Source: Gammaproteobacteria bacterium
GTDB lineage: Bacteria; Pseudomonadota; Gammaproteobacteria; Burkholderiales; Gallionellaceae
NCBI GenBank assembly: GCA_018813765.1
Contig: JAHJBC010000006.1
Location: 124,001 to 188,000 of the forward strand
DNA: 64,000 nucleotides
Direction of reading: 5' to 3'
Below, piece by piece: positions 1-64,000 of the stretch (positions are counted from its first letter, which is position 1; every line of letters begins with the position of its first letter). The notes beneath the pieces were generated by a model that had not been told where the DNA came from, did not search any database, and saw only the letters and a program-made list of their open reading frames with translations. The translations under genes and the position numbers were made by a program.

Positions 1-1002
1 GACCGCGCCGGCGTGCGGCTGCGCACGTTGAGCAATACGGCTGAGCGCGATGTCGCACTGGAGATCGTGGCGCGCATCCTGCAGCAGCCGGTCTTTCCGG
101 AGCCGGTGCTGGCGCGCGAGAAGGCGCGCTGGATCGCTTCCCTGAAAGAGGCGGAGACGCAGCCCGACAGCATCGCCGACAAGGCGTTCGACGGCGCGGT
201 GTTCGGTGTGCATCCCTACGGCTGGCATGTCGAAGTGGCGGACGTGGACAAGATCCAGCGCGAGCAACTGGAAGCGTTCTATCGCAGCCACTATGGCGCG
301 CAGCATGCGGTCGTCTCGCTGATGGGCGACATCAGCCGGGCCGAGGCCGAGGCGATCGCGCAGCGCTTGACCGAGAACCTGCCGGCCGGCGGGGCCGATG
401 CGCACATCCCGGCGGTGATGATCCGCATCCAGCCCGGCGAACAGCGCATCGCCCATCCGGCCAGCCAGAGCCATATCCTGATCGGCACGCCGGGCGTGGC
501 GCGCAACGACGAGGACTATTTTCCGCTGTATGTCGGCAATTACATCCTCGGCGGCGGCGGCTTCGTCTCGCGGCTGATGAACGAGGTGCGAGAGAAGCGC
601 GGCCTGGCCTACAGCGTGTACAGCTACTTCACGCCGATGCAACAGCCGGGCGCGTTCCAGATCGGCCTGCAGACCAAGAAAGAGCAGGCCGACGAGGCGC
701 TGGCACTGGTACGCAAGACCCTGCGCACCTTCGTGGACAAGGGCGTTACCGAGAAGGAATTGCGCGCCGCCAAGCAGAACATCGTCGGCGGTTTCCCGCT
801 GCGCATCGACAGCAACAGGAAGATCATCGAGTACCTCGGCGTGATCGGATTCTACGAACTGCCGCTGACCTACCTGGACGATTTCACCGCCCGTGTGGAG
901 AAGGTCACTGCGGCGCAGATACACGATGCGTTCAAACGCCGCATCGATCCCGATGCGCTGGCGACGGTGATTGTCGGTGCGCCGGAGGGCACGGCCAAAT
1001 GA
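1..1002 (+). CDS. M16 family zinc peptidase-like protein, C-terminal part (5' end outside window)
   Basis: The frame is open from base 1, so the gene starts upstream of the window and 333 residues remain. The glycine-rich run NYILGGGGF followed by SRLMNEVREKRGLAYSVYS is the typical C-terminal half of M16 (pitrilysin/processing-peptidase) proteins, where the Arg and Tyr help bind substrate. The HxxEH zinc site lies in the N-terminal half and cannot be assessed; in tandem M16 gene pairs the second subunit often lacks it. The last residues (ATVIVGAPEGTAK) read as a natural C-terminus. The protein probably acts in the periplasm or cell envelope, but no signal peptide can be checked. rsmD follows after a repeat-filled gap. 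Confidence 0.85.
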   Translation, partial: DRAGVRLRTLSNTAERDVALEIVARILQQPVFPEPVLAREKARWIASLKEAETQPDSIADKAFDGAVFGVHPYGWHVEVADVDKIQREQLEAFYRSHYGAQHAVVSLMGDISRAEAEAIAQRLTENLPAGGADAHIPAVMIRIQPGEQRIAHPASQSHILIGTPGVARNDEDYFPLYVGNYILGGGGFVSRLMNEVREKRGLAYSVYSYFTPMQQPGAFQIGLQTKKEQADEALALVRKTLRTFVDKGVTEKELRAAKQNIVGGFPLRIDSNRKIIEYLGVIGFYELPLTYLDDFTARVEKVTAAQIHDAFKRRIDPDALATVIVGAPEGTAK

Positions 1003-1017
1003 ACTTCAAAGACATTT

Positions 1018-1094
1018 GTCCACGAAAGACACGAAATGCACGAACAGTTCTTGCTGCATGCCTTTTTTTCGTGCCTTTCGTGTCTTTCGTGGAC
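1018..1094. repeat. Intergenic inverted repeat, CCACGAAAGACACGAAA type
   Basis: Arms at 1018-1044 and 1068-1094 are inverted copies, 26 of 27 bases matching, around a 23-base centre. The transcript could fold into a long hairpin. The element fills almost the whole gap between the M16 gene and rsmD, and the open frame across it yields an unlikely Arg/Phe-rich peptide, so it is not coding. It ends 14 bases before the proposed TTG start of rsmD. Confidence 0.85.
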
Positions 1095-1108
1095 AGTCTG
1101 ATTTTAAA

Positions 1109-2388
<1,280 letters not shown>

Positions 2389-2407
2389 ACGAGCAACCTC
2401 CAAGAAG

Positions 2408-2436
2408 AACCCCGCGCGTCAGTGCGGGGTTTTTTT
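2408..2436 (+). terminator. Rho-independent terminator after the ferredoxin gene
   Basis: The stem AACCCCGC/GCGGGGTT (2408-2415 with 2424-2431) is followed by an unbroken T run to 2436. It closes the rsmD-coaD-ferredoxin unit. Confidence 0.9.
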
Positions 2437-2530
2437 ATGCTTCATGCACTTCAATTTTCGGGCTGATGGGAGTACCCTCAAACGGCTCAGGAGGAAGTTC
2501 ACCAAGACAAGATAAGGCGAGTCCGCGCAG

Positions 2531-5272
2531 ATGGCTTCGTTCAAAATAAATCCTCGATTTCTCAATCCGAACGTCAAACCGGCGATTGCGATCGCCGGAG
2601 TCGTACTTGTAACCCTGTTCGCAGGCAATGCGCTGTTCAGCAGCCTGCGCGACGAGATACGCACGGACATCCAGAACAACATCGCAGCAGTTGGGATACT
2701 CAAGGCGAGCCAGATCGAGTATTGGCTGGAAGACCGCCTGACCGACGCCAGGATATTCGGCGAAAACTCTTTCTTTACCCGTGAAGTGAAGCAGTGGGTG
2801 CGCGGGGGCAAGCGCGACGATGTCATGCGCGGACGCCTCATCGAGCGCATGGGCAGGTACATGAGCGGCAACGGTTTCCGCTCCATGGTGATATATGACG
2901 CGGCCGGGCATGTGCTATTGCGGGCCGGAGATTCCGTGCATGAAGACGAAAAGTTGATGGCCTCGCTGAAGGAAGCCATCGCATCCGGCCGCGCCCAACT
3001 GGTCGATCTGCACCGGCATGACGAATCGTCGTTGCAGGTCAGGCTCGGGTTCTCCACGCCATTGCGCGATAACAACGATCACGTCGGCGCGATCTATCTG
3101 GAAGAAGATCCGGAAAAATACCTCTATCCCCTGATCCACGAGTGGCCGACCAGAACCAAGGCGGCCGAGACCCAGCTTGTGCGCAAGGAGGGGGATCAGA
3201 TCCTGTTCCTCGATCGACTCCGCCATCGCGGCGACCCGCCGCTTACTTTCCTGCAACCGCTGGATGCCCCGCGTCTGGCCGCCGCCGTCGCTTTGCGCGG
3301 CGAAAGGGGCGTGCTGGAGGGGACGCACGATTATCGCGGGAAGGCGGTGCTGTCCTATGCGGCTGCGATCCCCGGCACGAACTGGATGCTGATCTCCAAG
3401 ATCGATGAAGAGGAAGCCTATCAGGTGATAGACAAGGCGCAGAACATCGCAGTCATCGTATCCCTGTTCGTCTATCTGCTGATCGGGTCATGGTTCTGGC
3501 AATGGCGCAGCCGCGATCAGACTGCGACCGAGGCGGCCGTGCTCAAGGAGCGGGTGCGCGCCGATAATCTGCAGATGGCGGGCGAGAAGCGTTTCCGCAC
3601 GGTGTTCGAACACACCGCGCTGCCCATGGTGCGCAACGCCCTGAACGGTGAGTTCATCGAGGTCAACAATGCCTGGTGCGACATGTTCGGCTACAGCCGC
3701 GAGGAGACGTTCTCCAATCACCTGTCCTGGCAAAAAGTCACCCATCCTGAGGACATGGATCCCGGCTCCGCCCTGGTGAAGAAACTGCTGGCCGGGGAGA
3801 TCGATGTCTTCAAGATCGAGAAGCGCTATATCCGCAAGGACGGCGAAGTGTTGTGGGGAATATTGCAGGTGACGCTGGTGCGCGACGAGACCGGCGCGCC
3901 GGAATATTTCATCAGCGCGATACAGGACATCACCGAGCGCAAGCAACTGGAAAAGGCGCTGGAGGAAAACCTGTTCATCCTCAGGATGGCGCTGGAGGGG
4001 GCGAACGAGGCGGTGTGGGAGTGGGACCTGGTCACCGGCAAGGCGAAGTTCAGCCCGCAGTATTACATCATGCTGGGATATATGCCGGACGAGTTTCCGG
4101 CCACCCAGGATGAGTGGCTGGCGCGCATCCATCCGGAAGAGCGTGATGCCGTGATCGGCAGGATCCGGGATGAACTGGCGGAGAATCACGACATATACAT
4201 CACGGAATACCGCATGCGCTCCAAGGACGGCCGCTACCGCTGGATACAGGGGCGCGGCAAATGCATCGCCTTCGACGAGTCGGGCAAGCCGACGCGCATG
4301 GTCGGCATCAATACCGACATCACCGAGCGCAAGCAGTCCGAGCAGCAGATCAGCTTCATGGCTTATCACGACAAGCTGACCGGATTGCCCAACCGCGCGC
4401 TGTTGTTCGACCGGCTGGCGCAGGCCATGTCGCAGGCCAAACGTGACAGGAAGTATGTGGCTTTGCTTTTCGTCGACCTGGACGGTTTCAAGGCGGTCAA
4501 CGACGAACATGGTCACGAGGCGGGCGACACCGTGCTGAAGATGTCGGCGCAGCGTTTCCTGGCCTGCGTGCGCGCCGTGGACACGGTGGCGCGTTTCGGC
4601 GGCGACGAGTTTGCCATCATCCTCGGCAATCTGGATGCGCCGGAGCAGGCCAGAGGCGTCGCCGAAAAAATCGTGCAGGCATTCGCGCAGAGCATGGCGC
4701 TGGCCAGCGGCGGCGAGTGCCGGGTGGGGGCAAGCGTGGGGATCAGCATCTACCCCGATCATGGCAGCGCCATGGACAACCTCATGATGGCGGCCGACCG
4801 CGCAATGTACGAGAGCAAGCGCCGCGGCAAGAACTCCTTCACCTTTTTCAATGAGGGCGTGGCCAAGGAAAACGAGCCGTGGATCAGGTTTGAATCCGCG
4901 CATACGGTCGGCATCGAAGAGATGGACGAGCAGCACCGCAACCTGGTCTATCTGGTGAATAGGCTCAGCGATGCGCTGAAACACGGCGAATCGAAAGAAT
5001 CCACCATGCTGATGCTGGACGAACTGCTGGTGGCGACAACGCATCACTTCGAGACCGAGAGCCGCTACATGACACTGCATCGTTATCCCGATCAGAAAGC
5101 ACATGAAGAGGAGCATGCCCGGCTGGTGAACGAGGCCTTGCAGATGAAGGAACAGTTCATGGACGGGCGCGAACTACTGGCCAAGCAGTCGCTCAAGGAC
5201 TGGCTGCTCGGGCATATCCTCTATTCCGACAAGAAGCTGGCAGCCTATCTGCGCAAGCAGGGAATGACCTGA
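2531..5272 (+). CDS. Membrane diguanylate cyclase: Cache-PAS-PAS-GGDEF-hemerythrin
   Basis: This 913-aa sensor enzyme is predicted to make c-di-GMP. A first membrane segment lies near residues 16-36, a periplasmic Cache-like region near 40-295 and a second membrane segment near 298-318. Two PAS domains follow (about 350-470 and 475-600). The GGDEF domain has an intact GGDEF motif at about 690 and an RxxD product-inhibition site (RAVD) exactly five residues before it. A bacteriohemerythrin domain (about 784-913) shows the non-haem di-iron ligands in EQHR, HHFETE, HEEEH and HILYSD, suggesting O2 or redox sensing. No EAL domain is present. The gene is convergent with mutM, only 16 bases apart. 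Confidence 0.9.
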   Translation: MASFKINPRFLNPNVKPAIAIAGVVLVTLFAGNALFSSLRDEIRTDIQNNIAAVGILKASQIEYWLEDRLTDARIFGENSFFTREVKQWVRGGKRDDVMRGRLIERMGRYMSGNGFRSMVIYDAAGHVLLRAGDSVHEDEKLMASLKEAIASGRAQLVDLHRHDESSLQVRLGFSTPLRDNNDHVGAIYLEEDPEKYLYPLIHEWPTRTKAAETQLVRKEGDQILFLDRLRHRGDPPLTFLQPLDAPRLAAAVALRGERGVLEGTHDYRGKAVLSYAAAIPGTNWMLISKIDEEEAYQVIDKAQNIAVIVSLFVYLLIGSWFWQWRSRDQTATEAAVLKERVRADNLQMAGEKRFRTVFEHTALPMVRNALNGEFIEVNNAWCDMFGYSREETFSNHLSWQKVTHPEDMDPGSALVKKLLAGEIDVFKIEKRYIRKDGEVLWGILQVTLVRDETGAPEYFISAIQDITERKQLEKALEENLFILRMALEGANEAVWEWDLVTGKAKFSPQYYIMLGYMPDEFPATQDEWLARIHPEERDAVIGRIRDELAENHDIYITEYRMRSKDGRYRWIQGRGKCIAFDESGKPTRMVGINTDITERKQSEQQISFMAYHDKLTGLPNRALLFDRLAQAMSQAKRDRKYVALLFVDLDGFKAVNDEHGHEAGDTVLKMSAQRFLACVRAVDTVARFGGDEFAIILGNLDAPEQARGVAEKIVQAFAQSMALASGGECRVGASVGISIYPDHGSAMDNLMMAADRAMYESKRRGKNSFTFFNEGVAKENEPWIRFESAHTVGIEEMDEQHRNLVYLVNRLSDALKHGESKESTMLMLDELLVATTHHFETESRYMTLHRYPDQKAHEEEHARLVNEALQMKEQFMDGRELLAKQSLKDWLLGHILYSDKKLAAYLRKQGMT

Positions 5273-5288
5273 ATCGGTACAGTCGGCT

Positions 5289-6104
5289 TCACTTCTGGCA
5301 CGTCGGGCAATAAAAACTCGACCGTTGCCCCTGCCTGATCTGTTTGATCGGTGTGTCGCAGTGTTTGCAGGGCTGGCCGCTGCGGCCATAGACGAAGTAG
5401 TGCTGCTGGAAATATCCGGCATTGCCGTCGCTGTCCACATAGTCACGCAGGCTGCTGCCGCCTTTCCTGATCGCCGCGCGCAACACCTCCCGGATCGCTT
5501 TGACCAGCAACAGGCAGCGCTCCCGGCTGAGTTTGCCCGCCGCAAGTTGCGGCCTGATCCCGGCGCGGAACAGCGCCTCGTTGGCGTAGATGTTGCCCAC
5601 GCCGACCACCACATGATTGTCCATGATGACCAGCTTGATGGCGGTCTTGCGTTTGCGCGTGGCGGCGTATAGATAGTCGCCGTCGAAATTCTTTTCCAGC
5701 GGTTCCGGCCCGAGCGATGCCAGCAGCGGATGCCGCGCGACATCGCCCTCGTGCCACAACACTGCCCCGAAACGGCGCGGGTCGCGCAGGCGTAGCGCGC
5801 GTCCGTCGTCCAGCAACAGGTCGAAGTGGTCGTGTTTTTCCGGTGCCGTGGCGTGCGGCAGGATGCGCAGACTGCCGCTCATGCCCAGATGCAGGATCAG
5901 CGTGCCGCGGTCGAATTCGACCAGCAGGTATTTGGCGCGGCGCCGCAGCCTGCGGATGGTCTGTCCGCGCAACAATTCCGGCAGCTTGGCCGGAACGGGC
6001 CAGCGCAACGCGGGATTGCGGATGATGACGTCGTTGACCGTTCTTCCGGTCAGGTGGGGCGCGAGACCGCGCAGGGTGGTCTCGACCTCGGGGAGTTCAG
6101 GCAT
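5289..6104 (-). CDS. mutM: Formamidopyrimidine-DNA glycosylase MutM (Fpg)
   Basis: MutM removes 8-oxoguanine and ring-opened purines and nicks the abasic site (beta/delta elimination). The 271-aa protein begins MPELPEVE, with catalytic Pro and Glu directly after Met. The conserved Lys in RRAKYLL is present, and a C-terminal zinc finger runs from CKHC to CPTC. Its start lies 8 bases inside the end of the gldG-like gene, so it appears to be the last gene of the ABC exporter operon, an unusual companion. Confidence 0.96.
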
Positions 6105-7428
6105 TCCTGCGCCGCCGCCAGGCCAGGAATCCGGCGGCGACCAGCAGTAGCGGCAGCAGAATCATGAAGCCGACGCTGATGGCCGCAAGCTGGTTTTTGC
6201 TCAGGGTGATCTTGCCGTCCTTTGCGGTGTGCGGCTGCACGGTGATGAGGCGTTCCTCGTTGGCCAGCCAGTTCACCAGATTGACGCCGAAATCGAGGTT
6301 GCCGCCGTTGCCGGAATAGGTATTGGCGAGGAAGGCGGCATTGCCCACCACCACGATGCGCTGCTCGCGGTCGTTCACGTTGCGTTGCAGGGCGACCGCC
6401 AGATCGAACGGGCCGGGGATGTCGCGCTCCTTGTCGAAGCGTTTGGTGATGCCGAGCTCGCTGACCCAGCCGCGCGCGGCACCTTCCACTAGCGTCTGCT
6501 TCTCCCAGCCTTTCCTGGGTTCGACGCTCACCGCGCGCGCATCCGGAAACACCGTGATGAGGTCGAAATCGCGCGTGACGACATGCGGCGGATACCCGGC
6601 GCCCAGCGTCCAGTTGAGCGGCGCATCCATCTCCTGTGCGGCAGGGTCGATCACGATGCCGGGCGGGAAGGTGATGCCGAGCTTCTCCGCCACCGGCTCC
6701 AGGCCGCGCAGCGGCTCGGCATCCACCAGCCATAACAGGTTGCCGCCGCGGTCGATGTGGCGCAGCAGCTTCTTCACCTCGCCCGGCATCAGTTTCGTTT
6801 GCGGATGGGTGATCACCAGCAAGCCGGCATTGTCCGGTACCTCCTGCGCGACGGTGAGCTTGAGGCCGGCGATGCGGTAGCCGAGTTGTTGCAGGCGTCC
6901 ACCGAACTCGCCGAGGTCGTGGTTGGCGCTGCCGTCCAGCTTGCGTTCGCCGTGGCCGGTCAGGTACATCAGCAGTTGATCCTTGCCGTGCGCCAGCCGC
7001 AACAGCGCGCTGGACAGCGTCTGTTCGTTCAGCACGGCGATATGCTCGCTGCGCCCCGCGTATTCCACCACCATCTCGCCGTTGCCGCGGATGGAAGCCT
7101 TGCGCATCGCTTCCGCATCTTTCACCGGGTCGACGAAGGCGAGCGAGATGTCCGGCTTGTAGCGCTGGTAGAGCGCCACGAACTCGCGGATGAGTTTGCG
7201 GATATCGCCGAGCTGCGCATCCTGCTCGGTGGCATATACGGTGATTTTGACCGGCCCCTCCAGCAACGCCAGCGCATCCACGCTGCCGGGTTCCAGGCTG
7301 TTCAGCGCGTTCTGCGTGACATCCCACTGCGCCGGGTAACGCGCGGCGAGCTGATAGATCGCGCCCGCAGCCACCAGCACCAGCAGCAAAGCGGCGGTCC
7401 GTATCAGCATGGGCAGAAAGCGCTTCAT
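6097..7428 (-). CDS. GldG-like auxiliary subunit of an ABC-2 transporter (ABC-type uncharacterised transport domain)
   Basis: The 443-aa protein has an N-terminal membrane anchor (about residues 7-28), a large extracytoplasmic part and a C-terminal membrane segment (about 416-438) ending WRRRRNA. The middle part, with [10 protein letters not shown] and [13 protein letters not shown], matches the GldG / DUF4350-type fold that accompanies ABC-2 permeases. I chose the ATG at 7428 because it overlaps the permease stop by 4 bases (ATGA) and starts a good signal-anchor; the open frame extends further upstream but is a shadow of the permease. GldG is known from gliding Bacteroidetes; here the cargo is unknown. 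Confidence 0.85.
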
Positions 7429-8171
7429 AGCCCGTGCCGCCGTTCGTCGTTGAGCTGCCGTATCGTCAGCCACAACAGGGTGGCGATGAGCAGCGCGAAG
7501 TAGATCAGGTCGGCACTGTTGAGCAGGCCCGTGTTCAGGTTCTGGAAGTGCGCGTTGGGCGACAGCGCGCGCAGGAAGCTGCGGCTGTCGCTGGAGCTCA
7601 CATCCATCAGCCACAAGCCGAACGAGAGCCCCAACGCGCTGGTCGCGGCGATGACGGGCTGTTTGCTCAGTGCCGAGAAATACAGGCCCAGCGCGGCATA
7701 ACCCGCTGCAAGCAACAGCACGCCGAGCAGATTGGACAGCATCAGGCCGATGTCGGCCTGGGTGCCGAGCAGCAGCGTGGCGAGTAGCGCTGCACAGCCT
7801 GCCACGATGAGGACGAGCAACAGCAGCAGGCCAAGGAACTTCCCCAGCACGATATGCGTCGCGGTGACCGGTGCGGTAAGCAACAGCACCCAGGTATGGT
7901 TGCGGCGCTCCTCGGCGATCAGGCGCATGGTGAACAACGGGATCAGCAGCATCAGCATCAATGCCAGCGCACTGCACAGCGGCGCGGCCACGGCGATGGT
8001 TGCGCCCGGCGCGTTGCCGAGCTGTGCCAGTTGCGCCTGCACCTGCAGGTAATCGTCCATGCGCGCGAAATAGAACCAGGCGAACAGGAATTGCAGCAGT
8101 GCCAGCATCCACCAGGTGGCGGGCGCGGCGAACAGGCTGCGGAACTCCTTTTTCGCGATGGTCAGTATCAC
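7425..8171 (-). CDS. ABC-2 type transporter permease (GldF-like)
   Basis: The 248-aa inner-membrane protein has about six hydrophobic segments, for example near residues 20-37, 66-86, 105-130 and 140-165, and the ABC-2 family motif RLIAEERRNHTWVLLLTAP after the second. It starts MILTIAKKEFRSLF, typical for GldF/NosY-type permeases. Four-base overlaps with the ATPase gene upstream and the gldG-like gene downstream indicate tight co-expression. The substrate cannot be inferred. Confidence 0.9.
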   Translation of the reverse strand: MILTIAKKEFRSLFAAPATWWMLALLQFLFAWFYFARMDDYLQVQAQLAQLGNAPGATIAVAAPLCSALALMLMLLIPLFTMRLIAEERRNHTWVLLLTAPVTATHIVLGKFLGLLLLLVLIVAGCAALLATLLLGTQADIGLMLSNLLGVLLLAAGYAALGLYFSALSKQPVIAATSALGLSFGLWLMDVSSSDSRSFLRALSPNAHFQNLNTGLLNSADLIYFALLIATLLWLTIRQLNDERRHGL

Positions 8172-8914
8172 GCGGATGCCCTTTCATCGTTCCCGGTGAT
8201 CTGCAGGAACGCCTCTTCCATGTTGCCGTTCGCCAGCATCTCGGCGCTGCTGCCGCTGAAGATCATGCGCCCGTGCTGCAGGATGATGACGCGGTCGCAC
8301 ACGCTTTCGACTTCGTTCAACAGATGGGTGGACAGGATCACGCTGCTGCTGTTGCCCAGTTCGCGGATCAGCGTGCGGATGTCGCGTATCTGTGCCGGAT
8401 CGAGGCCGACGGTGGGCTCGTCCAGCACCACCACGGGCGGATTGTGGATGATGGCCTGGGCGATCCCCACGCGCTGCTGGTAGCCCTTGGATAGCGTGCC
8501 GATGATCCTGTGCCCGTCCTGCTGCAAGCCGCACCGCTGCTTGGCCAGCGCCTGCGCATCGGCGATTTTTTCGCGCGGGATGCGGTGCAGGCGAGCGACG
8601 AACAGCAAATAGGCATCGACGGACATGTCCTTGTACAGCGGCGGGTGCTCTGGCAGAAAACCGATGCAGGCCTTGGCGAGCTCGGGCTCCTGCGCCAGAT
8701 CGAAATCGCATATCTTCACGGTGCCGCTGTCGGGCGGCAGCGCGCCGGTGAGCATCTGCAAGGTGGTGCTTTTTCCGGCGCCGTTGTGGCCGAGCAGTCC
8801 GAGCACTTCGCCGCGACGCAATTCCAGCGACACCCCGTTCACCGCCACCAGACGCGGGCCGTGGCGGCGGGTGAGATCCTGCGCGGAAAGGGTGAGCGGA
8901 GCAGTCATGGACAT
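8168..8914 (-). CDS. ABC transporter ATP-binding protein (GldA-like)
   Basis: This ATPase powers the exporter encoded by the next two genes. The 248-aa protein carries Walker A GHNGAGKST, a signature-like loop LSKGYQQRVGIAQ, Walker B VVVLDEPTVGLDP and the H-loop STHLL. I placed the start at the ATG at 8914 (MSMTAPLT); an ATG two codons on (8908) is equally possible, and the open frame upstream to 9190 runs antisense into the TPR gene and is not credible. The divergent TPR gene starts about 73 bases away, so a shared promoter region lies at 8915-8987. Confidence 0.93.
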   Translation of the reverse strand: MSMTAPLTLSAQDLTRRHGPRLVAVNGVSLELRRGEVLGLLGHNGAGKSTTLQMLTGALPPDSGTVKICDFDLAQEPELAKACIGFLPEHPPLYKDMSVDAYLLFVARLHRIPREKIADAQALAKQRCGLQQDGHRIIGTLSKGYQQRVGIAQAIIHNPPVVVLDEPTVGLDPAQIRDIRTLIRELGNSSSVILSTHLLNEVESVCDRVIILQHGRMIFSGSSAEMLANGNMEEAFLQITGNDERASA

Positions 8915-8987
8915 GAAGCCGTGCGGTTTTGAGTTAGGGCGAATATAACCTAATATGTCGGCTCGCACCAAAACACGCGGGTCATTG

Positions 8988-10730
8988 ATGAATTCATCCT
9001 TACGTCTCCTCATTCTGTCTGTCACAACAACGCTGGCTGCATGTGCAACTGCGCCGCAGCAGGAACTCGCGGAAGCGCCGCACCATGCAGGCAGGACCGA
9101 TCTGGAGCAGATCGTCGAGCCGGGCAAGCTCGACCTGCCCAACGTGGAACTCACCGACCGCCTGCTGTACGAATTCCTGCTCGGCGACATCGCCGCGCAG
9201 CGCGACCGTCCGGAACTGGCCGCGCAGGCCTATCTCGATCTGGCCCGGACTACGCGCGACCCGCGCGTGGCTAGGCGCGCAGCACAACTGGCCTACGAGT
9301 CGCGCCAGCTGGAGCAGGCGGTGGAAGCGTTCAAACTGTGGCAGGAACTGGAACCGTCCTCGCCGCTGGCCAAGCAGATGCTGCTCTCGCTGCTGCTCTC
9401 CGGCGGCAACCTGCAGGAGGCGCGCCCGCATCTGGAAACCATCCTCAAAGCCGACCCCGCCAATGCGGGCCGCACTTTTCTGAACATCTACCCGCTGGCG
9501 TCGCGCTCGCCGGACAAGGCGGCCGTACTCGACTGGATGATGGAGGCGACGCGCCCCTATCAGAATGTGGCGGAGGGCCACTGGGCGGTGGCGCAGGCGG
9601 CAGCGGCGGCAGGCAAGCATGACCTGGCGCTGGCCGAAGCGCACCGTGCGGCGGCGTTGAAACCGGACTGGGCGGCGGCGGCGGTATACGAGGCCGAGCT
9701 GACCATGCGCAACGAACCCCAGCGCGGGCTGGATATGCTCAAGCGATACCTGAAAGCACATCCGGAGAACGCCGATTTGCGCCTGTACTATGCGCGCGCG
9801 CTGCTCAGCCAGAAGCAGTACGCCGTTGCGCGCGACGAGTTCCAGCGTCTGTTGAAGGACCGTCCGGACAATCCCGACCTGGCTTTCGCCATCGCACTGA
9901 TCTCCATGCAGATGGGCGATTACGCGCGCGCCGAGCAGGAACTGCAGCAGTCGCTGGCCAAGGGCGGCAAGGAAGAAAGCGCGGTGCATCATTATCTCGG
10001 ACAGTTGAACGAAGCCAGAAAGAACGATGCGGCTGCGCTGGAGCATTACCGCCAGGTGAAGGGCGGCGAATATGCCTATGCCGCGCGGCTGCGCGAGGTG
10101 GCGCTGCTGGACAAGGCGGGCAAGCTGGATGAGGCGCGTGCTGTGCTGCACAGTGCGGTGCCGACAACAGACCAGCAACGTGTGCAGTTGATCCTGATCG
10201 ATGCGCAGTTGCTGCGCGAGGGCAAGCAGTACGAGGTCGGCTACAAAGTGCTGGCGCAGGGACTGGAAAAATATCCCGCGAATCCGGACCTGCTGTACCA
10301 GACCGCGATGGCGGCGGAAAAACTGAAGAAGAACGAACTGTTCGAGCAGTTGATCCGCAAGCTGATCAAGCTGGAGCCGGACAACGCGCATGCCTACAAC
10401 GCGCTGGGCTACAGCCTGCTGGAACGCAACGTGCGCCTGCCCGAGGCGATGAAACTGGTGGAGAAGGCCTACCAGCTCGCCCCCGAAGATGCCGCGATCA
10501 TCGACAGCATGGGCTGGGGTCACTACCTGCTGGGCGATCTGGGCAAGAGCGTCGAGTTCCTGCGCCGCGCATTCAGCGCCAACCCCGATCCCGAGATCGC
10601 CGCGCATCTGGGTGAAGTGCTGTGGAAACAGGGCGACCATGAGGGCGCGCGCAAGGTCTGGGACGAAGGTGTGAAAGCCAATCCCGACCATGAAGTGCTC
10701 AAGGCCATCATCAAACGCTTCATCCCCTGA
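8988..10730 (+). CDS. TPR-repeat outer-membrane lipoprotein
   Basis: The 580-aa protein has a lipoprotein signal with lipobox LAAC (Cys 19) when started at the ATG at 8988; an in-frame ATG at 8955 would give an 11-residue extension. The rest is helical tetratricopeptide repeats (for example AHAYNALGYSLLER and AIIDSMGWGHYLLGDLGK), a protein-protein interaction scaffold. In betaproteobacteria such a gene commonly precedes lolB-ispE, as here (2-base gap to lolB). The precise function is not established; an envelope biogenesis role is an inference from its neighbours. Confidence 0.88.
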   Translation: MNSSLRLLILSVTTTLAACATAPQQELAEAPHHAGRTDLEQIVEPGKLDLPNVELTDRLLYEFLLGDIAAQRDRPELAAQAYLDLARTTRDPRVARRAAQLAYESRQLEQAVEAFKLWQELEPSSPLAKQMLLSLLLSGGNLQEARPHLETILKADPANAGRTFLNIYPLASRSPDKAAVLDWMMEATRPYQNVAEGHWAVAQAAAAAGKHDLALAEAHRAAALKPDWAAAAVYEAELTMRNEPQRGLDMLKRYLKAHPENADLRLYYARALLSQKQYAVARDEFQRLLKDRPDNPDLAFAIALISMQMGDYARAEQELQQSLAKGGKEESAVHHYLGQLNEARKNDAAALEHYRQVKGGEYAYAARLREVALLDKAGKLDEARAVLHSAVPTTDQQRVQLILIDAQLLREGKQYEVGYKVLAQGLEKYPANPDLLYQTAMAAEKLKKNELFEQLIRKLIKLEPDNAHAYNALGYSLLERNVRLPEAMKLVEKAYQLAPEDAAIIDSMGWGHYLLGDLGKSVEFLRRAFSANPDPEIAAHLGEVLWKQGDHEGARKVWDEGVKANPDHEVLKAIIKRFIP

Positions 10731-10732
10731 TC

Positions 10733-11275
10733 ATGTATCGCCTGCTTCTGCTGCTGCTTGCCGGTTGCGCGACCGCGCCCGTCGCGGTGCAACGTTTGCC
10801 GGAGGCGGAGGCGCCGTTCGCCTTCAACGGCCGCGTCGCCGTCAGACAGGGCGAGCAGCGCGACAATGCGGGGGTGCGCTGGGTGCATCGCGGGGTCGAT
10901 GACGAGATCCTGCTGCTCGCCCCGCTTGGACACACGCTGGCGCGCATCCGCCGCGACGAACAGTCGGCCTCGCTGGAGGCTTCCGGCAGGAAATATGCGG
11001 CGCAGGACATGGAATCGCTGATGCAGCAGGTGCTGGGCTGGCAACTGCCGCTGAACGGACTGCGCTACTGGGTTTCCGCCCGGCCTGTCCCCGAAGTCGA
11101 TTCCGCCATCGAACGCGATGCCAACGGCCAGGTAAGCCTGCTGCGCCAGCAAGGCTGGGAGATCAGCTACACGCGCTATGCGGCGGCCACGCCGGATGCC
11201 TTGCCGCTGCGCCTGAAATTGCAGCGCGAGGGGGTGGAAGTGCTGTTGCTGATCGACGAATGGGAAGCGCAATGA
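10733..11275 (+). CDS. lolB: Outer-membrane lipoprotein receptor LolB
   Basis: LolB receives lipoproteins from the periplasmic carrier LolA and inserts them into the outer membrane. The 180-aa protein has a very short signal with lipobox LAGC (Cys 12), then FAFNGRVAVRQGEQR and later GWEISYTRY, as in LolB. It lies 2 bases after the TPR lipoprotein gene and overlaps ispE by 4 bases. This lolB-ispE-tRNA-prs order is conserved in proteobacteria, which supports the call because LolB sequences are weakly conserved. Confidence 0.9.
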   Translation: MYRLLLLLLAGCATAPVAVQRLPEAEAPFAFNGRVAVRQGEQRDNAGVRWVHRGVDDEILLLAPLGHTLARIRRDEQSASLEASGRKYAAQDMESLMQQVLGWQLPLNGLRYWVSARPVPEVDSAIERDANGQVSLLRQQGWEISYTRYAAATPDALPLRLKLQREGVEVLLLIDEWEAQ

Positions 11276-12135
11276 ATACGCTGACCTGTCCCGCTCCAGC
11301 CAAGCTCAACCTGTTCCTGCATGTGGTCGGGCGCCGGGCCGACGGTTACCACCTGCTGCAGACCCTGTTCCGTTTTATCGACCTTGGCGATACCCTGCAT
11401 TTCACCCTGTGCGCCGACGGCGAGGTCCGCCGCATCGGTGCCCTGGAGGGGGTGCCGCCGGAGCAGGACCTGTGCGTGCGCGCCGCGCGCCTGTTGCAGC
11501 AGGAGACGGGCTGCGGGCTGGGCGTGGACATCGCGCTGGAAAAGCGCATCCCCATGGGCGGTGGGCTGGGCGGCGGCAGTTCGGACGCGGCGACCACCCT
11601 GCTGGCCCTGAATCGCCTGTGGGGGCTGGGTTTGTCGCGCGAGCGGCTGATGCAACTGGGCCTGACGCTGGGGGCCGATGTGCCGGTGTTCGTGTTCGGC
11701 GAGAACGCTTTCGCCGAGGGGGTGGGCGAACGGCTGCAACCTTACCCCGTGCCCGAAGCCTGGTATGTGGTGTTGTGCCCCCCGGTGCAGGTGCCGACGG
11801 CAAGGATATTCACCCATCCCGAATTGACACGAAATACGATTTCGATGACAATGCGCGCCCTTCCGAAGGGGCCGGATTTCCGTTTGGGGCTGCTGGGCAA
11901 CGATCTTCAGGCGGTAGCCTGCAAGCTGTATCCCGAAGTGGCCGAACACCTTGCATGGCTGTCGCGTTTCGCGCCTGCATTGATGACCGGTTCCGGCGCG
12001 TGCGTTTTCGCCGAATTCGCCACGGAAGCAGCAGCACAAGCGGTATTGCAGCAGTTGCCTGCCCCTATGCGCGGATTCGTCGCGCGCGGCTTGCAACAGC
12101 ATCCGCTAAAGGATTTTGCAGCAGAAGCACCGTAG
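11272..12135 (+). CDS. ispE: 4-diphosphocytidyl-2-C-methyl-D-erythritol kinase IspE
   Basis: IspE is the GHMP-family kinase that phosphorylates CDP-methylerythritol in the non-mevalonate isoprenoid pathway. The 287-aa protein shows PAPAKLNLFLHVVGRRADGYH at the N-terminus (substrate Lys), the ATP loop PMGGGLGGGSSDAATT near residues 92-107 and MTGSGACVF near the C-terminus. The ATG at 11272 overlaps the lolB stop (ATGA). tRNA-Gln follows 23 bases after the stop. Confidence 0.95.
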   Translation: MNTLTCPAPAKLNLFLHVVGRRADGYHLLQTLFRFIDLGDTLHFTLCADGEVRRIGALEGVPPEQDLCVRAARLLQQETGCGLGVDIALEKRIPMGGGLGGGSSDAATTLLALNRLWGLGLSRERLMQLGLTLGADVPVFVFGENAFAEGVGERLQPYPVPEAWYVVLCPPVQVPTARIFTHPELTRNTISMTMRALPKGPDFRLGLLGNDLQAVACKLYPEVAEHLAWLSRFAPALMTGSGACVFAEFATEAAAQAVLQQLPAPMRGFVARGLQQHPLKDFAAEAP

Positions 12136-12158
12136 TAGATTGCTTCTTCAGAAGTTAT

Positions 12159-12233
12159 TGGGGAGTCGCCAAGTGGTAAGGCATCGGATTTTGATTCCGA
12201 CATTCGTAGGTTCGATCCCTACCTCCCCAGCCA
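12159..12233 (+). tRNA. tRNA-Gln (anticodon TTG)
   Basis: This is a 75-base cloverleaf. Acceptor arm TGGGGAG pairs with CTCCCCA at 12223-12229, discriminator G is at 12230 and CCA is encoded at 12231-12233. The anticodon stem TCGGA/TCCGA (12184-12188 with 12196-12200) encloses loop TTTTGAT, with TTG at 12191-12193. The T-loop region GGTTCGATCC is present. It reads Gln CAA and CAG. Confidence 0.97.
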
Positions 12234-12252
12234 GTTTCTCAATCAGGTCGTG

Positions 12253-12273
12253 ATGGGCGTTCGCGCCCATTTT
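12253..12273 (+). terminator. UUCG-capped hairpin between tRNA-Gln and prs
   Basis: A 7-bp perfect stem ATGGGCG/CGCCCAT (12253-12259 with 12264-12270) is capped by TTCG and followed by TTT. The U run is short, so it may be a weak terminator of the tRNA transcript or a 3'-end protecting or attenuating hairpin 16 bases before the prs start. Confidence 0.6.
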
Positions 12274-12289
12274 ACTTTGCGAGGTGACC

Positions 12290-13237
12290 ATGTCCGGCGA
12301 CATGATGGTCTTCACCGGTAATGCCAATCCCAAGCTCGCGCAAGACGTGGCGAAGCACCTGCACATCCATCTTGGGCGCGCCACAGTCAGCCGTTTTTCC
12401 GACGGCGAGGTGATGGTCGAGATCCTCGAACACGTACGCGGCAAGGACATCTTCATCCTGCAATCGACCTGCGCGCCGACCAACGACACGCTGATGGAAG
12501 TGATGGTGATGGTGGATGCGCTCAAACGCGCCTCGGCTGCTCGTATCACGGCCGCCATGCCGTATTTCGGCTATGCGCGCCAGGATCGCCGTCCGCGCTC
12601 GGCGCGCGTGGCAATCACCGCCAAGGTGGTGGCCGACATGCTGGTGGGCGTGGGCGTGGACCGTCTGCTGACCATGGACCTGCACTCCGACCAGATCCAG
12701 GGTTTCTTCGACATCCCGGTGGACAACGTCTATGCGGCGCCCATCCTGCTGGGCGACGTGTGGAAGCAGCATTATGACAACCTGATCGTGGTCTCCCCCG
12801 ACGTGGGCGGCGTGGTGCGCGCCCGTGCGCTGGCCAAACGTCTGGAATCGGACCTGGCCATCATCGACAAACGCCGTCCCAAGCCCAATGTGGCCAAGGT
12901 GATGAACATCATCGGCGAAGTCGAAGGCCGCACCTGCATCATCATGGACGACATGGTGGATACGGCGAATACCCTGTGCGAAGCGGCCAATGCTTTGAAA
13001 GAAAAGGGCGCTGCGCGCGTGATCGCCTACTGTACCCATCCGGTGCTGTCCGGTCCCGCCATCGAGCGTATCGAGAAATCGGCGATCGACGAACTGGTGG
13101 TGACCGACACTATCCCGCTGGGTGAAGCGGCGCGCAACTGCAAGCGCATCCGCCAGTTGAGCGTGGCAGAACTGCTGGCCGAGACCATGCGCCGCATCAA
13201 TGCGGAAGAGTCGGTCAGCTCGCTGTTTATGGACTAA
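12290..13237 (+). CDS. prs: Ribose-phosphate pyrophosphokinase (PRPP synthase)
   Basis: Prs makes PRPP from ribose 5-phosphate and ATP for nucleotide, His and Trp synthesis. The 315-aa protein shows [19 protein letters not shown] near the start, the ATP-binding region [10 protein letters not shown], the class signature [16 protein letters not shown] near residue 124 and the PRPP loop [13 protein letters not shown] near 220. I chose the ATG at 12290 (MSGDMMVF) as in relatives; an ATG at 12302 and a GTG at 12284 are also in frame. The next gene, rplY, is 83 bases downstream. Confidence 0.96.
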
Positions 13238-13274
13238 AGAATTCGCGGTGATCATTTCGGTCATCGCACAACCC

Positions 13275-13300
13275 GAAGCTCACTGGTCGCGGAGAGCTTC
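13275..13300 (+). promoter_or_regulatory. Short hairpin in the rplY leader
   Basis: GAAGCTC (13275-13281) and GAGCTTC (13294-13300) form a perfect 7-bp stem 20 bases before the rplY start codon. There is no U tract, so it is not a terminator. It could influence rplY translation or mark mRNA processing; this is only structural evidence. Confidence 0.35.
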
Positions 13301-13320
13301 ATCAGAAGTGGAGAAGTAAA

Positions 13321-13965
13321 ATGGCAATCGAAATCGCAGCAACAACACGCAAAGTGCAAGGAACGGGTGCGAGCCGCCGTCTGCGCAAAGCGAACCGCGT
13401 TCCCGGCATCGTCTACGGTTCCGGCGAGGCGACCATGATCGAACTCGATCACAACACACTGTACTACGCCCTGCGCAACGAAGCGTTCCACGCTTCCATC
13501 CTGTCGCTGGACCTGGACGGCAAAAAGGAATCCGTGCTGTTGCGCGACTTCCACATGCATCCGTTCCGCCAGCAAGTGCAACATATCGACTTCCAGCGCG
13601 TCGATGCCAAGAAGAAGGTGCACATGAAAGTGCCGTTGCACTTCATCAACGCCGAAGTCTCTCCCGGTGTGAAGACCGGCGGCGGCATCATCAGCCACGT
13701 GCTGAACGAACTGGAAATCGCCTGCTTGCCGGCCGATCTGCCGACCTCGATCGAAATCGATCTGGCGCATCTGGATCTGGGTCACTCCATCCACGTGTCC
13801 GACGTCAAGCTGCCCAAGGGCGTTGAAGTGGCCGGCCATCACCACGCCACCGATGCCGTGGCGACGGTCACCGTGCCGCGCGGTCACGTCGAAGCCGCTG
13901 CCGAAGCCGCCGCTGCAGAAGCAGCTTCCGCTGCCGCCGCACCCGCAGCAGAAGCCAAGAAGTAA
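13321..13965 (+). CDS. rplY: 50S ribosomal protein L25 (general stress protein Ctc form)
   Basis: L25 binds 5S rRNA. This is the long Ctc/TL5 form (214 aa) with an N-terminal 5S-binding domain ([27 protein letters not shown]) and a C-terminal beta domain ([19 protein letters not shown] and onwards). The tail is an Ala/Glu-rich low-complexity stretch from about residue 185, seen in many proteobacterial Ctc proteins. A GGAG ribosome site precedes the ATG. The prs-rplY-pth-ychF order is conserved, and a strong terminator follows directly. Confidence 0.96.
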
Positions 13966-13980
13966 TCTGCTTCAGGAACA

Positions 13981-14019
13981 ACCCGCCATGTCATCTAACG
14001 GTGCATGGCGGGTTTTTTC
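13981..14019 (+). terminator. Rho-independent terminator between rplY and pth
   Basis: ACCCGCCATG (13981-13990) pairs with CATGGCGGGT (14004-14013), ten perfect pairs, followed by TTTTTT to about 14018. Its U tract ends only a few bases before the pth start codon at 14023. Confidence 0.9.
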
Positions 14020-14022
14020 ATT

Positions 14023-14601
14023 ATGAGCGAACCGATCAAACTCATCGTCGGGCTAGGCAACCCCGGCAAAGAATACGAAGCCACGCGCCACAACGCCGGG
14101 TTCTGGTGGGTGGACGAGTTGGCACGTTCGCACAATGCGAATTTCAAGGCCGACAGCAAGTTCCACGGCCTCATCGCCAAGGCCAACCTGCACGGCCACG
14201 AAGTGTCCCTGCTCAAACCGCAGACCTTCATGAACGTGAGCGGCCGGTCGGTCGGCGCGGTGGCGCAGTTCTACAAGCTGGAGCCCGCGCAGATACTGGT
14301 GGTGCACGACGAACTCGACCTGCCGCCGGGCAGCGCCAAACTCAAACTGGGCGGCGGCCATGGCGGACACAACGGGCTGAAGGACATCATCGCGCATCTG
14401 GGCACGAAAGATTTCTGGCGTCTGCGCGTCGGTATCGGCCATCCCGGCGACCGTGCGGAAGTGGTTAACTTCGTGCTCAAGGCCGCGCGCAAGGAAGAAC
14501 AGATCTTGATCGATGAAGCGTTGCAGCGCGCGCAGGATGTCGCGGCGCTGATCATCGAAGGCAAACTTGAAGCGGCGATGCTGAAGCTGCATAGTGCGTA
14601 G
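14023..14601 (+). CDS. pth: Peptidyl-tRNA hydrolase Pth
   Basis: Pth releases tRNA from prematurely dropped-off peptidyl-tRNA. The 192-aa protein carries [20 protein letters not shown] (active-site Asn and His), [11 protein letters not shown] (Asp) and [13 protein letters not shown], all intact. Family alignment supports the ATG at 14023 ([10 protein letters not shown]); an in-frame ATG at 14005 lies inside the terminator stem and would add MAGFFI. The gene therefore starts immediately behind a strong terminator, so it needs read-through or a promoter overlapping the rplY end. Confidence 0.95.
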
Positions 14602-14663
14602 CAGGCCACAACCTCTTCCGCAGATTTCGTAGGGTGTTATCGCCGAGTGAGGTTGCCACAAAC

Positions 14664-14770
14664 GCCCCCTTTGCAAAAGGGGCAGGAGCGAAGCGGAGGG
14701 GGATTTGCGGCAGGATTAATTTTTGCAGTCCGTAAAATCCCCCTCCCGTCCCCCTTTGATAAAGGGGGAA
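14664..14770. repeat. Intergenic inverted repeat, CCCCCTTTGCAAAAGGGG type (copy 1)
   Basis: Two small hairpins (CCCCCTTTGCAAAAGGGG near 14665-14682, and CCCCCTTTGATAAAGGGGG near 14749-14767) flank an inner inverted pair, AGGGGGATTT near 14697-14706 and AAATCCCCCT near 14735-14744. The element sits in the pth-ychF gap (14602-14890), which otherwise holds no gene I can see. A second copy is at 48169-48264. Confidence 0.85.
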
Positions 14771-14890
14771 ACCGACGCAGCATGTCATCTTGAGCTTCGC
14801 GTGGCTGTATCGGCATATCGAGGGGCTAAACGATGAACACTCTCGGCTTTAATGCCGGAGGATTGATATTTTGAATTTAAGGAAACAACC

Positions 14891-15982
14891 ATGAGTCTCA
14901 AATGCGGTATCGTCGGTCTCCCCAACGTGGGCAAATCCACGCTGTTCAATGCGCTCACCAAGGCGGGCATCGCGGCGGAGAACTATCCCTTCTGCACTAT
15001 CGAGCCCAACGTCGGCATCGTCGAAGTGCCCGATCCGCGCATGGACGAGTTGGCCAAGATCGTGAAACCGCAGCGCATGCAACCCGCCATCGTCGAGTTC
15101 GTCGATATCGCGGGTCTGGTCGCGGGCGCGTCCAAGGGTGAAGGCCTGGGCAACCAGTTCCTCGCCAACATCCGCGAGACCGACGCGATTGTGAATGTCG
15201 TGCGCTGCTTCGACGACGAGAATGTGGTGCACGTGGCCGGCAAGGTCGATCCGATATCCGACATCGAAGTCATCCTCACCGAACTGGCACTGGCCGACAT
15301 GGCTGTTGTAGAGCGAACCATTCAGCGCGACGGCAAGAAAGCCAAATCCGGCGACAAGGATGCGCAAAAACTGGTGGCGGTGCTTGAGAAACTGTTGCCG
15401 CACCTGAACGAAGGCAAGCCCGCGCGCACTTTCAACCTGAGCGATGACGACAAGATCATCATCAAGCCGCTGTGTCTGCTCACCATCAAACCCGCGATGT
15501 ATGTCGGCAACGTGCTGGAAGATGGCTTCGAGAACAACCCGTACCTGGATAAGTTGCGCGAACATGCGGCGAAAGAGGGCGCACCCGTCGTCGCGCTGTG
15601 CGCCAAGATCGAAGCCGAGCTTGCCGATCTGGAAGATGCCGACAAGAAAGAATTCCTCGCCGACCTCGGCCTGGACGAACCCGGCCTGAACAAGCTGATC
15701 CGTACCGGCTACGACCTGCTCGGCCTGCAGACCTACTTCACCGCCGGTGTGAAAGAAGTGCGTGCCTGGACCATCCACAAAGGTGACACCGCCCCGCAAG
15801 CCGCCGGTGTCATCCACACCGACTTCGAAAAAGGCTTCATCCGCGCACAGACCATCTCTTTCGCCGACTTCATCGCTTGCGGCGGCGAAGCGGGCGCCAA
15901 GGAGAAGGGCAAGATGCGTGTGGAAGGAAAAGAATACGTCGTGCAGGATGGCGATGTGATGAACTTCTTGTTCAACGTCTAA
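14891..15982 (+). CDS. ychF: Redox-regulated ATPase YchF (Obg/OLA1 family)
   Basis: YchF is a ribosome-associated P-loop NTPase of the Obg family that prefers ATP. The 363-aa protein begins [17 protein letters not shown] (Walker A/G1 at residues 10-17), has [19 protein letters not shown] (G3) and ends with the TGS-like domain ([33 protein letters not shown]). Length and motifs are typical. It is the last gene of the housekeeping run; a different base composition begins just downstream. Confidence 0.96.
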
Positions 15983-16136
15983 GCAGGTATTCAGGTTTTA
16001 TCTGGCGGGCATCGTCCGGTGCTCTGCCTTTGCGGACGTCGGAATGCTTTGTTACCGGAGTCCGCTCCTAACCCATAAGAGACAATTTTGCCTCCCAACA
16101 AGGGACGTTCAAGGTACTGCGGGACTTCGGTTTACT

Positions 16137-16973
16137 TTAGCAGGTGCCCGGTTCAAAGCTAAATGCGCTGTTAAGCACGTAACCAGTTGCGCCATTGTCT
16201 AGCTTAACTTCATACCAGTAATATCCATCACTGCGAAGACCTATTGCTAATACTGTAGCAAGCTCAAATTTCGTGGTTGTATATACCAATTTTGAGCGTT
16301 CATTGGGCAGCGAAAAAATATCTGTCACGTCTGTTAAACAGGCTCGTCCATCTTTCAAAATTGCTTGCATAGCATATTCTGAGCCTGTCCAACCAAACCA
16401 GTAATTAGTATCGCACCCAGAGCAAAATGCTGGCGTGATGTATCCATTCTTTACAACTATCCCCAATATTGGTTCAGTCATGTCTCGTAATAGCCAGCGA
16501 GGGGTCGCCGAAACTCTTGGTTCCACAGTTTGGAGAACCAAGGCATAAAACTTTTGGCCTCGCACGATAATAGCTGCGACATCGTCATTGCCATCCTGAT
16601 TTGTGTCTGCCACAACAAAAGGTTCTAATTCATGTGAATTAAGCACCTTGGCACTATCCTCTGGTAAATCGGAGGGAGACAGAAGATGATATGCAGGATA
16701 CCTCGATAGGAACGCCACTAGAATTGGTGGCGGCACTGCCTTTTCTGTATTGACCAATGCATTCTGATCAAAGCTTGAAGCAGGAGCACTATGCGGCCCA
16801 AGCTTAATTATGTCAGGCGCATCTAATAGTTGCGTCACAGGTACGGCCTGTGTTGCTGCAGGATGTATTGGTTCCTCCTGCTTAGAACAGGAACACAGGA
16901 TAATTGAACACACCAACAGAACTGAACGGCTGAACATAGAGCGGGGCAAAATGGGCTGCTTAGAACTTTTCAT
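16137..16973 (-). CDS. Hypothetical lipoprotein, AT-rich and probably acquired
   Basis: I do not recognise a family. The start at 16973 (MKSSKQPI) gives about 278 aa with a hydrophobic signal and lipobox-like ILCSC; ATGs at 16988 and 16937 are alternatives and none has a clear ribosome site. The middle contains VADTNQDGNDDVAAI, a Ca-binding-like loop as in FG-GAP/dockerin proteins. A WFGWTG-rich region with paired Cys follows, and the C-terminus (about the last 55 residues, YYWYEVKLDNGATGYV) looks like an SH3-type fold. The region is clearly lower in GC than its neighbours and the gene stands alone, both signs of transfer. Confidence 0.7.
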   Translation of the reverse strand: MKSSKQPILPRSMFSRSVLLVCSIILCSCSKQEEPIHPAATQAVPVTQLLDAPDIIKLGPHSAPASSFDQNALVNTEKAVPPPILVAFLSRYPAYHLLSPSDLPEDSAKVLNSHELEPFVVADTNQDGNDDVAAIIVRGQKFYALVLQTVEPRVSATPRWLLRDMTEPILGIVVKNGYITPAFCSGCDTNYWFGWTGSEYAMQAILKDGRACLTDVTDIFSLPNERSKLVYTTTKFELATVLAIGLRSDGYYWYEVKLDNGATGYVLNSAFSFEPGTC

Positions 16974-17058
16974 CGGGCAGAGATTCATGGAAGGTGAATA
17001 TTCGGAGAGGTGATGCAGGAATCTATCTCACCCTTGCAGCGAGGGCAATATGCCAATT

Positions 17059-17078
17059 GGCCTATATCCGGCCTATAT
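17059..17078. promoter_or_regulatory. Tandem GGCCTATAT repeat upstream of the AT-rich lipoprotein gene
   Basis: The 9-mer GGCCTATAT occurs at 17059-17067 and again at 17070-17078, an 11-base (one helical turn) period, in the upstream region of the minus-strand lipoprotein gene. The same 9-mer occurs at 59506-59514 upstream of another lipoprotein gene. It could be an operator; no regulator is identified. Confidence 0.3.
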
Positions 17079-17194
17079 ATCCGAACGACCGCTTCTGGCG
17101 GTAGCTGCCACAGCCTACCACTTTCTCGGCTTTCCGTTTAGGCCGAACCTCGGCCGCCGCGTTTTAATGTTGCCGTATAGCAATTCGTTGGTTT

Positions 17195-18205
17195 CTACCG
17201 GGCGATCACCATTTCAATGATCGCGCCCCCCAGTTCCTGCTTGAGTATCGCATCGGCCTGATCCATGGCGCGGCGGGTGGAGCCTTCCTTGTTCTGGGCG
17301 TTGCCCTTGACGATCCACTGCCGGGTTCCGCGTATCCGGTTGCCGGCGGTTTCGATCAGGGTGATTTCAAGGCTGCCGCGTTGCCAGTACCAGCCGTCTT
17401 TCAAACCCAGGTCGACCAGGTTCATGTTCGCCTGTACGACGAATTGCGGTTGATTGCCGGTATCCAGCACGAATCCGCTTTGGGCCAATGCGCCGGCCAC
17501 CATTTCCTTTAATCCTGCGGGCGAGTCCTTCGTCACGCGCGGCGCGATGCTTACCCGTTTCAGCAGTTCGCCCATATCCGATTTGAGTTTTGCGCTGCTC
17601 CATTGCGCTTCCATGCCGCGACCGGTGATGTCCACGACTTGCAGGTTCTTTTGCAGTGCCTCGCGTTCCTGCTGCACTTCGAAAGCGCGGCTGGCGGCGG
17701 CGATCTTCATGAACAGGTCGTCGGCCTTGCGCGATTGTTCGATGTGGGTGCGGGTGGTGGCGTCGAGTTCGCCGATCTGCTGGCGCAGGCTGGTTGCGGT
17801 CTGTTGGCGTGGCAGGATGGCCAGCGCGTGGTGGTTGCCGCTGGCGGGGTCTTGCCACAGTTCGGCGATCTGGATGCCGCTGATGATCTTGTCGGTGCGT
17901 GTGCTGATCTGGCGCGATGCCTGTTGTTCATACTGCAATGCACCGGAAGAATCGGATTTGGCGCGCTGTATGTCGTCGCTGCTCACGACCACTGCCACCT
18001 GGAACACTTTGGCTACATCGGCGCGCGCGCGGTCTTTCGCTTCTTCCTGCGTGGCGGCCTGTCCGCGGCCGGTCAGGTATTGTTCGCTTGTGTATTTGGC
18101 ACTGTTACCGGCGACCCAGTCGGGTACGGTCGGCTGGCTGGCACAGCCGGAGAGGAGGGTGAGTGCCAGTGCGATTGCGGAATAGGTAGAGAGTTTCATC
18201 TTCAT
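17195..18205 (-). CDS. LPP20-family lipoprotein, long form
   Basis: The 336-aa protein has a clear lipoprotein signal with lipobox LSGC (Cys 21). The N-terminal half (VPDWV, then YLTGRGQAATQEEAKDRARA) matches the LPP20 domain, which is rich in conserved Ala/Arg helices. A C-terminal domain (about 215-336) with LEITLIETAGNRIRGTRQW is a second beta-rich module. It is the last gene of a four-gene minus-strand lipoprotein operon and shares the LPP20 module with the first gene, suggesting an old duplication. The role is unknown; the LpoB-like gene in the operon points to the cell wall or outer membrane. Confidence 0.8.
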   Translation of the reverse strand: MKMKLSTYSAIALALTLLSGCASQPTVPDWVAGNSAKYTSEQYLTGRGQAATQEEAKDRARADVAKVFQVAVVVSSDDIQRAKSDSSGALQYEQQASRQISTRTDKIISGIQIAELWQDPASGNHHALAILPRQQTATSLRQQIGELDATTRTHIEQSRKADDLFMKIAAASRAFEVQQEREALQKNLQVVDITGRGMEAQWSSAKLKSDMGELLKRVSIAPRVTKDSPAGLKEMVAGALAQSGFVLDTGNQPQFVVQANMNLVDLGLKDGWYWQRGSLEITLIETAGNRIRGTRQWIVKGNAQNKEGSTRRAMDQADAILKQELGGAIIEMVIAR

Positions 18206-18223
18206 CTCCTGGTGACGTGATCG

Positions 18224-19651
18224 TTAGGGCAACGTATGCCGGGTCAGGTAGGTTTTGCGCTCCTTGCGGATGACGACTTGCGGCAGTACTTCGGTCGAGA
18301 TCGTCTGCCCGCTCTTTCCCAGCAACTCCACGGTGACATCATAGCTGCCCGGCGGCAGCGGGAGCCGGGCCAGTTGCACGTTGGCGGGCAGGGTCAGCCA
18401 ACTGCGCGTGTCGGCGCGTTCGGTGGCGATGGCGGCAACCCGCACAAGCAGCGAACCGAGCAGCTTTACGGCTGCATCATCCCCCTGTCTGCCGGATTTA
18501 TCCACGGCCTCCTGCAGCACGCCCTTGGATATCGCGCGGGCCACGGCGCGGGCGGTGATGGCGGGCATGCGCGCGCTGAGGCTGGCACGGGCGATGGCGT
18601 CGATGTCTTCCATCAACTGGGTGTCGGCCTGCCTGCCGGAGACGCTGATGCGCGCGCCCGCGATGCGGTTGGGGCGCGATTCGTAATAGGGCAGGGCGAT
18701 ATTGACCAGCACCGGCGGCGCGGTCGAGTCGGATACAGCTTGCGCCGCGCGCCTGGGCGGCAATGGGCGCGGAGGGCGTTTGGAAGTATCGGTCACGACC
18801 GAAGGACCCGGCGCCCAGGTGCCGATGACATGCTCACGCTTGATGGGCGCGAGGCCGCTGTTCAGGATGAAGACCAGCTCGCCTTCCGGCTCCGCCTGTG
18901 CGGCGTCCAGTTGCGGCGGCGCGATGTCGAATTCCTTGCAGTACTTCGCCAGTTCCTCGTTCAGGCCTTGCTGTTGTGCCAGCCGCACCAGGTCATGTTT
19001 CAGCATGGCCGGCATGTCGACGGAAAAATTCACCCGGTATTTCTTGTAGGCCTCATACGCCTTGCGGTAGGCGATCATGGCGTTGCTCCATTCGCCCAGT
19101 TCCTCGTAGATCAGGCCGGAGAGGTAGCGCGACAGCGCATCTTCGGTGAACTTGCTGGCCGGGATGTCCTCGCCGATCTCGCGCAGCTTGATGTCCACCT
19201 GCAGGGCTTCGACCCTGGCCTCGTAGCGCTCGCCCAGTTCCAGGTAATTGAGCGCCATATAGAGATGCACCAGCACCTGCTCGTAATCGTCTCCCGCGTA
19301 GCTGACGGTGGCGTCGTTGATCACGAAAGACAGCGTGTTCTCGCTCACGCTGGCGGCATACAGCCGCTCCATCTCCTGCTTGGCGGCTTCCAGCGACGTG
19401 TTGGAAGCGGTGAAGTCGCGCATCATGCGCTGCACCATGCCCTTGTTGAGCAGATACAGCACGCGGTCTTTCTGGTTTTGGGAATGTTCCTCGATGGTCT
19501 GCAACGCCGCGTCGTATTGCTGTCCCGCCAACTGCTGCTCGACGATGCCGAAGGAGTTGCTGTAGGTGGCGCAACCGGTCAGGGCCAGGACGCAGGCCAG
19601 CGTTGCCAGACGGACAGAAAGCCTGCCGATGCGCACTGGCAGGCTTTCCAT
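18224..19651 (-). CDS. COG3014-type lipoprotein with TPR-like N-terminal half
   Basis: The protein is about 475 aa when started at the ATG at 19651 (MESLPVRIGRL), giving a lipobox LTGC; the frame is also open to an ATG at 19693. The N-terminal half contains helical repeat-like segments (QYDAALQTIEEHSQNQKDR, LGEWSNAMIAYRKAYEAYK). The C-terminal half has a beta-rich part with LPPGSYDVTVELLGKSG. This matches the uncharacterised COG3014 family, which is typically encoded beside LpoB-like and LPP20-like lipoproteins, as here. The family function is not established. Confidence 0.8.
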   Translation of the reverse strand: MESLPVRIGRLSVRLATLACVLALTGCATYSNSFGIVEQQLAGQQYDAALQTIEEHSQNQKDRVLYLLNKGMVQRMMRDFTASNTSLEAAKQEMERLYAASVSENTLSFVINDATVSYAGDDYEQVLVHLYMALNYLELGERYEARVEALQVDIKLREIGEDIPASKFTEDALSRYLSGLIYEELGEWSNAMIAYRKAYEAYKKYRVNFSVDMPAMLKHDLVRLAQQQGLNEELAKYCKEFDIAPPQLDAAQAEPEGELVFILNSGLAPIKREHVIGTWAPGPSVVTDTSKRPPRPLPPRRAAQAVSDSTAPPVLVNIALPYYESRPNRIAGARISVSGRQADTQLMEDIDAIARASLSARMPAITARAVARAISKGVLQEAVDKSGRQGDDAAVKLLGSLLVRVAAIATERADTRSWLTLPANVQLARLPLPPGSYDVTVELLGKSGQTISTEVLPQVVIRKERKTYLTRHTLP

Positions 19652-19700
19652 CCCGCCGCACAAGAGCAGGGTGGAAAGCGGAAGTTGCGTCATCTGCGGG

Positions 19701-20315
19701 TTAGTAGTTCAGCTTGCTGCGCTCCACCAGTTTCTTGATCTTCTTCTGACCCACCCAGACCTTGCGGTTGTCTGCCAGGCTGATCAGGGTCAGGTCCACC
19801 TGATAGAAGCGCACCTGGGTAGAGCCGGACGCGTCGATGATGGTGTTGATGGTGCCCTTGAGCATGAAGTCGGCGCCTTTCTCCGCGCCCATCGGCTTGC
19901 GCGTGGCTTCGGTGGCGTTCAAATCCTGGTCCTTGCGCTCGTCGCGGATCTCCTGGCGCTCGGTGGACGACGCGACGAATTGCACGCGGTTGGAATTGAT
20001 CATCTCGCGCTCAAGATCGCTGACGAAGGTGTTGACGTTGATATGCTCGTGGCTCAGGTTGCGCACCTCGCCCACGATCACTGCCGGTTGGCGTTTCTGG
20101 GTGCGGGTGAAATCTTCCAGCCAGGTACGGGCCAGCACATCCCGGATCATCTCGGCCGATACCAGTTGCGAATCCGTGTCGTTCCACGCGCCGCTCAGGT
20201 CAATCGTCTTGTCCACATCCACGCGTTCCACCGACGTGGCGCAGCCGCCCATCAGCAATGCCAGGGCCAGCAGCGCGGCGGACGTACTTGTTGAAAATAG
20301 CGAACGGCTCATCAT
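19701..20315 (-). CDS. LpoB-like lipoprotein (penicillin-binding protein activator family)
   Basis: LpoB in enterobacteria is an outer-membrane lipoprotein that reaches through peptidoglycan to activate PBP1b. This 204-aa protein has lipobox MGGC, then the LpoB fold motifs VDLSGAWNDTDSQLVSAEM-like (here IDLSGAWNDTDSQ) and a C-terminal stretch LTLISLADNRKVWVGQKKIKK. It overlaps the upstream LPP20-like gene by 4 bases (ATGA); a second ATG directly follows the first. Whether it activates a PBP here is inference; the enterobacterial linker and partner domain differ. Confidence 0.82.
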   Translation of the reverse strand: MMSRSLFSTSTSAALLALALLMGGCATSVERVDVDKTIDLSGAWNDTDSQLVSAEMIRDVLARTWLEDFTRTQKRQPAVIVGEVRNLSHEHINVNTFVSDLEREMINSNRVQFVASSTERQEIRDERKDQDLNATEATRKPMGAEKGADFMLKGTINTIIDASGSTQVRFYQVDLTLISLADNRKVWVGQKKIKKLVERSKLNY

Positions 20316-20884
20316 TTGTTCTCCTTGGCAACGCGGTCAAAAACATTGTCCGCCTGGGTTTCGATATAAAGTTTCAGATCGGCATTCATGTCCTGCACGC
20401 CGCTCAGTGTTTGCTTGACGTGCTTCATGTCCAACTCGGCGATGGAATAGATGGTATTGGTTTTTGGGTCGCGCCAGGAGCCGATGATCATGGCGCCGGT
20501 CAGGTTGACCTTGCTCAGGCTCTTGATCTGGCGCGATACCGATTCTTCGGAAACGCCGCTTCCGCCGGATTTGGCCGCAGCCACGTAATCGTTGGTCACC
20601 ACATCCATGTAGGACGACAGCACGCGCGCCACTTCGGCCCGCGCCCGGTCATCGGCCATGGATTTCTGCAGCGACATATCGCCGACCGGCGGGGCGATGC
20701 CCACGCCATGGAACAGCCGGCCATCCTTGTTGTTCAGGATGTTGGTGCCTTCGTTGACCCAGTCCGGCGCGCCTTTGATTCCCAGGTCGCTCTCGACTTT
20801 CGTGGGGCCGCTGGAACAAGCGGTAATGAGCGCAGCCAGCAGTGCAAGGGCAAACAGCTTTGCAACAGCAAGTGATATTTTCAT
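20312..20884 (-). CDS. LPP20-family lipoprotein, short form
   Basis: The 190-aa first gene of the operon has a lipoprotein signal with lipobox ITAC, followed by GAPDWVNEGTNILNNKDGR and the LPP20 core with MADDRARAEVARVLSSYM. AGGAG-like bases precede the ATG on the minus strand. The 256-base gap to rhlE (20885-21140) must hold the promoters of both divergent units; I see no other feature in it. Confidence 0.82.
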   Translation of the reverse strand: MKISLAVAKLFALALLAALITACSSGPTKVESDLGIKGAPDWVNEGTNILNNKDGRLFHGVGIAPPVGDMSLQKSMADDRARAEVARVLSSYMDVVTNDYVAAAKSGGSGVSEESVSRQIKSLSKVNLTGAMIIGSWRDPKTNTIYSIAELDMKHVKQTLSGVQDMNADLKLYIETQADNVFDRVAKENK

Positions 20885-21140
20885 GACGTTCTCCTGGAAT
20901 GGAAAAACCGGTTTGAGGTTGTCGCAGTGAAATCGTGCGAGGTCGGCACGGCACCATCATAATGCGGGCGGTGCACTGCCGCAATTATTCCCGGCCATAT
21001 GGTGTTACACTGCGCGCCGCAATATCGTTTCAGTCTAGTTATTGCCGCCGCTTCCGGTACGTAACACCCACCTCATTCAGCCTCAGACTGGCGTTCTTGT
21101 TGAACGACAGGCCGTTTGTATTTAGAAAGAAATTGAATAT

Positions 21141-22478
21141 ATGTCATTTGCATCCCTCGGTCTGTCCGAAGAGCTCGTTCGCGCCGTCACCGAGCGCGGT
21201 TATACCGAACCCACCCCCATCCAGGCGCAGGCCATCCCCGTGATCCTCAAGGGCGGCGATCTCATGGGCGGCGCGCAGACCGGCACCGGCAAGACTGCCG
21301 GCTTCACCCTGCCGCTGTTGCAGCGCCTGATGGCCAAACCCGTCACCGGCAAAGCGCCTATCCGTGCTTTGGTGCTCACCCCCACCCGCGAACTCGCCGC
21401 CCAAGTGGAAGAAAGCGTGCGCATCTACGGCAAACACCTGCCGCTCAAATCCATGATGATGTTCGGCGGCGTCAACATCAATCCGCAGATCAAGCAACTG
21501 CATGGCCGTGTGGATATTCTGGTGGCGACACCGGGTCGTCTGCTCGACCACCTGCAGCAGAAAACCGTCGACCTGTCGCATGTCGAGATCCTGGTGCTGG
21601 ACGAAGCCGACCGCATGCTGGACATGGGTTTCATCCGCGACATCAAGCGCGTGCTCGCCGTGCTGCCCAAGCAACGCCAGAACCTGCTGTTCTCCGCCAC
21701 CTTCTCTGACGAGATCAAGCTGCTGGCCGACGGCCTGCTCAACAATCCGGCGCTGATCGAAGTGGCGCGCCGCAACCAGACCGCCGAGCTGATCGAACAG
21801 CGCGTGTATCCGGTGGACCGCGAGCGCAAGCGCGCACTGCTCACCCAACTCATCAAGGACAACAACTGGTTCCAGGTGCTGGTGTTCACGCGCACCAAAC
21901 ACGGCGCGAATAATCTGGCCGACCATCTGAACAAGGAAGGCATCCCCGCGATGGCCATCCACGGCAACAAGAGCCAGGCTGCACGCACACGCGCGCTGGC
22001 CGAGTTCAAGACCGCCAAACTGCAAGTGCTGGTCGCCACCGACATCGCCGCACGCGGCATCGACATCGTCGAGCTGCCGCACGTGGTGAACTACGAGTTG
22101 CCCAACGTGCCGGAAGACTACGTGCACCGCATCGGTCGTACCGGACGCGCAGGCTCTGAGGGCGAAGCCAGCTCGCTGGTGTGCATCGACGAAAAGAAAC
22201 TGCTGCATGATATCGAGCGTCTCATCAAGCGCGAGATCGCCGTGGTGCAGATCCCCGGCTTCGAGCCCGATCCGCGCATCAAGGCTGAGCCGATCCTGAA
22301 CGGCCAGAATCGCGGTCAAGGCGGACGCGGGCAGGGACGCGGACAACCCCGCAGTGGCGGCGGACAAGCACGTACTGGCGGCGGACCTCGCACCGGTGGC
22401 GGCAAACCGGCAGGCGGAGCGAATCGCGGCGGCGTGCCCGCTTCGGCACAACACCGCTCCGGCGGTCGCGGTCGGTAA
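21141..22478 (+). CDS. rhlE: DEAD-box ATP-dependent RNA helicase RhlE
   Basis: This helicase unwinds structured RNA in ribosome assembly and mRNA decay. The 445-aa protein has all family motifs: Q-motif [13 protein letters not shown], motif I AQTGTGKT, Ia [41 protein letters not shown] and [12 protein letters not shown]. The C-terminal tail from about residue 385 is a basic Gly/Arg/Gln-rich RGG-like tract, expected to bind RNA. An inverted repeat starts 6 bases after the stop and may act in 3'-end formation. Confidence 0.93.
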
Positions 22479-22484
22479 AGGGGC

Positions 22485-22594
22485 CGTCATTCCGGCGTAG
22501 GCCGGAATCCAGTGCTTCTATTGAAAATACAGTTTGTTATGCCTGCTGCGCAGGTGTATCAAATAGCTGGATTCCGGCCTTCGCCGGAATGACG
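22485..22594. repeat. Intergenic inverted repeat, ATTCCGGCGAAGGCCGGAAT type (copy 1)
   Basis: Arms at 22485-22512 and 22567-22594 are inverted with 27 of 28 bases matching, and each arm is itself a small palindrome. It lies between rhlE and the DUF1415 gene. A diverged copy (23211-23321) lies on the other side of that gene. It resembles REP/BIME-like intergenic elements. Confidence 0.9.
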
Positions 22595-22617
22595 TGGTTT
22601 TTTAAAGGATCGTGAAA

Positions 22618-23208
22618 ATGAACACAAGCGTAACCAACGAAGACGCCATCGCCGCCACCAAACTCTGGCTGGAGAAGGCGGTGATCGGCCTCAATTTGTG
22701 CCCTTTCGCCAAGGGCGTGCACGTCAAAGGCCAGATACGCTACTTCGTCAGCGCGGCGCAGACGCCGGAGGAATTGCTGGTCGATGTGCAGCGCGAACTG
22801 GAAGTGCTGGCGGAAGCCAGCCGCGAAAAGATCGACACCATCCTGCTGATCCACCCGCACGTACTCACCGACTTCCTCGACTACAACGATTTTCTGGAAG
22901 TGGTGGACGCGCTACTGGAGGAGATCGATCTGGCGGGCGAGTTGCAAGTCGCCAGCATGCATCCGCAATACCAGTTCGCCGACACCGAACTGGACGACAT
23001 CACCAACTTCACCAACCGTTCTCCATATCCGACACTGCACCTGATTCGCGAAGACAGCATCGACGAGGCGGTCGCATCGTTCCCCGAGGCCGAGACCATC
23101 TTCGAGAAGAACATCGAGACCATGCGCAAGCTGGGGCACGAGGGTTGGAATGCGCTGGGGCTGGCGGAAGTGCAGAAACACAATATTGATCCGGCACTCG
23201 ATAAGTAG
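22618..23208 (+). CDS. DUF1415 domain-containing protein
   Basis: The 196-aa cytoplasmic protein matches the uncharacterised DUF1415 family: WLEKAVIGLNLCPFAKGV at about residues 15-32, IHPHVLTDFLDYNDFL near 79-94 and NRSPYPTLHLIRE near 123-135. Start ATG 22618 follows AAGGAT; a GTG two codons earlier is less likely. The gene stands alone, bracketed by two copies of the same inverted repeat family. Function unknown. Confidence 0.88.
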   Translation: MNTSVTNEDAIAATKLWLEKAVIGLNLCPFAKGVHVKGQIRYFVSAAQTPEELLVDVQRELEVLAEASREKIDTILLIHPHVLTDFLDYNDFLEVVDALLEEIDLAGELQVASMHPQYQFADTELDDITNFTNRSPYPTLHLIREDSIDEAVASFPEAETIFEKNIETMRKLGHEGWNALGLAEVQKHNIDPALDK

Positions 23209-23210
23209 CT

Positions 23211-23321
23211 CGTCATACCGGCGAAGGCCGGTATCCAGCGCGTTGATTCAAAATGCAGTTGGTTCTGTCCTGCTCCGAAGGCCTTGTTGATAACTGGATT
23301 CCCGCCTGCGCGGGAATGACG
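23211..23321. repeat. Intergenic inverted repeat, ATTCCGGC type (copy 2, with compensatory arm changes)
   Basis: The left arm (23211-23238) holds the palindrome ATACCGGCGAAGGCCGGTAT and the right arm (23294-23321) holds ATTCCCGCCTGCGCGGGAAT. The arms differ from each other, but each keeps its own perfect stem. Outer bases CGTCAT and ATGACG still pair. The nitroreductase gene begins 40 bases later. Confidence 0.88.
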
Positions 23322-23361
23322 GTATCCTTAAGCCATGATCACCCCGACCCCGGAGCCACCC

Positions 23362-24018
23362 ATGGACATCGCCCGCATCGCACTGAGCCGCCACACCTGC
23401 AAAGCCTACGATCCCACCCGCAAGATCCCGGCGGAGCAGGTCGAACAACTCAAGACCCTGCTCAGGTTCTCGCCCTCGTCGATCAACTCGCAGCCCTGGC
23501 ACTTCATCATCGCCTCAAGCGAGGCAGGCAAGGCGCGCGTCGCCCGCGCCGCGCAGCACGGCGTCTATGCAAACAACGGCCCCAAGATACTCAACGCCTC
23601 CCACGTCGTCGTGTTTTGCGCCCGCACCACCATGGACGACGCCCACCTCGCCAACCTGCTCGCGCAGGAAGATGCCGACGGACGCTACCCCACGCCGGAG
23701 AGCAAGGCCGCGCAAAGCAAGGGCCGCAGTTTCTACACCGGCCTGCACCGCTACGATCTCAAAGACACGCAGCACTGGATGGAAAAACAGTGTTACCTCG
23801 CCCTCGGCACCCTGCTGCTGGGCGCTGCCACGCTGGAGATCGATGCCACCCCCATCGAAGGATTTGATATGCGCATCCTTAACGAGGAACTCGGACTGCG
23901 CGAACAAGGCCTGACCAGCGTGGTGATCGCAGCGCTGGGTTATCGCGGTGCGGATGATTTCAATGCGAAGTTGCCGAAGTCGCGGTTTCCGATGGAGAGG
24001 GTGATTGAGGAGATTTGA
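23362..24018 (+). CDS. NfsB-like NAD(P)H nitroreductase / dihydropteridine reductase
   Basis: This flavin-dependent oxidoreductase is predicted to reduce nitro compounds or pteridines with two electrons. The 218-aa protein begins MDIARIALSRHTCKAYDP, has the FMN-contact segment SPSSINSQPWHFI near residues 37-49, YLALGTLLLGAATLEIDATPIEGFD near 142-165 and a C-terminal ALGYRGADDFNAKLPKSRF. Length and motifs match NfsB. Start ATG 23362 follows GGAG; an in-frame ATG at 23335 overlaps repeat sequence. Confidence 0.9.
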   Translation: MDIARIALSRHTCKAYDPTRKIPAEQVEQLKTLLRFSPSSINSQPWHFIIASSEAGKARVARAAQHGVYANNGPKILNASHVVVFCARTTMDDAHLANLLAQEDADGRYPTPESKAAQSKGRSFYTGLHRYDLKDTQHWMEKQCYLALGTLLLGAATLEIDATPIEGFDMRILNEELGLREQGLTSVVIAALGYRGADDFNAKLPKSRFPMERVIEEI

Positions 24019-24102
24019 GAGGGGCTGAAAATCTGGTGAGTGACACTATAAGCATCATTAAAGTAAGATTCCCCTCTGAGTAGATAAAGTATCGCAACGA
24101 CA

Positions 24103-25299
24103 ATGCCAGCCATAAATCCTGAAATTCTAATTTGGGCAAGAGAGACAGCAGGATATCAACTATCCGAGGCTGCCCGTAGGCTCGGTTTGGCTGACGGGAA
24201 GACTGCAAGTGGAGAGGAAAAACTTGCGGAGTATGAGCGAGGATCGAAGGAGCTTTCTCGGTCGTTGATTTTAAAAATGTCTAAGCAGTATCGGCGCCCA
24301 CTACTGACCTTCTACTTGGATGCCCCGCCTGCACGAGCGGATCGAGGTGAGGATTTTCGAACGCTACACCGTGCGGTTGATCCTACCGAGAATGGGGTGG
24401 TAGATGCTCTGGTTAGGAGAATTAGGGCTAGGCAGGGAGTGCTCAAGGAGGCTTTGTCCTCTGAACAGGATCAAGAGCCTTTGGCGTTTATTGGCTCCTA
24501 TTCTTTGGCGCAAGGTCTGCATGGCCTAGTCAATCAAATCAGAACTACATCTGGTTTTGATTTGGCTGTGTATCGATCCAAGCATAGCCAAGAAGAAGCT
24601 TTCCAATATCTCAGAGAGCGCATAGAGGATATTGGAATATTCACTGTTCTGGTTGGGAATCTCGGCAGCCACCACACGAACATAAGTGCTGAGATTTTTC
24701 GGGGATTTGCTATAGCAGACCCTATAGCGCCATTTGTAGTCATTAATAATCAGGATGCAAAGTCGGCATGGCCTGTTACGTTACTACACGAAGTCGCGCA
24801 CCTATGGCTTGGGCAGACCGGCATAAGTGGAGCCGCTACCGAGTTAGAGATAGAAAGATTTTGTGATGGTGTTGCATCTGAGCTGTTGGTGCCTGAAGCA
24901 GAAATCGCAGCTGCGTTTTCCGCAGCATCTCTCGGCTCGTTCGAATCTGCTGCTGGAATCATTGAGCGTTTTGCCAGTGAAAAAAAGGTTAGTTCTACCC
25001 TAGTGGCTTTTCGCCTGCTGAGTAGAGGGGCTGTGAGCAAGGAATTATTTAGACAACTAAGCACATACTTCTACGAAAAGTGGAAATCTTATAGGGAAAG
25101 ACAAAAGCAAAAAGCAAAAGAGAGTGATAGCGGCCCTTCCTATTTTGTAGTTAAGCGCATGCAAAATGGAAAAGCATTAATGAGGGCATCTGAAAGGCTA
25201 ATGCGCTCGGGCGAGCTATCTACTACGCAAGCTGCTATTGTTCTAGGAGTTAGGGCGCTCAAAGTGGGAAGTTTGCTGTCGCATTCTGGGGCTACTTAA
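24103..25299 (+). CDS. XRE/ImmA-IrrE family protein: HTH plus zinc metallopeptidase
   Basis: The 398-aa protein starts with a helix-turn-helix-like region (about 7-60: LSEAARRLGLADGK, EKLAEYERGSKELSR). It then carries an ImmA/IrrE zinc-peptidase domain with TLLHEVAHLWLG (HExxH) near residues 226-237 and IERFCDGVASELLVP supplying a downstream acidic ligand. Such proteins cleave repressors or act as antitoxins. The PIN-like gene begins 1 base after its stop, so the two form one unit, probably a toxin-antitoxin pair. GC is well below that of its neighbours, indicating acquisition between nfsB and srkA. Confidence 0.88.
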   Translation: MPAINPEILIWARETAGYQLSEAARRLGLADGKTASGEEKLAEYERGSKELSRSLILKMSKQYRRPLLTFYLDAPPARADRGEDFRTLHRAVDPTENGVVDALVRRIRARQGVLKEALSSEQDQEPLAFIGSYSLAQGLHGLVNQIRTTSGFDLAVYRSKHSQEEAFQYLRERIEDIGIFTVLVGNLGSHHTNISAEIFRGFAIADPIAPFVVINNQDAKSAWPVTLLHEVAHLWLGQTGISGAATELEIERFCDGVASELLVPEAEIAAAFSAASLGSFESAAGIIERFASEKKVSSTLVAFRLLSRGAVSKELFRQLSTYFYEKWKSYRERQKQKAKESDSGPSYFVVKRMQNGKALMRASERLMRSGELSTTQAAIVLGVRALKVGSLLSHSGAT

Positions 25300-25300
25300 G

Positions 25301-25828
25301 ATGGCTCCGGAAGTAATCTATCTTTTGGATGCAAATACGCTCATTGATGCCAAGAGAGATTATTTTGAGTTTGAGCGCGTGCCTGAGTACTGGGAGTGGC
25401 TTCAGCACCAGGGAGATAACGGGTGCGTTAAAATTCCGATTGAGATTTACGAAGAGTTTGAAGAAGCCAGGAACGCTGATGGCGACCGGGATTCGCTGGC
25501 TGAATGGGCTGCGGATGAAAATGTAAAGAATGCACTGCTTTTTGGCGAAGAAGTTGATCGCAAAATTGTATCGCGGGTTCTTTCGAATGGTTATGGTCAA
25601 AATCTTACAGATCAAGAAATTGAAAATATCGGCAACGATCCATTTCTTATCGCACATGCACTTCGAGCCCCCGGAAAGCGAGTGGTGGTAACAACGGAGG
25701 TTTCCAAACCAGCCAAGCAGAGAGCGAATCGTAGAGTGCCTGATGTCTGTCGTGATTTGGGCATTAGATGCATAAACAACTTCCAGCTTTTACGTGAACT
25801 GGATTTTAAAACTGGCTGGAAGAAATAA
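25301..25828 (+). CDS. DUF4411 / PIN-like ribonuclease, probable toxin
   Basis: The 175-aa protein begins VIYLLDANTLIDAKRDYF with the first PIN-domain Asp, has EIYEEFEEA with the conserved acidic residues, and GNDPFLIAHAL with a further Asp. VVTTEVSKP and VPDVCRDLGIRCI match the DUF4411 C-terminal signature. PIN domains cleave RNA, so this is the likely toxin of the pair with the XRE/ImmA gene directly upstream. Low GC continues through this gene. Confidence 0.87.
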   Translation: MAPEVIYLLDANTLIDAKRDYFEFERVPEYWEWLQHQGDNGCVKIPIEIYEEFEEARNADGDRDSLAEWAADENVKNALLFGEEVDRKIVSRVLSNGYGQNLTDQEIENIGNDPFLIAHALRAPGKRVVVTTEVSKPAKQRANRRVPDVCRDLGIRCINNFQLLRELDFKTGWKK

Positions 25829-25951
25829 GACGAACCTAGTGTTGCCGCTGACGGATCGGGAGTTTATTGTTGAACGGCTACATTTGAATGCAGAGGTCTT
25901 GCCGCGCCTCTTTGGCTCCAGTCCATGCTGAATGACTGGTATCCTTGCGGC

Positions 25952-26941
25952 ATGGCGCACACCCCCGACCTTTCCTTTTCCTCCCTCACCCCCGACGCCA
26001 TGCTCAACGCGCTGGAGAGCGTCGGCTTGCACTGCGATGGTCGCTTGCTGGCGCTGAACAGTTACGAGAACCGCGTGTATCAGGTGGGCATCGAGGAGGG
26101 GGCGCCGCTGGTGGCGAAGTTCTATCGCCCGGCGCGCTGGACGGATGAGGCCATCCTTGAAGAGCATAGCTTTGTGCAAGAACTGGTGGAGCGCGAGATT
26201 CCGGTGGTGCCTGCGTTGAACATCAATGGCAACACCTTGCATCACTTCGAGGGTTTTCGTTTTTCGGTGTTCGAGAAGAAGGGCGGGCGTGCGCCGGAGC
26301 TGGAAGATCGCGACACGCTGGAATGGCTGGGGCGGTTTCTCGGGCGCATCCATGCGGTGGGGGCGACTAAGGATTTTCAGCATCGCCCCGAATTGAACAT
26401 CGCCACCTTCGGCATCGAGCCGCGCGATTATCTTTTAGCCAACGGTTTTATTCCCGCCGATATTGATGCCGCCTACCGTAGTGTGATCGACCAGGCGCTG
26501 GACGGCGTGCGCCATTGTTTCGCGCGCGCGGGCAAGGTGCAGACCTTGCGCCTGCATGGCGATTGTCACGCAGGCAATGTGCTGTGGACGGACGACGGAC
26601 CGCACTTCGTCGACTTCGACGACAGCCGCATGGGACCCGCCGTGCAAGACCTGTGGATGCTGCTCTCCGGCGAACGCGAAGACCGCGTGAAACAGATGGG
26701 CGACGTACTCGCGGGCTACGAGGATTTCTGCGAATTCGACGCGCGCGAGCTGCATCTCATCGAAGGTCTGCGCACCCTGCGTCTCATCCATTACGCTGCC
26801 TGGCTCGCGCGGCGCTGGGACGACGCCGCCTTTAAGCAGGCCTTCCCCTGGTTCAATACGCAGATCTACTGGCAGAACCGTATCCTTGAGCTGCGCGAAC
26901 AGATCGCGCTGATGGATGAGCCGCCGCTGTGGCAGAACTAA
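25952..26941 (+). CDS. srkA: Stress response Ser/Thr kinase SrkA (YihE/RdoA)
   Basis: SrkA is an APH-fold protein kinase that counteracts stress-induced death (MazF-related) in E. coli. The 329-aa protein has LLALNSYENRVYQVG (nucleotide loop), VAKFYRPARW with the ATP-binding Lys, the catalytic motif LRLHGDCHAGNVL near residue 200, and the metal motif FVDFDDSRMGP. I chose the ATG at 25952 (MAHTPDLSF); one at 25925 adds nine residues. The neighbouring toxin-antitoxin pair is probably coincidental. Confidence 0.92.
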   Translation: MAHTPDLSFSSLTPDAMLNALESVGLHCDGRLLALNSYENRVYQVGIEEGAPLVAKFYRPARWTDEAILEEHSFVQELVEREIPVVPALNINGNTLHHFEGFRFSVFEKKGGRAPELEDRDTLEWLGRFLGRIHAVGATKDFQHRPELNIATFGIEPRDYLLANGFIPADIDAAYRSVIDQALDGVRHCFARAGKVQTLRLHGDCHAGNVLWTDDGPHFVDFDDSRMGPAVQDLWMLLSGEREDRVKQMGDVLAGYEDFCEFDARELHLIEGLRTLRLIHYAAWLARRWDDAAFKQAFPWFNTQIYWQNRILELREQIALMDEPPLWQN

Positions 26942-26966
26942 GGGAGAGGTTGATTGGTTGGAAAAG

Positions 26967-27071
26967 CCCTTCTCCCCCTGGGAGAAGGGTTGGGATGAGG
27001 GAAGCCTTTGTGAGCAGCGCGATGTTTGTAAAGCCTTCCCTCACCCCACCCCTCTCCCGGAGGGAGAGGGA
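26967..27071. repeat. Intergenic inverted repeat, CCCTCTCCC...GGGAGAGGG type
   Basis: The left part (about 26967-27002) holds the hairpin CCCTTCTCCC/GGGAGAAGGG followed by TTGGGATGAGGGAAG. The right part (about 27037-27071) is its inverted counterpart with CTTCCCTCACCCC and CCTCTCCCGGAGGGAGAGG. It lies between srkA and the M23 peptidase gene. Short frames across it are not credible genes. Confidence 0.88.
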
Positions 27072-27196
27072 GCTGAACCCAAGCCAAAATCAAAAAATCA
27101 GCACCTCCCCGAGGTAAGGCGCTACGGCCTTCAGGGTTATGGAATGCAGTGCTTTGGGCTAGAATCCGTTGCAGCTACAAGACAACCCGAATCCAC

Positions 27197-28045
27197 ATGA
27201 AGCGCATCCTGTTACACCTCTTTCTGCTGCTCCTCAGCCTTCCGCTGTTTGCCCACGCCGGCCTGCCCAGGTCATCCAGCGTTCCGGGCGGCGTCGCAAT
27301 CATCCCGCTGGGCAAGGCTGTCGCCGATGCCAGGCCGCCGCAGGTCTGGCTGGGCGAGCAGCCTGTGCTCGTGATGGCCGAGCGGGGAAAATGGTATGCG
27401 GTGGTCGGGCTGGCGCTCACCATGAAACCGGGGAAGCACACGCTGCGCGTCATGATCGGCGACCTGGCAAAAACGCGCGACTTCAATATCAGGTCGAAAA
27501 GATATCCCCGCCAGGACATCATGATGAAGGACAAGAGCAAGGTGCAGCTCTCGCCCGAGAATGCGGAACGGGCGGGGCGCGAGATCGCCACCATCCTGAA
27601 ACTGAAGCTCCATTGGCGCGAAACGCAGGACACCGACCCGGCGTTGCTCCTGCCCGCGGAAGGGCAACTGGGCGGCCGCTTCGGCATGCGCCGGTATTTC
27701 AACGGCGAAGCGCGGGCGCCGCATGCCGGCCTCGACGTGGCCGTCCCGGCCGGGACGCCGGTCATGGCCAGTTCGCACGGCCAGGTGCTCGCGGTGGACG
27801 ACTATTTCTTCAACGGCAAGACCGTGTTCATCGACCACGGCAACGGCCTGATCACCATGTACTGCCACCTTGACCGCATCGACGTTCAAACCGGTGATGT
27901 CGTCGGCAAAGGCCAGCCCATCGGGCTTTCCGGCATGACCGGCCGTGCTACGGGCCCGCACTTGCACTGGAGCGTCGTGCTCAACGGCGCGATGGTCGAT
28001 CCCGAATTGTTCATCCCGCCACAACAGGCGCGGGGCGGCAACTGA
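27197..28045 (+). CDS. M23 family (LytM-type) metallopeptidase, exported
   Basis: The protein (282 aa from ATG 27197) has a signal peptide ending near LFAHA. A Gly-rich domain spans about residues 25-140, and the LytM domain follows with GRFGMRRYFNGEARAPHAGLD-type zinc site (His and Asp in PHAGLDVAVPAGT) and GPHLHWSV (HxH) near residue 255. Zinc ligands are complete, so it should cleave peptidoglycan cross-bridges in the periplasm. An upstream in-frame ATG (27149) would spoil the signal peptide. Confidence 0.92.
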   Translation: MKRILLHLFLLLLSLPLFAHAGLPRSSSVPGGVAIIPLGKAVADARPPQVWLGEQPVLVMAERGKWYAVVGLALTMKPGKHTLRVMIGDLAKTRDFNIRSKRYPRQDIMMKDKSKVQLSPENAERAGREIATILKLKLHWRETQDTDPALLLPAEGQLGGRFGMRRYFNGEARAPHAGLDVAVPAGTPVMASSHGQVLAVDDYFFNGKTVFIDHGNGLITMYCHLDRIDVQTGDVVGKGQPIGLSGMTGRATGPHLHWSVVLNGAMVDPELFIPPQQARGGN

Positions 28046-28084
28046 TCGCCCTACATCGGGCGACGACCTGAGCAGAGCATCGCG

Positions 28085-28474
28085 ATGAAGAGCAAAGCCG
28101 ATCTTTGTCCCTGTGGCAGCAACCAGCCTTATCTCGCCTGTTGCGCGCGCTACGTGGAAGGCGGCGATGCCGCTCCCACTGCCGAAGCGCTCATGCGTTC
28201 GCGCTACACCGCCTATACCCTGCTCAGGGAAGACTACCTGCTGGCGACCTGGCATCCCTCCACGCGACCGCCATCTCTGGGGTTTGCGGACGAGCCTCCC
28301 GCCAAATGGCTGGGCCTCGAAGTGAAGCGCCACCAACAACAGGATGCCGACCATGCCAGCGTTGAGTTCGTCGCGCGCTACAAGGTCAACGGCCGCGCAC
28401 ACCGTCTGCACGAGGTCAGCCGTTTCGTGCGCGAGGATGGGCAGTGGTTCTATGTGGATGGCGATCTCGACTGA
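28085..28474 (+). CDS. YchJ-family protein with SEC-C zinc motif (UPF0225)
   Basis: The 129-aa protein begins with the SEC-C type zinc motif LCPCGSNQPYLACCARY, followed by LMRSRYTAYTLLREDYLLATWH and the NTF2-like domain VEFVARYKVNGRAHRLHE. This matches YchJ. The biochemical role is unknown. It follows the M23 gene after 39 bases and could be co-transcribed. Confidence 0.92.
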   Translation: MKSKADLCPCGSNQPYLACCARYVEGGDAAPTAEALMRSRYTAYTLLREDYLLATWHPSTRPPSLGFADEPPAKWLGLEVKRHQQQDADHASVEFVARYKVNGRAHRLHEVSRFVREDGQWFYVDGDLD

Positions 28475-28581
28475 GGCAGTCTCCGAAATATTTCGAATTC
28501 ACCCTTCAGCATTCCGGCCCGGAACCGTTATCATCCGCAACAGAACGGGGATGAGCCCGTCGTCCTGGGAGGGACTCTTTC

Positions 28582-30942
28582 ATGGCAGCAAAGAGAATCG
28601 GGCGCTTCAACATCCTGCGCGAGCTGGGCAAGGGTACGCAGGGATCGGTGCATCTGGCCTATGACCCGCAGCTTGATCGTCAGGTCGCCATCAAAACCTT
28701 GCGCCCCGGCGCAGCGCACACCGAGACGCTGCTGCGCGAGGCGCGCATCGTCAGCAAATTGCAGCATGCCAACATCGTGCCGCTGTATGACGCGGGCGAA
28801 CAGGATGGTGAACCCTATCTGGTCTGCGCTTACATCGAGGGCGGCACCCTGCAGCGCATGCTACGCGACGGTGCATTGCCCGCTGTGAAATCGGTCGAGA
28901 TCGCCTGCCAGTTGCTGGACGCATTGGAATACGCGCACCAGCAGGGCGTGCTGCACCTCGACATCAAACCCGGCAACATCATGATCGGCCAGCGCGGCCA
29001 ACCGATGCTGATGGACTTCGGCATCGCCCGGCTGATGCAGGAGCAGAGCGACAACAGCCAGGAGGTGATCGGCACGCCGCAATACATGGCGCCGGAATCC
29101 ATTTCCAACGGCGGCGTGAACGCGAGTGCCGACCTGTATTCCGTGGGCATGGTGCTGTACGAGATGGTTGCGGGCGTTCCCGCCTTCACCGGCGACAACG
29201 CCTTCAATGTGATGAATCGCGTGGTGCACGAGGCCGCCGCCGCGCCTTCGGTCCACAATCCAGAACTGGATGCAGGGCTGGAAGCGATCATCATGAAGTC
29301 GATCGCCAAGAACAAGGATGAGCGTTACCGTGATGCAGCGTCCATGCGCAGCGCACTGAAGACCTTTTTGGGCGGACTCGGTCAGAACTCGGCCAGCGAC
29401 GCGGATGCCACGCTTGAATTCCTGCTGCGGCGCATGCGCAGCAAGAGCGACTTCCCCGCACTCTCCAACATCATCACCGAGATCAACAAGATCGTCGCCT
29501 CGGAATCGGACAGTGCCAACAAACTGGCGCGCGCCATCCTGCAGGACTTCGCGCTCACCAACAAACTCCTGCGACTGGTCAACACCGTCTCCTACGGCCA
29601 GTTCGGCGGCAACATCAGCACCATCTCCAAGGCCGTGGTGATCATGGGGTTCGAGACCGTGCGCAACATCGCGATGTCGCTGATCATGCTGGAGTTCATG
29701 CAGAACAAGACACTCGCCCACCAGCTCAAGGACGAAGTGGTCGCCTCGTTCTTTTCCGGCGTGCTCGCCACGCAACTGGCGGTGGGGCGCAACATCCGCG
29801 ACGCCGAAGAGCTGATGATCTGCGCCATGTTCCAGAACCTTGGGCGCATGCTGGTGACCTACTATTTCTTCGACGAGAGCCAGGAGATCGCGCGCCTGAT
29901 CGAACAGGGCGAGAACGAAGAACAGGCCGCCATCAAGGTGCTGGGGTTGACCTACAACCAGATCGGCATCGGCGTCGCCAAGAGCTGGAACTTTCCCAAG
30001 CGCCTGCTCGACGGCATGGAACGCTTGCCCTCCGGCGAGCCAGTGAAAAAGCCCAAGACCGAGATCGACCACATGCGCGCAACGGTGAACATGGCCAACG
30101 ACCTCTGCGTGATCGCGGCGGCGACCCCGTCGAACGAAAAGTCGCAGGCGCTGAACCGCGTGCGCCAGCGCTACCAGGATGCGATCGACATCCCCGAGCA
30201 CAAGCTCAACGCAGCGCTGGAGAGCGGCTTGCAGGAACTCACCCGCCGCGCGATGACACTGGAGATCAACACCACGCGCAGCCCGCTGGTGAAAAAAGTG
30301 CGGCAATGGACCGGGGAGGCCATCGACACGCTGAAGGAAGGCACGCCCAAGCCGGACGCGATGGGCGGCGTGCATGGCATCGAATCGGCATTGGAAGCGC
30401 CGGAGAAGGAAGAGCCGCATGCACGCCCCGATCCCGAGACCGTGATGGGCGCGGGCATTCAGGACGTGACCAACACCCTGGTCGAAGACTTCAACCTCAA
30501 CGACGTGCTGCTGATGGTGCTGGAGACCATCTACCGCGGGCTAGGCTTCAAGCACGCCATCATCTGCATCCGCGACAACAAAATCAACGCCATGGTCGCG
30601 CGCATGGGGCTGGGTGCCAACGTTGAAGAAGTGATCCCGCGCTTCCGCTTCAAGATATCGTTCGAGCCGGACGTGTTCCACCTCGCCATCGAAAAGGGCG
30701 TCGACATCGTCATCGAAGACCTGCACGCGGGCAGCATTTCCAGCAAGATACCCGGCTGGTACAAACAGGCAGTTGATGCCGAGAGTTTCATCCTGCTGCC
30801 CATCGTCATCAACAAGAAAACCGTCGGCCTGTTCTATGCCGACATGCAGCACGCCAACACGCTGAAGCTCTCCGAGCAGCAACTGTCGCTGCTGCGCACC
30901 CTGCGCAACCAGGCGGTGCTGGCGATAAAGCAAAAGATGTAG
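28582..30942 (+). CDS. Ser/Thr protein kinase fused to HDOD and GAF domains
   Basis: The 786-aa protein has three modules. Residues 1-260 are a eukaryote-like kinase: LGKGTQGSVHLAYD, VAIKTL (Lys), VLHLDIKPGNIMI (catalytic loop with HLD in place of HRD), MDFGIARL and YMAPESI. Residues about 275-500 are an HDOD domain (FPALSNIITEINKIV, LRLVNTVSYGQFGG, VRNIAMSLIMLEFM), a degenerate HD-type signalling fold. Residues about 625-786 look like a GAF domain (VFHLAIEKGVDIVIED, FILLPIVINKKTVGLFYAD). No membrane segment was seen. The GAF would sense a ligand, the kinase would signal and the HDOD would bind partners; the pathway is unknown. Confidence 0.9.
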   Translation: MAAKRIGRFNILRELGKGTQGSVHLAYDPQLDRQVAIKTLRPGAAHTETLLREARIVSKLQHANIVPLYDAGEQDGEPYLVCAYIEGGTLQRMLRDGALPAVKSVEIACQLLDALEYAHQQGVLHLDIKPGNIMIGQRGQPMLMDFGIARLMQEQSDNSQEVIGTPQYMAPESISNGGVNASADLYSVGMVLYEMVAGVPAFTGDNAFNVMNRVVHEAAAAPSVHNPELDAGLEAIIMKSIAKNKDERYRDAASMRSALKTFLGGLGQNSASDADATLEFLLRRMRSKSDFPALSNIITEINKIVASESDSANKLARAILQDFALTNKLLRLVNTVSYGQFGGNISTISKAVVIMGFETVRNIAMSLIMLEFMQNKTLAHQLKDEVVASFFSGVLATQLAVGRNIRDAEELMICAMFQNLGRMLVTYYFFDESQEIARLIEQGENEEQAAIKVLGLTYNQIGIGVAKSWNFPKRLLDGMERLPSGEPVKKPKTEIDHMRATVNMANDLCVIAAATPSNEKSQALNRVRQRYQDAIDIPEHKLNAALESGLQELTRRAMTLEINTTRSPLVKKVRQWTGEAIDTLKEGTPKPDAMGGVHGIESALEAPEKEEPHARPDPETVMGAGIQDVTNTLVEDFNLNDVLLMVLETIYRGLGFKHAIICIRDNKINAMVARMGLGANVEEVIPRFRFKISFEPDVFHLAIEKGVDIVIEDLHAGSISSKIPGWYKQAVDAESFILLPIVINKKTVGLFYADMQHANTLKLSEQQLSLLRTLRNQAVLAIKQKM

Positions 30943-31189
30943 TTGACGCAGAGCGAACCGGATCAACCGTCCAGATGCTCATGTGTTTACGGCCATGCCG
31001 GTTGAACGGGAAAGGGGTGTGGATTGAGGCCGAGGTTAAGCGATGGTTTAACCGTCATCCTTCTGCAGCCTGGCGAAGAATTTCGCCTGATCCGATTGCT
31101 GCAGGGATGGATTCTGCACCACATCGGCGCCAGCTTGCGTGGCCATTCCCCTCGACACAGACCCGATCATCAACGTTTTCTCGCGAACG

Positions 31190-31783
31190 TTACTCCAACC
31201 AGGCGTGGCGGGCGAGCCAACGGCTCAATTCGTTGTCGTTGGGCAGCACCAGCTTGCCGAACAACCTGGCCCGGTGGCTTTCCACCGAGCGCGGGCTGCA
31301 CGGCGGATTGAGTTGCTGGGAGATTTCCTTGTTGGATTGTCCCAGGGTCACTTGACGCGCCACCTCGCGCTCGCGCGGCGTAAGTTGCGTCCACAGTTGC
31401 TGGGCTGTGGCGCGTTCCTTCGCCTCGGCCATCGCAGTCGGCAATTTGTCGAGCAATTGCTGGGTATCCGGTTTGACTACCCAATCGAATGCCCCCAGAC
31501 GCACTGCCTCAAGTGCGGTGGGAATATCGCCGTGGCCGGACAGGAACAACGCAACCAGCGGGCTGTGTTGTTGCCGCAGTTCTTCCAGCACTGCCAATCC
31601 GCTCATGCCGTTCATGCGCAGATCAAGAATCACGCAACCAGGCCGTTGGGTGTTCGCGTTGTTCAGGAAGGCCTCGCCGGTATCAAAGCCTTGTACCGCC
31701 AATCCCTGTGAGAACAGCAGCAGGGAGCGTCGCAAGGCTTCGTCGTCATCGACCACTTAGAGAGTTAGTGCGGTTTCTGTCAT
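31190..31783 (-). pseudogene. FixJ/NarL-type response regulator with an in-frame stop at codon 9
   Basis: The original frame begins ATG at 31783 and reads MTETALTL, then TAA (31757-31759), then VVDDDEALRRSLLL. The rest is an intact receiver (phospho-acceptor Asp in VILDLRMNG, Lys in VVKPD) and a LuxR-type HTH (LTPREREVARQVTLGQSNKEI) to 31190. A TAC or TAT codon for Tyr (L-Y-VVDDDE is usual) has probably become TAA. A GTG at 31756 just after the stop could restart translation, so a functional 188-aa protein is not excluded. The ATG overlaps the kinase stop by 4 bases, as in an intact two-gene operon. Confidence 0.8.
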
Positions 31784-32457
31784 GGGGTCAATGGCAGGGA
31801 GAAGAAAAATATGGCGCCGCCTTCGGCGCGGTTGGCGACTTGCAGGGGGCCGCCATGCGCTTCGATGATGGTGTGGCAGATGTTCAGTCCGAGTCCGTCC
31901 GGCTTGGTGCTGAAGAAGGGTTAAAAAAATTTCTCCTGCATGGCTTCCGGGATGCCGGGACCGTGGTCGCCGACCTGGACCAAGATCGAGCTTTCGATCC
32001 GGAACGAGATGATGTCGATCACCCGTTGTGCGGGAGGCAAGTCCTGCATGGCTTGCATGGCATTTTGCACCAGATTGAACAATACCTGCCGCAGCAGGAC
32101 TGGATCTCCGCGCAGCTGCGGCAGGTTTTCGGTCAGTTGCATCCTGGTGTGCGTCTTTTGCCGCTGCAATTCAGGGCGCAGCATCGTCAGTGCGTCGTTG
32201 AGGACGGAATGTATGTCGCAGGATTCGTAAGTGCCGCGACGGGTGTTGATGAGGCTGCGGATGCGCCGGACGATGTCGCTGGCGCGCTGAGCCTGGGTCA
32301 CGATGTCGTCGAGCGCCGACGCAAGCAGCGGCTGTTGTTCCCGGCTGGCAATCGACTTGGCGGCCAGCGCAAAATTGGACAGCGTCATCAGCGGCTGGTT
32401 GAGCTCGTGTGCCATCGTGGTGGCGATCTCGCCCAGGCTGGCGAGGTGTGCGCTGCC
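31780..32457 (-). pseudogene. Histidine kinase remnant: N-terminus lost and one in-frame stop
   Basis: Kinase homology begins abruptly at about 32457 with AHLASLGEIATTMAHELNQP (H-box), then LFNLVQNAMQAM (N-box) and VGDHGPGIP (G1). After EKFF the frame meets TAA (31921-31923) and then continues PFFSTKPDGLGLNIC (F and G2 boxes) and ends with TGA at 31780-31782. The canonical sequence is F-E-PFF, so a GAA-to-TAA change explains the stop. The upstream sensor part is missing and replaced by unrelated DNA. The protein, if made, lacks the G2 box and should be inactive. Confidence 0.85.
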
Positions 32458-32460
32458 GGT

Positions 32461-32628
32461 ATCAGCAAGAACGTGGCTACAGGCTGCACCGCAGCTCACG
32501 TGTATGAGACGCCTGGCACTTACATGGCAAGCCTCACAATCACCGACATGGCGGGAACTGTGCGCACCTACAAGCAGACCATCATCGTCACGGAGTTCGC
32601 CGGGTTGCCCCGGAAAAATATTCGTTGA
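32461..32628 (+). pseudogene. C-terminal fragment of a PKD-domain protein
   Basis: On the plus strand, directly abutting the truncated kinase, 55 codons read like the end of a PKD (Ig-like) domain: ATGCTAAHVYETPGTYMASL, then TITDMAGTVRTYKQTIIVT, ending at TGA 32626-32628. PKD domains occur in large surface proteins, and the rest of the gene is absent. The open frame extends further upstream only as antisense of the kinase. It marks a deletion or rearrangement junction at about 32.45-32.47 kb. Confidence 0.65.
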
Positions 32629-32756
32629 ATATAGCTTGAAGATGGGTGAAGATGAGCAGGGTCGAATCCGGCATTCGACTCTGATTTAAAATTTCGCGAC
32701 TTTGCTATTCAATCGATTTGCTTGGCACATGAATAATGTGGAAGGAAGTTGAATAT

Positions 32757-33590
32757 ATGAAATCCAGCAAGCGCATTCTCGCAGTCATGTCCGAGTGGGG
32801 CTATTGGGGCATCGAGCTGGTTGGCCCGATGAGCAAGCTGGTGGCGGCCGGTTATGAATTTGATTTCGCCACTCCCAAAGGAAAACGCGCCCCGGTATTG
32901 CCGCCGAGCATAGACACCACCTACCGCGATCCGGCGCTGGATGCCTGTGTCACCACGCAGGAAGATGCCGCGCTGGTGCTGGCATTCGAGAAAACCAGCC
33001 AACTGGATAAAACGCTGAATCTTTCGGCAATGTTTCCCGAGAGGCCGTATTTCAGCCATCCCGGTTTCCTGCGCGAGTACGAGGCGTATCACGAAAAGCG
33101 CCGCATTGCACAGGAGAAAGCGGTGGCCGAGTACGACGCGATCCTGCTGGTCGGCGGCAGCGGCCCCATCGTCGATATCGTCAACAATCAGCGCGTGCAT
33201 GATCTGGTGCTGGCATTCCATGCGGCAGACAAGCCGATAGCTGCGATCTGTTACGGCGTGGCGACGCTGGTGTTCGCGCGCGACTTCAACGAACGCAAAT
33301 CCATCATCGCCGACAAGCATGTCACCGGCCACTGCATCGAGTACGACCATCACGACGGCACCGGTTTTGTCGGCACCGATTTCAACATGGGGCCGCCGCC
33401 CTATGTGCTCGAATATATCCTCGCCGATGCGGTCGGGCCGGGCGGCCAGTACCACGGCAATTTCGGCAAACGCACGTCCGTGATAGTCGATTTCCCGTTC
33501 ATCACGGCCAGATCGTTACAGTGCTCACATGAATTCGGCGAAAAAATACTGGAGGTTCTGGATGAAGGGTTGCGCCGCTACGGCTGGTGA
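32757..33590 (+). CDS. DJ-1/PfpI superfamily protein (Hsp31-like class I GATase fold)
   Basis: The 277-aa cytoplasmic protein has VMSEWGYWGIELVGP with the early acidic residue, LLVGGSGPIVDI and the nucleophile elbow AAICYGVATLVF (Cys near residue 169). VTGHCIEYDHHDGTGF follows. Proteins of this type include glyoxalase III/Hsp31 deglycases and amidotransferase-like enzymes; the activity here is not proven. The ATG at 32757 follows GAAGGA. It is the first of ten co-oriented genes reaching 44125, and a second DJ-1-type gene occurs at 35733. Confidence 0.87.
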   Translation: MKSSKRILAVMSEWGYWGIELVGPMSKLVAAGYEFDFATPKGKRAPVLPPSIDTTYRDPALDACVTTQEDAALVLAFEKTSQLDKTLNLSAMFPERPYFSHPGFLREYEAYHEKRRIAQEKAVAEYDAILLVGGSGPIVDIVNNQRVHDLVLAFHAADKPIAAICYGVATLVFARDFNERKSIIADKHVTGHCIEYDHHDGTGFVGTDFNMGPPPYVLEYILADAVGPGGQYHGNFGKRTSVIVDFPFITARSLQCSHEFGEKILEVLDEGLRRYGW

Positions 33591-33637
33591 CCTGCAGCCC
33601 GACAGGGATGAATGTTACGTTCCGGAGGAATGACATA

Positions 33638-34831
33638 ATGACTTCAATCGATGAGGGGATCGCCGCAGCGCGTTCCGGCGATATGGCAAAGCTGCAAGCG
33701 TGGCTTGATGCGGGAAATGGCCCCGACCATTACGATACCGCCGGATGGACGCCGTTGCTGTGGGCATCGGCGCGGGGGCATGGTGGCGCGGTAGAGTTGT
33801 TGTTGAAACGGGGGGCGGATATCTCGATGCCGCACCGGGACTCCGCCGCCCTGCCCATTCATCTTGCCGGGCAATCCGGCGATGTCAGGACATCCGAATT
33901 GTTGCTTGAACAAAGGCCGACGCACATCAATGCGGTATGGGATTTGAACGGGCACACCATTTCCCTGCAGGCGGTCTTTTACGGGCACCTGGCGTTGATG
34001 AAGCGTTTGCTCGCCATGCATCCGGACCTGTCCATCACGACGGCGCGCGGGCTGGGGGCCATGGATCTGGCGACGCAGTTCCAGAACGCGGCGATGATGG
34101 ACATCCTGCGCCCGCATGATGTCTCCGCTGAAGCAAAAGCTGCCTATTATCGAAGTTTTCTCAAGAGGATCGCCCCGGCGATTCCGCCGGGCGAGGAAAA
34201 AGCACAGCAACTTGCCGACAAACTGGTGGGCGTGATCGGCGACGGGATCAGGAACGCGGCCACCGATCCGTCGGCGGTGCAAGCGACGCTGGATGCAGTG
34301 CGCGAGATCGTGGAGAAAGAGCACGCCAATGTGAACCGTCTGGGTGGGGCGTTGCAACAGCCTCCGCTCATCGTGGTGGTGACCGGCAATAACGGGTTCC
34401 CCCCGAATCCGGTCGTCGCCAGTCTGCGCAATCAACTGGCCAATTATCTGCTCGAAAAAGGGGCCGACCCGACGCTGCACGAACAACATCCCATGGGTGC
34501 GCAGACCATCATTCGCGCATCGGTGTTCAATCACCTGGACATCCTGAAAATGTGCGCGCAATACATCACCCCGCAACAACTGACGGATGCGATCAATGAA
34601 ATCCCATTGGTGAACGGGCTGACGGCGATGCACGATGCGGTGTTGCGCGCGACCATGGCTGCGCCGGAACGTTTTGAAGGCTATCTGGATCAGGTTCGCT
34701 GGTTTGTGGCACACGGCGGGCGCAGCGATATGGAAGATTATGCCGGCGTGACGCAACGGGATATTGCGGAAAAAACAGACAAGCCGGAAGTTCGCCGCCG
34801 TCTTCTTGCGGTACTTGACGGGAAGGAGTAG
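33638..34831 (+). CDS. Ankyrin-repeat protein
   Basis: The 397-aa protein has N-terminal ankyrin repeats (about 1-150): GIAAARSGDMAKLQAWLDAG, TAGWTPLLWASARGHGGAV, HINAVWDLNGHTISLQAVF-like. A helical middle part (about 170-250) follows, then further ankyrin-like units (LANYLLEKGADPTLHEQHP, VRWFVAHGGRSDMEDYAG). No signal peptide is visible. Ankyrin units mediate protein binding. The GGAGG site before ATG 33638 is good. Its partner is unknown; it lies between a DJ-1 gene and an aldolase gene in the same direction. Confidence 0.85.
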   Translation: MTSIDEGIAAARSGDMAKLQAWLDAGNGPDHYDTAGWTPLLWASARGHGGAVELLLKRGADISMPHRDSAALPIHLAGQSGDVRTSELLLEQRPTHINAVWDLNGHTISLQAVFYGHLALMKRLLAMHPDLSITTARGLGAMDLATQFQNAAMMDILRPHDVSAEAKAAYYRSFLKRIAPAIPPGEEKAQQLADKLVGVIGDGIRNAATDPSAVQATLDAVREIVEKEHANVNRLGGALQQPPLIVVVTGNNGFPPNPVVASLRNQLANYLLEKGADPTLHEQHPMGAQTIIRASVFNHLDILKMCAQYITPQQLTDAINEIPLVNGLTAMHDAVLRATMAAPERFEGYLDQVRWFVAHGGRSDMEDYAGVTQRDIAEKTDKPEVRRRLLAVLDGKE

Positions 34832-34927
34832 AGGCCGAATCTGAATCACCGGCATTTCGCAGTTTGCAGGACAGCAGTATCCGACCAGTCACATCAATGC
34901 AGGAACCAACATAAAGGAGAACGCACG

Positions 34928-35719
34928 ATGAACTCAGATGGAAAGATGTCACCCAACAAACTGAAGCGCGACCTGGCTGCCGGCAAAGTATGCCTCGGTG
35001 CGACCATCACGATGGAAAACCCGGTAGTGGCGGAAATCCTTTCACACATCGGTCTTGACTGGCTGTGGATCGAGATGGAGCACTCGGTCACCAGCGATGG
35101 TGGAGTGCATGCCATGCTGCAGGCCACGAACGGCGCCGACACGAGCACGATGGTGCGCGTGCCGTGGAACGACAAGACGATGATCAAGCGCGTACTTGAT
35201 GCGGGACCGGACGGCATCATCATCCCCCTGGTCAACAGTGCGGCGGAAGCCGAAGCCGCCGTGAGCGCCATCAAGTACCCGCCACTGGGCGAGCGGGGCG
35301 CCGGACTGGCGCGTGCCCAGTGCTACGGTCTGGCCATGGAAGACTATATGAAGCGCGCCAATGACGAAGTCATGATCACACTCATGATCGAGCATGTCCA
35401 GGCGGTCGAAAACATCGAAGCGATACTCAAGGTCAAGGGCGTGGATTCGGTCATGGTCGGCGCGCTGGATCTTTCCGGCAGCATGGGGATTCTCGGACAG
35501 ACCACCGACCCCAGAGTCGAGGCTGCGATCCAGAAAGTCCTCGCCGCCAGCAAGAAAGCCAACATCCCCTGCGGCATCATCACCGTCGCCCCGGAGCAGG
35601 CCAACGAGCGAATCAAACAGGGCTTCACCCATATCATCATGGGCATCGATGTCCTGTATCTGGTTGGCGGCGTGACCGGCGCGCTGAAGCAGATCGTCCG
35701 CCCCGGCGGCGGCAAATAG
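34928..35719 (+). CDS. HpcH/HpaI aldolase/citrate lyase family protein
   Basis: The 263-aa protein matches class II, metal-dependent 2-keto-3-deoxy acid aldolases: GLDWLWIEMEHSVTS (acidic metal and substrate region), MVRVPWND with the conserved Arg, LDAGPDGIIIPLVNSAAEA and the metal-binding Glu in TLMIEHVQAVENIE with Asp in GALDLSGSMG. Such enzymes cleave 2-oxo-hydroxy acids to pyruvate plus an aldehyde. The substrate is unknown. The next DJ-1-type gene begins 13 bases on. Confidence 0.9.
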   Translation: MNSDGKMSPNKLKRDLAAGKVCLGATITMENPVVAEILSHIGLDWLWIEMEHSVTSDGGVHAMLQATNGADTSTMVRVPWNDKTMIKRVLDAGPDGIIIPLVNSAAEAEAAVSAIKYPPLGERGAGLARAQCYGLAMEDYMKRANDEVMITLMIEHVQAVENIEAILKVKGVDSVMVGALDLSGSMGILGQTTDPRVEAAIQKVLAASKKANIPCGIITVAPEQANERIKQGFTHIIMGIDVLYLVGGVTGALKQIVRPGGGK

Positions 35720-35732
35720 TGCGGAGGACGCC

Positions 35733-36302
35733 GTGAGACTAAAAGGCAAAAAGATCGCGGTGCTGATCGAGAGCGACTTTTACGAGAACGAGATCATCTA
35801 CTACAAGCTGCGCTTTGCCGAAGAAGGGGCGGAGTTGCATTTCCTAAGCCGCATGTGGGGGCAGCCGAAACTGACGTTCACCGGGCACGAATTCCGGATG
35901 CCGATGGATTGCAACGAGAGCTTCGAGAACATGAGCGATGCGGAGTTGGGTAGTTATGCTGCCGTCATCGTGCCTGCGGGGATGGTGGCCGACCGGCTGC
36001 GCTATACCGAGGATGTTGCCATGATTCCTCCTGCGGCCGAATTTATGCGGCGTGCCTTTGCGGACAAGAAGATCGTCAAAGGCATCATATGCCACGGCAT
36101 GTGGCTGATGTCGCCGGTCATAGAAGTGATTCGCGGAAGGAAAGTCACGCTGCACAACAACCTCATCGGCGATGCGAAGAACTACGGTCTGCACTATGTG
36201 GATCAGGATGTGGTGGCGGACGGCGACCTGATCACGGGACGCAGCGGCGGACACTGCCACCTGTTTGCACGAAAGATAATCGATACCTTGGCCGCCGGGT
36301 AA
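35733..36302 (+). CDS. DJ-1/PfpI family protein, short form
   Basis: The 189-aa protein starts with GTG after GGAGG. It has KKIAVLIESDFYENEIIYY with the conserved Glu, a central AAVIVPAGMVADRLRYTED and the elbow KGIICHGMWLMSP with the nucleophilic Cys and adjacent His typical of PfpI/YhbO proteins. These act as deglycases, glyoxalases or proteases, and which applies cannot be told. The 13-base spacing behind the aldolase suggests that a released aldehyde or reactive carbonyl could be its substrate (inference). Confidence 0.88.
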   Translation: MRLKGKKIAVLIESDFYENEIIYYKLRFAEEGAELHFLSRMWGQPKLTFTGHEFRMPMDCNESFENMSDAELGSYAAVIVPAGMVADRLRYTEDVAMIPPAAEFMRRAFADKKIVKGIICHGMWLMSPVIEVIRGRKVTLHNNLIGDAKNYGLHYVDQDVVADGDLITGRSGGHCHLFARKIIDTLAAG

Positions 36303-36375
36303 CCAACTCGAACAAAATCAGAATGTTCCGCAACGTGGTTTTCCAGAAATCAATCGCATTGAAATGGAGGGCATA

Positions 36376-38202
36376 GTGGACTCAATCAACTTTTCATTTT
36401 CAGACACGATCGCCGGCTATGTGGTGCAGAGCGAGAAAGACTCTGACACCTTTTCGGTCAAGACCTCAGACGACCGGGTTTTCGTCGTCAAGCTCGGACC
36501 CAATTCCTACGCATGGATTGCCAACAACCTGAATGAGCCGCGCCAATGGTGCGCGGAACAGATGCGCAGCATGCTGGTGCCGGGGCGATTCCTGTTCGTC
36601 TACGGCACTTTCTATCATGAGGGGGGCGGTTTCAATTTTGTGGCGCAGTATCTGGTGTTCCCCGGCCACAAGCCGGATGAATACGACTTCGAGAAACGCG
36701 ACTGGTGGGTGAGACAGATCCGCGCATTGGGCGATTTCTATCTGCGTGCCCAGTTCGGCGAAACCGAAGTCAATTACGACAACTACCGCACCACGATCAA
36801 GGTGACCGGGGAAAAGGACAAGGACCATTACCGGCAGGAGACCGACACCATCTCGCGCCTGGTCTACGGTTTTGCCAGCGCCTACATGCTGACCGGCGAC
36901 GATCGTTTCCTGGACGGGGCGGAGAAAGGCACCGAATACCTGCGCGAGCACATGCGCTTCGTCGACCTGGACGAGAACCTCGTCTACTGGTATCACGGCA
37001 TCGATGTGGAAGGCCGGCGCGAAACCAAGATTTTCGCCTCCGAATTCGGCGACGACTACGATGCCATTCCCGCCTACGAACAGATCTACGCCCTGGCCGG
37101 TCCCACGCAGACTTATCGCATTACCGGCGACCCGCGCATCCTGAAGGATGCCGCAATGACGGTGGATCTGTTCGACCGTTTTTTCGAGGACGAGACGCTG
37201 GGCGGCTACTTCTCCCACATCGATCCCATCACGCTGGACCCCCGCAGCGAGTCGCTGGGCGAGAACCGCGCGAAGAAGAACTGGAACTCGGTGGGCGATC
37301 ACGCCCCGGCCTACCTGATCAACCTGTATCTGGCCACGGGCGATGCGCGCTACGGCAAGATGCTGGAGCAGACCTTCGACACCATCACCGCGCATTTTCC
37401 GGATTACGGCTGCAGCCCCTTTGTGCAGGAAAAATTCCTGGAAGACTGGAGCCCCGATTACACCCATATGTGGCAGCAGAACCGCGGCGTGATCGGCCAC
37501 AACCTCAAGATCGCCTGGAACCTGATGCGCATGTTCGGCGAAAAGCCGAAGCCGGAGTACGAGTCCTTTGCGCGCAAGATCGCCGAACTCATGCCCGCGA
37601 TCGGCGGCGACCCGCAACGCGGCGGCTGGTACGACGTGATGGAGCGCCTGCTGGCGCCGGGCCAGGAGAAACACCGCTTCGCCTTCCATGACCGCAAGGC
37701 GTGGTGGCAACAGGAGCAGGGGATACTGGCCTACCTCATCCTGCGCGGCGTGCTGGGCGATGCGCAATATATGAAAATCGCCCGCGAATCCTCGGCTTTC
37801 TACAACTGCTTCTTCCTGGATCACGACGAAGGCGCGGTGTACTTCAACGTGCTGGCCAACGGTGTTCCCTATCTCATGGGCACGGAGCGCCTGAAAGGCA
37901 GCCACTCCATGAGCGGTTACCACTCGTTCGAGCTGTGCTACCTGGCCCAGGTGTACACCAACCTGCTGATCACGCAGCAGCCTCTCGAGTTGTATTTCAA
38001 GCCGATGCCCAACGGTTTCAAGGACAACATCCTGCGCGTGGCGCCGGACATCCTGCCTGCGGGACGGGTCAAGCTGGAAAAAGTCTGGGTGGACGACGAA
38101 CCGTACAATGATTTCGATGCCGAACGGATGACCGTCAACCTGCCGAAGACCGAGCAAAGCGTGCGCGTGAAAGTGCTGCTCCAGCCGCAAAGGAGGCCAT
38201 GA
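36376..38202 (+). CDS. AGE-family (N-acylglucosamine 2-epimerase-like) alpha6/alpha6-barrel protein
   Basis: I chose the GTG at 36376 (608 aa) because GGAGG ends 5 bases before it; an ATG at 36364 contains that same site. The N-terminal 110 residues form a small beta-rich domain (FSFSDTIAGYVVQSEKDSD). The rest looks like an AGE/cellobiose-epimerase barrel: TISRLVYGFASAYMLTGDD, LGGYFSHIDP, ENRAKKNWNSVGDHAPAYL, GVIGHNLKIAWNLMRMF and WWQQEQGILAYLILRGV. Such enzymes epimerise or isomerise sugars. Its stop overlaps the STAS gene, and glgX is the next enzyme gene. Confidence 0.8.
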   Translation: MDSINFSFSDTIAGYVVQSEKDSDTFSVKTSDDRVFVVKLGPNSYAWIANNLNEPRQWCAEQMRSMLVPGRFLFVYGTFYHEGGGFNFVAQYLVFPGHKPDEYDFEKRDWWVRQIRALGDFYLRAQFGETEVNYDNYRTTIKVTGEKDKDHYRQETDTISRLVYGFASAYMLTGDDRFLDGAEKGTEYLREHMRFVDLDENLVYWYHGIDVEGRRETKIFASEFGDDYDAIPAYEQIYALAGPTQTYRITGDPRILKDAAMTVDLFDRFFEDETLGGYFSHIDPITLDPRSESLGENRAKKNWNSVGDHAPAYLINLYLATGDARYGKMLEQTFDTITAHFPDYGCSPFVQEKFLEDWSPDYTHMWQQNRGVIGHNLKIAWNLMRMFGEKPKPEYESFARKIAELMPAIGGDPQRGGWYDVMERLLAPGQEKHRFAFHDRKAWWQQEQGILAYLILRGVLGDAQYMKIARESSAFYNCFFLDHDEGAVYFNVLANGVPYLMGTERLKGSHSMSGYHSFELCYLAQVYTNLLITQQPLELYFKPMPNGFKDNILRVAPDILPAGRVKLEKVWVDDEPYNDFDAERMTVNLPKTEQSVRVKVLLQPQRRP

Positions 38203-38537
38203 TGCAAGTGGACGTGCGCGACGACGCCGGCATCGTTCTCATCGAGCCGACAGGGGACATCGACGGCAAGACTGCGCCGGACTTCCAGGATCAGGTGCTC
38301 GTTCGGGTGCAGCCCGGGGCGCGCATCGTGTTGAATCTGGCGCGGGTGCCTTTCATGTCCAGTGCCGGGCTCAGGTCCATGTTGCTGATCTACCGGGAGG
38401 CCAAATCCAGGGGCGCGAAAGTGGTGCTGGCGCAGGTCAACAAGGATATCCGCGGCAGCATGTCCGCCACGGGTTTCCTGTCCTTTTTCGTCGTCTGTGA
38501 CAGCGTGCAAGATGGCATGCGGGAAGCGGGAGGCTGA
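38202..38537 (+). CDS. STAS-domain anti-anti-sigma factor-like protein (RsbV type), first copy
   Basis: The 111-aa single-domain protein has LIEPTGDIDGKTAPDFQ and the phospho-site region VPFMSSAGLRSMLLIYREAK, with Ser before AGL as in RsbV/SpoIIAA. The ATG at 38202 lies 5 bases after AGGAGG; one codon earlier is also ATG. It overlaps the epimerase stop by one base and ends 2 bases before glgX, so it is embedded between two carbohydrate-enzyme genes. Its partner should be the HATPase kinase at 41141. Confidence 0.9.
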   Translation: MQVDVRDDAGIVLIEPTGDIDGKTAPDFQDQVLVRVQPGARIVLNLARVPFMSSAGLRSMLLIYREAKSRGAKVVLAQVNKDIRGSMSATGFLSFFVVCDSVQDGMREAGG

Positions 38538-38539
38538 TC

Positions 38540-40729
38540 ATGCAACGCATCGATACCCAACCTACTCACGAGTACCAGGGCTACCGGATATGTCCCGGCC
38601 AGCCCTTTCCCTTCGGCGCCTCGCTGGTGCCCGGCGGGGTAAACTTCTCGGTGTTTTCGCGCAACGCCAGTTATTGCGTGCTGGTGCTGTTCGAGAAGGG
38701 CGCACGCGAACCCCTGGTGGAGATACCTTTCCGCGGCATGTTCCAGAAGGCATTCAGCAACGAACCGGTGTGGGGTGAATTCCGCATCGGCAACGTCTTC
38801 AACATGACGGTTCTGGACCTGGATCACGAAGCCATCGAATACGGCTTCCGCATGGATAGCGGCCAGCCCAGGGCGGCTGCGGGGCAGCCCGCTTTTCACC
38901 GCTTCGACCCGTCCGTGGTGCTGATGGACCCTTATGCGCGGGCCATCGGCGGCAGGGATGTGTGGGGGCAGAAGCCGGACTGGCAGGCGCCCTACCCGCA
39001 TCGCTCGCGCGTGGCGTTCGCCGACTTCGACTGGGAAGGCGATCGCCCTCTTGAAATCCCGCTGGAGGACCTGGTCGTGTACGAGATGCATGTGCGCGGC
39101 TTTACCCGCCACCCGTCTGCGGGACTGGACGAAACGGTGGCCGGCACCTACGCCGGCCTGCGCGAGAAAATCCCCTATCTGAAAAAACTGGGTGTCAATT
39201 GCGTGGAATTGATGCCGGTGTATGAATTCGACGAGTTCGAGCACAGCCGCTGGGACGAACAGCAGGGGCGCTGGACCAAGATGAACTACTGGGGTTACAG
39301 CACCGTCGGCTTTTTCAGTCCCAAGGCCGGATATGCCGCCACGGGGCGAACGCAAGACGGCACCATGGTTGCGGACGAGCTGAAAAACCTGGTGAAGGAA
39401 TTGCACCGCAACGGGATCGAAGTCATCCTCGATGTGGTGTTCAACCACACGGCCGAGGGCAACGAGCAGGGCCCCACCATTTCCTATCGCGGCATCGACA
39501 ACGCCACCTACTACATGCTCACCCCGGAGGGGCATTACTACAACTTCAGCGGCACCGGAAATACGCTCAACTGCAACAACCCCATCGTGCGCGACATGGT
39601 GATCGATGCATTGCGCTACTGGGCATCGCAATACCACATCGACGGCTTCCGTTTCGATCTGGCTTCCATCCTGAGCCGTGACCAATGGGGCGGCCCGATG
39701 GCTAATCCGCCGTTGCTGGAGGCGCTGGCCTTCGACCCGATACTGGGCAAGTGCAAGCTGATCGCCGAGGCCTGGGATGCGGGCGGGCTGTACCAGGTCG
39801 GCTCCTTCCCGGCGTACGGGCGCTGGGCGGAATGGAACGGCAAATATCGCGACACCCTGCGCCGCTTCCTCAAGGGCGATCCCGGCGAAAGCGGAGCCAT
39901 GAGCCAGGCAGTGCAGGGCTCGCCACACCTGTATTACGGGCGCAGCCCGACGGCCTCCATCAATTTCTTTACCTGCCACGACGGCTTTTGCCTGGCCGAC
40001 ATGGTCTCGTATAACGACAAGCACAATGAGGCCAATGGCGAGGGCAACGGAGACGGTGCCAACGACAACGCAAGCTGGAACTGCGGATGGGAGGGCCCCA
40101 CGGAGGATGTTTCCATCCTGTCCTTGCGCGAGCGCCAGATGAAAAACGCCATGGCCATGCTGCTGGTCAGCCAGGGCGTGCCCATGATCCTGATGGGCGA
40201 CGAGTTCGGCCAGAGCAAGCAGGGTAACAACAACACCTATTGCCATGACAACGAGATCAACTGGCTGGATTGGTCGCTCAAGCAACGCAATGCCGACTAC
40301 CACCGCTTTGTCAGGAACATGATCGCCTTCCGCCACGCGCACCCGGTGTTGCGCAGCAAGGATCACCTGCGCAACACCGACTATGTGGGCAGCGGATACA
40401 GCGATATCTCCTGGCATGGCACACGGGCATGGCAACCGGACTGGGGCGGCAGGGTGCTCGCTTTCATGCTGTGCGGACGTCACGCCAAAGGCGGGATGAG
40501 TGAGGACGATTATATTTATGTGGCGATGAACATGTATTGGGATGCTCTGCCTTTCGAGATACCGCGCCTGCCGGAGGGGTCGCGCTGGCATGTCTCCGTC
40601 AATACTGGCATGCCGACGCCGCAGGACATATTCGAGCCCGGCAGCGAGCCGGAACTGGCGGATCAGGGCAACTGCCTGGCGGGGGGGCGTTCGGTGCTCA
40701 TTCTGGTGGGCAGGTCTGCCGGGCCATAA
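38540..40729 (+). CDS. glgX: Glycogen debranching enzyme GlgX-type (GH13)
   Basis: This GH13 isoamylase-type enzyme hydrolyses alpha-1,6 branches of glycogen or limit dextrins. The 729-aa protein has an N-terminal CBM48 (GASLVPGGVNFSVFSRNAS), then VYEMHVRGFTRHPS, ILDVVFNHTAEGNE, catalytic nucleophile in DGFRFDLASIL (near residue 372), acid/base in LIAEAWDAGG (near 407) and FTCHDGFCLADMV (near 478). The catalytic set is intact. No glgB/glgP/glgA is nearby; instead it sits inside a partner-switching gene set. Confidence 0.93.
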   Translation: MQRIDTQPTHEYQGYRICPGQPFPFGASLVPGGVNFSVFSRNASYCVLVLFEKGAREPLVEIPFRGMFQKAFSNEPVWGEFRIGNVFNMTVLDLDHEAIEYGFRMDSGQPRAAAGQPAFHRFDPSVVLMDPYARAIGGRDVWGQKPDWQAPYPHRSRVAFADFDWEGDRPLEIPLEDLVVYEMHVRGFTRHPSAGLDETVAGTYAGLREKIPYLKKLGVNCVELMPVYEFDEFEHSRWDEQQGRWTKMNYWGYSTVGFFSPKAGYAATGRTQDGTMVADELKNLVKELHRNGIEVILDVVFNHTAEGNEQGPTISYRGIDNATYYMLTPEGHYYNFSGTGNTLNCNNPIVRDMVIDALRYWASQYHIDGFRFDLASILSRDQWGGPMANPPLLEALAFDPILGKCKLIAEAWDAGGLYQVGSFPAYGRWAEWNGKYRDTLRRFLKGDPGESGAMSQAVQGSPHLYYGRSPTASINFFTCHDGFCLADMVSYNDKHNEANGEGNGDGANDNASWNCGWEGPTEDVSILSLRERQMKNAMAMLLVSQGVPMILMGDEFGQSKQGNNNTYCHDNEINWLDWSLKQRNADYHRFVRNMIAFRHAHPVLRSKDHLRNTDYVGSGYSDISWHGTRAWQPDWGGRVLAFMLCGRHAKGGMSEDDYIYVAMNMYWDALPFEIPRLPEGSRWHVSVNTGMPTPQDIFEPGSEPELADQGNCLAGGRSVLILVGRSAGP

Positions 40730-40805
40730 TCATGCACGCAGTCGGCCCCAGAACGGGCCGGAGCGGCTGGGACGTAATTGCAACTTGATAAAAAAGGAGA
40801 TAGTC

Positions 40806-41129
40806 ATGGGATTCAGCATTTCGGTAGAGGGAGGCCAGGGAGAGGCCACCATCAAGTTGGTGGGTGAACTGGATGCCGCCGCTGCACCCCAGTTCAAGGA
40901 AGCGATCGAGAAGTTGGCCGTGGACAAGCCGCAGCGCTTGATACTGCACATGGATCAGCTTGAGTTCATGGCCAGTGCGGGCCTGCGGGTGCTGATCTTC
41001 GCCCGCCAGAAAATGGGGGCCGACGTCTCGCTCTACGTGATTGGCAGTCGCGGCCCGGTCCTGAACACCCTGAAGATGAGCGGCTTCCATCACAGCGTCT
41101 ATCTTCAGGACACCTACGCGCCAGAGTGA
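40806..41129 (+). CDS. STAS-domain anti-anti-sigma factor-like protein, second copy
   Basis: The 107-aa protein has KLVGELDAAAAPQFKEAIEK and LEFMASAGLRVLIFARQKMG, with the phosphorylatable Ser in ASAGL, as in RsbV. It has a strong AAGGAG site. It differs considerably from the STAS protein at 38202, so the two are paralogues with possibly distinct partners. The kinase-like gene begins 11 bases after its stop. Confidence 0.92.
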   Translation: MGFSISVEGGQGEATIKLVGELDAAAAPQFKEAIEKLAVDKPQRLILHMDQLEFMASAGLRVLIFARQKMGADVSLYVIGSRGPVLNTLKMSGFHHSVYLQDTYAPE

Positions 41130-41140
41130 TCGGCAGCGTC

Positions 41141-41566
41141 ATGGACAAGCTCACGCTGCCTGCCGTGCTGGCTTCTCTCGCGGAGCTTCGCCGCTACGCG
41201 CGGGAAGCGGCTGCCGCTGCCGGTATTGAAGAGGAACGCTCCTATCAACTGCAACTGGCGGTGGATGAGATCGCCACCAACATCATTTCCTACGGCTACA
41301 AGGACGCAGGCCCGATGGCGCAGATCGTGATCGGCGGCGAGATCACGGCTGATGTCCTCATCATTACCCTGGAAGACCATGCACCCGCCTTCGATCCCCG
41401 CACCAGACAGATGCCGGATGACGACGAACTGAGCAAGCCGCTGGAAGAGCGGACCATCGGCGGGCTGGGAATTTATCTCGCCATGGAGGGCGTGGACCGC
41501 TTCGACTACCGTCGCGAGGGGGAGCGAAATCTCAACATCTTCGAGATGCGGAGGCGAAATGGTTGA
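41141..41566 (+). CDS. RsbW-type anti-sigma/serine kinase (HATPase_c_2)
   Basis: The 141-aa protein shows the GHKL ATPase motifs QLAVDEIATNIISYGY (N-box), LEDHAPAFDP (G1) and GGLGIYLAMEGVDRFDY (G2), as in RsbW/SpoIIAB. It would phosphorylate a STAS partner and sequester its target. A GTG at 41126 overlaps the STAS stop; I prefer the ATG at 41141. No sigma factor is encoded in the cluster, so the final target is unknown. Confidence 0.9.
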   Translation: MDKLTLPAVLASLAELRRYAREAAAAAGIEEERSYQLQLAVDEIATNIISYGYKDAGPMAQIVIGGEITADVLIITLEDHAPAFDPRTRQMPDDDELSKPLEERTIGGLGIYLAMEGVDRFDYRREGERNLNIFEMRRRNG

Positions 41567-41689
41567 ATGCAACGCCACCCCTTCCGCAAATATCCATGGC
41601 CTCATTCCCGCTCTGATGCGAGCACGGGAAAAACAGCGGACGCAATACCCGCCTTTGCGCATATGGCGATTATTTTCCGGCGCGCGACC

Positions 41690-44125
41690 ATGAAGCCAAA
41701 ATCCATCAAGGTCAAGATTTTGCTGGCACTGCTGGCCGTGTCGCTGCTGCCGCTGTTTCTGTTCGTGGTGATCAGCCGCATCGGCATGGTAGAGGTAGGG
41801 GACCGAGTCAAGACCACTCTCATCAGAGAAGCCGAGGAGAGGTTGGAACAGCTGGCCGAGGATCAGGCAATCATCGCCGACGCCATGCTCAGTCAGGTCG
41901 ATGCGGAGACGAGATTGGCTGCCCATTCCACCAGGATGCTCCTGAGGGCGCGGTCCGTCGGTGCCGATTCCGCAGCGAAAGCACCGGATGACCAGTTTGC
42001 GAGCTTAAGCTATTCCATTCCTCCTGCCATGTCCTTCGCCACCGCACAGTTCGAACTGGCCAAGTACGGCGCGCAGAACAAGCATGGCCCGCTGGAAGAG
42101 GTGTTCTCCCTCGTCCGGAGGGGCGATTCGAAACTGAGTGCGATCTATTTCGGCACTGCGTCCGGCATCCTCCTCGCATCCCCCAAGATCGTCGAGAAAC
42201 AAGGTGTGCTGGAGTTCAACCTCGACGCTGCATTTGCGGCGCAACTAAACAACGGCGCCATCACCACTCCACTTTGGGATGCGTTCCGGCAGAACCGGGT
42301 GACGCTGTCGCGACAATCCAGAGTGTCCCCCATGACGCGCGGCAAGTGGCTGGTAACGGACAGCGAGACTGAGCGAATCTTCTTAGTGCGGCAGGCTGTG
42401 CGCGGTCTGGATGTGTACCGGGAATACGATCCGAGAATCCGCGCCTGGTATCTCCACGCAGCCGACCGGGAAGGGGTTATCTGGACCAAGTATGCCGACT
42501 GGAACAGTCCCGGACATCACTTGTTCAGTCTCGACGCGGGGCTGGCCCTTGAAACGGGTGGCAAGGCATCCCCCAACCTTGTTCAGGCCTTCGCGAGTCA
42601 ACACATCACCCTCGGCGCAGCCAGTACGATCACTCTGCAGAAGAAAGGTAAATGGAGACTGCAGGATGCGAACGGCAGGAATTACGAGATCAGGGAAGAG
42701 CAGGGCGTGCTGAATGTCTACAACATCGACATCCTGACCTGCACCCTGGCCGTGCCGACTCCGCAAGGGAAACTTGCAGGCGTGGTCGGACTGGACGTCC
42801 CCATGAACGTCATCAGCGGGCGCATCCTCCACACGCCCGAAATGACATCGGGCTACGCCTTTCTTCTGAACGAACAAGGCGAACTCATCGAGCAGGAAAG
42901 ATCCGACATGTTCATCCCGGAGGCCGGCAGCGACATCCGCCGCAAGATGACCGCCGGCGGTTCCGGGTTCGGGTTCGACGCCGACAGAGCTGCCTATGTG
43001 TTTTACGCACCCATCCGCTCCATCCGCTCAGCCGACGGCAAATCGTTCTGGAGCGTCGGGATATCCATGCCGCAAGCGGAGATCACGCGGCTCGCCGACG
43101 ACATCCAGCAGTTCATGGCTCTCGTGCTCAATGTGCTGGTAGGCATTCTTGCAGTCATGTTTCTCATCGTGATCTACGCTGCCGCCCGCGTGTCCAAGGG
43201 GATCACCGGACCCATACTGGAACTCGATGCGGGCGCCATGCGCATCGGCAGCGGTGATCTCGACTACACACTGGAGGTGAAGACCGGCGACGAGATCGAA
43301 GAGCTGGCCAACGCCTTCAACCAGATGACTGGCGATCTCAAGACCTACATCAGGAACCTCAAGGAAACCACCGCCGAGAAAGAGCGTTTCGCAAGCGAGC
43401 TCAGGGTGGCCCACGAGATCCAGATGAGCTTTCTCAAGAAGATATTCCCGCCCTTCCCGGACAGGAGCGAGATATCCCTGTATGCCACTCTCGAACCGGC
43501 ACGGGAGGTGGGCGGTGACCTTTACGACTTCGCGCTGGTGGACGAGAACCAGTTGTTCTTTTACATCGGCGATGTGTCGGACAAGGGAGTGCCGGCATCT
43601 CTTGTGATGGCCATGACCATGACCCTCATGAAGCGCGCGAGCCACCAGCCCGGCATCACCCCTGCAGAGGTATTGCGCCAGGTGAACAATGCGCTGGCGG
43701 AAGATAACCAGAACGCGATGTTCGTCACCCTGTTTATCGGATTGTTGAACCTGAAAACCGGAGAGCTATGCTTCTCCAACGCCGGCCACAACCCGCCCCT
43801 GATTCTCAGCGCAGATGGACGCTGCCGCTACCTGCAACTGCCTGACGGTCTGGTGCTTGGGGTGCTCACCGATACCCCGTACAGCGATGACCGCGTGCAG
43901 CTTGAACCGGGAGACATGATCGTGACCTACACGGACGGCGTGACCGAGGCCATGAATACCCGGCGGGCCTTGTATTCGGAAGAGCGCCTGCAAGAAACGC
44001 TGGTGTCCCTGGCGGGTGGTAATGTCGAGGAAACGGTTTCCGGAATCGTTGCTTCCGTCAAGAAATTCGCAGACGGTGCACCGCAGTCCGACGATATCGC
44101 CGTGCTGGCCCTGCGGCGAAACTGA
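41690..44125 (+). CDS. Membrane sensor PP2C-type phosphatase (Cache-HAMP-SpoIIE/RsbU)
   Basis: From ATG 41690 the protein has 811 aa: a membrane segment near 8-30, a large periplasmic Cache-like sensor (about 35-470), a second membrane segment (FMALVLNVLVGILAVMFLIV), HAMP, a helical linker and the SpoIIE phosphatase domain. The latter has metal-site acidic residues in VGGDLYDF, GDVSDKGVPASLVMA, YTDGVTEAMN and QSDDIAVLAL. It should dephosphorylate the STAS proteins in response to an external signal, completing the partner switch. The frame is open upstream to 41567, but the segment at 41690 starts a typical membrane anchor. Confidence 0.92.
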   Translation: MKPKSIKVKILLALLAVSLLPLFLFVVISRIGMVEVGDRVKTTLIREAEERLEQLAEDQAIIADAMLSQVDAETRLAAHSTRMLLRARSVGADSAAKAPDDQFASLSYSIPPAMSFATAQFELAKYGAQNKHGPLEEVFSLVRRGDSKLSAIYFGTASGILLASPKIVEKQGVLEFNLDAAFAAQLNNGAITTPLWDAFRQNRVTLSRQSRVSPMTRGKWLVTDSETERIFLVRQAVRGLDVYREYDPRIRAWYLHAADREGVIWTKYADWNSPGHHLFSLDAGLALETGGKASPNLVQAFASQHITLGAASTITLQKKGKWRLQDANGRNYEIREEQGVLNVYNIDILTCTLAVPTPQGKLAGVVGLDVPMNVISGRILHTPEMTSGYAFLLNEQGELIEQERSDMFIPEAGSDIRRKMTAGGSGFGFDADRAAYVFYAPIRSIRSADGKSFWSVGISMPQAEITRLADDIQQFMALVLNVLVGILAVMFLIVIYAAARVSKGITGPILELDAGAMRIGSGDLDYTLEVKTGDEIEELANAFNQMTGDLKTYIRNLKETTAEKERFASELRVAHEIQMSFLKKIFPPFPDRSEISLYATLEPAREVGGDLYDFALVDENQLFFYIGDVSDKGVPASLVMAMTMTLMKRASHQPGITPAEVLRQVNNALAEDNQNAMFVTLFIGLLNLKTGELCFSNAGHNPPLILSADGRCRYLQLPDGLVLGVLTDTPYSDDRVQLEPGDMIVTYTDGVTEAMNTRRALYSEERLQETLVSLAGGNVEETVSGIVASVKKFADGAPQSDDIAVLALRRN

Positions 44126-44161
44126 ATTTCATCAAACCTGAAAACCGCAGTTGAAGTGTTT

Positions 44162-44221
44162 GTAGGTGCGAATTCATTCGCACGATAATTCAGTGAGGCA
44201 AACCCCCGGCTATGCCGGGGG
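44162..44221. repeat. REP-like palindrome and CCCCCGGC hairpin after the phosphatase gene
   Basis: GTGCGAATTCATTCGCAC (inside 44162-44183) is a near-perfect palindrome of a REP type seen in many proteobacteria. At 44203-44221 CCCCCGGC/GCCGGGGG forms an 8-bp stem with loop TAT, a possible terminator lacking a U tract. Both lie in the 377-base gap 44126-44502, which holds no intact gene; only the remnant frame at 44237-44344 and the toxin promoter region are otherwise notable. Confidence 0.6.
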
Positions 44222-44236
44222 GCTCAACAAGGTTTG

Positions 44237-44344
44237 ACCTATACCGACATCAATCCGTTGGGGCCGGAGGGGGTGTTTCCGTCGGCGAAGGTGGATTTGA
44301 TGGTGCAGGTGTTGGCGGGGATTCGGAAGAGTGCGGTGGGGTAG
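44237..44344 (+). pseudogene. Possible gene remnant without a start codon
   Basis: One frame reads TYTDINPLGPEGVFPSAKVD and continues about 15 residues to TAG at 44342-44344. It has protein-like composition but no start codon or ribosome site. I do not recognise the family; it may be the tail of a deleted gene, or chance. Confidence 0.3.
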
Positions 44345-44463
44345 GGCAGGCCATTGTCTGCTGGCTAATGGAAAACATATTGATTTAAAGTGGTTTTGTT
44401 ATTTTCGGTGTGGCAGCAACACTAATATGGCTAGGTAAATTAAAGCTTGTGCAATTTTGGCCG

Positions 44464-44475
44464 TTGTATATACAA
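44464..44475. promoter_or_regulatory. Palindrome TTGTATATACAA upstream of the toxin gene
   Basis: A perfect 12-base palindrome lies 27 bases before the start at 44503. Its core GTATATAC recurs at 44808-44815, upstream of the antitoxin gene. It is a candidate operator for the ribbon-helix-helix-like antitoxin. Confidence 0.45.
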
Positions 44476-44502
44476 TGCAGGCCTATTCCGGAATTCATGA
44501 CC

Positions 44503-44796
44503 ATGAAACTCCATATTTCAGCAGCAGTTCGGGAAAAGCTTGCAAACAAGACACCGCCTGTGTCAGAGAGTGAAATCGTCCAATGTTTCGCGAACCGTAC
44601 GGGCAAGGATTTGATTGATACGCGGGCAGACAATATGACAAATCCGCTAACCCGTTGGTTTATTGCTGAAACTGATTTTGGGCGGAAGCTTAAGGTGGCA
44701 TATATGCCGACGGTTAACGGGATTGTCATCAAGTCAGCCTACGATCCCAATGATGAGGAGAAACGGATTTATAACAAGTATTCTCACCCAATTTAG
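44503..44796 (+). CDS. Small protein of the ADP-ribosyl-(dinitrogen reductase) hydrolase-like annotation group; probable toxin
   Basis: The 97-aa protein reads KLHISAAVREKLANKTPPVS, QCFANRTGKDLIDTR, TRWFIAETDFGRKLKVAYMP and ends with EEKRIYNKYSHP. Proteins with this pattern are usually annotated with that misleading hydrolase name and are paired with the antitoxin-like gene type found 58 bases downstream. I infer a toxin-antitoxin module; the biochemical activity is unknown. The start may be ATG 44503 or 44497. Confidence 0.7.
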   Translation: MKLHISAAVREKLANKTPPVSESEIVQCFANRTGKDLIDTRADNMTNPLTRWFIAETDFGRKLKVAYMPTVNGIVIKSAYDPNDEEKRIYNKYSHPI

Positions 44797-44807
44797 TATT
44801 TGCTCTC

Positions 44808-44815
44808 GTATATAC
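44808..44815. promoter_or_regulatory. Second GTATATAC motif, before the antitoxin gene
   Basis: The 8-base core of the palindrome at 44464-44475 is repeated here, 39 bases before the antitoxin start. Repetition ahead of both genes supports a shared autoregulatory site. Confidence 0.35.
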
Positions 44816-44854
44816 AGAAAACATTAGCCTAAAAGGCACACCAAGGAGACAGCC

Positions 44855-45229
44855 ATGAGCAAAAAACCACCAACCCCCAAAATTCCAGATACCGAGGAAG
44901 CTTGGCTATCTGGTGAGTTGGGCACGGATGAGGAATTTGTGGCGGTAGCACCAGACGATGCGGAATCGATCATTAACGAACAGCTCGACTTGCAACCGAT
45001 TTCCATTCGGCTCGAAAAGTCCCTCATCGAAGACTTCAAACTCATTGCGGCGATGCACGGACTGGGATATCAGCCGTTGATGAGACAATCTCTGAAGAGG
45101 TTCGCGGACTGCGAAAAGAAGCGCATCTTGCGCGAAGCAGCTGCGGATATGGCGGCAAGAAAGAAGACAGAAAAAGGATCTCAATCTGAAGCCGCCTTAT
45201 CGGAAGAACCACAAAAGAAAGCGGCCTAA
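44855..45229 (+). CDS. BrnA/CopG-like ribbon-helix-helix antitoxin
   Basis: The 124-aa protein has an acidic N-terminus and a ribbon-helix-helix-like core PISIRLEKSLIEDFKLIA then GYQPLMRQSLKRFADCEKKR, a pattern found in BrnA-type antitoxins. The C-terminal 30 residues are charged low-complexity sequence. A strong AAGGAG site precedes the ATG. It probably neutralises the protein encoded upstream and represses the pair through GTATATAC sites (inference). Confidence 0.75.
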   Translation: MSKKPPTPKIPDTEEAWLSGELGTDEEFVAVAPDDAESIINEQLDLQPISIRLEKSLIEDFKLIAAMHGLGYQPLMRQSLKRFADCEKKRILREAAADMAARKKTEKGSQSEAALSEEPQKKAA

Positions 45230-45298
45230 CTATTGCCATCCCACCTGCTGGTGGGGGGGCGATCACTCAGTGATGGATCAAGAATGATTGCCAAAAAA

Positions 45299-45325
45299 AG
45301 CCTCGCAGCAATGCGAGGCTTTTTG
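45299..45325. terminator. Bidirectional rho-independent terminator
   Basis: AGCCTCGCA (45299-45307) pairs with TGCGAGGCT (45312-45320), followed by TTTTT and preceded by AAAAAAA. It ends the toxin-antitoxin transcript and, on the other strand, the gene at 45428-45802. Confidence 0.93.
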
Positions 45326-45427
45326 TTCCTGACGGTGGATGCTGGGCAATAAGGCCTGCATCGCAATAGTATTGAGCAGCGACCGGTTTGTGACATCCAG
45401 AACTAACAAGTGCGGTAGCCCCTCCCG

Positions 45428-45802
45428 TCAGATTTCTTCGAATGTGCTGTTGTACTCCCCGAACCACGGGGTGACCGCGATTGCGATGTTCATGAGATCG
45501 GCGCTTTCCATATCCGCAATGATCCAATACCCGCCTACTCCCAATACCTCGACCCACTTCGGGTGCACGTGGTCGACATCCCGCTTTCCGGCAGCCAGGT
45601 TTTGCTGAATGGCCTCGTATACCTTCTCGTTATCTTTCGCCACTTCCCTGATGCTTCTCAGGATATCGTCGACGTAGCCGCGCTCGGGCAGATACCCTCT
45701 AGCCGTATTTGGTATCTCGGATGATATCTTTGCACTCGGCTTGTTTGCGACGAGGTATCGGGCGGCTGCGATGACTTCGTTCTTGTTGTATTGAATCTTC
45801 AT
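45428..45802 (-). CDS. Hypothetical protein
   Basis: I do not recognise this 124-aa protein. It begins MKIQYNKNEVIAAARYLVAN and contains GYLPERGYVDDILRSIREVA, KRDVDHVHPKWVEVLGVGGY and a final ADLMNIAIAVTPWF. There is no signal peptide or membrane segment. An AGGAGGA ribosome site on the minus strand supports the start. GC is lower than the window average, and it lies beside a toxin-antitoxin pair, so acquisition is plausible. Confidence 0.7.
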   Translation of the reverse strand: MKIQYNKNEVIAAARYLVANKPSAKISSEIPNTARGYLPERGYVDDILRSIREVAKDNEKVYEAIQQNLAAGKRDVDHVHPKWVEVLGVGGYWIIADMESADLMNIAIAVTPWFGEYNSTFEEI

Positions 45803-45953
45803 GGGGTTGTCCTCCTGGAATGCGTTCTCTTATTGTCCGGGTTGGGGTATGTGCATTATTCCTGCATCCTTTCCGGCGGCATATATGTATATTTACGGCT
45901 CCAATAGTAGGACAATCAAAACTGTAACTTGCAAACATTCAGATAGCGTTCAA

Positions 45954-47414
45954 ATGGATTCCAAGACTTTTCCTGCCGACATATTTCCCTGGAATGAAAA
46001 CTTTCAGACGGGAATCTCTGTCATCGATGCCCAGCATCGCAAGCTGGTCGAGCTGCTGAACAAGCTCGCCAGTCATTTGGCATATGGAGAGGAAAAGCCC
46101 GAGCTGAACATGATCTTCAACGAATTGACCGATTATGCGCAGTACCATTTCAAGACCGAAGAAGGTATCTGGAACAAATATCTTGCGACGGACAAGCTGG
46201 CCGTCGACCATGCCGGGACGCATCATAGCTTTGTGGATGAAGTGATCAAACTCAGGGGCAAGCAGGAAACTTTCGCCACCGAGCAGATGATCGAGGAGAT
46301 CGTGGTCTTTCTCACGCACTGGCTGGCTTTCCATATCCTTGAATCCGACAAGCACATGGCCAAGATCGTGCTCTCTGTGCAGCTCGGGCTGACGCTGGAT
46401 GAGGCGAAGGACAAGGCGCGCAAGGAGATGAGCGGCGCCTTGCGTGTGCTGATCGAAACCATCCTGAGCATGTACGACACTTTGTCCTCGCGCACCCTGC
46501 AACTGATGCGCGAGGTGGCCGAGCGGCAGCGGGCGGAAGATAAATTGCGTCTGTCCAGAAAAGTCATCGACAGCACGCTGGAGGCGATCTTCATCACCGA
46601 CCAGGACGGGATGATCATCGACACCAATCCTTCGTTCTGTCTCGACGTGCAACTCGAGCATGCGCAGATCGTCGGCAGGGATGTGCGGCAACTGAAGCCG
46701 AGTCTGTTCAGCCAGGACAAATCCGACGAGATATGGAGAACCGCGACCGAAAGCGGCCATTGGGCGGGCGAGACGGTGGGGCGCGATGCGGGCGGCGAGA
46801 TCGAGGGGGCATGGCTGGCGCTTTCCTCGATCAAGGATAGCCACGGCGTCATCACCCACTACGTCGGCGTGATCTCGTCGATCACCCATCTGGTGAAACG
46901 TCAGCAGATACTGGAAGTGGAAGCCAACCACGATGCGCTGACCGGGCTGCCCAATCGTCGGCTGCTACAGGACCGGCTCGACCAGGCGATCACACACAGC
47001 GATCGCGCCGGCCGCGTGATGGCTTTGTGCTACCTCGACCTGGATGGCTTCAAGCAGATCAACGATACGCTTGGCCACGATGCGGGCGACGATGTATTGC
47101 GCCTCGTCGCCGCGCGTCTGGGCAAAGCGTTGCGCGGGGAAGATACGGTGGTGCGTCTGGGCGGCGACGAATTCGTTTTGCTGCTGGGCGATCTGGATAG
47201 CGAGGAGAGTGCAGTGCAATTCCTCAACAGATTGCTGAAAGATATTTCCCAGCCGATGTCGATATTCGGCAACTCCGCCGAAGTCACCGCCAGCATCGGG
47301 GTGACCTTTTATCCGCGCGACCAGAGCGCGCCGGAGCAGTTGCTGAAGCATGCCGACGAGGCCATGCTGACGGCGAAAAGGGAAGGCAAGTCGCGTTACC
47401 ACTTCTACAGCTAG
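45954..47414 (+). CDS. Bacteriohemerythrin-PAS-GGDEF diguanylate cyclase
   Basis: This 486-aa soluble protein begins with a hemerythrin domain (about 5-140) with ligand residues in AQHRKLVELL, YHFKTEEGIW, HAGTHHSF and HILESDKH. A helical linker follows, then a PAS domain (about 195-315) and a GGDEF domain with VRLGGDEFVLLLG and an RxxD site (RGED) five residues before. It should make c-di-GMP under control of the di-iron sensor. ATG 45954 is chosen because homology begins there. Compared with the protein at 2531-5272 the sensor and output are in reversed order. Confidence 0.92.
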   Translation: MDSKTFPADIFPWNENFQTGISVIDAQHRKLVELLNKLASHLAYGEEKPELNMIFNELTDYAQYHFKTEEGIWNKYLATDKLAVDHAGTHHSFVDEVIKLRGKQETFATEQMIEEIVVFLTHWLAFHILESDKHMAKIVLSVQLGLTLDEAKDKARKEMSGALRVLIETILSMYDTLSSRTLQLMREVAERQRAEDKLRLSRKVIDSTLEAIFITDQDGMIIDTNPSFCLDVQLEHAQIVGRDVRQLKPSLFSQDKSDEIWRTATESGHWAGETVGRDAGGEIEGAWLALSSIKDSHGVITHYVGVISSITHLVKRQQILEVEANHDALTGLPNRRLLQDRLDQAITHSDRAGRVMALCYLDLDGFKQINDTLGHDAGDDVLRLVAARLGKALRGEDTVVRLGGDEFVLLLGDLDSEESAVQFLNRLLKDISQPMSIFGNSAEVTASIGVTFYPRDQSAPEQLLKHADEAMLTAKREGKSRYHFYS

Positions 47415-47538
47415 GGTTGTGCTGCATTCAAATCTGGAACTTATGTCGAAGCGGACCTGACCCCGACGCTTCCGCTCCCCATCATGCCGCAGAGCACTAC
47501 AATGCAGGCATTCCAACACGTAATACGAGATCGCCATC

Positions 47539-48084
47539 ATGAACACAGAAACTGAAAACAACTGTCTGGTGATCACCGCCTCCGGCGAGGACAAGGTCGG
47601 CCTTGTCGACCAGTTGTCCAGCAGGATCGCCGACAGCGGCGGCAATATCGAGGAGAGCCGCATGGCCGTGCTGGGCGGGCAGTTTGCGCTGATCATGCTG
47701 GTCTCCGGTCCCTGGCATGCGTTGTCCAAGCTGGAAGGGCAGATGGAATCGCTGGGCAAGCAACTGGGCCTCACCATCATCCACGAGCGCACGCACAAGC
47801 GCGAGCGGAGCGAACCGGCGGTTCCCTACAGTGTGGAAGTGGTGGCGATGGACCATCCCGGCATCGTGCGCAGCCTGTCGGCCTTCTTCTCGCGCAAGGG
47901 CATCAACATCGAAGAGTTGCAGACCAGCACCTATCCCGCGCCGCATACCGGCACGCCGATGTTCTCGGTGGTGATGACGGTGGGTATCAAGGCCGGCGTC
48001 CACATCCAGACTCTGCGTGGCGATTTCCTCGAATACTGCGACGACCTCAATCTGGACGCGACTTTCGAGCCGGTGCGGGGTTGA
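47539..48084 (+). CDS. ACT-domain protein, GcvR-like (glycine cleavage repressor family)
   Basis: The 181-aa protein consists of two ACT domains: NCLVITASGEDKVGLVDQLS and SVEVVAMDHPGIVRSLSAFF, each with the ligand-binding Gly turn. GcvR in E. coli antagonises GcvA; here no gcv gene is adjacent, so the target is uncertain. It stands alone between the cyclase gene and a repeat. Confidence 0.85.
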   Translation: MNTETENNCLVITASGEDKVGLVDQLSSRIADSGGNIEESRMAVLGGQFALIMLVSGPWHALSKLEGQMESLGKQLGLTIIHERTHKRERSEPAVPYSVEVVAMDHPGIVRSLSAFFSRKGINIEELQTSTYPAPHTGTPMFSVVMTVGIKAGVHIQTLRGDFLEYCDDLNLDATFEPVRG

Positions 48085-48168
48085 TCGGGTGAAGGCAAAC
48101 TCCTGCCGATCAAGGTTTGAAATATGCGGGAGTCGAGCCCAAGGTTGTATATGCGCGGCCCTGCATTA

Positions 48169-48264
48169 GCCCCCCTTTGCAAAAGGGGGGTGGGGGGGAT
48201 TTGAGAGAGGATGAAGCGCCGCGATTTTAAATCCCCCTTACTCCCCCTTTTTCAAAGGGGGAAA
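48169..48264. repeat. Intergenic inverted repeat, CCCCCTTTGCAAAAGGGG type (copy 2)
   Basis: Same organisation as 14664-14770: a CCCCCCTTTGCAAAAGGGGGG hairpin at the left, GGGGGGATTT inside, AAATCCCCC in inverted order, and CCCCCTTTTTCAAAGGGGG at the right. It lies between the ACT-domain gene and the convergent HNH gene. Confidence 0.87.
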
Positions 48265-48290
48265 CTGTTGGTGATGTCGCCTTGCGCGGG

Positions 48291-48656
48291 TCATTTCTTC
48301 AGCAGGTCTTTCAGGTTGGCAAAGGGGTTGTGCGTCGCCGGGGCCGGTCCTTCGGCCTTTCGGTCGCGCACGGCTTCATCCAGCTCGCGCGAGTGTTCGT
48401 TGTCGTGGCAATACAGGCACAGCAATTCCCAGTTGCTGCCGTCCGCGGGATTGTTGTCGTGGTTGTGGTCCTTGTGGTGCACCGTCAGCTCGCGCAGCCG
48501 CACCCCGGAGAACTCGCGGCCGCAGCGGCCGCAAATCCACGGAAACAGCTTGAGCGCGCGTTCGCGATAACCCTCCTCGCGCAGTTCGCGCAGCTTGCGG
48601 GCCTCGGCGACGACACGGTCGAGGCGGGCGTTATCGGGGGCGGTGGGTTTGGCCAT
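48291..48656 (-). CDS. YajD-like HNH endonuclease family protein
   Basis: The 121-aa protein has two CxxC pairs (ICGRCGREF and LCLYCHDNEH) and the HNH core LTVHHKDHNHDNNPADGSNW, as in YajD. It probably binds zinc and cleaves DNA, although the physiological substrate is unknown. It stands alone and has normal base composition. Confidence 0.9.
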   Translation of the reverse strand: MAKPTAPDNARLDRVVAEARKLRELREEGYRERALKLFPWICGRCGREFSGVRLRELTVHHKDHNHDNNPADGSNWELLCLYCHDNEHSRELDEAVRDRKAEGPAPATHNPFANLKDLLKK

Positions 48657-48870
48657 GTCGGGTGCTCCAGGTCAGTTTTGGCGATCATACCCAGTTAGCG
48701 GACTGCACGATAGCAGCCTATCGAGACGTATATCACCTGCCCCATTTCAGCCGTTCAATTTGCACTAAAGCGCAACGCGATTCTTTTGAGGTGTATTCTG
48801 GTCAGCGGGATTACATCCGGCATTCATGTCGGATGTAATGATTTTTTCAAGAGACTATCAGGAGGTTGCC

Positions 48871-49197
48871 ATGCAATTTTCAAAAGGAATGTTGGCTGTT
48901 GTTGCCATCGTGCCGTTGCTCGTTGGGTTGAATGGGTGTGCCAGCAGGATCATCGGGGTGCGCGAGGGGGCGGAGCGGGTGTCTTTGGCGGACGCAAACC
49001 AAGTCGCCAACTGCCAGTCCAAAGGGGGCGCGACGATCAGCATCTTTGCCAAAGGCCGGTCTGTGGAGGAAGTAGAGGCCAATATGTATCAAATGGCACG
49101 CAATGAAGCCGTGGATAAAGGTGCAGATACGGTCGTGAAAGGTGCGTCGCCAGAACTCGGCAAACGCACTTTCAGCTATTACAAGTGCCGGCCTTGA
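48871..49197 (+). CDS. DUF4156-type lipoprotein
   Basis: The 108-aa protein has a signal peptide and lipobox LNGC (Cys 23). ANCQSKGGATISIFAKG, YQMARNEAVDKGADTVV and a final Cys follow, matching the DUF4156/RcsF-like small lipoprotein pattern. ATG 48871 is placed by AGGAGG. The function is unknown; the two Cys in the mature part could form a disulfide. Confidence 0.85.
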   Translation: MQFSKGMLAVVAIVPLLVGLNGCASRIIGVREGAERVSLADANQVANCQSKGGATISIFAKGRSVEEVEANMYQMARNEAVDKGADTVVKGASPELGKRTFSYYKCRP

Positions 49198-49230
49198 TCC
49201 GGTGAGGTAATCCCCAACGGGTGGTGTTAC

Positions 49231-50418
49231 TCAAACAACGAATTTTCGAGTGGTGCCGCTGAGATTGTCGGCGGCTTCGACCATGTGCTGGGCTTTGGCG
49301 ACGCAGGTGGCGGTGTGTGTCGCCACGTTTTGGGTATGTGCTTCATTTTCGGCGATACGCGAACGCACGATGCCGACCAGCATCTGCTGATCGTCGGCGG
49401 CGTCGTGCACCGCATCCACCGCCTGTTTCATGGCCGAGGTGGCCTGTTCGATCTGTCCGAAGGTCTCGGACGATTGCTTCGAAGCCTCCAGTCCGGCGCG
49501 TACGGCACCCGCGTTCTCATTCGACAGCGCCACGGTGGAAGCCACATCCCGGCTGACCTGCTTGAGCACTTCATCGATGCGTTTGGTGGCTTGTGCGGCC
49601 TGTTCGGACAGTTTCCTGACCTCGTCGGCCACGACCGCGAAACCGCGACCCTGTTCACCGGCGCGAGCCGCTTCGATGGCGGCGTTCAGCGCGAGCAGAT
49701 TGGTCTGCTCGGCGATGGCGCGGATGACGGCGATGGCGGTCTCGACTTCCTTTGCGCTGGTGTTCAGGCTGGCTGCATTGGCGGAGATATTGACGCTGGC
49801 GGCATCCAGCAGGGAGATGGCCTGTTCGGTGGCCACGACGTGGGTGAAGCCGCTGCGCACCAGCTCTTCAGCCGTGGAGGCGCTCTTTCCGGCTGCACCG
49901 GAAAGTTCCAGGATGGAATCGGCGGCATCGGACAAGCCGTTGACGACTTTGATGATTTCGGCCGCATTGGTGCGGTGTTCAACCATGTTGGTGTCCATGG
50001 AGGCCATCGAGGCACCGATCTCCTTTGCCGCGCTATCCACCTGGCTGGCGGATTGCGCCATGCCGCGTATGGTTTCGCGCAGTCCGCTCGCCATGGCATC
50101 GAAACCTTCGGTGATCTCGCCGACCGTGTCGCGACTGTGTACGCCGCAACCTTCGCGCAGGTCGCCGGTGCGCATGCGCTCCGAGGCAACTGCGATCTGG
50201 CGCAGTTTGCGCACCAGCACCATTTCCAGCAGTTTATGGTTGACGATACCTATCGTGATGCCCGCCACGATGCAGCCGATGCCGAACCACAGCAGCATGC
50301 CCTCCTTCCACTCGACGAAGAAATTGGCATAGAAGGGGAACACCAGCCCCATGATCAATCCGAAACCGAGAAACGACAGCTTTAAGCGGCGGAGAATCGA
50401 AGGGGCGGCCTGGTTCAT
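49231..50418 (-). CDS. Methyl-accepting chemotaxis protein with minimal periplasmic part
   Basis: The 395-aa protein has two close membrane segments (about 14-33 and 43-61), so nearly no periplasmic ligand domain. A HAMP-like region follows, then the signalling coiled coil with the conserved hairpin tip [20 protein letters not shown] and [19 protein letters not shown]. It should couple to CheA/CheW. With so short an extracytoplasmic loop (about 9 residues) it probably senses membrane state or cytoplasmic signals. No che genes are in the window. Confidence 0.92.
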
Positions 50419-50594
50419 GACTAATCCTTTGTATTGGTTGCCGGCATTGCAGCAGCAATGCGTTGATCGATTATATCGGCAGGAACGGTAGGGTCTTTAG
50501 GGTGAGGTCGTATAAAGCATGACGGATCGTAGCGCCGGTTAGACATTCCCCCTTTAAGCCATTAGACTTGCGGCCTTTTTTACAGGCCAGCACC

Positions 50595-52235
50595 ATGTCC
50601 GCCGAACTCGAACCGACAACAAAGGAACCCGCCGCCGCCGCGAGCGCGCAGATCGCGCGCGAAGTGGCGCGCCGCCGCACTTTCGGCATCATTTCCCACC
50701 CCGACGCGGGCAAGACCACGCTCACCGAAAAACTGTTGCTGTTCTCCGGCGCGATCCAGATGGCGGGTGCGGTGAAGGCGCGCAAGAGCGGGCGCCATGC
50801 GACCTCGGACTTCCTCGAGATCGAGAAGCAGCGCGGCATCTCGGTGGCTTCGTCGGTGATGCAGTTCGAATACCGCGACCATGTGGTGAACCTGCTCGAT
50901 ACGCCGGGCCACCAGGATTTCTCCGAAGACACCTATCGCGTACTCACCGCGGTTGACTCGGCGCTGATGGTGATCGACGCGGCCAAGGGCGTGGAGGCGC
51001 AGACCATCAAGCTGCTGGACGTGTGCCGCATGCGCGACACGCCCATCGTCACCTTCATGAACAAGATGGACCGCGAGGTGCGAGATCCGCTGGAGTTGTT
51101 GGATGAGGTGGAATCGGTGCTGAAGATACAGTGCGCGCCGGTGACCTGGCCGCTGGGCATGGGCAAGTCTTTCCGCGGCGTGTATCACCTGCTGCGCGAC
51201 GAGATCCTGCTGTTCACGCCGGGCGAGGAGCGCGCCGACGGCGAGGTAGAAGTCATCAAAGGCATCGACAATCCGGTGCTGGCCGAGCGCTTCCCGCTGG
51301 AGATCGAGCAGCTCAAGATGGAAGTGGAGCTGGTGCACGGTGCGTCGCATCCCTTTGACTTGCAGCGCTTCCTTGATGGCAAACAGACGCCGGTGTTCTT
51401 CGGTTCCGCCATCAACAACTTCGGCGTGCGCGAGATCCTCAACGCGCTGCTGGACTGGGCACCCGCGCCGCGCGAGCGCGACGCTTCGATACGCAAAGTC
51501 GATCCTAACGAGCAGAAGTTCTCCGGCTTCGTGTTCAAGATCCAGGCCAACATGGACGCCAACCACCGCGACCGCATCGCCTTCCTGCGCGTGTGCTCCG
51601 GCCACTTCGAGCGCGGCATGAAGATGAAGCACCTGCGCATCGGCAAGGAGATTCGCGTATCGAGCGTGGTGACGTTCATGGCCTCGTCGCGCGAGCTGGT
51701 GGAAGAGGCCTACGCGGGCGACATCATCGGCCTGCCCAACCACGGCAACATGCAGATTGGCGACAGCTTCTCCGAAGGCGAGATGCTGCAGTTCACCGGC
51801 ATCCCGTATTTCGCGCCAGACCATTTCCAGACCGTGCGCATCCGCAACCCGATGAAGGTGAAGCAGTTGCACAAGGGCTTGCAGCAGTTGGGCGAAGAGG
51901 GTGCGGTGCAGGTGTTCAAGCCGGTGGACGGCGGCGACCTCATCCTCGGTGCGGTCGGCATGCTGCAGTTCGACGTGGTGGCCAGCCGCCTGGCGGGTGA
52001 ATACGGCGTCGATGCGATGTTCGAGGGCTGTAGCGTGAATACCGCGCGCTGGGTCACCTGCGATGATGCCAAGGTCTTTGCCGATTTCCAGAAGGCGCTG
52101 TCGCATAACCTTTCTGTCGACGCGGCGGGCAACCTGGCTTATCTCGCGCCCAACAGCGTGAACCTGAGACTGACGCAGGAACGCTGGCCCAAGGTGGTTT
52201 TCCATACCACGCGCGAACACGCGGTAAAACTTTAG
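50595..52235 (+). CDS. prfC: Peptide chain release factor 3 (RF3)
   Basis: RF3 is the GTPase that recycles RF1/RF2 from the ribosome after termination. The 546-aa protein has G1 [13 protein letters not shown], the switch region [16 protein letters not shown]3 [10 protein letters not shown] and G4 TFMNKMDRE, then domains II and III. It starts at ATG 50595 with a 20-residue Ala-rich extension before the usual start of homology ([12 protein letters not shown]). arfB lies downstream, so two translation-termination factors are near each other. Confidence 0.95.
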
Positions 52236-52352
52236 CCCCTTTTATGAATATTTTTCTTGCATCAGTTTCTGGTCATACCATCAAGCTTTTTCCGGTGCTG
52301 CCGATATTTTACTCAGGCAGCAAGGAAAGTACTGAAAGCAAGGAGGTGTACC

Positions 52353-52529
52353 ATGTTCGCATTCACTATCATCGGCTTCATCATCGAGGGCGGCAGGTAT
52401 CTGGATTTCCAGACGGAAGTGCTGGCGGAATCCCCTGTCGAGGCAATGGAGAAAGTGCAGCGCCAGGACCGGCGCGCCATCGTCTCCAGCGTGTCGCGCA
52501 ACCCGAACGGATGGGGCGACGGTTTCTGA
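52353..52529 (+). CDS. Small hypothetical protein (58 aa)
   Basis: A perfect AGGAGGTG site (52341-52348) precedes ATG 52353. The peptide reads MFAFTIIGFIIEGGRYLDFQ, then TEVLAESPVEAMEKVQ and ends with NPNGWGDGF. The first 20 residues are hydrophobic with acidic breaks, then amphipathic. I do not recognise a family. The strong ribosome site, coding-like sequence and own terminator support a real gene between prfC and arfB. Confidence 0.65.
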   Translation: MFAFTIIGFIIEGGRYLDFQTEVLAESPVEAMEKVQRQDRRAIVSSVSRNPNGWGDGF

Positions 52530-52558
52530 GCCGGCGGCATCCATCGATCCATTCGAAC

Positions 52559-52609
52559 GGGGTCGGAACAGCTCATATAACTGAGCATGTTCCGGCCCCG
52601 ATTGTTTTC
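52559..52609 (+). terminator. Rho-independent terminator just before arfB
   Basis: GGGGTCGGAACA (52559-52570) pairs with TGTTCCGGCCCC (52588-52599) with one G-U, extended by GCTCA/TGAGC inside, and is followed by GATTGTTTTCC. The U-rich tract ends 2-3 bases before the arfB start codon at 52612. Confidence 0.85.
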
Positions 52610-52611
52610 CA

Positions 52612-53025
52612 GTGATCTACATCTCCCGCAACGTCATCGTCCCCATGCGCGAGATCGAGCTGACGGCGGTGCGCGCCCAGGGCGCGGGCGGGCAGAACGT
52701 CAACAAGGTATCGAGCGCGGTGCATCTGCGCTTCGACATCGGCGCCTCGTCGCTGCCGCCGGAGATGAAGCAGCGCCTGGGGCAACTCAATGACCAGCGC
52801 ATCACCAAAGACGGCGTGGTCATCATCAAGGCGCAGGAATTCCGCAACCAGGAACAGAACCGCAACGAGGCGCTGCGCCGCCTGAAGGCGCTGCTGCTAT
52901 CCGTTGCGGTCAAACCCAAACCGCGCATCGCCACCAAACCGACGCGCAGTGCGCAGAAGAAGCGGCTGGAGAGCAAGGTCAAGCATGGCGCGACCAAGTC
53001 GTTGCGCGGCAGGGTGGTGGAATAG
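52612..53025 (+). CDS. arfB: Alternative ribosome-rescue factor ArfB (YaeJ)
   Basis: ArfB hydrolyses peptidyl-tRNA on ribosomes stalled without a stop codon. The 137-aa protein has VRAQGAGGQNVNKVSSAVHL with the catalytic GGQ, and a basic C-terminal tail (KPKPRIATKPTRSAQKKRL) that inserts in the empty mRNA channel. Alignment to E. coli ArfB supports the GTG start at 52612 (MIYISRNV). This lies directly behind a terminator and without a ribosome site, so translation or transcription control is unusual. Confidence 0.93.
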   Translation: MIYISRNVIVPMREIELTAVRAQGAGGQNVNKVSSAVHLRFDIGASSLPPEMKQRLGQLNDQRITKDGVVIIKAQEFRNQEQNRNEALRRLKALLLSVAVKPKPRIATKPTRSAQKKRLESKVKHGATKSLRGRVVE

Positions 53026-53059
53026 TCCTTCTGCAACCATTAGTTTGTTAAAACCATTT

Positions 53060-53170
53060 GCCACAGAGATCACAGAGGACACAGAGAAAGTCGTGTGTAA
53101 AACTTGTTCGAGGATTAAATATCGAATGAATAAACCACACACTCTCTGTGAACTCTGTGTTCTCTGTGGC
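53060..53170. repeat. Intergenic inverted repeat, CCACAGAGA...TCTCTGTGG type
   Basis: Arms at 53060-53087 and 53143-53170 are inverted with 25 of 28 bases matching, around a 55-base AT-rich centre. It lies between arfB and yaeQ. Confidence 0.88.
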
Positions 53171-53203
53171 TGAAGATTTTTGTTTTAAGGTTTGGAAATA
53201 ATC

Positions 53204-53758
53204 ATGGCGATCAAAGCAACCATCTTCAAAGCCAATCTGCAGATCGCGGACATGGAGCGACACTATTACCAGAATCACGCGCTAACCTTGGCTAGACATC
53301 CCTCGGAAACCGATGAAAGACTTATGGTGCGTTTGCTGGCTTTTGCTCTGCATGCGCACGAGTATCTGGAGTTCGGCCAGGGCATGACGGACGATGACGA
53401 AGCGGACCTGTGGCAGAAGGATCTGACCGGCGCGATCGAGCTGTGGATCGACGTTGGACAGCCGGACGAGAAGCTGATCCGCAAGGCCTGCGGGCGTGCG
53501 GATCGCGTGGTGGTGTACTGCTACGGCGGCCGCGTTGCCGACATGTGGTTCGCGCAGAACAGGCTACAGTTCGAGCGGCAGAAAAATCTCACCATTGTCA
53601 GTCTGCCGCAGGAAAGCACGCAGGCGCTGGCCAAACTGGCGCAGCGCAACATGGATTTGCAGTGCACCATCCAGGACGGTCAGGTGTGGCTGGGCGACGG
53701 CGCGGCCAGCGTGCAGGTGGAACGCACAGTGCTGAAAGCGGCGGCGGAACGGAAGTGA
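53204..53758 (+). CDS. YaeQ family protein
   Basis: The 184-aa protein matches YaeQ, a nuclease-like fold protein of unclear role: MAIKATIFKANLQIADMERH, HETDERLMVRLLAFALHA-like (SETDERLMVRLLAFALHAHE), LWIDVGQPDEKLIRKACGRA and VVVYCYGGRVADMWF. The ATG at 53204 is the usual start; an upstream in-frame ATG at 53192 is close to the repeat. It is convergent with the GGDEF-EAL gene, 3 bases apart. Confidence 0.9.
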   Translation: MAIKATIFKANLQIADMERHYYQNHALTLARHPSETDERLMVRLLAFALHAHEYLEFGQGMTDDDEADLWQKDLTGAIELWIDVGQPDEKLIRKACGRADRVVVYCYGGRVADMWFAQNRLQFERQKNLTIVSLPQESTQALAKLAQRNMDLQCTIQDGQVWLGDGAASVQVERTVLKAAAERK

Positions 53759-53761
53759 TGC

Positions 53762-56734
53762 TCAGGCTGTGGTGAGGGTCTGCGCCAGATAGGCGTCGAA
53801 TTGGTCTGCGGGCATCGGTTTGGCGAACAGGTAGCCTTGCCCGTAGTCACATCCGGCGGCGACCAGCATGTCGCGCTGCTCTGCGGTTTCCATGCCCTCG
53901 GCCACGACCTTCATGCCGAGCTTGTGTGCCATGACGATGATGGCCTCGGCGATGGCGTGGTCGCCGGGGTTGCTCACCATGTTGCGCACGAACGACTGGT
54001 CGATCTTGAGATAGTCGATGTCGAAGCGCTGCAGGTAGGACATCGCCGAATAGCCGGTGCCGAAATCGTCCAGCGACACCTGTATCCCTGCATCGCGGAA
54101 GGCCAGCAGTTTCTCCTGCACTTCGATGCGGTCGTCCATCAACAGCCCCTCGGTGATCTCCACCACGATGCAACTCGGCGGGATGTCGAGCGCGCGCAGC
54201 CAGTCGAGCAGGCCGAGGTTGTTTTCGCCGGTGATGAACTGGCGCGGTGATTTGTTCACGCTGATCTGCATCGCGGAGAGTACCCGGTTCTCGCTGGTAC
54301 ACCATTGCCTGGCCTTGAGCGCGGCCTGGCGGAACACCCAGTCGCCGATCTCGTTGATGAGCCCGATCTCTTCCGCCAGCGGGATGAACAACGCCGGGCT
54401 GACGAAGCCCATGCTGGGGTGATGCCAGCGCAGCAGGGCTTCCGACTTGGTCGGCAGTCCGGTGGAGAGGTCGACGATGGGCTGGTAATAGATCTCGAAC
54501 TGTCCGTTGTCGAGCGCATGGCGCAGGTCGTTGCTGAGTTGCAGCCGCGTCTGCGCGGCTTCCTGCATCGAGGCGGTAAAGTAGCTGTACTGGTTGCGCC
54601 CCCGGCTCTTGGCGACATACATCGCTTGGTCGGCATGTTTCAGCAGTTCGGACAGGTTGTCGCCATCCTGCGGATACAGCGTGATGCCGATGCTGGCCGA
54701 GACATAGGCGCTGGTCTCGCCGATCAGGAACGGTTTGGCGAGGACGTGGATGATGGTGTCGGCCAGCACGCCCAGTCGTTTCGGGTCGGCCAGTCCCGGC
54801 AGGATGATGGTGAACTCGTCGCCGCCCAGGCGCGCCAGCGTGTCCGATTCGCGTATGCATCCGGAGATGCGCTTGGCTGCCTGGATCAGCAGGTTGTCGC
54901 CGGATTCGTGACCGAGCGTGTCGTTCACTTCCTTGAAATGGTCGAGGTCGATAAACATCAGCGCCAGCGATTGCTGCTCGCGGTCCTCGCGCTTCATCTC
55001 CTGGATCAGGCGGTCGTGGAACAGGCGCCGGTTGGGCAAACTGGTGAGCACGTCGAAGTTGGCCTGACGCCAGATGATCTCCTCGCTGCGCTTCTTGTCG
55101 GTGATGTCGGAGAAGATGGCGATGCGCTGGCGCACCTCGCCGGTCTCGCCGCGCACGGTGTTGATGCTCAGCCATTCGGAATAGAGATCGCCGCTTTTGC
55201 GGCGATTGACGATCTCGCCCTGCCAGTTGCCGAAGGTCTGCAGGGCCTGCCACATGTCGCGATAGAATTCCTTGCCCTGCTGTCCGGAACTCAGCATTTT
55301 TGGATCGCTGCCGATGGCTTCGTGCGCTTCGTACTGGGTGATCCTGGTGAAGGCGGGATTGACCGCGATTATCCGGTTGTCCGCATCGGTGATGACGATG
55401 GCATCCGGGCTGGCCTGGAATACGGTGGAGGCTAGCAGCAGTTCTTCCTCGTCCTGTTTGCGCTCGACGGCGATGCCGACGATCCGCGCCATCTCTTCGA
55501 TCAGCCTGATCTGCGCCTCGCTGGGAGAGGAGGCGTTACGCTGGTAGATCGACAATGTGCCCAGCACCTTTTCTTTGGAAGAGAATACCGGCTCGAACCA
55601 GCATGCGGAAAGATTCGCCTGCGCCATGACCTCTTTGCAGTGTGCGCACTCGGGATTGGTGCACACGTCGGTGACGACGATGCGTTCGCCGGTGGCGGCG
55701 GTACGTCCGCAGGGGAGCTGTCCTTCGCCGATCTCGAAATGGTCCATGACCGCGCTGAAGTAATTCGGCAGGCTTGGTGCGATCGCGGTGGACAGATGTT
55801 TGCCGTCCTTGTCCACCAGCATGACGGAGCACAGCATATGCGGTTGCTCGGTCTCGATCTGGCGGGCGATGGCGCTGAGGATATGATTCAGGTCGTTGCC
55901 GCGCGCCAGCAACTCCAGCATCTCGCTGCGGATGCGCTCGCGTCGCAAAGCGTCCTCGCGCTCGGTCACGTCGTTGATGATGGAGTAAAGCAGGGAACGT
56001 CCCTGGTAGTTCACATTGCCGCAGTGCACCTCGACATCGCGTATCTCACCCGAGGACAGGCAGTGCCTGAAGCGGAAGAACTTTCTGTACTGGGTGCGCG
56101 CGAGTTCCATCTCGCGCTTGACCTCTTCCGGCGGCAGCGTGTTGATGTCGCTGATGCGCATCATCTTCAACTCGTTCATCGACCAGCCGTAATAGACAGC
56201 GGCGGCGGGATTGGCATCGACGATGCGGCCGTCGATCGGGTCGACCAGTAACTTGACCGCAGTGTTGCTGGAGAACATTGAGTGATACAACTCTTCGTCC
56301 TCGCGCAGCGCCTCTTCGTCGCGCAGGATGTGTTCCTGCAAATGGTTGAAGCTTTCCTGCAGCTTGCGGATCTCGTTGCTGCCTTCCAGCGGGATGTGGC
56401 GCAAGGGGGGCATTGCACCGCTGGAAAGTTTTTCGATCAGGTCGGCGGATCGCGTCAGCGGCGAAAGTTCGCGGCGCAGGAATACCCACAGCAGGATGGC
56501 GGCCAGCAGTGAGATGCCGACAGCCAGCATGATCGCTTCGTTCTGGACATGCTCGATACGGTCCGCAATGAATGCGGCATTCGAGTATTGATGGTTGACC
56601 AGCTGGGCATTCAACTCTTCTTGCAGATGGGAAGTGAAGTTGTAGGTCAGTATCCCGATGGTGAGCAGGAACAGGCACAAAGTGAACGCGATCACCTTGA
56701 TCTTCAGGCTGAGGTTTTTTATTGCGCGCGACAT
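53762..56734 (-). CDS. Membrane GGDEF-EAL protein with HAMP, PAS and GAF domains
   Basis: The protein has 990 aa from ATG 56734, preceded by GGGAG. Two membrane segments (about 12-34 and 68-90) surround a short periplasmic loop. HAMP, PAS (about 140-260), GAF (about 285-430, with CTNPECAHCKEV) and a second PAS (about 440-550) follow. GGDEF (LARLGGDEFTIIL near 635) has the RESD inhibition site. The EAL domain has KSEALLRWHHP, DDFGTGYSAMSYL and LKIDQSF. Both output domains look catalytically competent, so it may make or degrade c-di-GMP. A long upstream frame extension is antisense of the AlkD gene. Confidence 0.92.
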   Translation of the reverse strand: MSRAIKNLSLKIKVIAFTLCLFLLTIGILTYNFTSHLQEELNAQLVNHQYSNAAFIADRIEHVQNEAIMLAVGISLLAAILLWVFLRRELSPLTRSADLIEKLSSGAMPPLRHIPLEGSNEIRKLQESFNHLQEHILRDEEALREDEELYHSMFSSNTAVKLLVDPIDGRIVDANPAAAVYYGWSMNELKMMRISDINTLPPEEVKREMELARTQYRKFFRFRHCLSSGEIRDVEVHCGNVNYQGRSLLYSIINDVTEREDALRRERIRSEMLELLARGNDLNHILSAIARQIETEQPHMLCSVMLVDKDGKHLSTAIAPSLPNYFSAVMDHFEIGEGQLPCGRTAATGERIVVTDVCTNPECAHCKEVMAQANLSACWFEPVFSSKEKVLGTLSIYQRNASSPSEAQIRLIEEMARIVGIAVERKQDEEELLLASTVFQASPDAIVITDADNRIIAVNPAFTRITQYEAHEAIGSDPKMLSSGQQGKEFYRDMWQALQTFGNWQGEIVNRRKSGDLYSEWLSINTVRGETGEVRQRIAIFSDITDKKRSEEIIWRQANFDVLTSLPNRRLFHDRLIQEMKREDREQQSLALMFIDLDHFKEVNDTLGHESGDNLLIQAAKRISGCIRESDTLARLGGDEFTIILPGLADPKRLGVLADTIIHVLAKPFLIGETSAYVSASIGITLYPQDGDNLSELLKHADQAMYVAKSRGRNQYSYFTASMQEAAQTRLQLSNDLRHALDNGQFEIYYQPIVDLSTGLPTKSEALLRWHHPSMGFVSPALFIPLAEEIGLINEIGDWVFRQAALKARQWCTSENRVLSAMQISVNKSPRQFITGENNLGLLDWLRALDIPPSCIVVEITEGLLMDDRIEVQEKLLAFRDAGIQVSLDDFGTGYSAMSYLQRFDIDYLKIDQSFVRNMVSNPGDHAIAEAIIVMAHKLGMKVVAEGMETAEQRDMLVAAGCDYGQGYLFAKPMPADQFDAYLAQTLTTA

Positions 56735-56820
56735 GTGTGAAACACTCCCTGCGCGGATGATCGCCTTATTGTTGTTGTTTTGTGGTTGCCCCGGTCTAGT
56801 GCCGGTTGCGGCTTGGCAAC

Positions 56821-57537
56821 CTACTCCCGTGCCGTTCCGTGCAGAAAGTCTATTCGCCTCTGTTCCGGAAAGCGTTCTATGGCGTAGCGTAGCATGGTAC
56901 GCGGCATGGAATGGTAGTGACGAAGCAGAAAACCCTCCTCGACAGTAAGGTCTCGCTTGCCTATTTCGCGCAGCATCCAACCCACTGCCTTGTGCATCAG
57001 GTCGTGTTCGTCGTGCAGCAATATCCCGGCGATGCGCAAGGTATCGGCGAAATCGCCAAGGCGGATGAAATGGAAAGTGGCGATGATGGCGATGCGCCGT
57101 TCCCACAGCATGGGCGAACGCGCCAGCGTGTGCAGTACCTTGCGCGAGCGATCCTGCAGATGGCGGCCGACGATGTGTGGCGCGGAAATGTCCACCAGAT
57201 CCCAGTTGTTGATGCGCTGGGTGCGGGCGAGATAGAGATCGCAAGCGGCTTGTTGTCCTGGCGTGTCGCCAGCCTGATAGAACTGCATCAGCAACAGCAG
57301 GGCGAACAATCGCTCCTCGTGATAGCGCGAATCCAGCAGGGAAGCGATGGTGTCGAGATCGGCGTCGCGATGCTGCTTCGCCAGCGCGCGCAACGGCGGC
57401 ACCTTGATGCCGAGGAACACATCGCCCTCGCCGTACTCTCCGGGACCGGTCTTGAAGAAGCGCTGCAGGATGGCTGCCGTCTCGGGCGAGGCGAGGGCGC
57501 GCAGTTGTTTGCGGATAGTCGCTGCCGGGACAGACAT
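56821..57537 (-). CDS. AlkD-like DNA alkylation repair protein
   Basis: AlkD proteins are HEAT-like repeat DNA glycosylases that excise bulky or cationic alkylated bases. The 238-aa protein has RFFKTGPGEYGEGDVFLGIK, RYHEERLFALLLLMQFY, INNWDLVDISAPHIVGRHL (with the family Trp and Asp), LWERRIAIIATFHFIR and HKAVGWMLREIGKRD. It follows the HerA-like gene by 2 bases and is likely co-transcribed with it. Confidence 0.92.
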   Translation of the reverse strand: MSVPAATIRKQLRALASPETAAILQRFFKTGPGEYGEGDVFLGIKVPPLRALAKQHRDADLDTIASLLDSRYHEERLFALLLLMQFYQAGDTPGQQAACDLYLARTQRINNWDLVDISAPHIVGRHLQDRSRKVLHTLARSPMLWERRIAIIATFHFIRLGDFADTLRIAGILLHDEHDLMHKAVGWMLREIGKRDLTVEEGFLLRHYHSMPRTMLRYAIERFPEQRRIDFLHGTARE

Positions 57538-57539
57538 GT

Positions 57540-59039
57540 TTATCGCCGTCGGCTGCCGCCACTCAGCAGCGAACCCAGTACGCCGCGTATCAGTTGTCGT
57601 CCTACCTCGTTACCGACGGTGCGTGCCACGCTTTTTACCAGCGCTTCGCCCGCACTCTGACGGCGGCTGTTGCCACCACCGAAGATGCCGCCCAGCATGC
57701 CGCCGAGTCCGCCGCCGGAACTCTCCTTGGCGGGTGCTGCCTTTTCCGCTTCGGCCTGCTGTACCTGTGTGCGGCTTTTGATCAACTCGTACGCCGATTC
57801 GCGATCGACGGTCTTCTCGTAATGTCCGGCCAGCAGCGAAGATTTGATGAGGGCGGCGCGCTCGGCCTCGCTGATCGGCCCGATATGAGCTTGCGGCGGC
57901 ACGATGAGCGCGCGTTCGACGATGGTCGGCGTGCCTTTCGCATCCAGCAACGACACCAGCGCCTCGCCCACGCCAAGTTCTGTGATAGCCGCCTGCTCGT
58001 CGAGCTCGGGGTTGTCGCGCATGGTTTCGGCAGCGGCGCGCACTGCTTTCTGGTCGCGCGCGGAGAAGGCGCGCAACGCATGCTGCACGCGGTTGCCGAG
58101 CTGGCTCAGGATCTTGTCCGGCACGTCGGCCGGATTCTGCGTGATGAAGTACACGCCTACGCCCTTGGAGCGGATCAGGCGCACTACTTGCTCGATCTTG
58201 TCGACCAGCGCGGCGGGCGCGTCGTTGAACAGCAGGTGCGCCTCGTCGAAGAAGAACACCAGCTTGGGTTTTTCCAGATCGCCCGCTTCGGGCAGGTTCT
58301 CGAACAGTTCGGAGAGTAGCCACAGCAGCAACGTGGAATAAACTTTGGGCGACTGCATCAGTTTGTCGGCGGCGAGGATATTGACCATGCCCGCGCCGCG
58401 GTCGGTCTGCATCAGGTCGTCGATGTTGAGCATGGGCTCGCCGAAGAACTGCTCCGCGCCCTGGCTGCTCAGTTCCAGCAGCCCGCGCTGGATCGTGCCT
58501 ATGCTGGCGGTGGAGATGTTGCCGTATTCTGTGGTGAAGTCTTTGGCGTTGTCGCCGACATGCTGCACCATGGTGCGCAGGTCTTTGAAGTCGAGCAACA
58601 GCATGCCGTTGTCGTCGGCGATCTTGAATACCAGCGTGAGTACGCCTTGCTGTGTGTCGTTGAGGTTGAGCATGCGCCCCAGCAGCAGTGGGCCCATGTC
58701 GGACACGGTGGCGCGCACCGGATGGCCCTGCTTGCCTTCCACATCCCAGAACGTCACCGGGTAGGCGCGGTGTTCGAAGCCTTCCAGTTTCAGTTGCTCA
58801 ACGCGCGCCTGCACCTTGGCATTGCCGCCGCCGGTTTTGGAAATGCCGGAGAGGTCGCCCTTGATGTCGGACATAAACACCGGCACGCCGATGCGGCTGA
58901 ACGACTCGGCCAGCGATTGCAGCGTCACCGTCTTGCCGGTGCCGGTGGCGCCGGTGATCAGGCCGTGGCGATTGGCCATCTGCGGCAGCAATTCGAGTTC
59001 GTGTTGGTCGTTCTTGGCGATCAGGAGCGGAGTGGACAT
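57540..59039 (-). CDS. HerA-like helicase/ATPase, DUF853 (YjgR) family
   Basis: The 499-aa protein begins with [20 protein letters not shown] (Walker A near residues 30-37). It has [14 protein letters not shown], Walker [13 protein letters not shown], a sensor region [14 protein letters not shown] and an Arg-finger region [14 protein letters not shown]. The C-terminal 75 residues are Gly-rich ([15 protein letters not shown]) with an amphipathic end. This matches YjgR/DUF853, relatives of HerA and FtsK. No NurA partner is present, so its DNA role is unknown. Confidence 0.92.
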
Positions 59040-59171
59040 TGCGTAAATCCTTTTGTCGGAAAGGTGAAAATTGCAGGTGCAACGCGCTTGTGCTGCGAGT
59101 AGAATGAATCGTGCGCATTATGGCGGTTGATGTTTTCTGCCGCAATCGCGCGATTCCCAAAGGAGGTCGCC

Positions 59172-59387
59172 ATGCCAGTCAGTCCCGCAAATTTGGCCAG
59201 CAACTATGTTTCGCAGGTCCAGCCGCAGCCGCAGCCGCAACCCGAAAGGGCGGCGGAGCAAGCCAGGGTCGAGGCAGCCAAACAGCAACAGGAACAACCC
59301 AGGCCCGCTCCCGCCGAGGCCGCGCTCAGACCTACGGTGAACAGCGAAGGTCAGGCAGTCGGTAACGTCATCAACGAGAAAGCCTGA
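59172..59387 (+). CDS. Small hypothetical protein with Gln-Pro repeat
   Basis: The 71-aa protein follows AGGAGG and starts MPVSPANLASNYVSQVQ. It then has a QPQPQPQP run, a Glu/Ala/Gln-rich helix and ends RPTVNSEGQAVGNVINEKA. It is low-complexity, without signal peptide or known domain. The strong ribosome site and terminator support expression. Confidence 0.65.
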   Translation: MPVSPANLASNYVSQVQPQPQPQPERAAEQARVEAAKQQQEQPRPAPAEAALRPTVNSEGQAVGNVINEKA

Positions 59388-59407
59388 CTCCATCGGCTGC
59401 ATCAAAC

Positions 59408-59444
59408 AACGGGCGCAACCTCCGGGTTGCGCCCGTTTCATTTT
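59408..59444 (+). terminator. Rho-independent terminator after the small Gln-Pro gene
   Basis: AACGGGCGCAACC (59408-59420) pairs with GGTTGCGCCCGTT (59424-59436) with loop TCC; TTTCATTTT follows. Confidence 0.9.
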
Positions 59445-59489
59445 GGGCGCCAATTCCATCGCCTTCAACCCCCGCTAGGTCAAGACCGA

Positions 59490-59514
59490 CATAGGCCTAG
59501 GCATAGGCCTATAT
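59490..59514. promoter_or_regulatory. Tandem CATAGGCCTA repeat upstream of a lipoprotein gene
   Basis: CATAGGCCTA occurs at 59490-59499 and 59502-59511 (period 12), and the second copy extends to the palindrome ATAGGCCTAT. The 9-mer GGCCTATAT (59506-59514) is shared with 17059-17078. It lies about 90-110 bases before the lipoprotein start at 59603, a plausible operator position. Confidence 0.35.
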
Positions 59515-59602
59515 CTTTTGGCATATAGGCGAGGGAGGGCTTTGCTGTTAGGCTTCGCCCCGCTTAAAAAAACACACAACAATTACTTAGGGAGAATTTG
59601 CA

Positions 59603-60034
59603 ATGGGCAGAATAATCAAGTTGTCCGCCATCCTCGCCATCCTCATCATGATGACCACAGGCTGCACCAATCGTGCGACCGCCAGCGTTAGTCCCGGCAC
59701 CGACCTTTCCATGCTGAAGACCATGTATGTGCAAAAGATCCCAGCGGACAAGCAGACCCACGAACTGATCGCAGACAATCTGCGCAGCAAAGGCGTTGCC
59801 GTCACCAGCGGTGAGAGCGCCGCGCCCAGCAACGTCGATGCGGTGGTCACCTATGTCGACAGGTGGATGTGGGATATGACCATGTACATGCTCGAACTCA
59901 CCATAAATATCAGAGACCCCAAGACCAATACGCAACTGGCCACCGGCAATTCGCTGCATACCTCGCTGACGCGCAAGTCACCGCAGGCGATGGTGGATGA
60001 AGTGCTTGGGAATATCTATAAGAGCAAGAAATAA
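59603..60034 (+). CDS. Hypothetical small lipoprotein
   Basis: The 143-aa protein has a signal with lipobox TTGC (Cys 21). The mature part reads LKTMYVQKIPADKQTHELIA, VDAVVTYVDRWMWDMTMYML and ITIRDPKTNTQLAT-like, with a C-terminal helix. The pattern resembles DUF4136-type periplasmic beta-sheet domains, but I do not assign a family firmly. Another lipoprotein gene follows after 119 bases. Confidence 0.78.
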   Translation: MGRIIKLSAILAILIMMTTGCTNRATASVSPGTDLSMLKTMYVQKIPADKQTHELIADNLRSKGVAVTSGESAAPSNVDAVVTYVDRWMWDMTMYMLELTINIRDPKTNTQLATGNSLHTSLTRKSPQAMVDEVLGNIYKSKK

Positions 60035-60153
60035 CGGACAAACAGTAACCTGGCAACATTTCGAGTCGCTCCTTTGCGCTGTTATCGTTTGGCGTGGCTA
60101 GTGGAAACATACTTTTGCTGTTAGTGAAAAGACAACAAATACAAGGGGAAAAA

Positions 60154-60804
60154 ATGAGGTATCTCATTCTGATGGTGGTGGTTGTATTCCTGTCCGGTTG
60201 TGCATCGACGGCCCGCCTGGATTCTGCCCAAAGCGGGAGTATCGTTAGAGTCAAGAATACGAGACTTGATAACAAGGAGGCTCCTGTTCAAAGTGGCACG
60301 GGAACAGTTGCCAATTCGCGAAATTTCTCTACACCGAGAGAGGAAAGTATTCCAACATCGACCTTTGGAAAATACGAGTTCAAAGCCGAGCATGCTGGGT
60401 ATGAACCTCTGTATGGCGTGTTGCCGCGAAAATTTAATCCCGGCTACCTGACTCTGGATATCCTGTTTTTCACGCCGGCGATGTTTTTCAATCTGAGCGG
60501 CGTATATCCGTATTACGAATTCGACCTTGAGAAGCGGGTGGTGAGATACAGAAAATCCGAATCAGAACCCTGGCTGACATATGCACCAACATTGGAACAA
60601 ATGAATCTTGCCAGAGCCTATTTCAAGGAAGAACCGTTATTGCCGGCAGCTGTAACAGAAGCGACCTCGCCGATGGTGAAAAATGGCTCTCAACAAAATG
60701 ATGCGAAAACCAGACTTTCAAAACTGGAGGAGCTTTATGAGTCAAAGGCGATCACAAAAGAGGAGTACGAAGTAAAACGTGCAGCGATCATCAACGGGAT
60801 ATAG
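60154..60804 (+). CDS. Lipoprotein with C-terminal SHOCT domain
   Basis: The 216-aa protein starts MRYLILMVVVVFLSGCAST with lipobox LSGC (Cys 16), follows AAGGGGA and has a central hydrophobic part LTLDILFFTPAMFFNLSGVY (about 110-129). It ends with KLEELYESKAITKEEYEVKR, a SHOCT (short C-terminal oligomerisation) motif. Function unknown. It and the preceding gene may form a lipoprotein pair. Confidence 0.8.
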   Translation: MRYLILMVVVVFLSGCASTARLDSAQSGSIVRVKNTRLDNKEAPVQSGTGTVANSRNFSTPREESIPTSTFGKYEFKAEHAGYEPLYGVLPRKFNPGYLTLDILFFTPAMFFNLSGVYPYYEFDLEKRVVRYRKSESEPWLTYAPTLEQMNLARAYFKEEPLLPAAVTEATSPMVKNGSQQNDAKTRLSKLEELYESKAITKEEYEVKRAAIINGI

Positions 60805-60885
60805 TCGCCATCAAGCTAGGGAGTACATCTCATCCTTCTTTTCACCGCTTGACGAAACATTCCGGAATCGAATTAGGGTGTGCCA

Positions 60886-60917
60886 AGAGGGGGAAGTATT
60901 CCGATACTTCCCCCTCT
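60886..60917. terminator. Strong 14-bp hairpin between the SHOCT lipoprotein and TonB receptor genes
   Basis: AGAGGGGGAAGTAT (60886-60899) and ATACTTCCCCCTCT (60904-60917) form a perfect stem with TCCG loop. There is no U run on either side, so it could be a rho-dependent or processing hairpin, or a protein-binding palindrome. It lies 53 bases before the receptor start. Confidence 0.5.
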
Positions 60918-60969
60918 GCATTCTCTGGGTAAAATGCTACCCGCCAAATATATCGATGGAACCATTGCC

Positions 60970-63177
60970 ATGAAACGATCATTGTTTGTCTTCGCGCTGA
61001 CCCTGTTCAGTCTGCCAGCGCTGGCAGAGTGGAACATCGAGGGCAAGGTGCTGGAGAAAGGCACACGCGCGCCGATGCAGGGGGTGAGTGTCTCGGTACA
61101 AGGCCGGGATGGCGCGGCAGTCACTGATGCGCTGGGTGTGTTCCATCTGGTGTTGCCTGCGGCGGGCAGTTATGAGTTGAGCGCGACGCTGGCGGGTTCG
61201 TCTGCAGCTACGTCAATCGATATCGTGGAGGGCGCGGCGCTTCCTGTGCCGGTTATCTATTTGCGCCTGCCAGAGACACTGGGCGAACTGGTGGTCACCG
61301 CGCCGCGTGCGCCCGAGCGCGTGAGCAAGAGCGTCATCGGCGGCAAGACGTTGCGCCAGCTTCCCGGTTCCAGCGGCGATCCGCTGCGCGGTTTGCAGAG
61401 CCTGCCCGGCGTGGTCACGGTGAACGGCAGCAGCGCACCGGCGGTGCGCGGTTCCGGCCCCGGCGACAACGCCTATTACGTCGACAGCCTGAATGCCGGC
61501 AAGTTGTTCCACTACGGCGCCATCAGCGTGTTCAACGCCGACCTGATCGAGGACTTCAATCTGTACGGCGCCGCCTTCGGTCCGCACTACGGCAACGTGA
61601 CCGGTGCGGTGATCGACGTGGCGTTGCGCGAGCCGCGCCGTGACAGGCTGGGTGGCAAGATGAACGTCAACCTGATGGGCGCGGACTTTCTGGTCGAGGG
61701 GCCGCGCAACCAGGATCAGGCTTTCTACTTCGCCGCGCGCCGCAGCTATATCGACCTGCTGGTGAAGGAGGTAGAGAGCGACGGCGTGACCGTGCAGATC
61801 CCCAACTACTGGGACTACCAGGGCAAGTACCTGTGGCAGGTGAACGAGGACAACAAGCTGACCTTCCATCTGCTCGGCGCGGGCGACAGCCTGGAGCTGA
61901 ACGTTGCGACGAGTTCCGAGACGGCGCAGATGGAGCCGGTGCTGGCCGGGGATTCCTCGATGTCTGACAGCAATTCGATGCAGGGAGTGGTGCTGGATAG
62001 CATCCTGTCGGGTGCGGCGGTCAACAAGCTGATCCTGGAACGTACGGATCGTCGCTCTAATAGCAGCATCGGCACGGCGGGCACGCTGACCTTCACGCAG
62101 GAGAATCTGCTGCTGCGCGACCAGGTGCGTATGGAGTTGAGTGCGGGCCACGAACTGTCGCTGGGGGCGGAATTCATCCGCGCCGCGATCCAGATCGACG
62201 CCGATTATGCCCACGCGCCCTGCACCCAGTTTGAACCGGATTGCGACCTCAGCAGTGCGCCGCGCGTCCAGTTGAGCGACCGCTTCACCAGTCATGCCTG
62301 GGCGCTCTCGGTGCAGGATCGCAAGCGTGTGCTGGATCACCTCACGCTGATCGGCGGCGTGCGCCGCAGCGCGGAGGATTACCTGCACCGTTCCTACATC
62401 GAGCCGCGCGTCGGCATGGAGTGGGAATGGAGCAAAGACACGCTGCTTACGGCGGGCTGGGGGCGGCACAACCAGATGCCGACCGGCGAGCAGGTGGTGC
62501 GGCAGTTTGGCAATCCCGGACTGGGCCATATCCGCGCCGACCACACGGTGCTTGGCATCGCGCAGAAAGTGAACGAAGACTGGAACTGGAAGACCGAGGC
62601 CTATTACAAGAAACTCTCCAACCTGGTTATCAGCGACCCGCTGCTCAATTACATCAACGCGGCGAGCGGCAAGGCGTATGGCCTCGAACTACTGATCAAA
62701 AAGGAGGAGACCGACAAGCTCTCGGGCTGGTGGGTGCTCAACCTGACCAAGTCGCAGCGGCGCAACGATGTCACCGGCGAGTCGTTCCGTTTCCAGTACG
62801 ACCAGCCGGTCAACACCACGCTGGTGGGCAAATACAAACTGTCGGAGGCGTGGTCGTTCGGCATGAAGTGGAACTACCACTCCGGCACGCCCTGGACCCC
62901 CATCGTCGGTACCAACGGCACTTATGCGGACGGTCGCCCCATCCCGGTGTATGCGGGGGTGAACTCTGACACCTTGCCCGTCTATCACCGCCTCGACCTG
63001 CGCGTGGACCGCAACTATGTGTTCGACCGCTGGAAGCTCAATACCTACTTTGAGCTGAACAATGTCTACCAGCGCAAGAACATCGTCGGTTACAGCTATG
63101 ACCCGACCTACACCACGCGCGATCCGGTCGAATCGTTCGTGCTGCCGTTCTCGTTCGGGGTGCAGGGGGCGTTCTAG
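60970..63177 (+). CDS. TonB-dependent receptor with carboxypeptidase-regulatory-like N-domain
   Basis: The 735-aa outer-membrane protein has a signal peptide ending near PALA. A CarboxypepD_reg-like domain (about 22-110: WNIEGKVLEKGTRAPMQGVS) follows, then a plug (LGELVVTAPRAPE, PGVVTVNGSSAPAVRGSGPG, YGNVTGAVIDVALREP) and a 22-strand barrel ending in Phe as a BAM signal (SFGVQGAF). A TonB-box candidate is near the LGELVV stretch. The ligand is unknown; no siderophore or metal genes are adjacent. A longer open frame upstream adds no signal peptide. Confidence 0.9.
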   Translation: MKRSLFVFALTLFSLPALAEWNIEGKVLEKGTRAPMQGVSVSVQGRDGAAVTDALGVFHLVLPAAGSYELSATLAGSSAATSIDIVEGAALPVPVIYLRLPETLGELVVTAPRAPERVSKSVIGGKTLRQLPGSSGDPLRGLQSLPGVVTVNGSSAPAVRGSGPGDNAYYVDSLNAGKLFHYGAISVFNADLIEDFNLYGAAFGPHYGNVTGAVIDVALREPRRDRLGGKMNVNLMGADFLVEGPRNQDQAFYFAARRSYIDLLVKEVESDGVTVQIPNYWDYQGKYLWQVNEDNKLTFHLLGAGDSLELNVATSSETAQMEPVLAGDSSMSDSNSMQGVVLDSILSGAAVNKLILERTDRRSNSSIGTAGTLTFTQENLLLRDQVRMELSAGHELSLGAEFIRAAIQIDADYAHAPCTQFEPDCDLSSAPRVQLSDRFTSHAWALSVQDRKRVLDHLTLIGGVRRSAEDYLHRSYIEPRVGMEWEWSKDTLLTAGWGRHNQMPTGEQVVRQFGNPGLGHIRADHTVLGIAQKVNEDWNWKTEAYYKKLSNLVISDPLLNYINAASGKAYGLELLIKKEETDKLSGWWVLNLTKSQRRNDVTGESFRFQYDQPVNTTLVGKYKLSEAWSFGMKWNYHSGTPWTPIVGTNGTYADGRPIPVYAGVNSDTLPVYHRLDLRVDRNYVFDRWKLNTYFELNNVYQRKNIVGYSYDPTYTTRDPVESFVLPFSFGVQGAF

Positions 63178-63222
63178 TCGTGAACGTGCCGGAGCGATCC
63201 TCCGGCGCTTCGCTTGTAACGA

Positions 63223-63453
63223 CTACATGCCCACCATCGCCGCTCCCGGATCGAGCTTGCGCACCACCTGCAATATCTCAATCCCTTCGACGGCATCCGG
63301 GTCGTATTTCACCATCAGTGCATGCGAGTGTTCCTGCGGGGTGAATTCCGCGCAATCGACGCCGATGTGGCCCATCACTTCCCTTTCCAGTCCCGTTCTC
63401 GACTGCATGTCCAGGTCGGGATGGATATAGATCAACATGTCTGCTGTGTTCAT
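63223..63453 (-). CDS. Small hypothetical protein (76 aa), possible metal-binding
   Basis: The protein starts after AAGGAG and reads MNTADMLIYIHPDLDMQSRT, GHIGVDCAEFTPQEHSHALM and ends RKLDPGAAMVGM. The beta-alpha-beta pattern and His/Cys content recall short HMA-like domains, but the CxxC metal motif is absent, so this is only a suggestion. It lies convergent to the TonB receptor gene. Confidence 0.65.
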   Translation of the reverse strand: MNTADMLIYIHPDLDMQSRTGLEREVMGHIGVDCAEFTPQEHSHALMVKYDPDAVEGIEILQVVRKLDPGAAMVGM

Positions 63454-63694
63454 GGCTTTCTCCTTTCGTGCAAAGAGAAAAAAGACAGGGCACAGACTTC
63501 AGTGCCCGGCAGAACATTGTAGTCCTGTGGCCGGGCGATACAAGTTGTGGGCCCGTGGTACATCCATCGCGGCAAGGGTTATGCGCTGTCCGGAAAGAAG
63601 GCAAGAGATTGACCGGTTCGCTCGGTTGAATGAAGGGGGGCGGCATGCTAGCCTGCGCAGCCTCGCAGAACCCGAAACGAACGACGCCAGATGG

Positions 63695-63831
63695 GTGCCT
63701 CTAATAATTCAAAGTTCTAAGCAAGACAAGGCGCGAGCAAAAAATTGCGACGCGGCATATATGTGATATGTAAGGAGTAATTTTTTGTGAGCAACGCAGT
63801 ATTGCGACGAAATTTGGATTATTAGAGGCGC
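63695..63831. mobile_element. 137-bp MITE-like element with 8-bp target duplication
   Basis: The ends GTGCCTCTAATAATTCAAA and (inverted) GCGCCTCTAATAATCCAAA match at 17 of 19 positions. CCAGATGG flanks it directly on both sides (63687-63694 and 63832-63839). Inside are AAAAAATT/AATTTTTT arms and a CATAT/ATATG centre, so it folds into nested hairpins; it encodes no transposase. It split the sequence at the start codon of the radical SAM gene. The remaining part of the gap (63454-63694) shows no gene. Confidence 0.88.
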
Positions 63832-63835
63832 CCAG

Positions 63836-64000
63836 ATGGTACTTTCCGACCGTATCCACTCATATGGGCAGCAACTGCTGCGCCGCTACGGCGAGCGCGT
63901 GCACAAGATCGCCCTGGATGCGGGCATGACCTGTCCCAACCGCGACGGCAGCAAGGGTAATGGCGGCTGCACCTTCTGCAACAACGACTCATTCAGCCCC
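63836..64000 (+). CDS. TIGR01212/YhcC-like radical SAM protein (5' part, runs off the window)
   Basis: The 55 visible codons read MVLSDRIHSYGQQLLRRYGE, then KIALDAGMTCPNRDGS and GGCTFCNNDSFSP. The Cys pattern is the start of the radical SAM site with the first Cys in TCPNRDG and the CxxC in CTFC, as in the YhcC family of unclear substrate. The ATG at 63836 lies inside the target duplication of the inserted element, whose terminal AGAGG now serves as a ribosome site 7 bases upstream. Confidence 0.88.
   Translation, partial: MVLSDRIHSYGQQLLRRYGERVHKIALDAGMTCPNRDGSKGNGGCTFCNNDSFSP

Follow-up and report, generated by a model that had tools for sequence, protein, structure and literature searches.

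A ten-gene cluster of switch proteins and carbohydrate enzymes

The cluster spans positions 32757 to 44125 of the window, i.e., the whole stretch of 64,000 nucleotides that was analyzed, and consists of ten intact open reading frames, all on the plus strand, in which the domains named in an earlier note on this DNA were recovered with Pfam. The first four genes encode a DJ-1/ThiJ-like protein, DJ1a (32757..33590; PF17124 and PF01965), which passed no NCBIfam cut-off, an ankyrin-repeat protein (33638..34831; Pfam Ank families), for which a GTG at 33587 is a possible alternative start, an HpcH/HpaI-type aldolase (34928..35719; PF03328) and a DJ-1/PfpI-type protein, DJ1b (35733..36302; PF01965). 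They are followed by contiguous genes for a 612-aa protein of the AGE superfamily (GlcNAc 2-epimerase family in Pfam; 36364..38202), a single-domain STAS protein of the anti-sigma-antagonist type, STAS1 (38199..38537; PF01740), a GlgX isoamylase-type debranching enzyme of family GH13 (38540..40729), a second single-domain STAS protein, STAS2 (40806..41129; PF01740), a serine kinase of the RsbW type with an HATPase_c_2 domain (41141..41566; PF13581) and a Cache-HAMP-SpoIIE phosphatase of the PP2C type (41567..44125, with a possible start at 41690). In the phosphatase, the SpoIIE (PF07228) and HAMP (PF00672) domains scored above cut-off, while the Cache match (PF02743) was weak, with 36.5 bits against a Pfam cut-off of 45.

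STAS1 and glgX are separated by 2 bases, as the earlier note stated, while two other joins depend on the start codon. The 1-base overlap between the epimerase gene and STAS1 is obtained from the second ATG (38202), but amounts to 4 bases from the first (38199), and the 11 bases between STAS2 and the kinase gene apply to the ATG at 41141, but turn into a 4-base overlap if the GTG at 41126 is used. The phospho-Ser, GHKL and PP2C motifs are intact, as had been claimed: MSSAGLR in STAS1 (Ser55, counted from the first Met), MASAGLR in STAS2 (Ser57), DEIATN and GGLGI in the kinase, and GGDLYD, GDVSDKG, TDG and SDD in the phosphatase. The best NCBIfam match of the kinase is RsbW, although with 35.6 bits it falls below the equivalog cut-off of 145. 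The only SpoIIE match and the only strong RsbW-type match of the host both lie in the cluster, from which a sigma factor gene is absent, again in agreement with the earlier note. Promoter-like sites numbered 1, as compared to a mean of 4.4 in shuffled sequence, and terminator-like sites 10, as compared to 10.7, so neither kind stands out from the background.

The epimerase-like protein has the fold of the AGE superfamily, with additional N- and C-terminal parts, but lacks the glutamate of the GHxxE motif that is expected of a functional 2-epimerase and that we take to be catalytic in these enzymes. The position is occupied by Lys in all 81 aligned rows (the window and the best 80 of at least 585 relatives), as compared to Glu in 8h1k, a solved glucose 2-epimerase. 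Because of this replacement, we refer to it as an AGE-fold protein of unspecified chemistry. GlgX passed TIGR02100 (644 bits, cut-off 640.9), and its D/E/D segments, presumably catalytic, were located in the sequence. One single-sequence search found no GlgB-like protein in the host, so the usual substrate of GlgX may be absent; the second match in that search was a frame read as a secreted alpha-amylase.

Gene order in relatives, the icfG cluster and horizontal acquisition

We compared the neighborhood to the best 80 of at least 585 stretches from a contig scan, a selection and not a census, using phmmer with the proteins of the window as queries against frames of 80 or more residues between stop codons, a search that divergent or short genes escape. 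Free STAS sequences were collected by their likeness to those of the window. The order AGE-STAS-GlgX was observed in 56 of these best 80 of at least 585 relatives, and thus exceeds chance, with a second STAS gene following directly in 45. It was found in Cyanobacteriota, Chloroflexota, Deinococcota, Pseudomonadota and others; among the 52 cyanobacterial loci in this selection, 24 have AGE-STAS-GlgX-STAS in direct order and 18 are of a fused kind described below. The order also occurs on plasmids of Streptomyces, Deinococcus and Runella (10 of 21 records with a match were inspected); in the stretch from Runella, SpoIIE was not matched. The earlier note had held that unlinked loci in related genomes would speak against a common system; instead, the signalling and enzyme genes stay linked across phyla.

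The carbonyl part of the cluster, which the earlier note included in the system, does not belong to this conserved core. Among 48 relatives without a fused STAS (57 such loci, of which 9 with less than 6.5 kb to the right of AGE were set aside), an HpcH gene was identified in 2, an ankyrin gene in 3 and a DJ1a-type gene in 9, though some DJ-1 gene was found in 42. Judging from these neighborhoods, the DJ1a, ankyrin and aldolase genes are accessory to the switch. A count of 41 among the 48 takes genes from either strand, and in one locus (L011), counted as without SpoIIE, this domain is part of a fusion with the kinase.

Nor is the core a candidate for an undescribed system, as had been proposed. 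Its genes, AGE-STAS1-GlgX-STAS2-kinase-phosphatase, correspond to those of the icfG cluster of Synechocystis sp. PCC 6803, and this kind of regulatory cluster, which serves sugar metabolism, has been known since the 1990s. We classify the core as an icfG-type cluster by its gene content and published descriptions rather than by direct homology to Slr1855-Slr1861. According to passages in PMC8670252 and PMC12329169, the icfG cluster spans slr1852-slr1862 and is one operon with the epimerase Slr1855, the STAS protein Slr1856, GlgX, the STAS protein Slr1859, the PP2C phosphatase IcfG (Slr1860) and the RsbW-type kinase Slr1861. It was described in 1999 with an Rsb/Spo-like kinase, a phosphatase and two phosphoproteins (title cited in PMC8670252, PMC11619594 and PMC6213207), and its connection with the regulation of carbon and glucose use dates back to the 1990s (cited in PMC12329169). 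The window differs in that the kinase gene precedes the phosphatase gene, the phosphatase input is Cache-HAMP (GAF in two cyanobacterial relatives), a DJ-1/ankyrin/HpcH block is added and, unlike in Synechocystis, no group-2 sigma factor was read in the host. The domain set and the phospho-Ser motif are also shared with the B. subtilis systems RsbU/RsbV/RsbW and SpoIIAA/SpoIIAB, as described in PMC12329169, but the window cluster has two STAS proteins and carbohydrate enzymes linked to the switch, and lacks a linked sigma factor. The Pseudomonas aeruginosa system SiaABCD, as outlined in PMC7647112 and PMC8457831, also combines a PP2C phosphatase, a kinase, a STAS-like protein and an enzyme output, but with a threonine site and a diguanylate cyclase; the window phosphatase scored 79.6 against the SiaA model, for which the cut-off is 700.

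The cluster is, on the evidence of its distribution and flanks, horizontally acquired, because AGE was missing in all 60 searched relatives of the host and because the flanks that match up to window position 30942 and from 47488 are only 22 bp apart in two congeners (L122, L124). A sample of the class gave the same result, with AGE absent from all 368 of its other genomes; at least one genome is shared with the set of 60. These absences and the 22-bp junction rule out a native locus. Seven congener loci were compared, with readings for four of them; in L125 about 460 bp lie between the flanks, in L126 their order is swapped, and the counterpart of a GGDEF gene (45801-47414) sits beyond gcvR in L122. 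From the comparison to L122 and L124, the imported segment extends approximately from 30943 to 45800, with no strand assigned. Three other loci titled or classed as Gammaproteobacteria (L004, L005 and L014) carry the cluster, which is thus rare but not unique in this class.

Fusion of STAS2 to the AGE-fold protein

In 23 of the best 80 of at least 585 relatives, a domain of the STAS2 type is joined to the C-terminus of the AGE protein, a fusion that is new in this analysis and that was also recovered from plasmids of Gemmobacter, Nostoc and Gloeothece. None of the scanned frames was reported to join a STAS domain to GlgX. In the tree, a branch with an SH-aLRT of 100 separates the fused and STAS2 sequences from STAS1. 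A single origin of the fusion was not rejected (p-AU 0.501), so the 23 fused rows are not independent, and many of those from Nostoc are near-copies. Two independent fusions, which correspond to 2 changes on the tree, were not adopted, given that a single clade is compatible with the data. In the predicted structures, the pTM was 0.80 for the fused protein and 0.90 for AGE alone, and the placement of the STAS domain is thus not fixed.

Among the sequences from the same best 80 of at least 585 relatives, the phospho-Ser is present in all 58 aligned free STAS1 and all 51 aligned free STAS2 proteins, window included, as compared to only 3 of the 23 fused domains, of which 11 have Thr and 9 have Ala, Glu or Pro. 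After thinning at 70% identity, Ser remained in 28 of 28 free STAS2 versus 2 of 10 fused sequences. The kinase was searched for in 20 genomes, 17 with only the fused form and 3 with an unfused cluster (HT-58-2, which carries both forms, and the genomes of L023 and L063), so that 18 of the 23 fused loci were covered. All 3 genomes that have an unfused cluster yielded a close kinase (109-135 bits), and none of the 17 fused-only genomes searched did; 3 of these 17 had weak matches (52.6, 24.3 and 23.5 bits; completeness unstated). Finally, two Streptomyces plasmids carry a STAS2-type gene that is close to AGE but not fused to it. On visual reading, its phospho-site is Pro or Ala, and neither a kinase nor a phosphatase was matched in the surrounding stretch.

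The fusions, the loss of the phospho-site, the lack of a close kinase in the fused-only genomes searched and the Ser-less plasmid STAS2 proteins favor an action of STAS2 on the AGE-fold enzyme. The suggestion in the earlier note that a STAS protein may act on the epimerase thereby gains comparative support. Fusion, phospho-site loss and lack of a close kinase also provide a concrete and cheap handle on a direct enzyme output.

Possible outputs of the switch

We consider it close to an even chance that the cluster is a horizontally acquired icfG-type partner switch that acts mainly by controlling the AGE-fold enzyme directly, and perhaps GlgX as well. A signal sensed via the Cache-HAMP part would set the activity of the phosphatase, which together with the RsbW-type kinase would determine the phosphorylation of Ser55 in STAS1 and Ser57 in STAS2. 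Unphosphorylated STAS2 would bind the AGE-fold protein and keep the enzyme active, while phosphorylated STAS2 would release it. STAS1, by analogy to the better phosphatase substrate in Synechocystis, might tune how much kinase is left free for STAS2, and GlgX, working with the AGE-fold enzyme, might be controlled as well. We infer the enzyme target and the activating sign from the fusions and losses.

Kinase and phosphatase activities and phosphorylation of both STAS proteins have been reported for the Synechocystis homologs in PMC12329169 and PMC11619594, according to which IcfG in vitro dephosphorylates Slr1856 and not Slr1859, and Slr1856 is the better kinase substrate; this argues against the phosphatase acting at the STAS2 position and has reduced the likelihood that we assign to such an action. 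A carbon/glucose phenotype reportedly followed from deletion of slr1859, whose position corresponds to the STAS gene after glgX, but not from deletion of slr1856 (PMC11619594), which we count for the enzyme output. Counted against it are the 11 fused rows with Thr, the fused rows L039 and L042 (two of the three that bear Ser), which come from genomes without a kinase match, and a locus (L143) in which the AGE gene seems to stop close to where the STAS part begins.

Also counted against the enzyme as the main output is the report that Slr1861 is an anti-SigC factor, a sigma target proposed in 2025 and accompanied by pull-downs for Ssr1600 and holoenzyme data, with the SigC complex modelled only (PMC12329169). 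Together with the RsbW-type domain and motifs of the kinase, it points to a classical switch, in which the kinase would be an anti-sigma factor, the STAS proteins would free the sigma factor and the enzymes would merely be members of the operon. However, the host sigma factors were matched in only 1 (L057, 6.6 kb from AGE) of the best 80 of at least 585 loci, some of them short, and the missing match in the other 79 is counted for the enzyme output. Moreover, the cluster is found across phyla without a linked sigma factor, the ten sigma-70 region-2 matches in the host were read as RpoD, RpoH, RpoE, FliA and ECF types with no group-2 factor among them, and STAS2 remains near or fused to AGE where a close kinase was not found. 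We regard the classical switch as unlikely, and give no greater credence to a dual output, in which the kinase would hold a sigma factor and the free STAS proteins would act on AGE and GlgX too. The lines for either output would then both count, and SiaABCD is a precedent in that its diguanylate cyclase is activated by the STAS-like binding partner (PMC7647112, PMC8457831), but a dual output needs surplus parts and a sigma partner, and none is known in the host.

The drifted phospho-site might instead indicate that the fused STAS domain is merely structural or a tether, and thus no guide to how the free switch works, or the imported cluster might be idle in a host in which no GlgB-like protein was found. 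Since the ten window genes are intact with their motifs kept, the fused STAS domains group with STAS2 and Ser is retained in every aligned free STAS1 and STAS2, we consider this distinctly improbable.

Judging from its relatives, this switch may have a sugar enzyme as its direct target, in place of or alongside a sigma factor. Somewhat more tentatively, the data are consistent with a mobile switch with a metabolic enzyme as output, in which STAS2 would be a phosphorylation-controlled subunit of the AGE-fold enzyme that has become hard-wired in some lineages, either fused on or unfused but Ser-less, with kinase, phosphatase and phospho-site discarded. The module occurs in several phyla and on plasmids, and on this reading the icfG cluster of cyanobacteria would act through an enzyme and not solely through transcription.

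An icfG-type cluster within an imported segment

The ten co-oriented genes of the cluster (32757-44125, + strand) were found to be real, intact and arranged as the earlier note had claimed in checks of reading frames, joins and domains, and the motif strings of the kinase, phosphatase, STAS and GlgX proteins were recovered from the window proteins. The core consists, in order, of an AGE-fold protein (N-acylglucosamine 2-epimerase-like; 36364-38202), STAS1 (38199-38537), GlgX (38540-40729), STAS2 (40806-41129), an RsbW-type kinase (41141-41566) and a SpoIIE phosphatase with a HAMP and a weak Cache domain (ending at 44125), and is preceded by a DJ-1/ankyrin/HpcH/DJ-1 block. The proposal that the system is undescribed was not upheld, since its gene content and order are of the known icfG kind. 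According to published descriptions, the Synechocystis operon slr1852-1862 encodes the N-acetylglucosamine 2-epimerase Slr1855, the anti-sigma factor antagonist Slr1856, a GlgX and IcfG (PMC8670252), and comprises the kinase Slr1861, the STAS proteins Slr1856 and Slr1859, the phosphatase IcfG (Slr1860) and the isoamylase Slr1857 (PMC12329169). Identified by gene content and order against these descriptions, the window cluster is icfG-type: a variant of that known cluster which reached the host by import.

Searches with the AGE protein gave no match in any of 60 relatives of the host, nor in the 368 other genomes that were sampled from the class. Among the matches listed, the closest (90% identity) is in a Gammaproteobacteria metagenome genome (L004), followed by Thiodiazotropha (84%; L005) and then Trueperaceae. 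Over the stretch between AGE and kinase the L004 locus is colinear with the window (84% DNA identity); its DJ-1/ankyrin/HpcH block, however, lies downstream, unlike in the window. In two congeners (G028, G011), the genes flanking the imported segment (about 30943-45800) are only 22 bp apart. This segment also contains a response regulator of the LuxR type together with part of a histidine kinase (31190-32499, - strand); the latter looks truncated, its ATPase domain match covering 58 of 111 positions. At the right side, two small genes (44410-45229, + strand), the second with a weak, below cut-off match to a CopG antitoxin, are perhaps a toxin-antitoxin pair.

Conservation of the neighbourhood and signalling genes of the host

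A scan with the AGE protein returned at least 585 stretches, and the best 80 of these loci were used. AGE, STAS, GlgX and STAS follow each other directly in 45 of them, in 11 the order AGE-STAS-GlgX is kept but the contig ends or another feature comes next, GH13 precedes AGE without a separate STAS in 23, and one has another arrangement. Among the 57 loci without fusion, 48 extend at least 6.5 kb to the right of AGE; STAS1, GlgX, STAS2, kinase and phosphatase are all present in 41 of the 48, and a DJ-1 gene in 42. HpcH occurs in only 2 and ankyrin in 3 of the 48, which marks both genes as accessory. Ten phosphatases were compared for their input part, which varies: five have Cache and/or HAMP, two a receiver and two GAF, and for one no input domain was found. 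Kinase and phosphatase are fused in L011 and L077, DJ-1 and AGE share one frame in L062, and an unannotated kinase-like stretch between STAS2 and phosphatase shares one open frame with the latter in L135. Relatives are also plasmid-borne in Streptomyces, Deinococcus, Runella, Gemmobacter, Nostoc, Gloeothece and Gloeocapsopsis. Beside four Streptomyces plasmid copies (L137, L141, L142, L144) lie genes with the annotations maltokinase, maltosyltransferase, GlgB or TreS and thiamine-pyrophosphate-binding protein, a possible sign of an alpha-glucan setting.

In the host, the cluster phosphatase is the sole SpoIIE match and the cluster kinase the only strong RsbW-type match (78.7 bits), the remaining 18 scoring at most 35 bits in frames of 349-748 residues. 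Six STAS matches were found, of which only the two of the cluster are in frames below 200 residues (next, 268). The ten sigma-70 region-2 matches are, as we take it from their sequences, RpoD, RpoH, RpoE, FliA and ECF types. Neither a second GlgX nor a GlgB-like protein was found in the host.

Fusion of a STAS2-type domain to the AGE-fold protein and a proposed enzyme output

In all 23 GH13-AGE loci without a separate STAS, the AGE protein continues at its C-terminus into a fused STAS domain, and a quick STAS tree separated fused domains and STAS2 from STAS1 (SH-aLRT 100). The phospho-Ser (Ser55 in STAS1 and Ser57 in STAS2 of the window) is kept in 58 of 58 free STAS1 and 51 of 51 aligned free STAS2 proteins, window included, while the 23 fused domains have Ser in 3, Thr in 11 and Ala, Glu or Pro in 9. 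After thinning at 70% identity, Ser is retained in 36/36 STAS1, 28/28 STAS2 and 2/10 fused sequences. Two of the three Ser-bearing fused rows come from genomes without a kinase match.

The AGE query found the fused copy alone in 15 of 18 genomes with a fused AGE; two hold extra, more distant matches, and HT-58-2 carries both fused and unfused forms. With the window kinase as query, all three genomes searched that hold the unfused cluster yielded a close relative (109-135 bits), and none of 17 fused-only genomes did; three of the 17 gave weak matches (52.6, 24.3 and 23.5 bits). No separate STAS, kinase or phosphatase match was found within the stretches of the 23 fused loci, nor in those on plasmids of Gemmobacter, Nostoc and Gloeothece. 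Two Streptomyces plasmid stretches without a kinase or phosphatase match (L142, L144) have an unfused STAS2-type gene near AGE, its phospho-site position being Ala or Pro; the gene adjoins AGE in L144 and lies past a GH13 gene on the opposite strand in L142. STAS2 thus remains with AGE in loci lacking a close kinase match, and there the phospho-site mostly decays. Among the openly licensed papers listed for STAS together with epimerase, GlgX or isoamylase, we recognised none as a description of this AGE-STAS fusion.

The suggestion that the switch controls enzymes gained comparative support for the AGE-STAS2 pair, from the fusions, the site loss and the lack of close kinase matches. This pattern would be expected if STAS2 were a partner of AGE, with its availability set by the kinase; since the non-phosphorylatable form is the one kept fused, unphosphorylated STAS2 would activate AGE. 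In SiaABCD, a diguanylate cyclase is known to be activated by its STAS-like partner (PMC7647112; PMC8457831). Against AGE as the target, studies on Synechocystis report that Slr1861 is an anti-SigC factor (PMC12329169), that IcfG does not dephosphorylate Slr1859, which is STAS2 by position, and that Slr1856 is a better kinase substrate than Slr1859 (PMC11619594); the last two slightly lower the odds of both readings weighed below. The frequent Thr (11/23) and remaining Ser (3/23) at the fused site likewise count against it, the fusion may have arisen only once, and a structure model of the fused protein leaves the STAS position unfixed. Weighing both sides, we give nearly even chances to the imported switch having direct control of the AGE-fold enzyme, perhaps also of GlgX, as its main output. 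That STAS2 is a phosphorylation-controlled subunit of this enzyme, hard-wired in some lineages with kinase, phosphatase and phospho-site discarded, is a tentative reading of the sequence comparisons, to which we assign somewhat less than an even chance.

The modelled fold of the window AGE protein is that of mannose isomerase and 2-epimerases, the match being limited to residues ~104-540. All 81 AGE rows have Lys at a position held by Glu in a solved glucose 2-epimerase, so that the assignment is to the AGE fold only and not to epimerase chemistry.

Other features of the window

A low-GC pair (24103-25828, + strand) of an XRE plus metallopeptidase-like protein, for which no NCBIfam match was found, and a PIN-like protein is read from the sequence as toxin-antitoxin-like. 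A Ser/Thr kinase-HDOD-GAF fusion (28582-30942, + strand) is kept in several congeners, in two of which it directly precedes gcvR. Two short stretches (~26961-27074 and 48152-48263) are dispersed repeats with further copies in the host genome, the former also in congeners.
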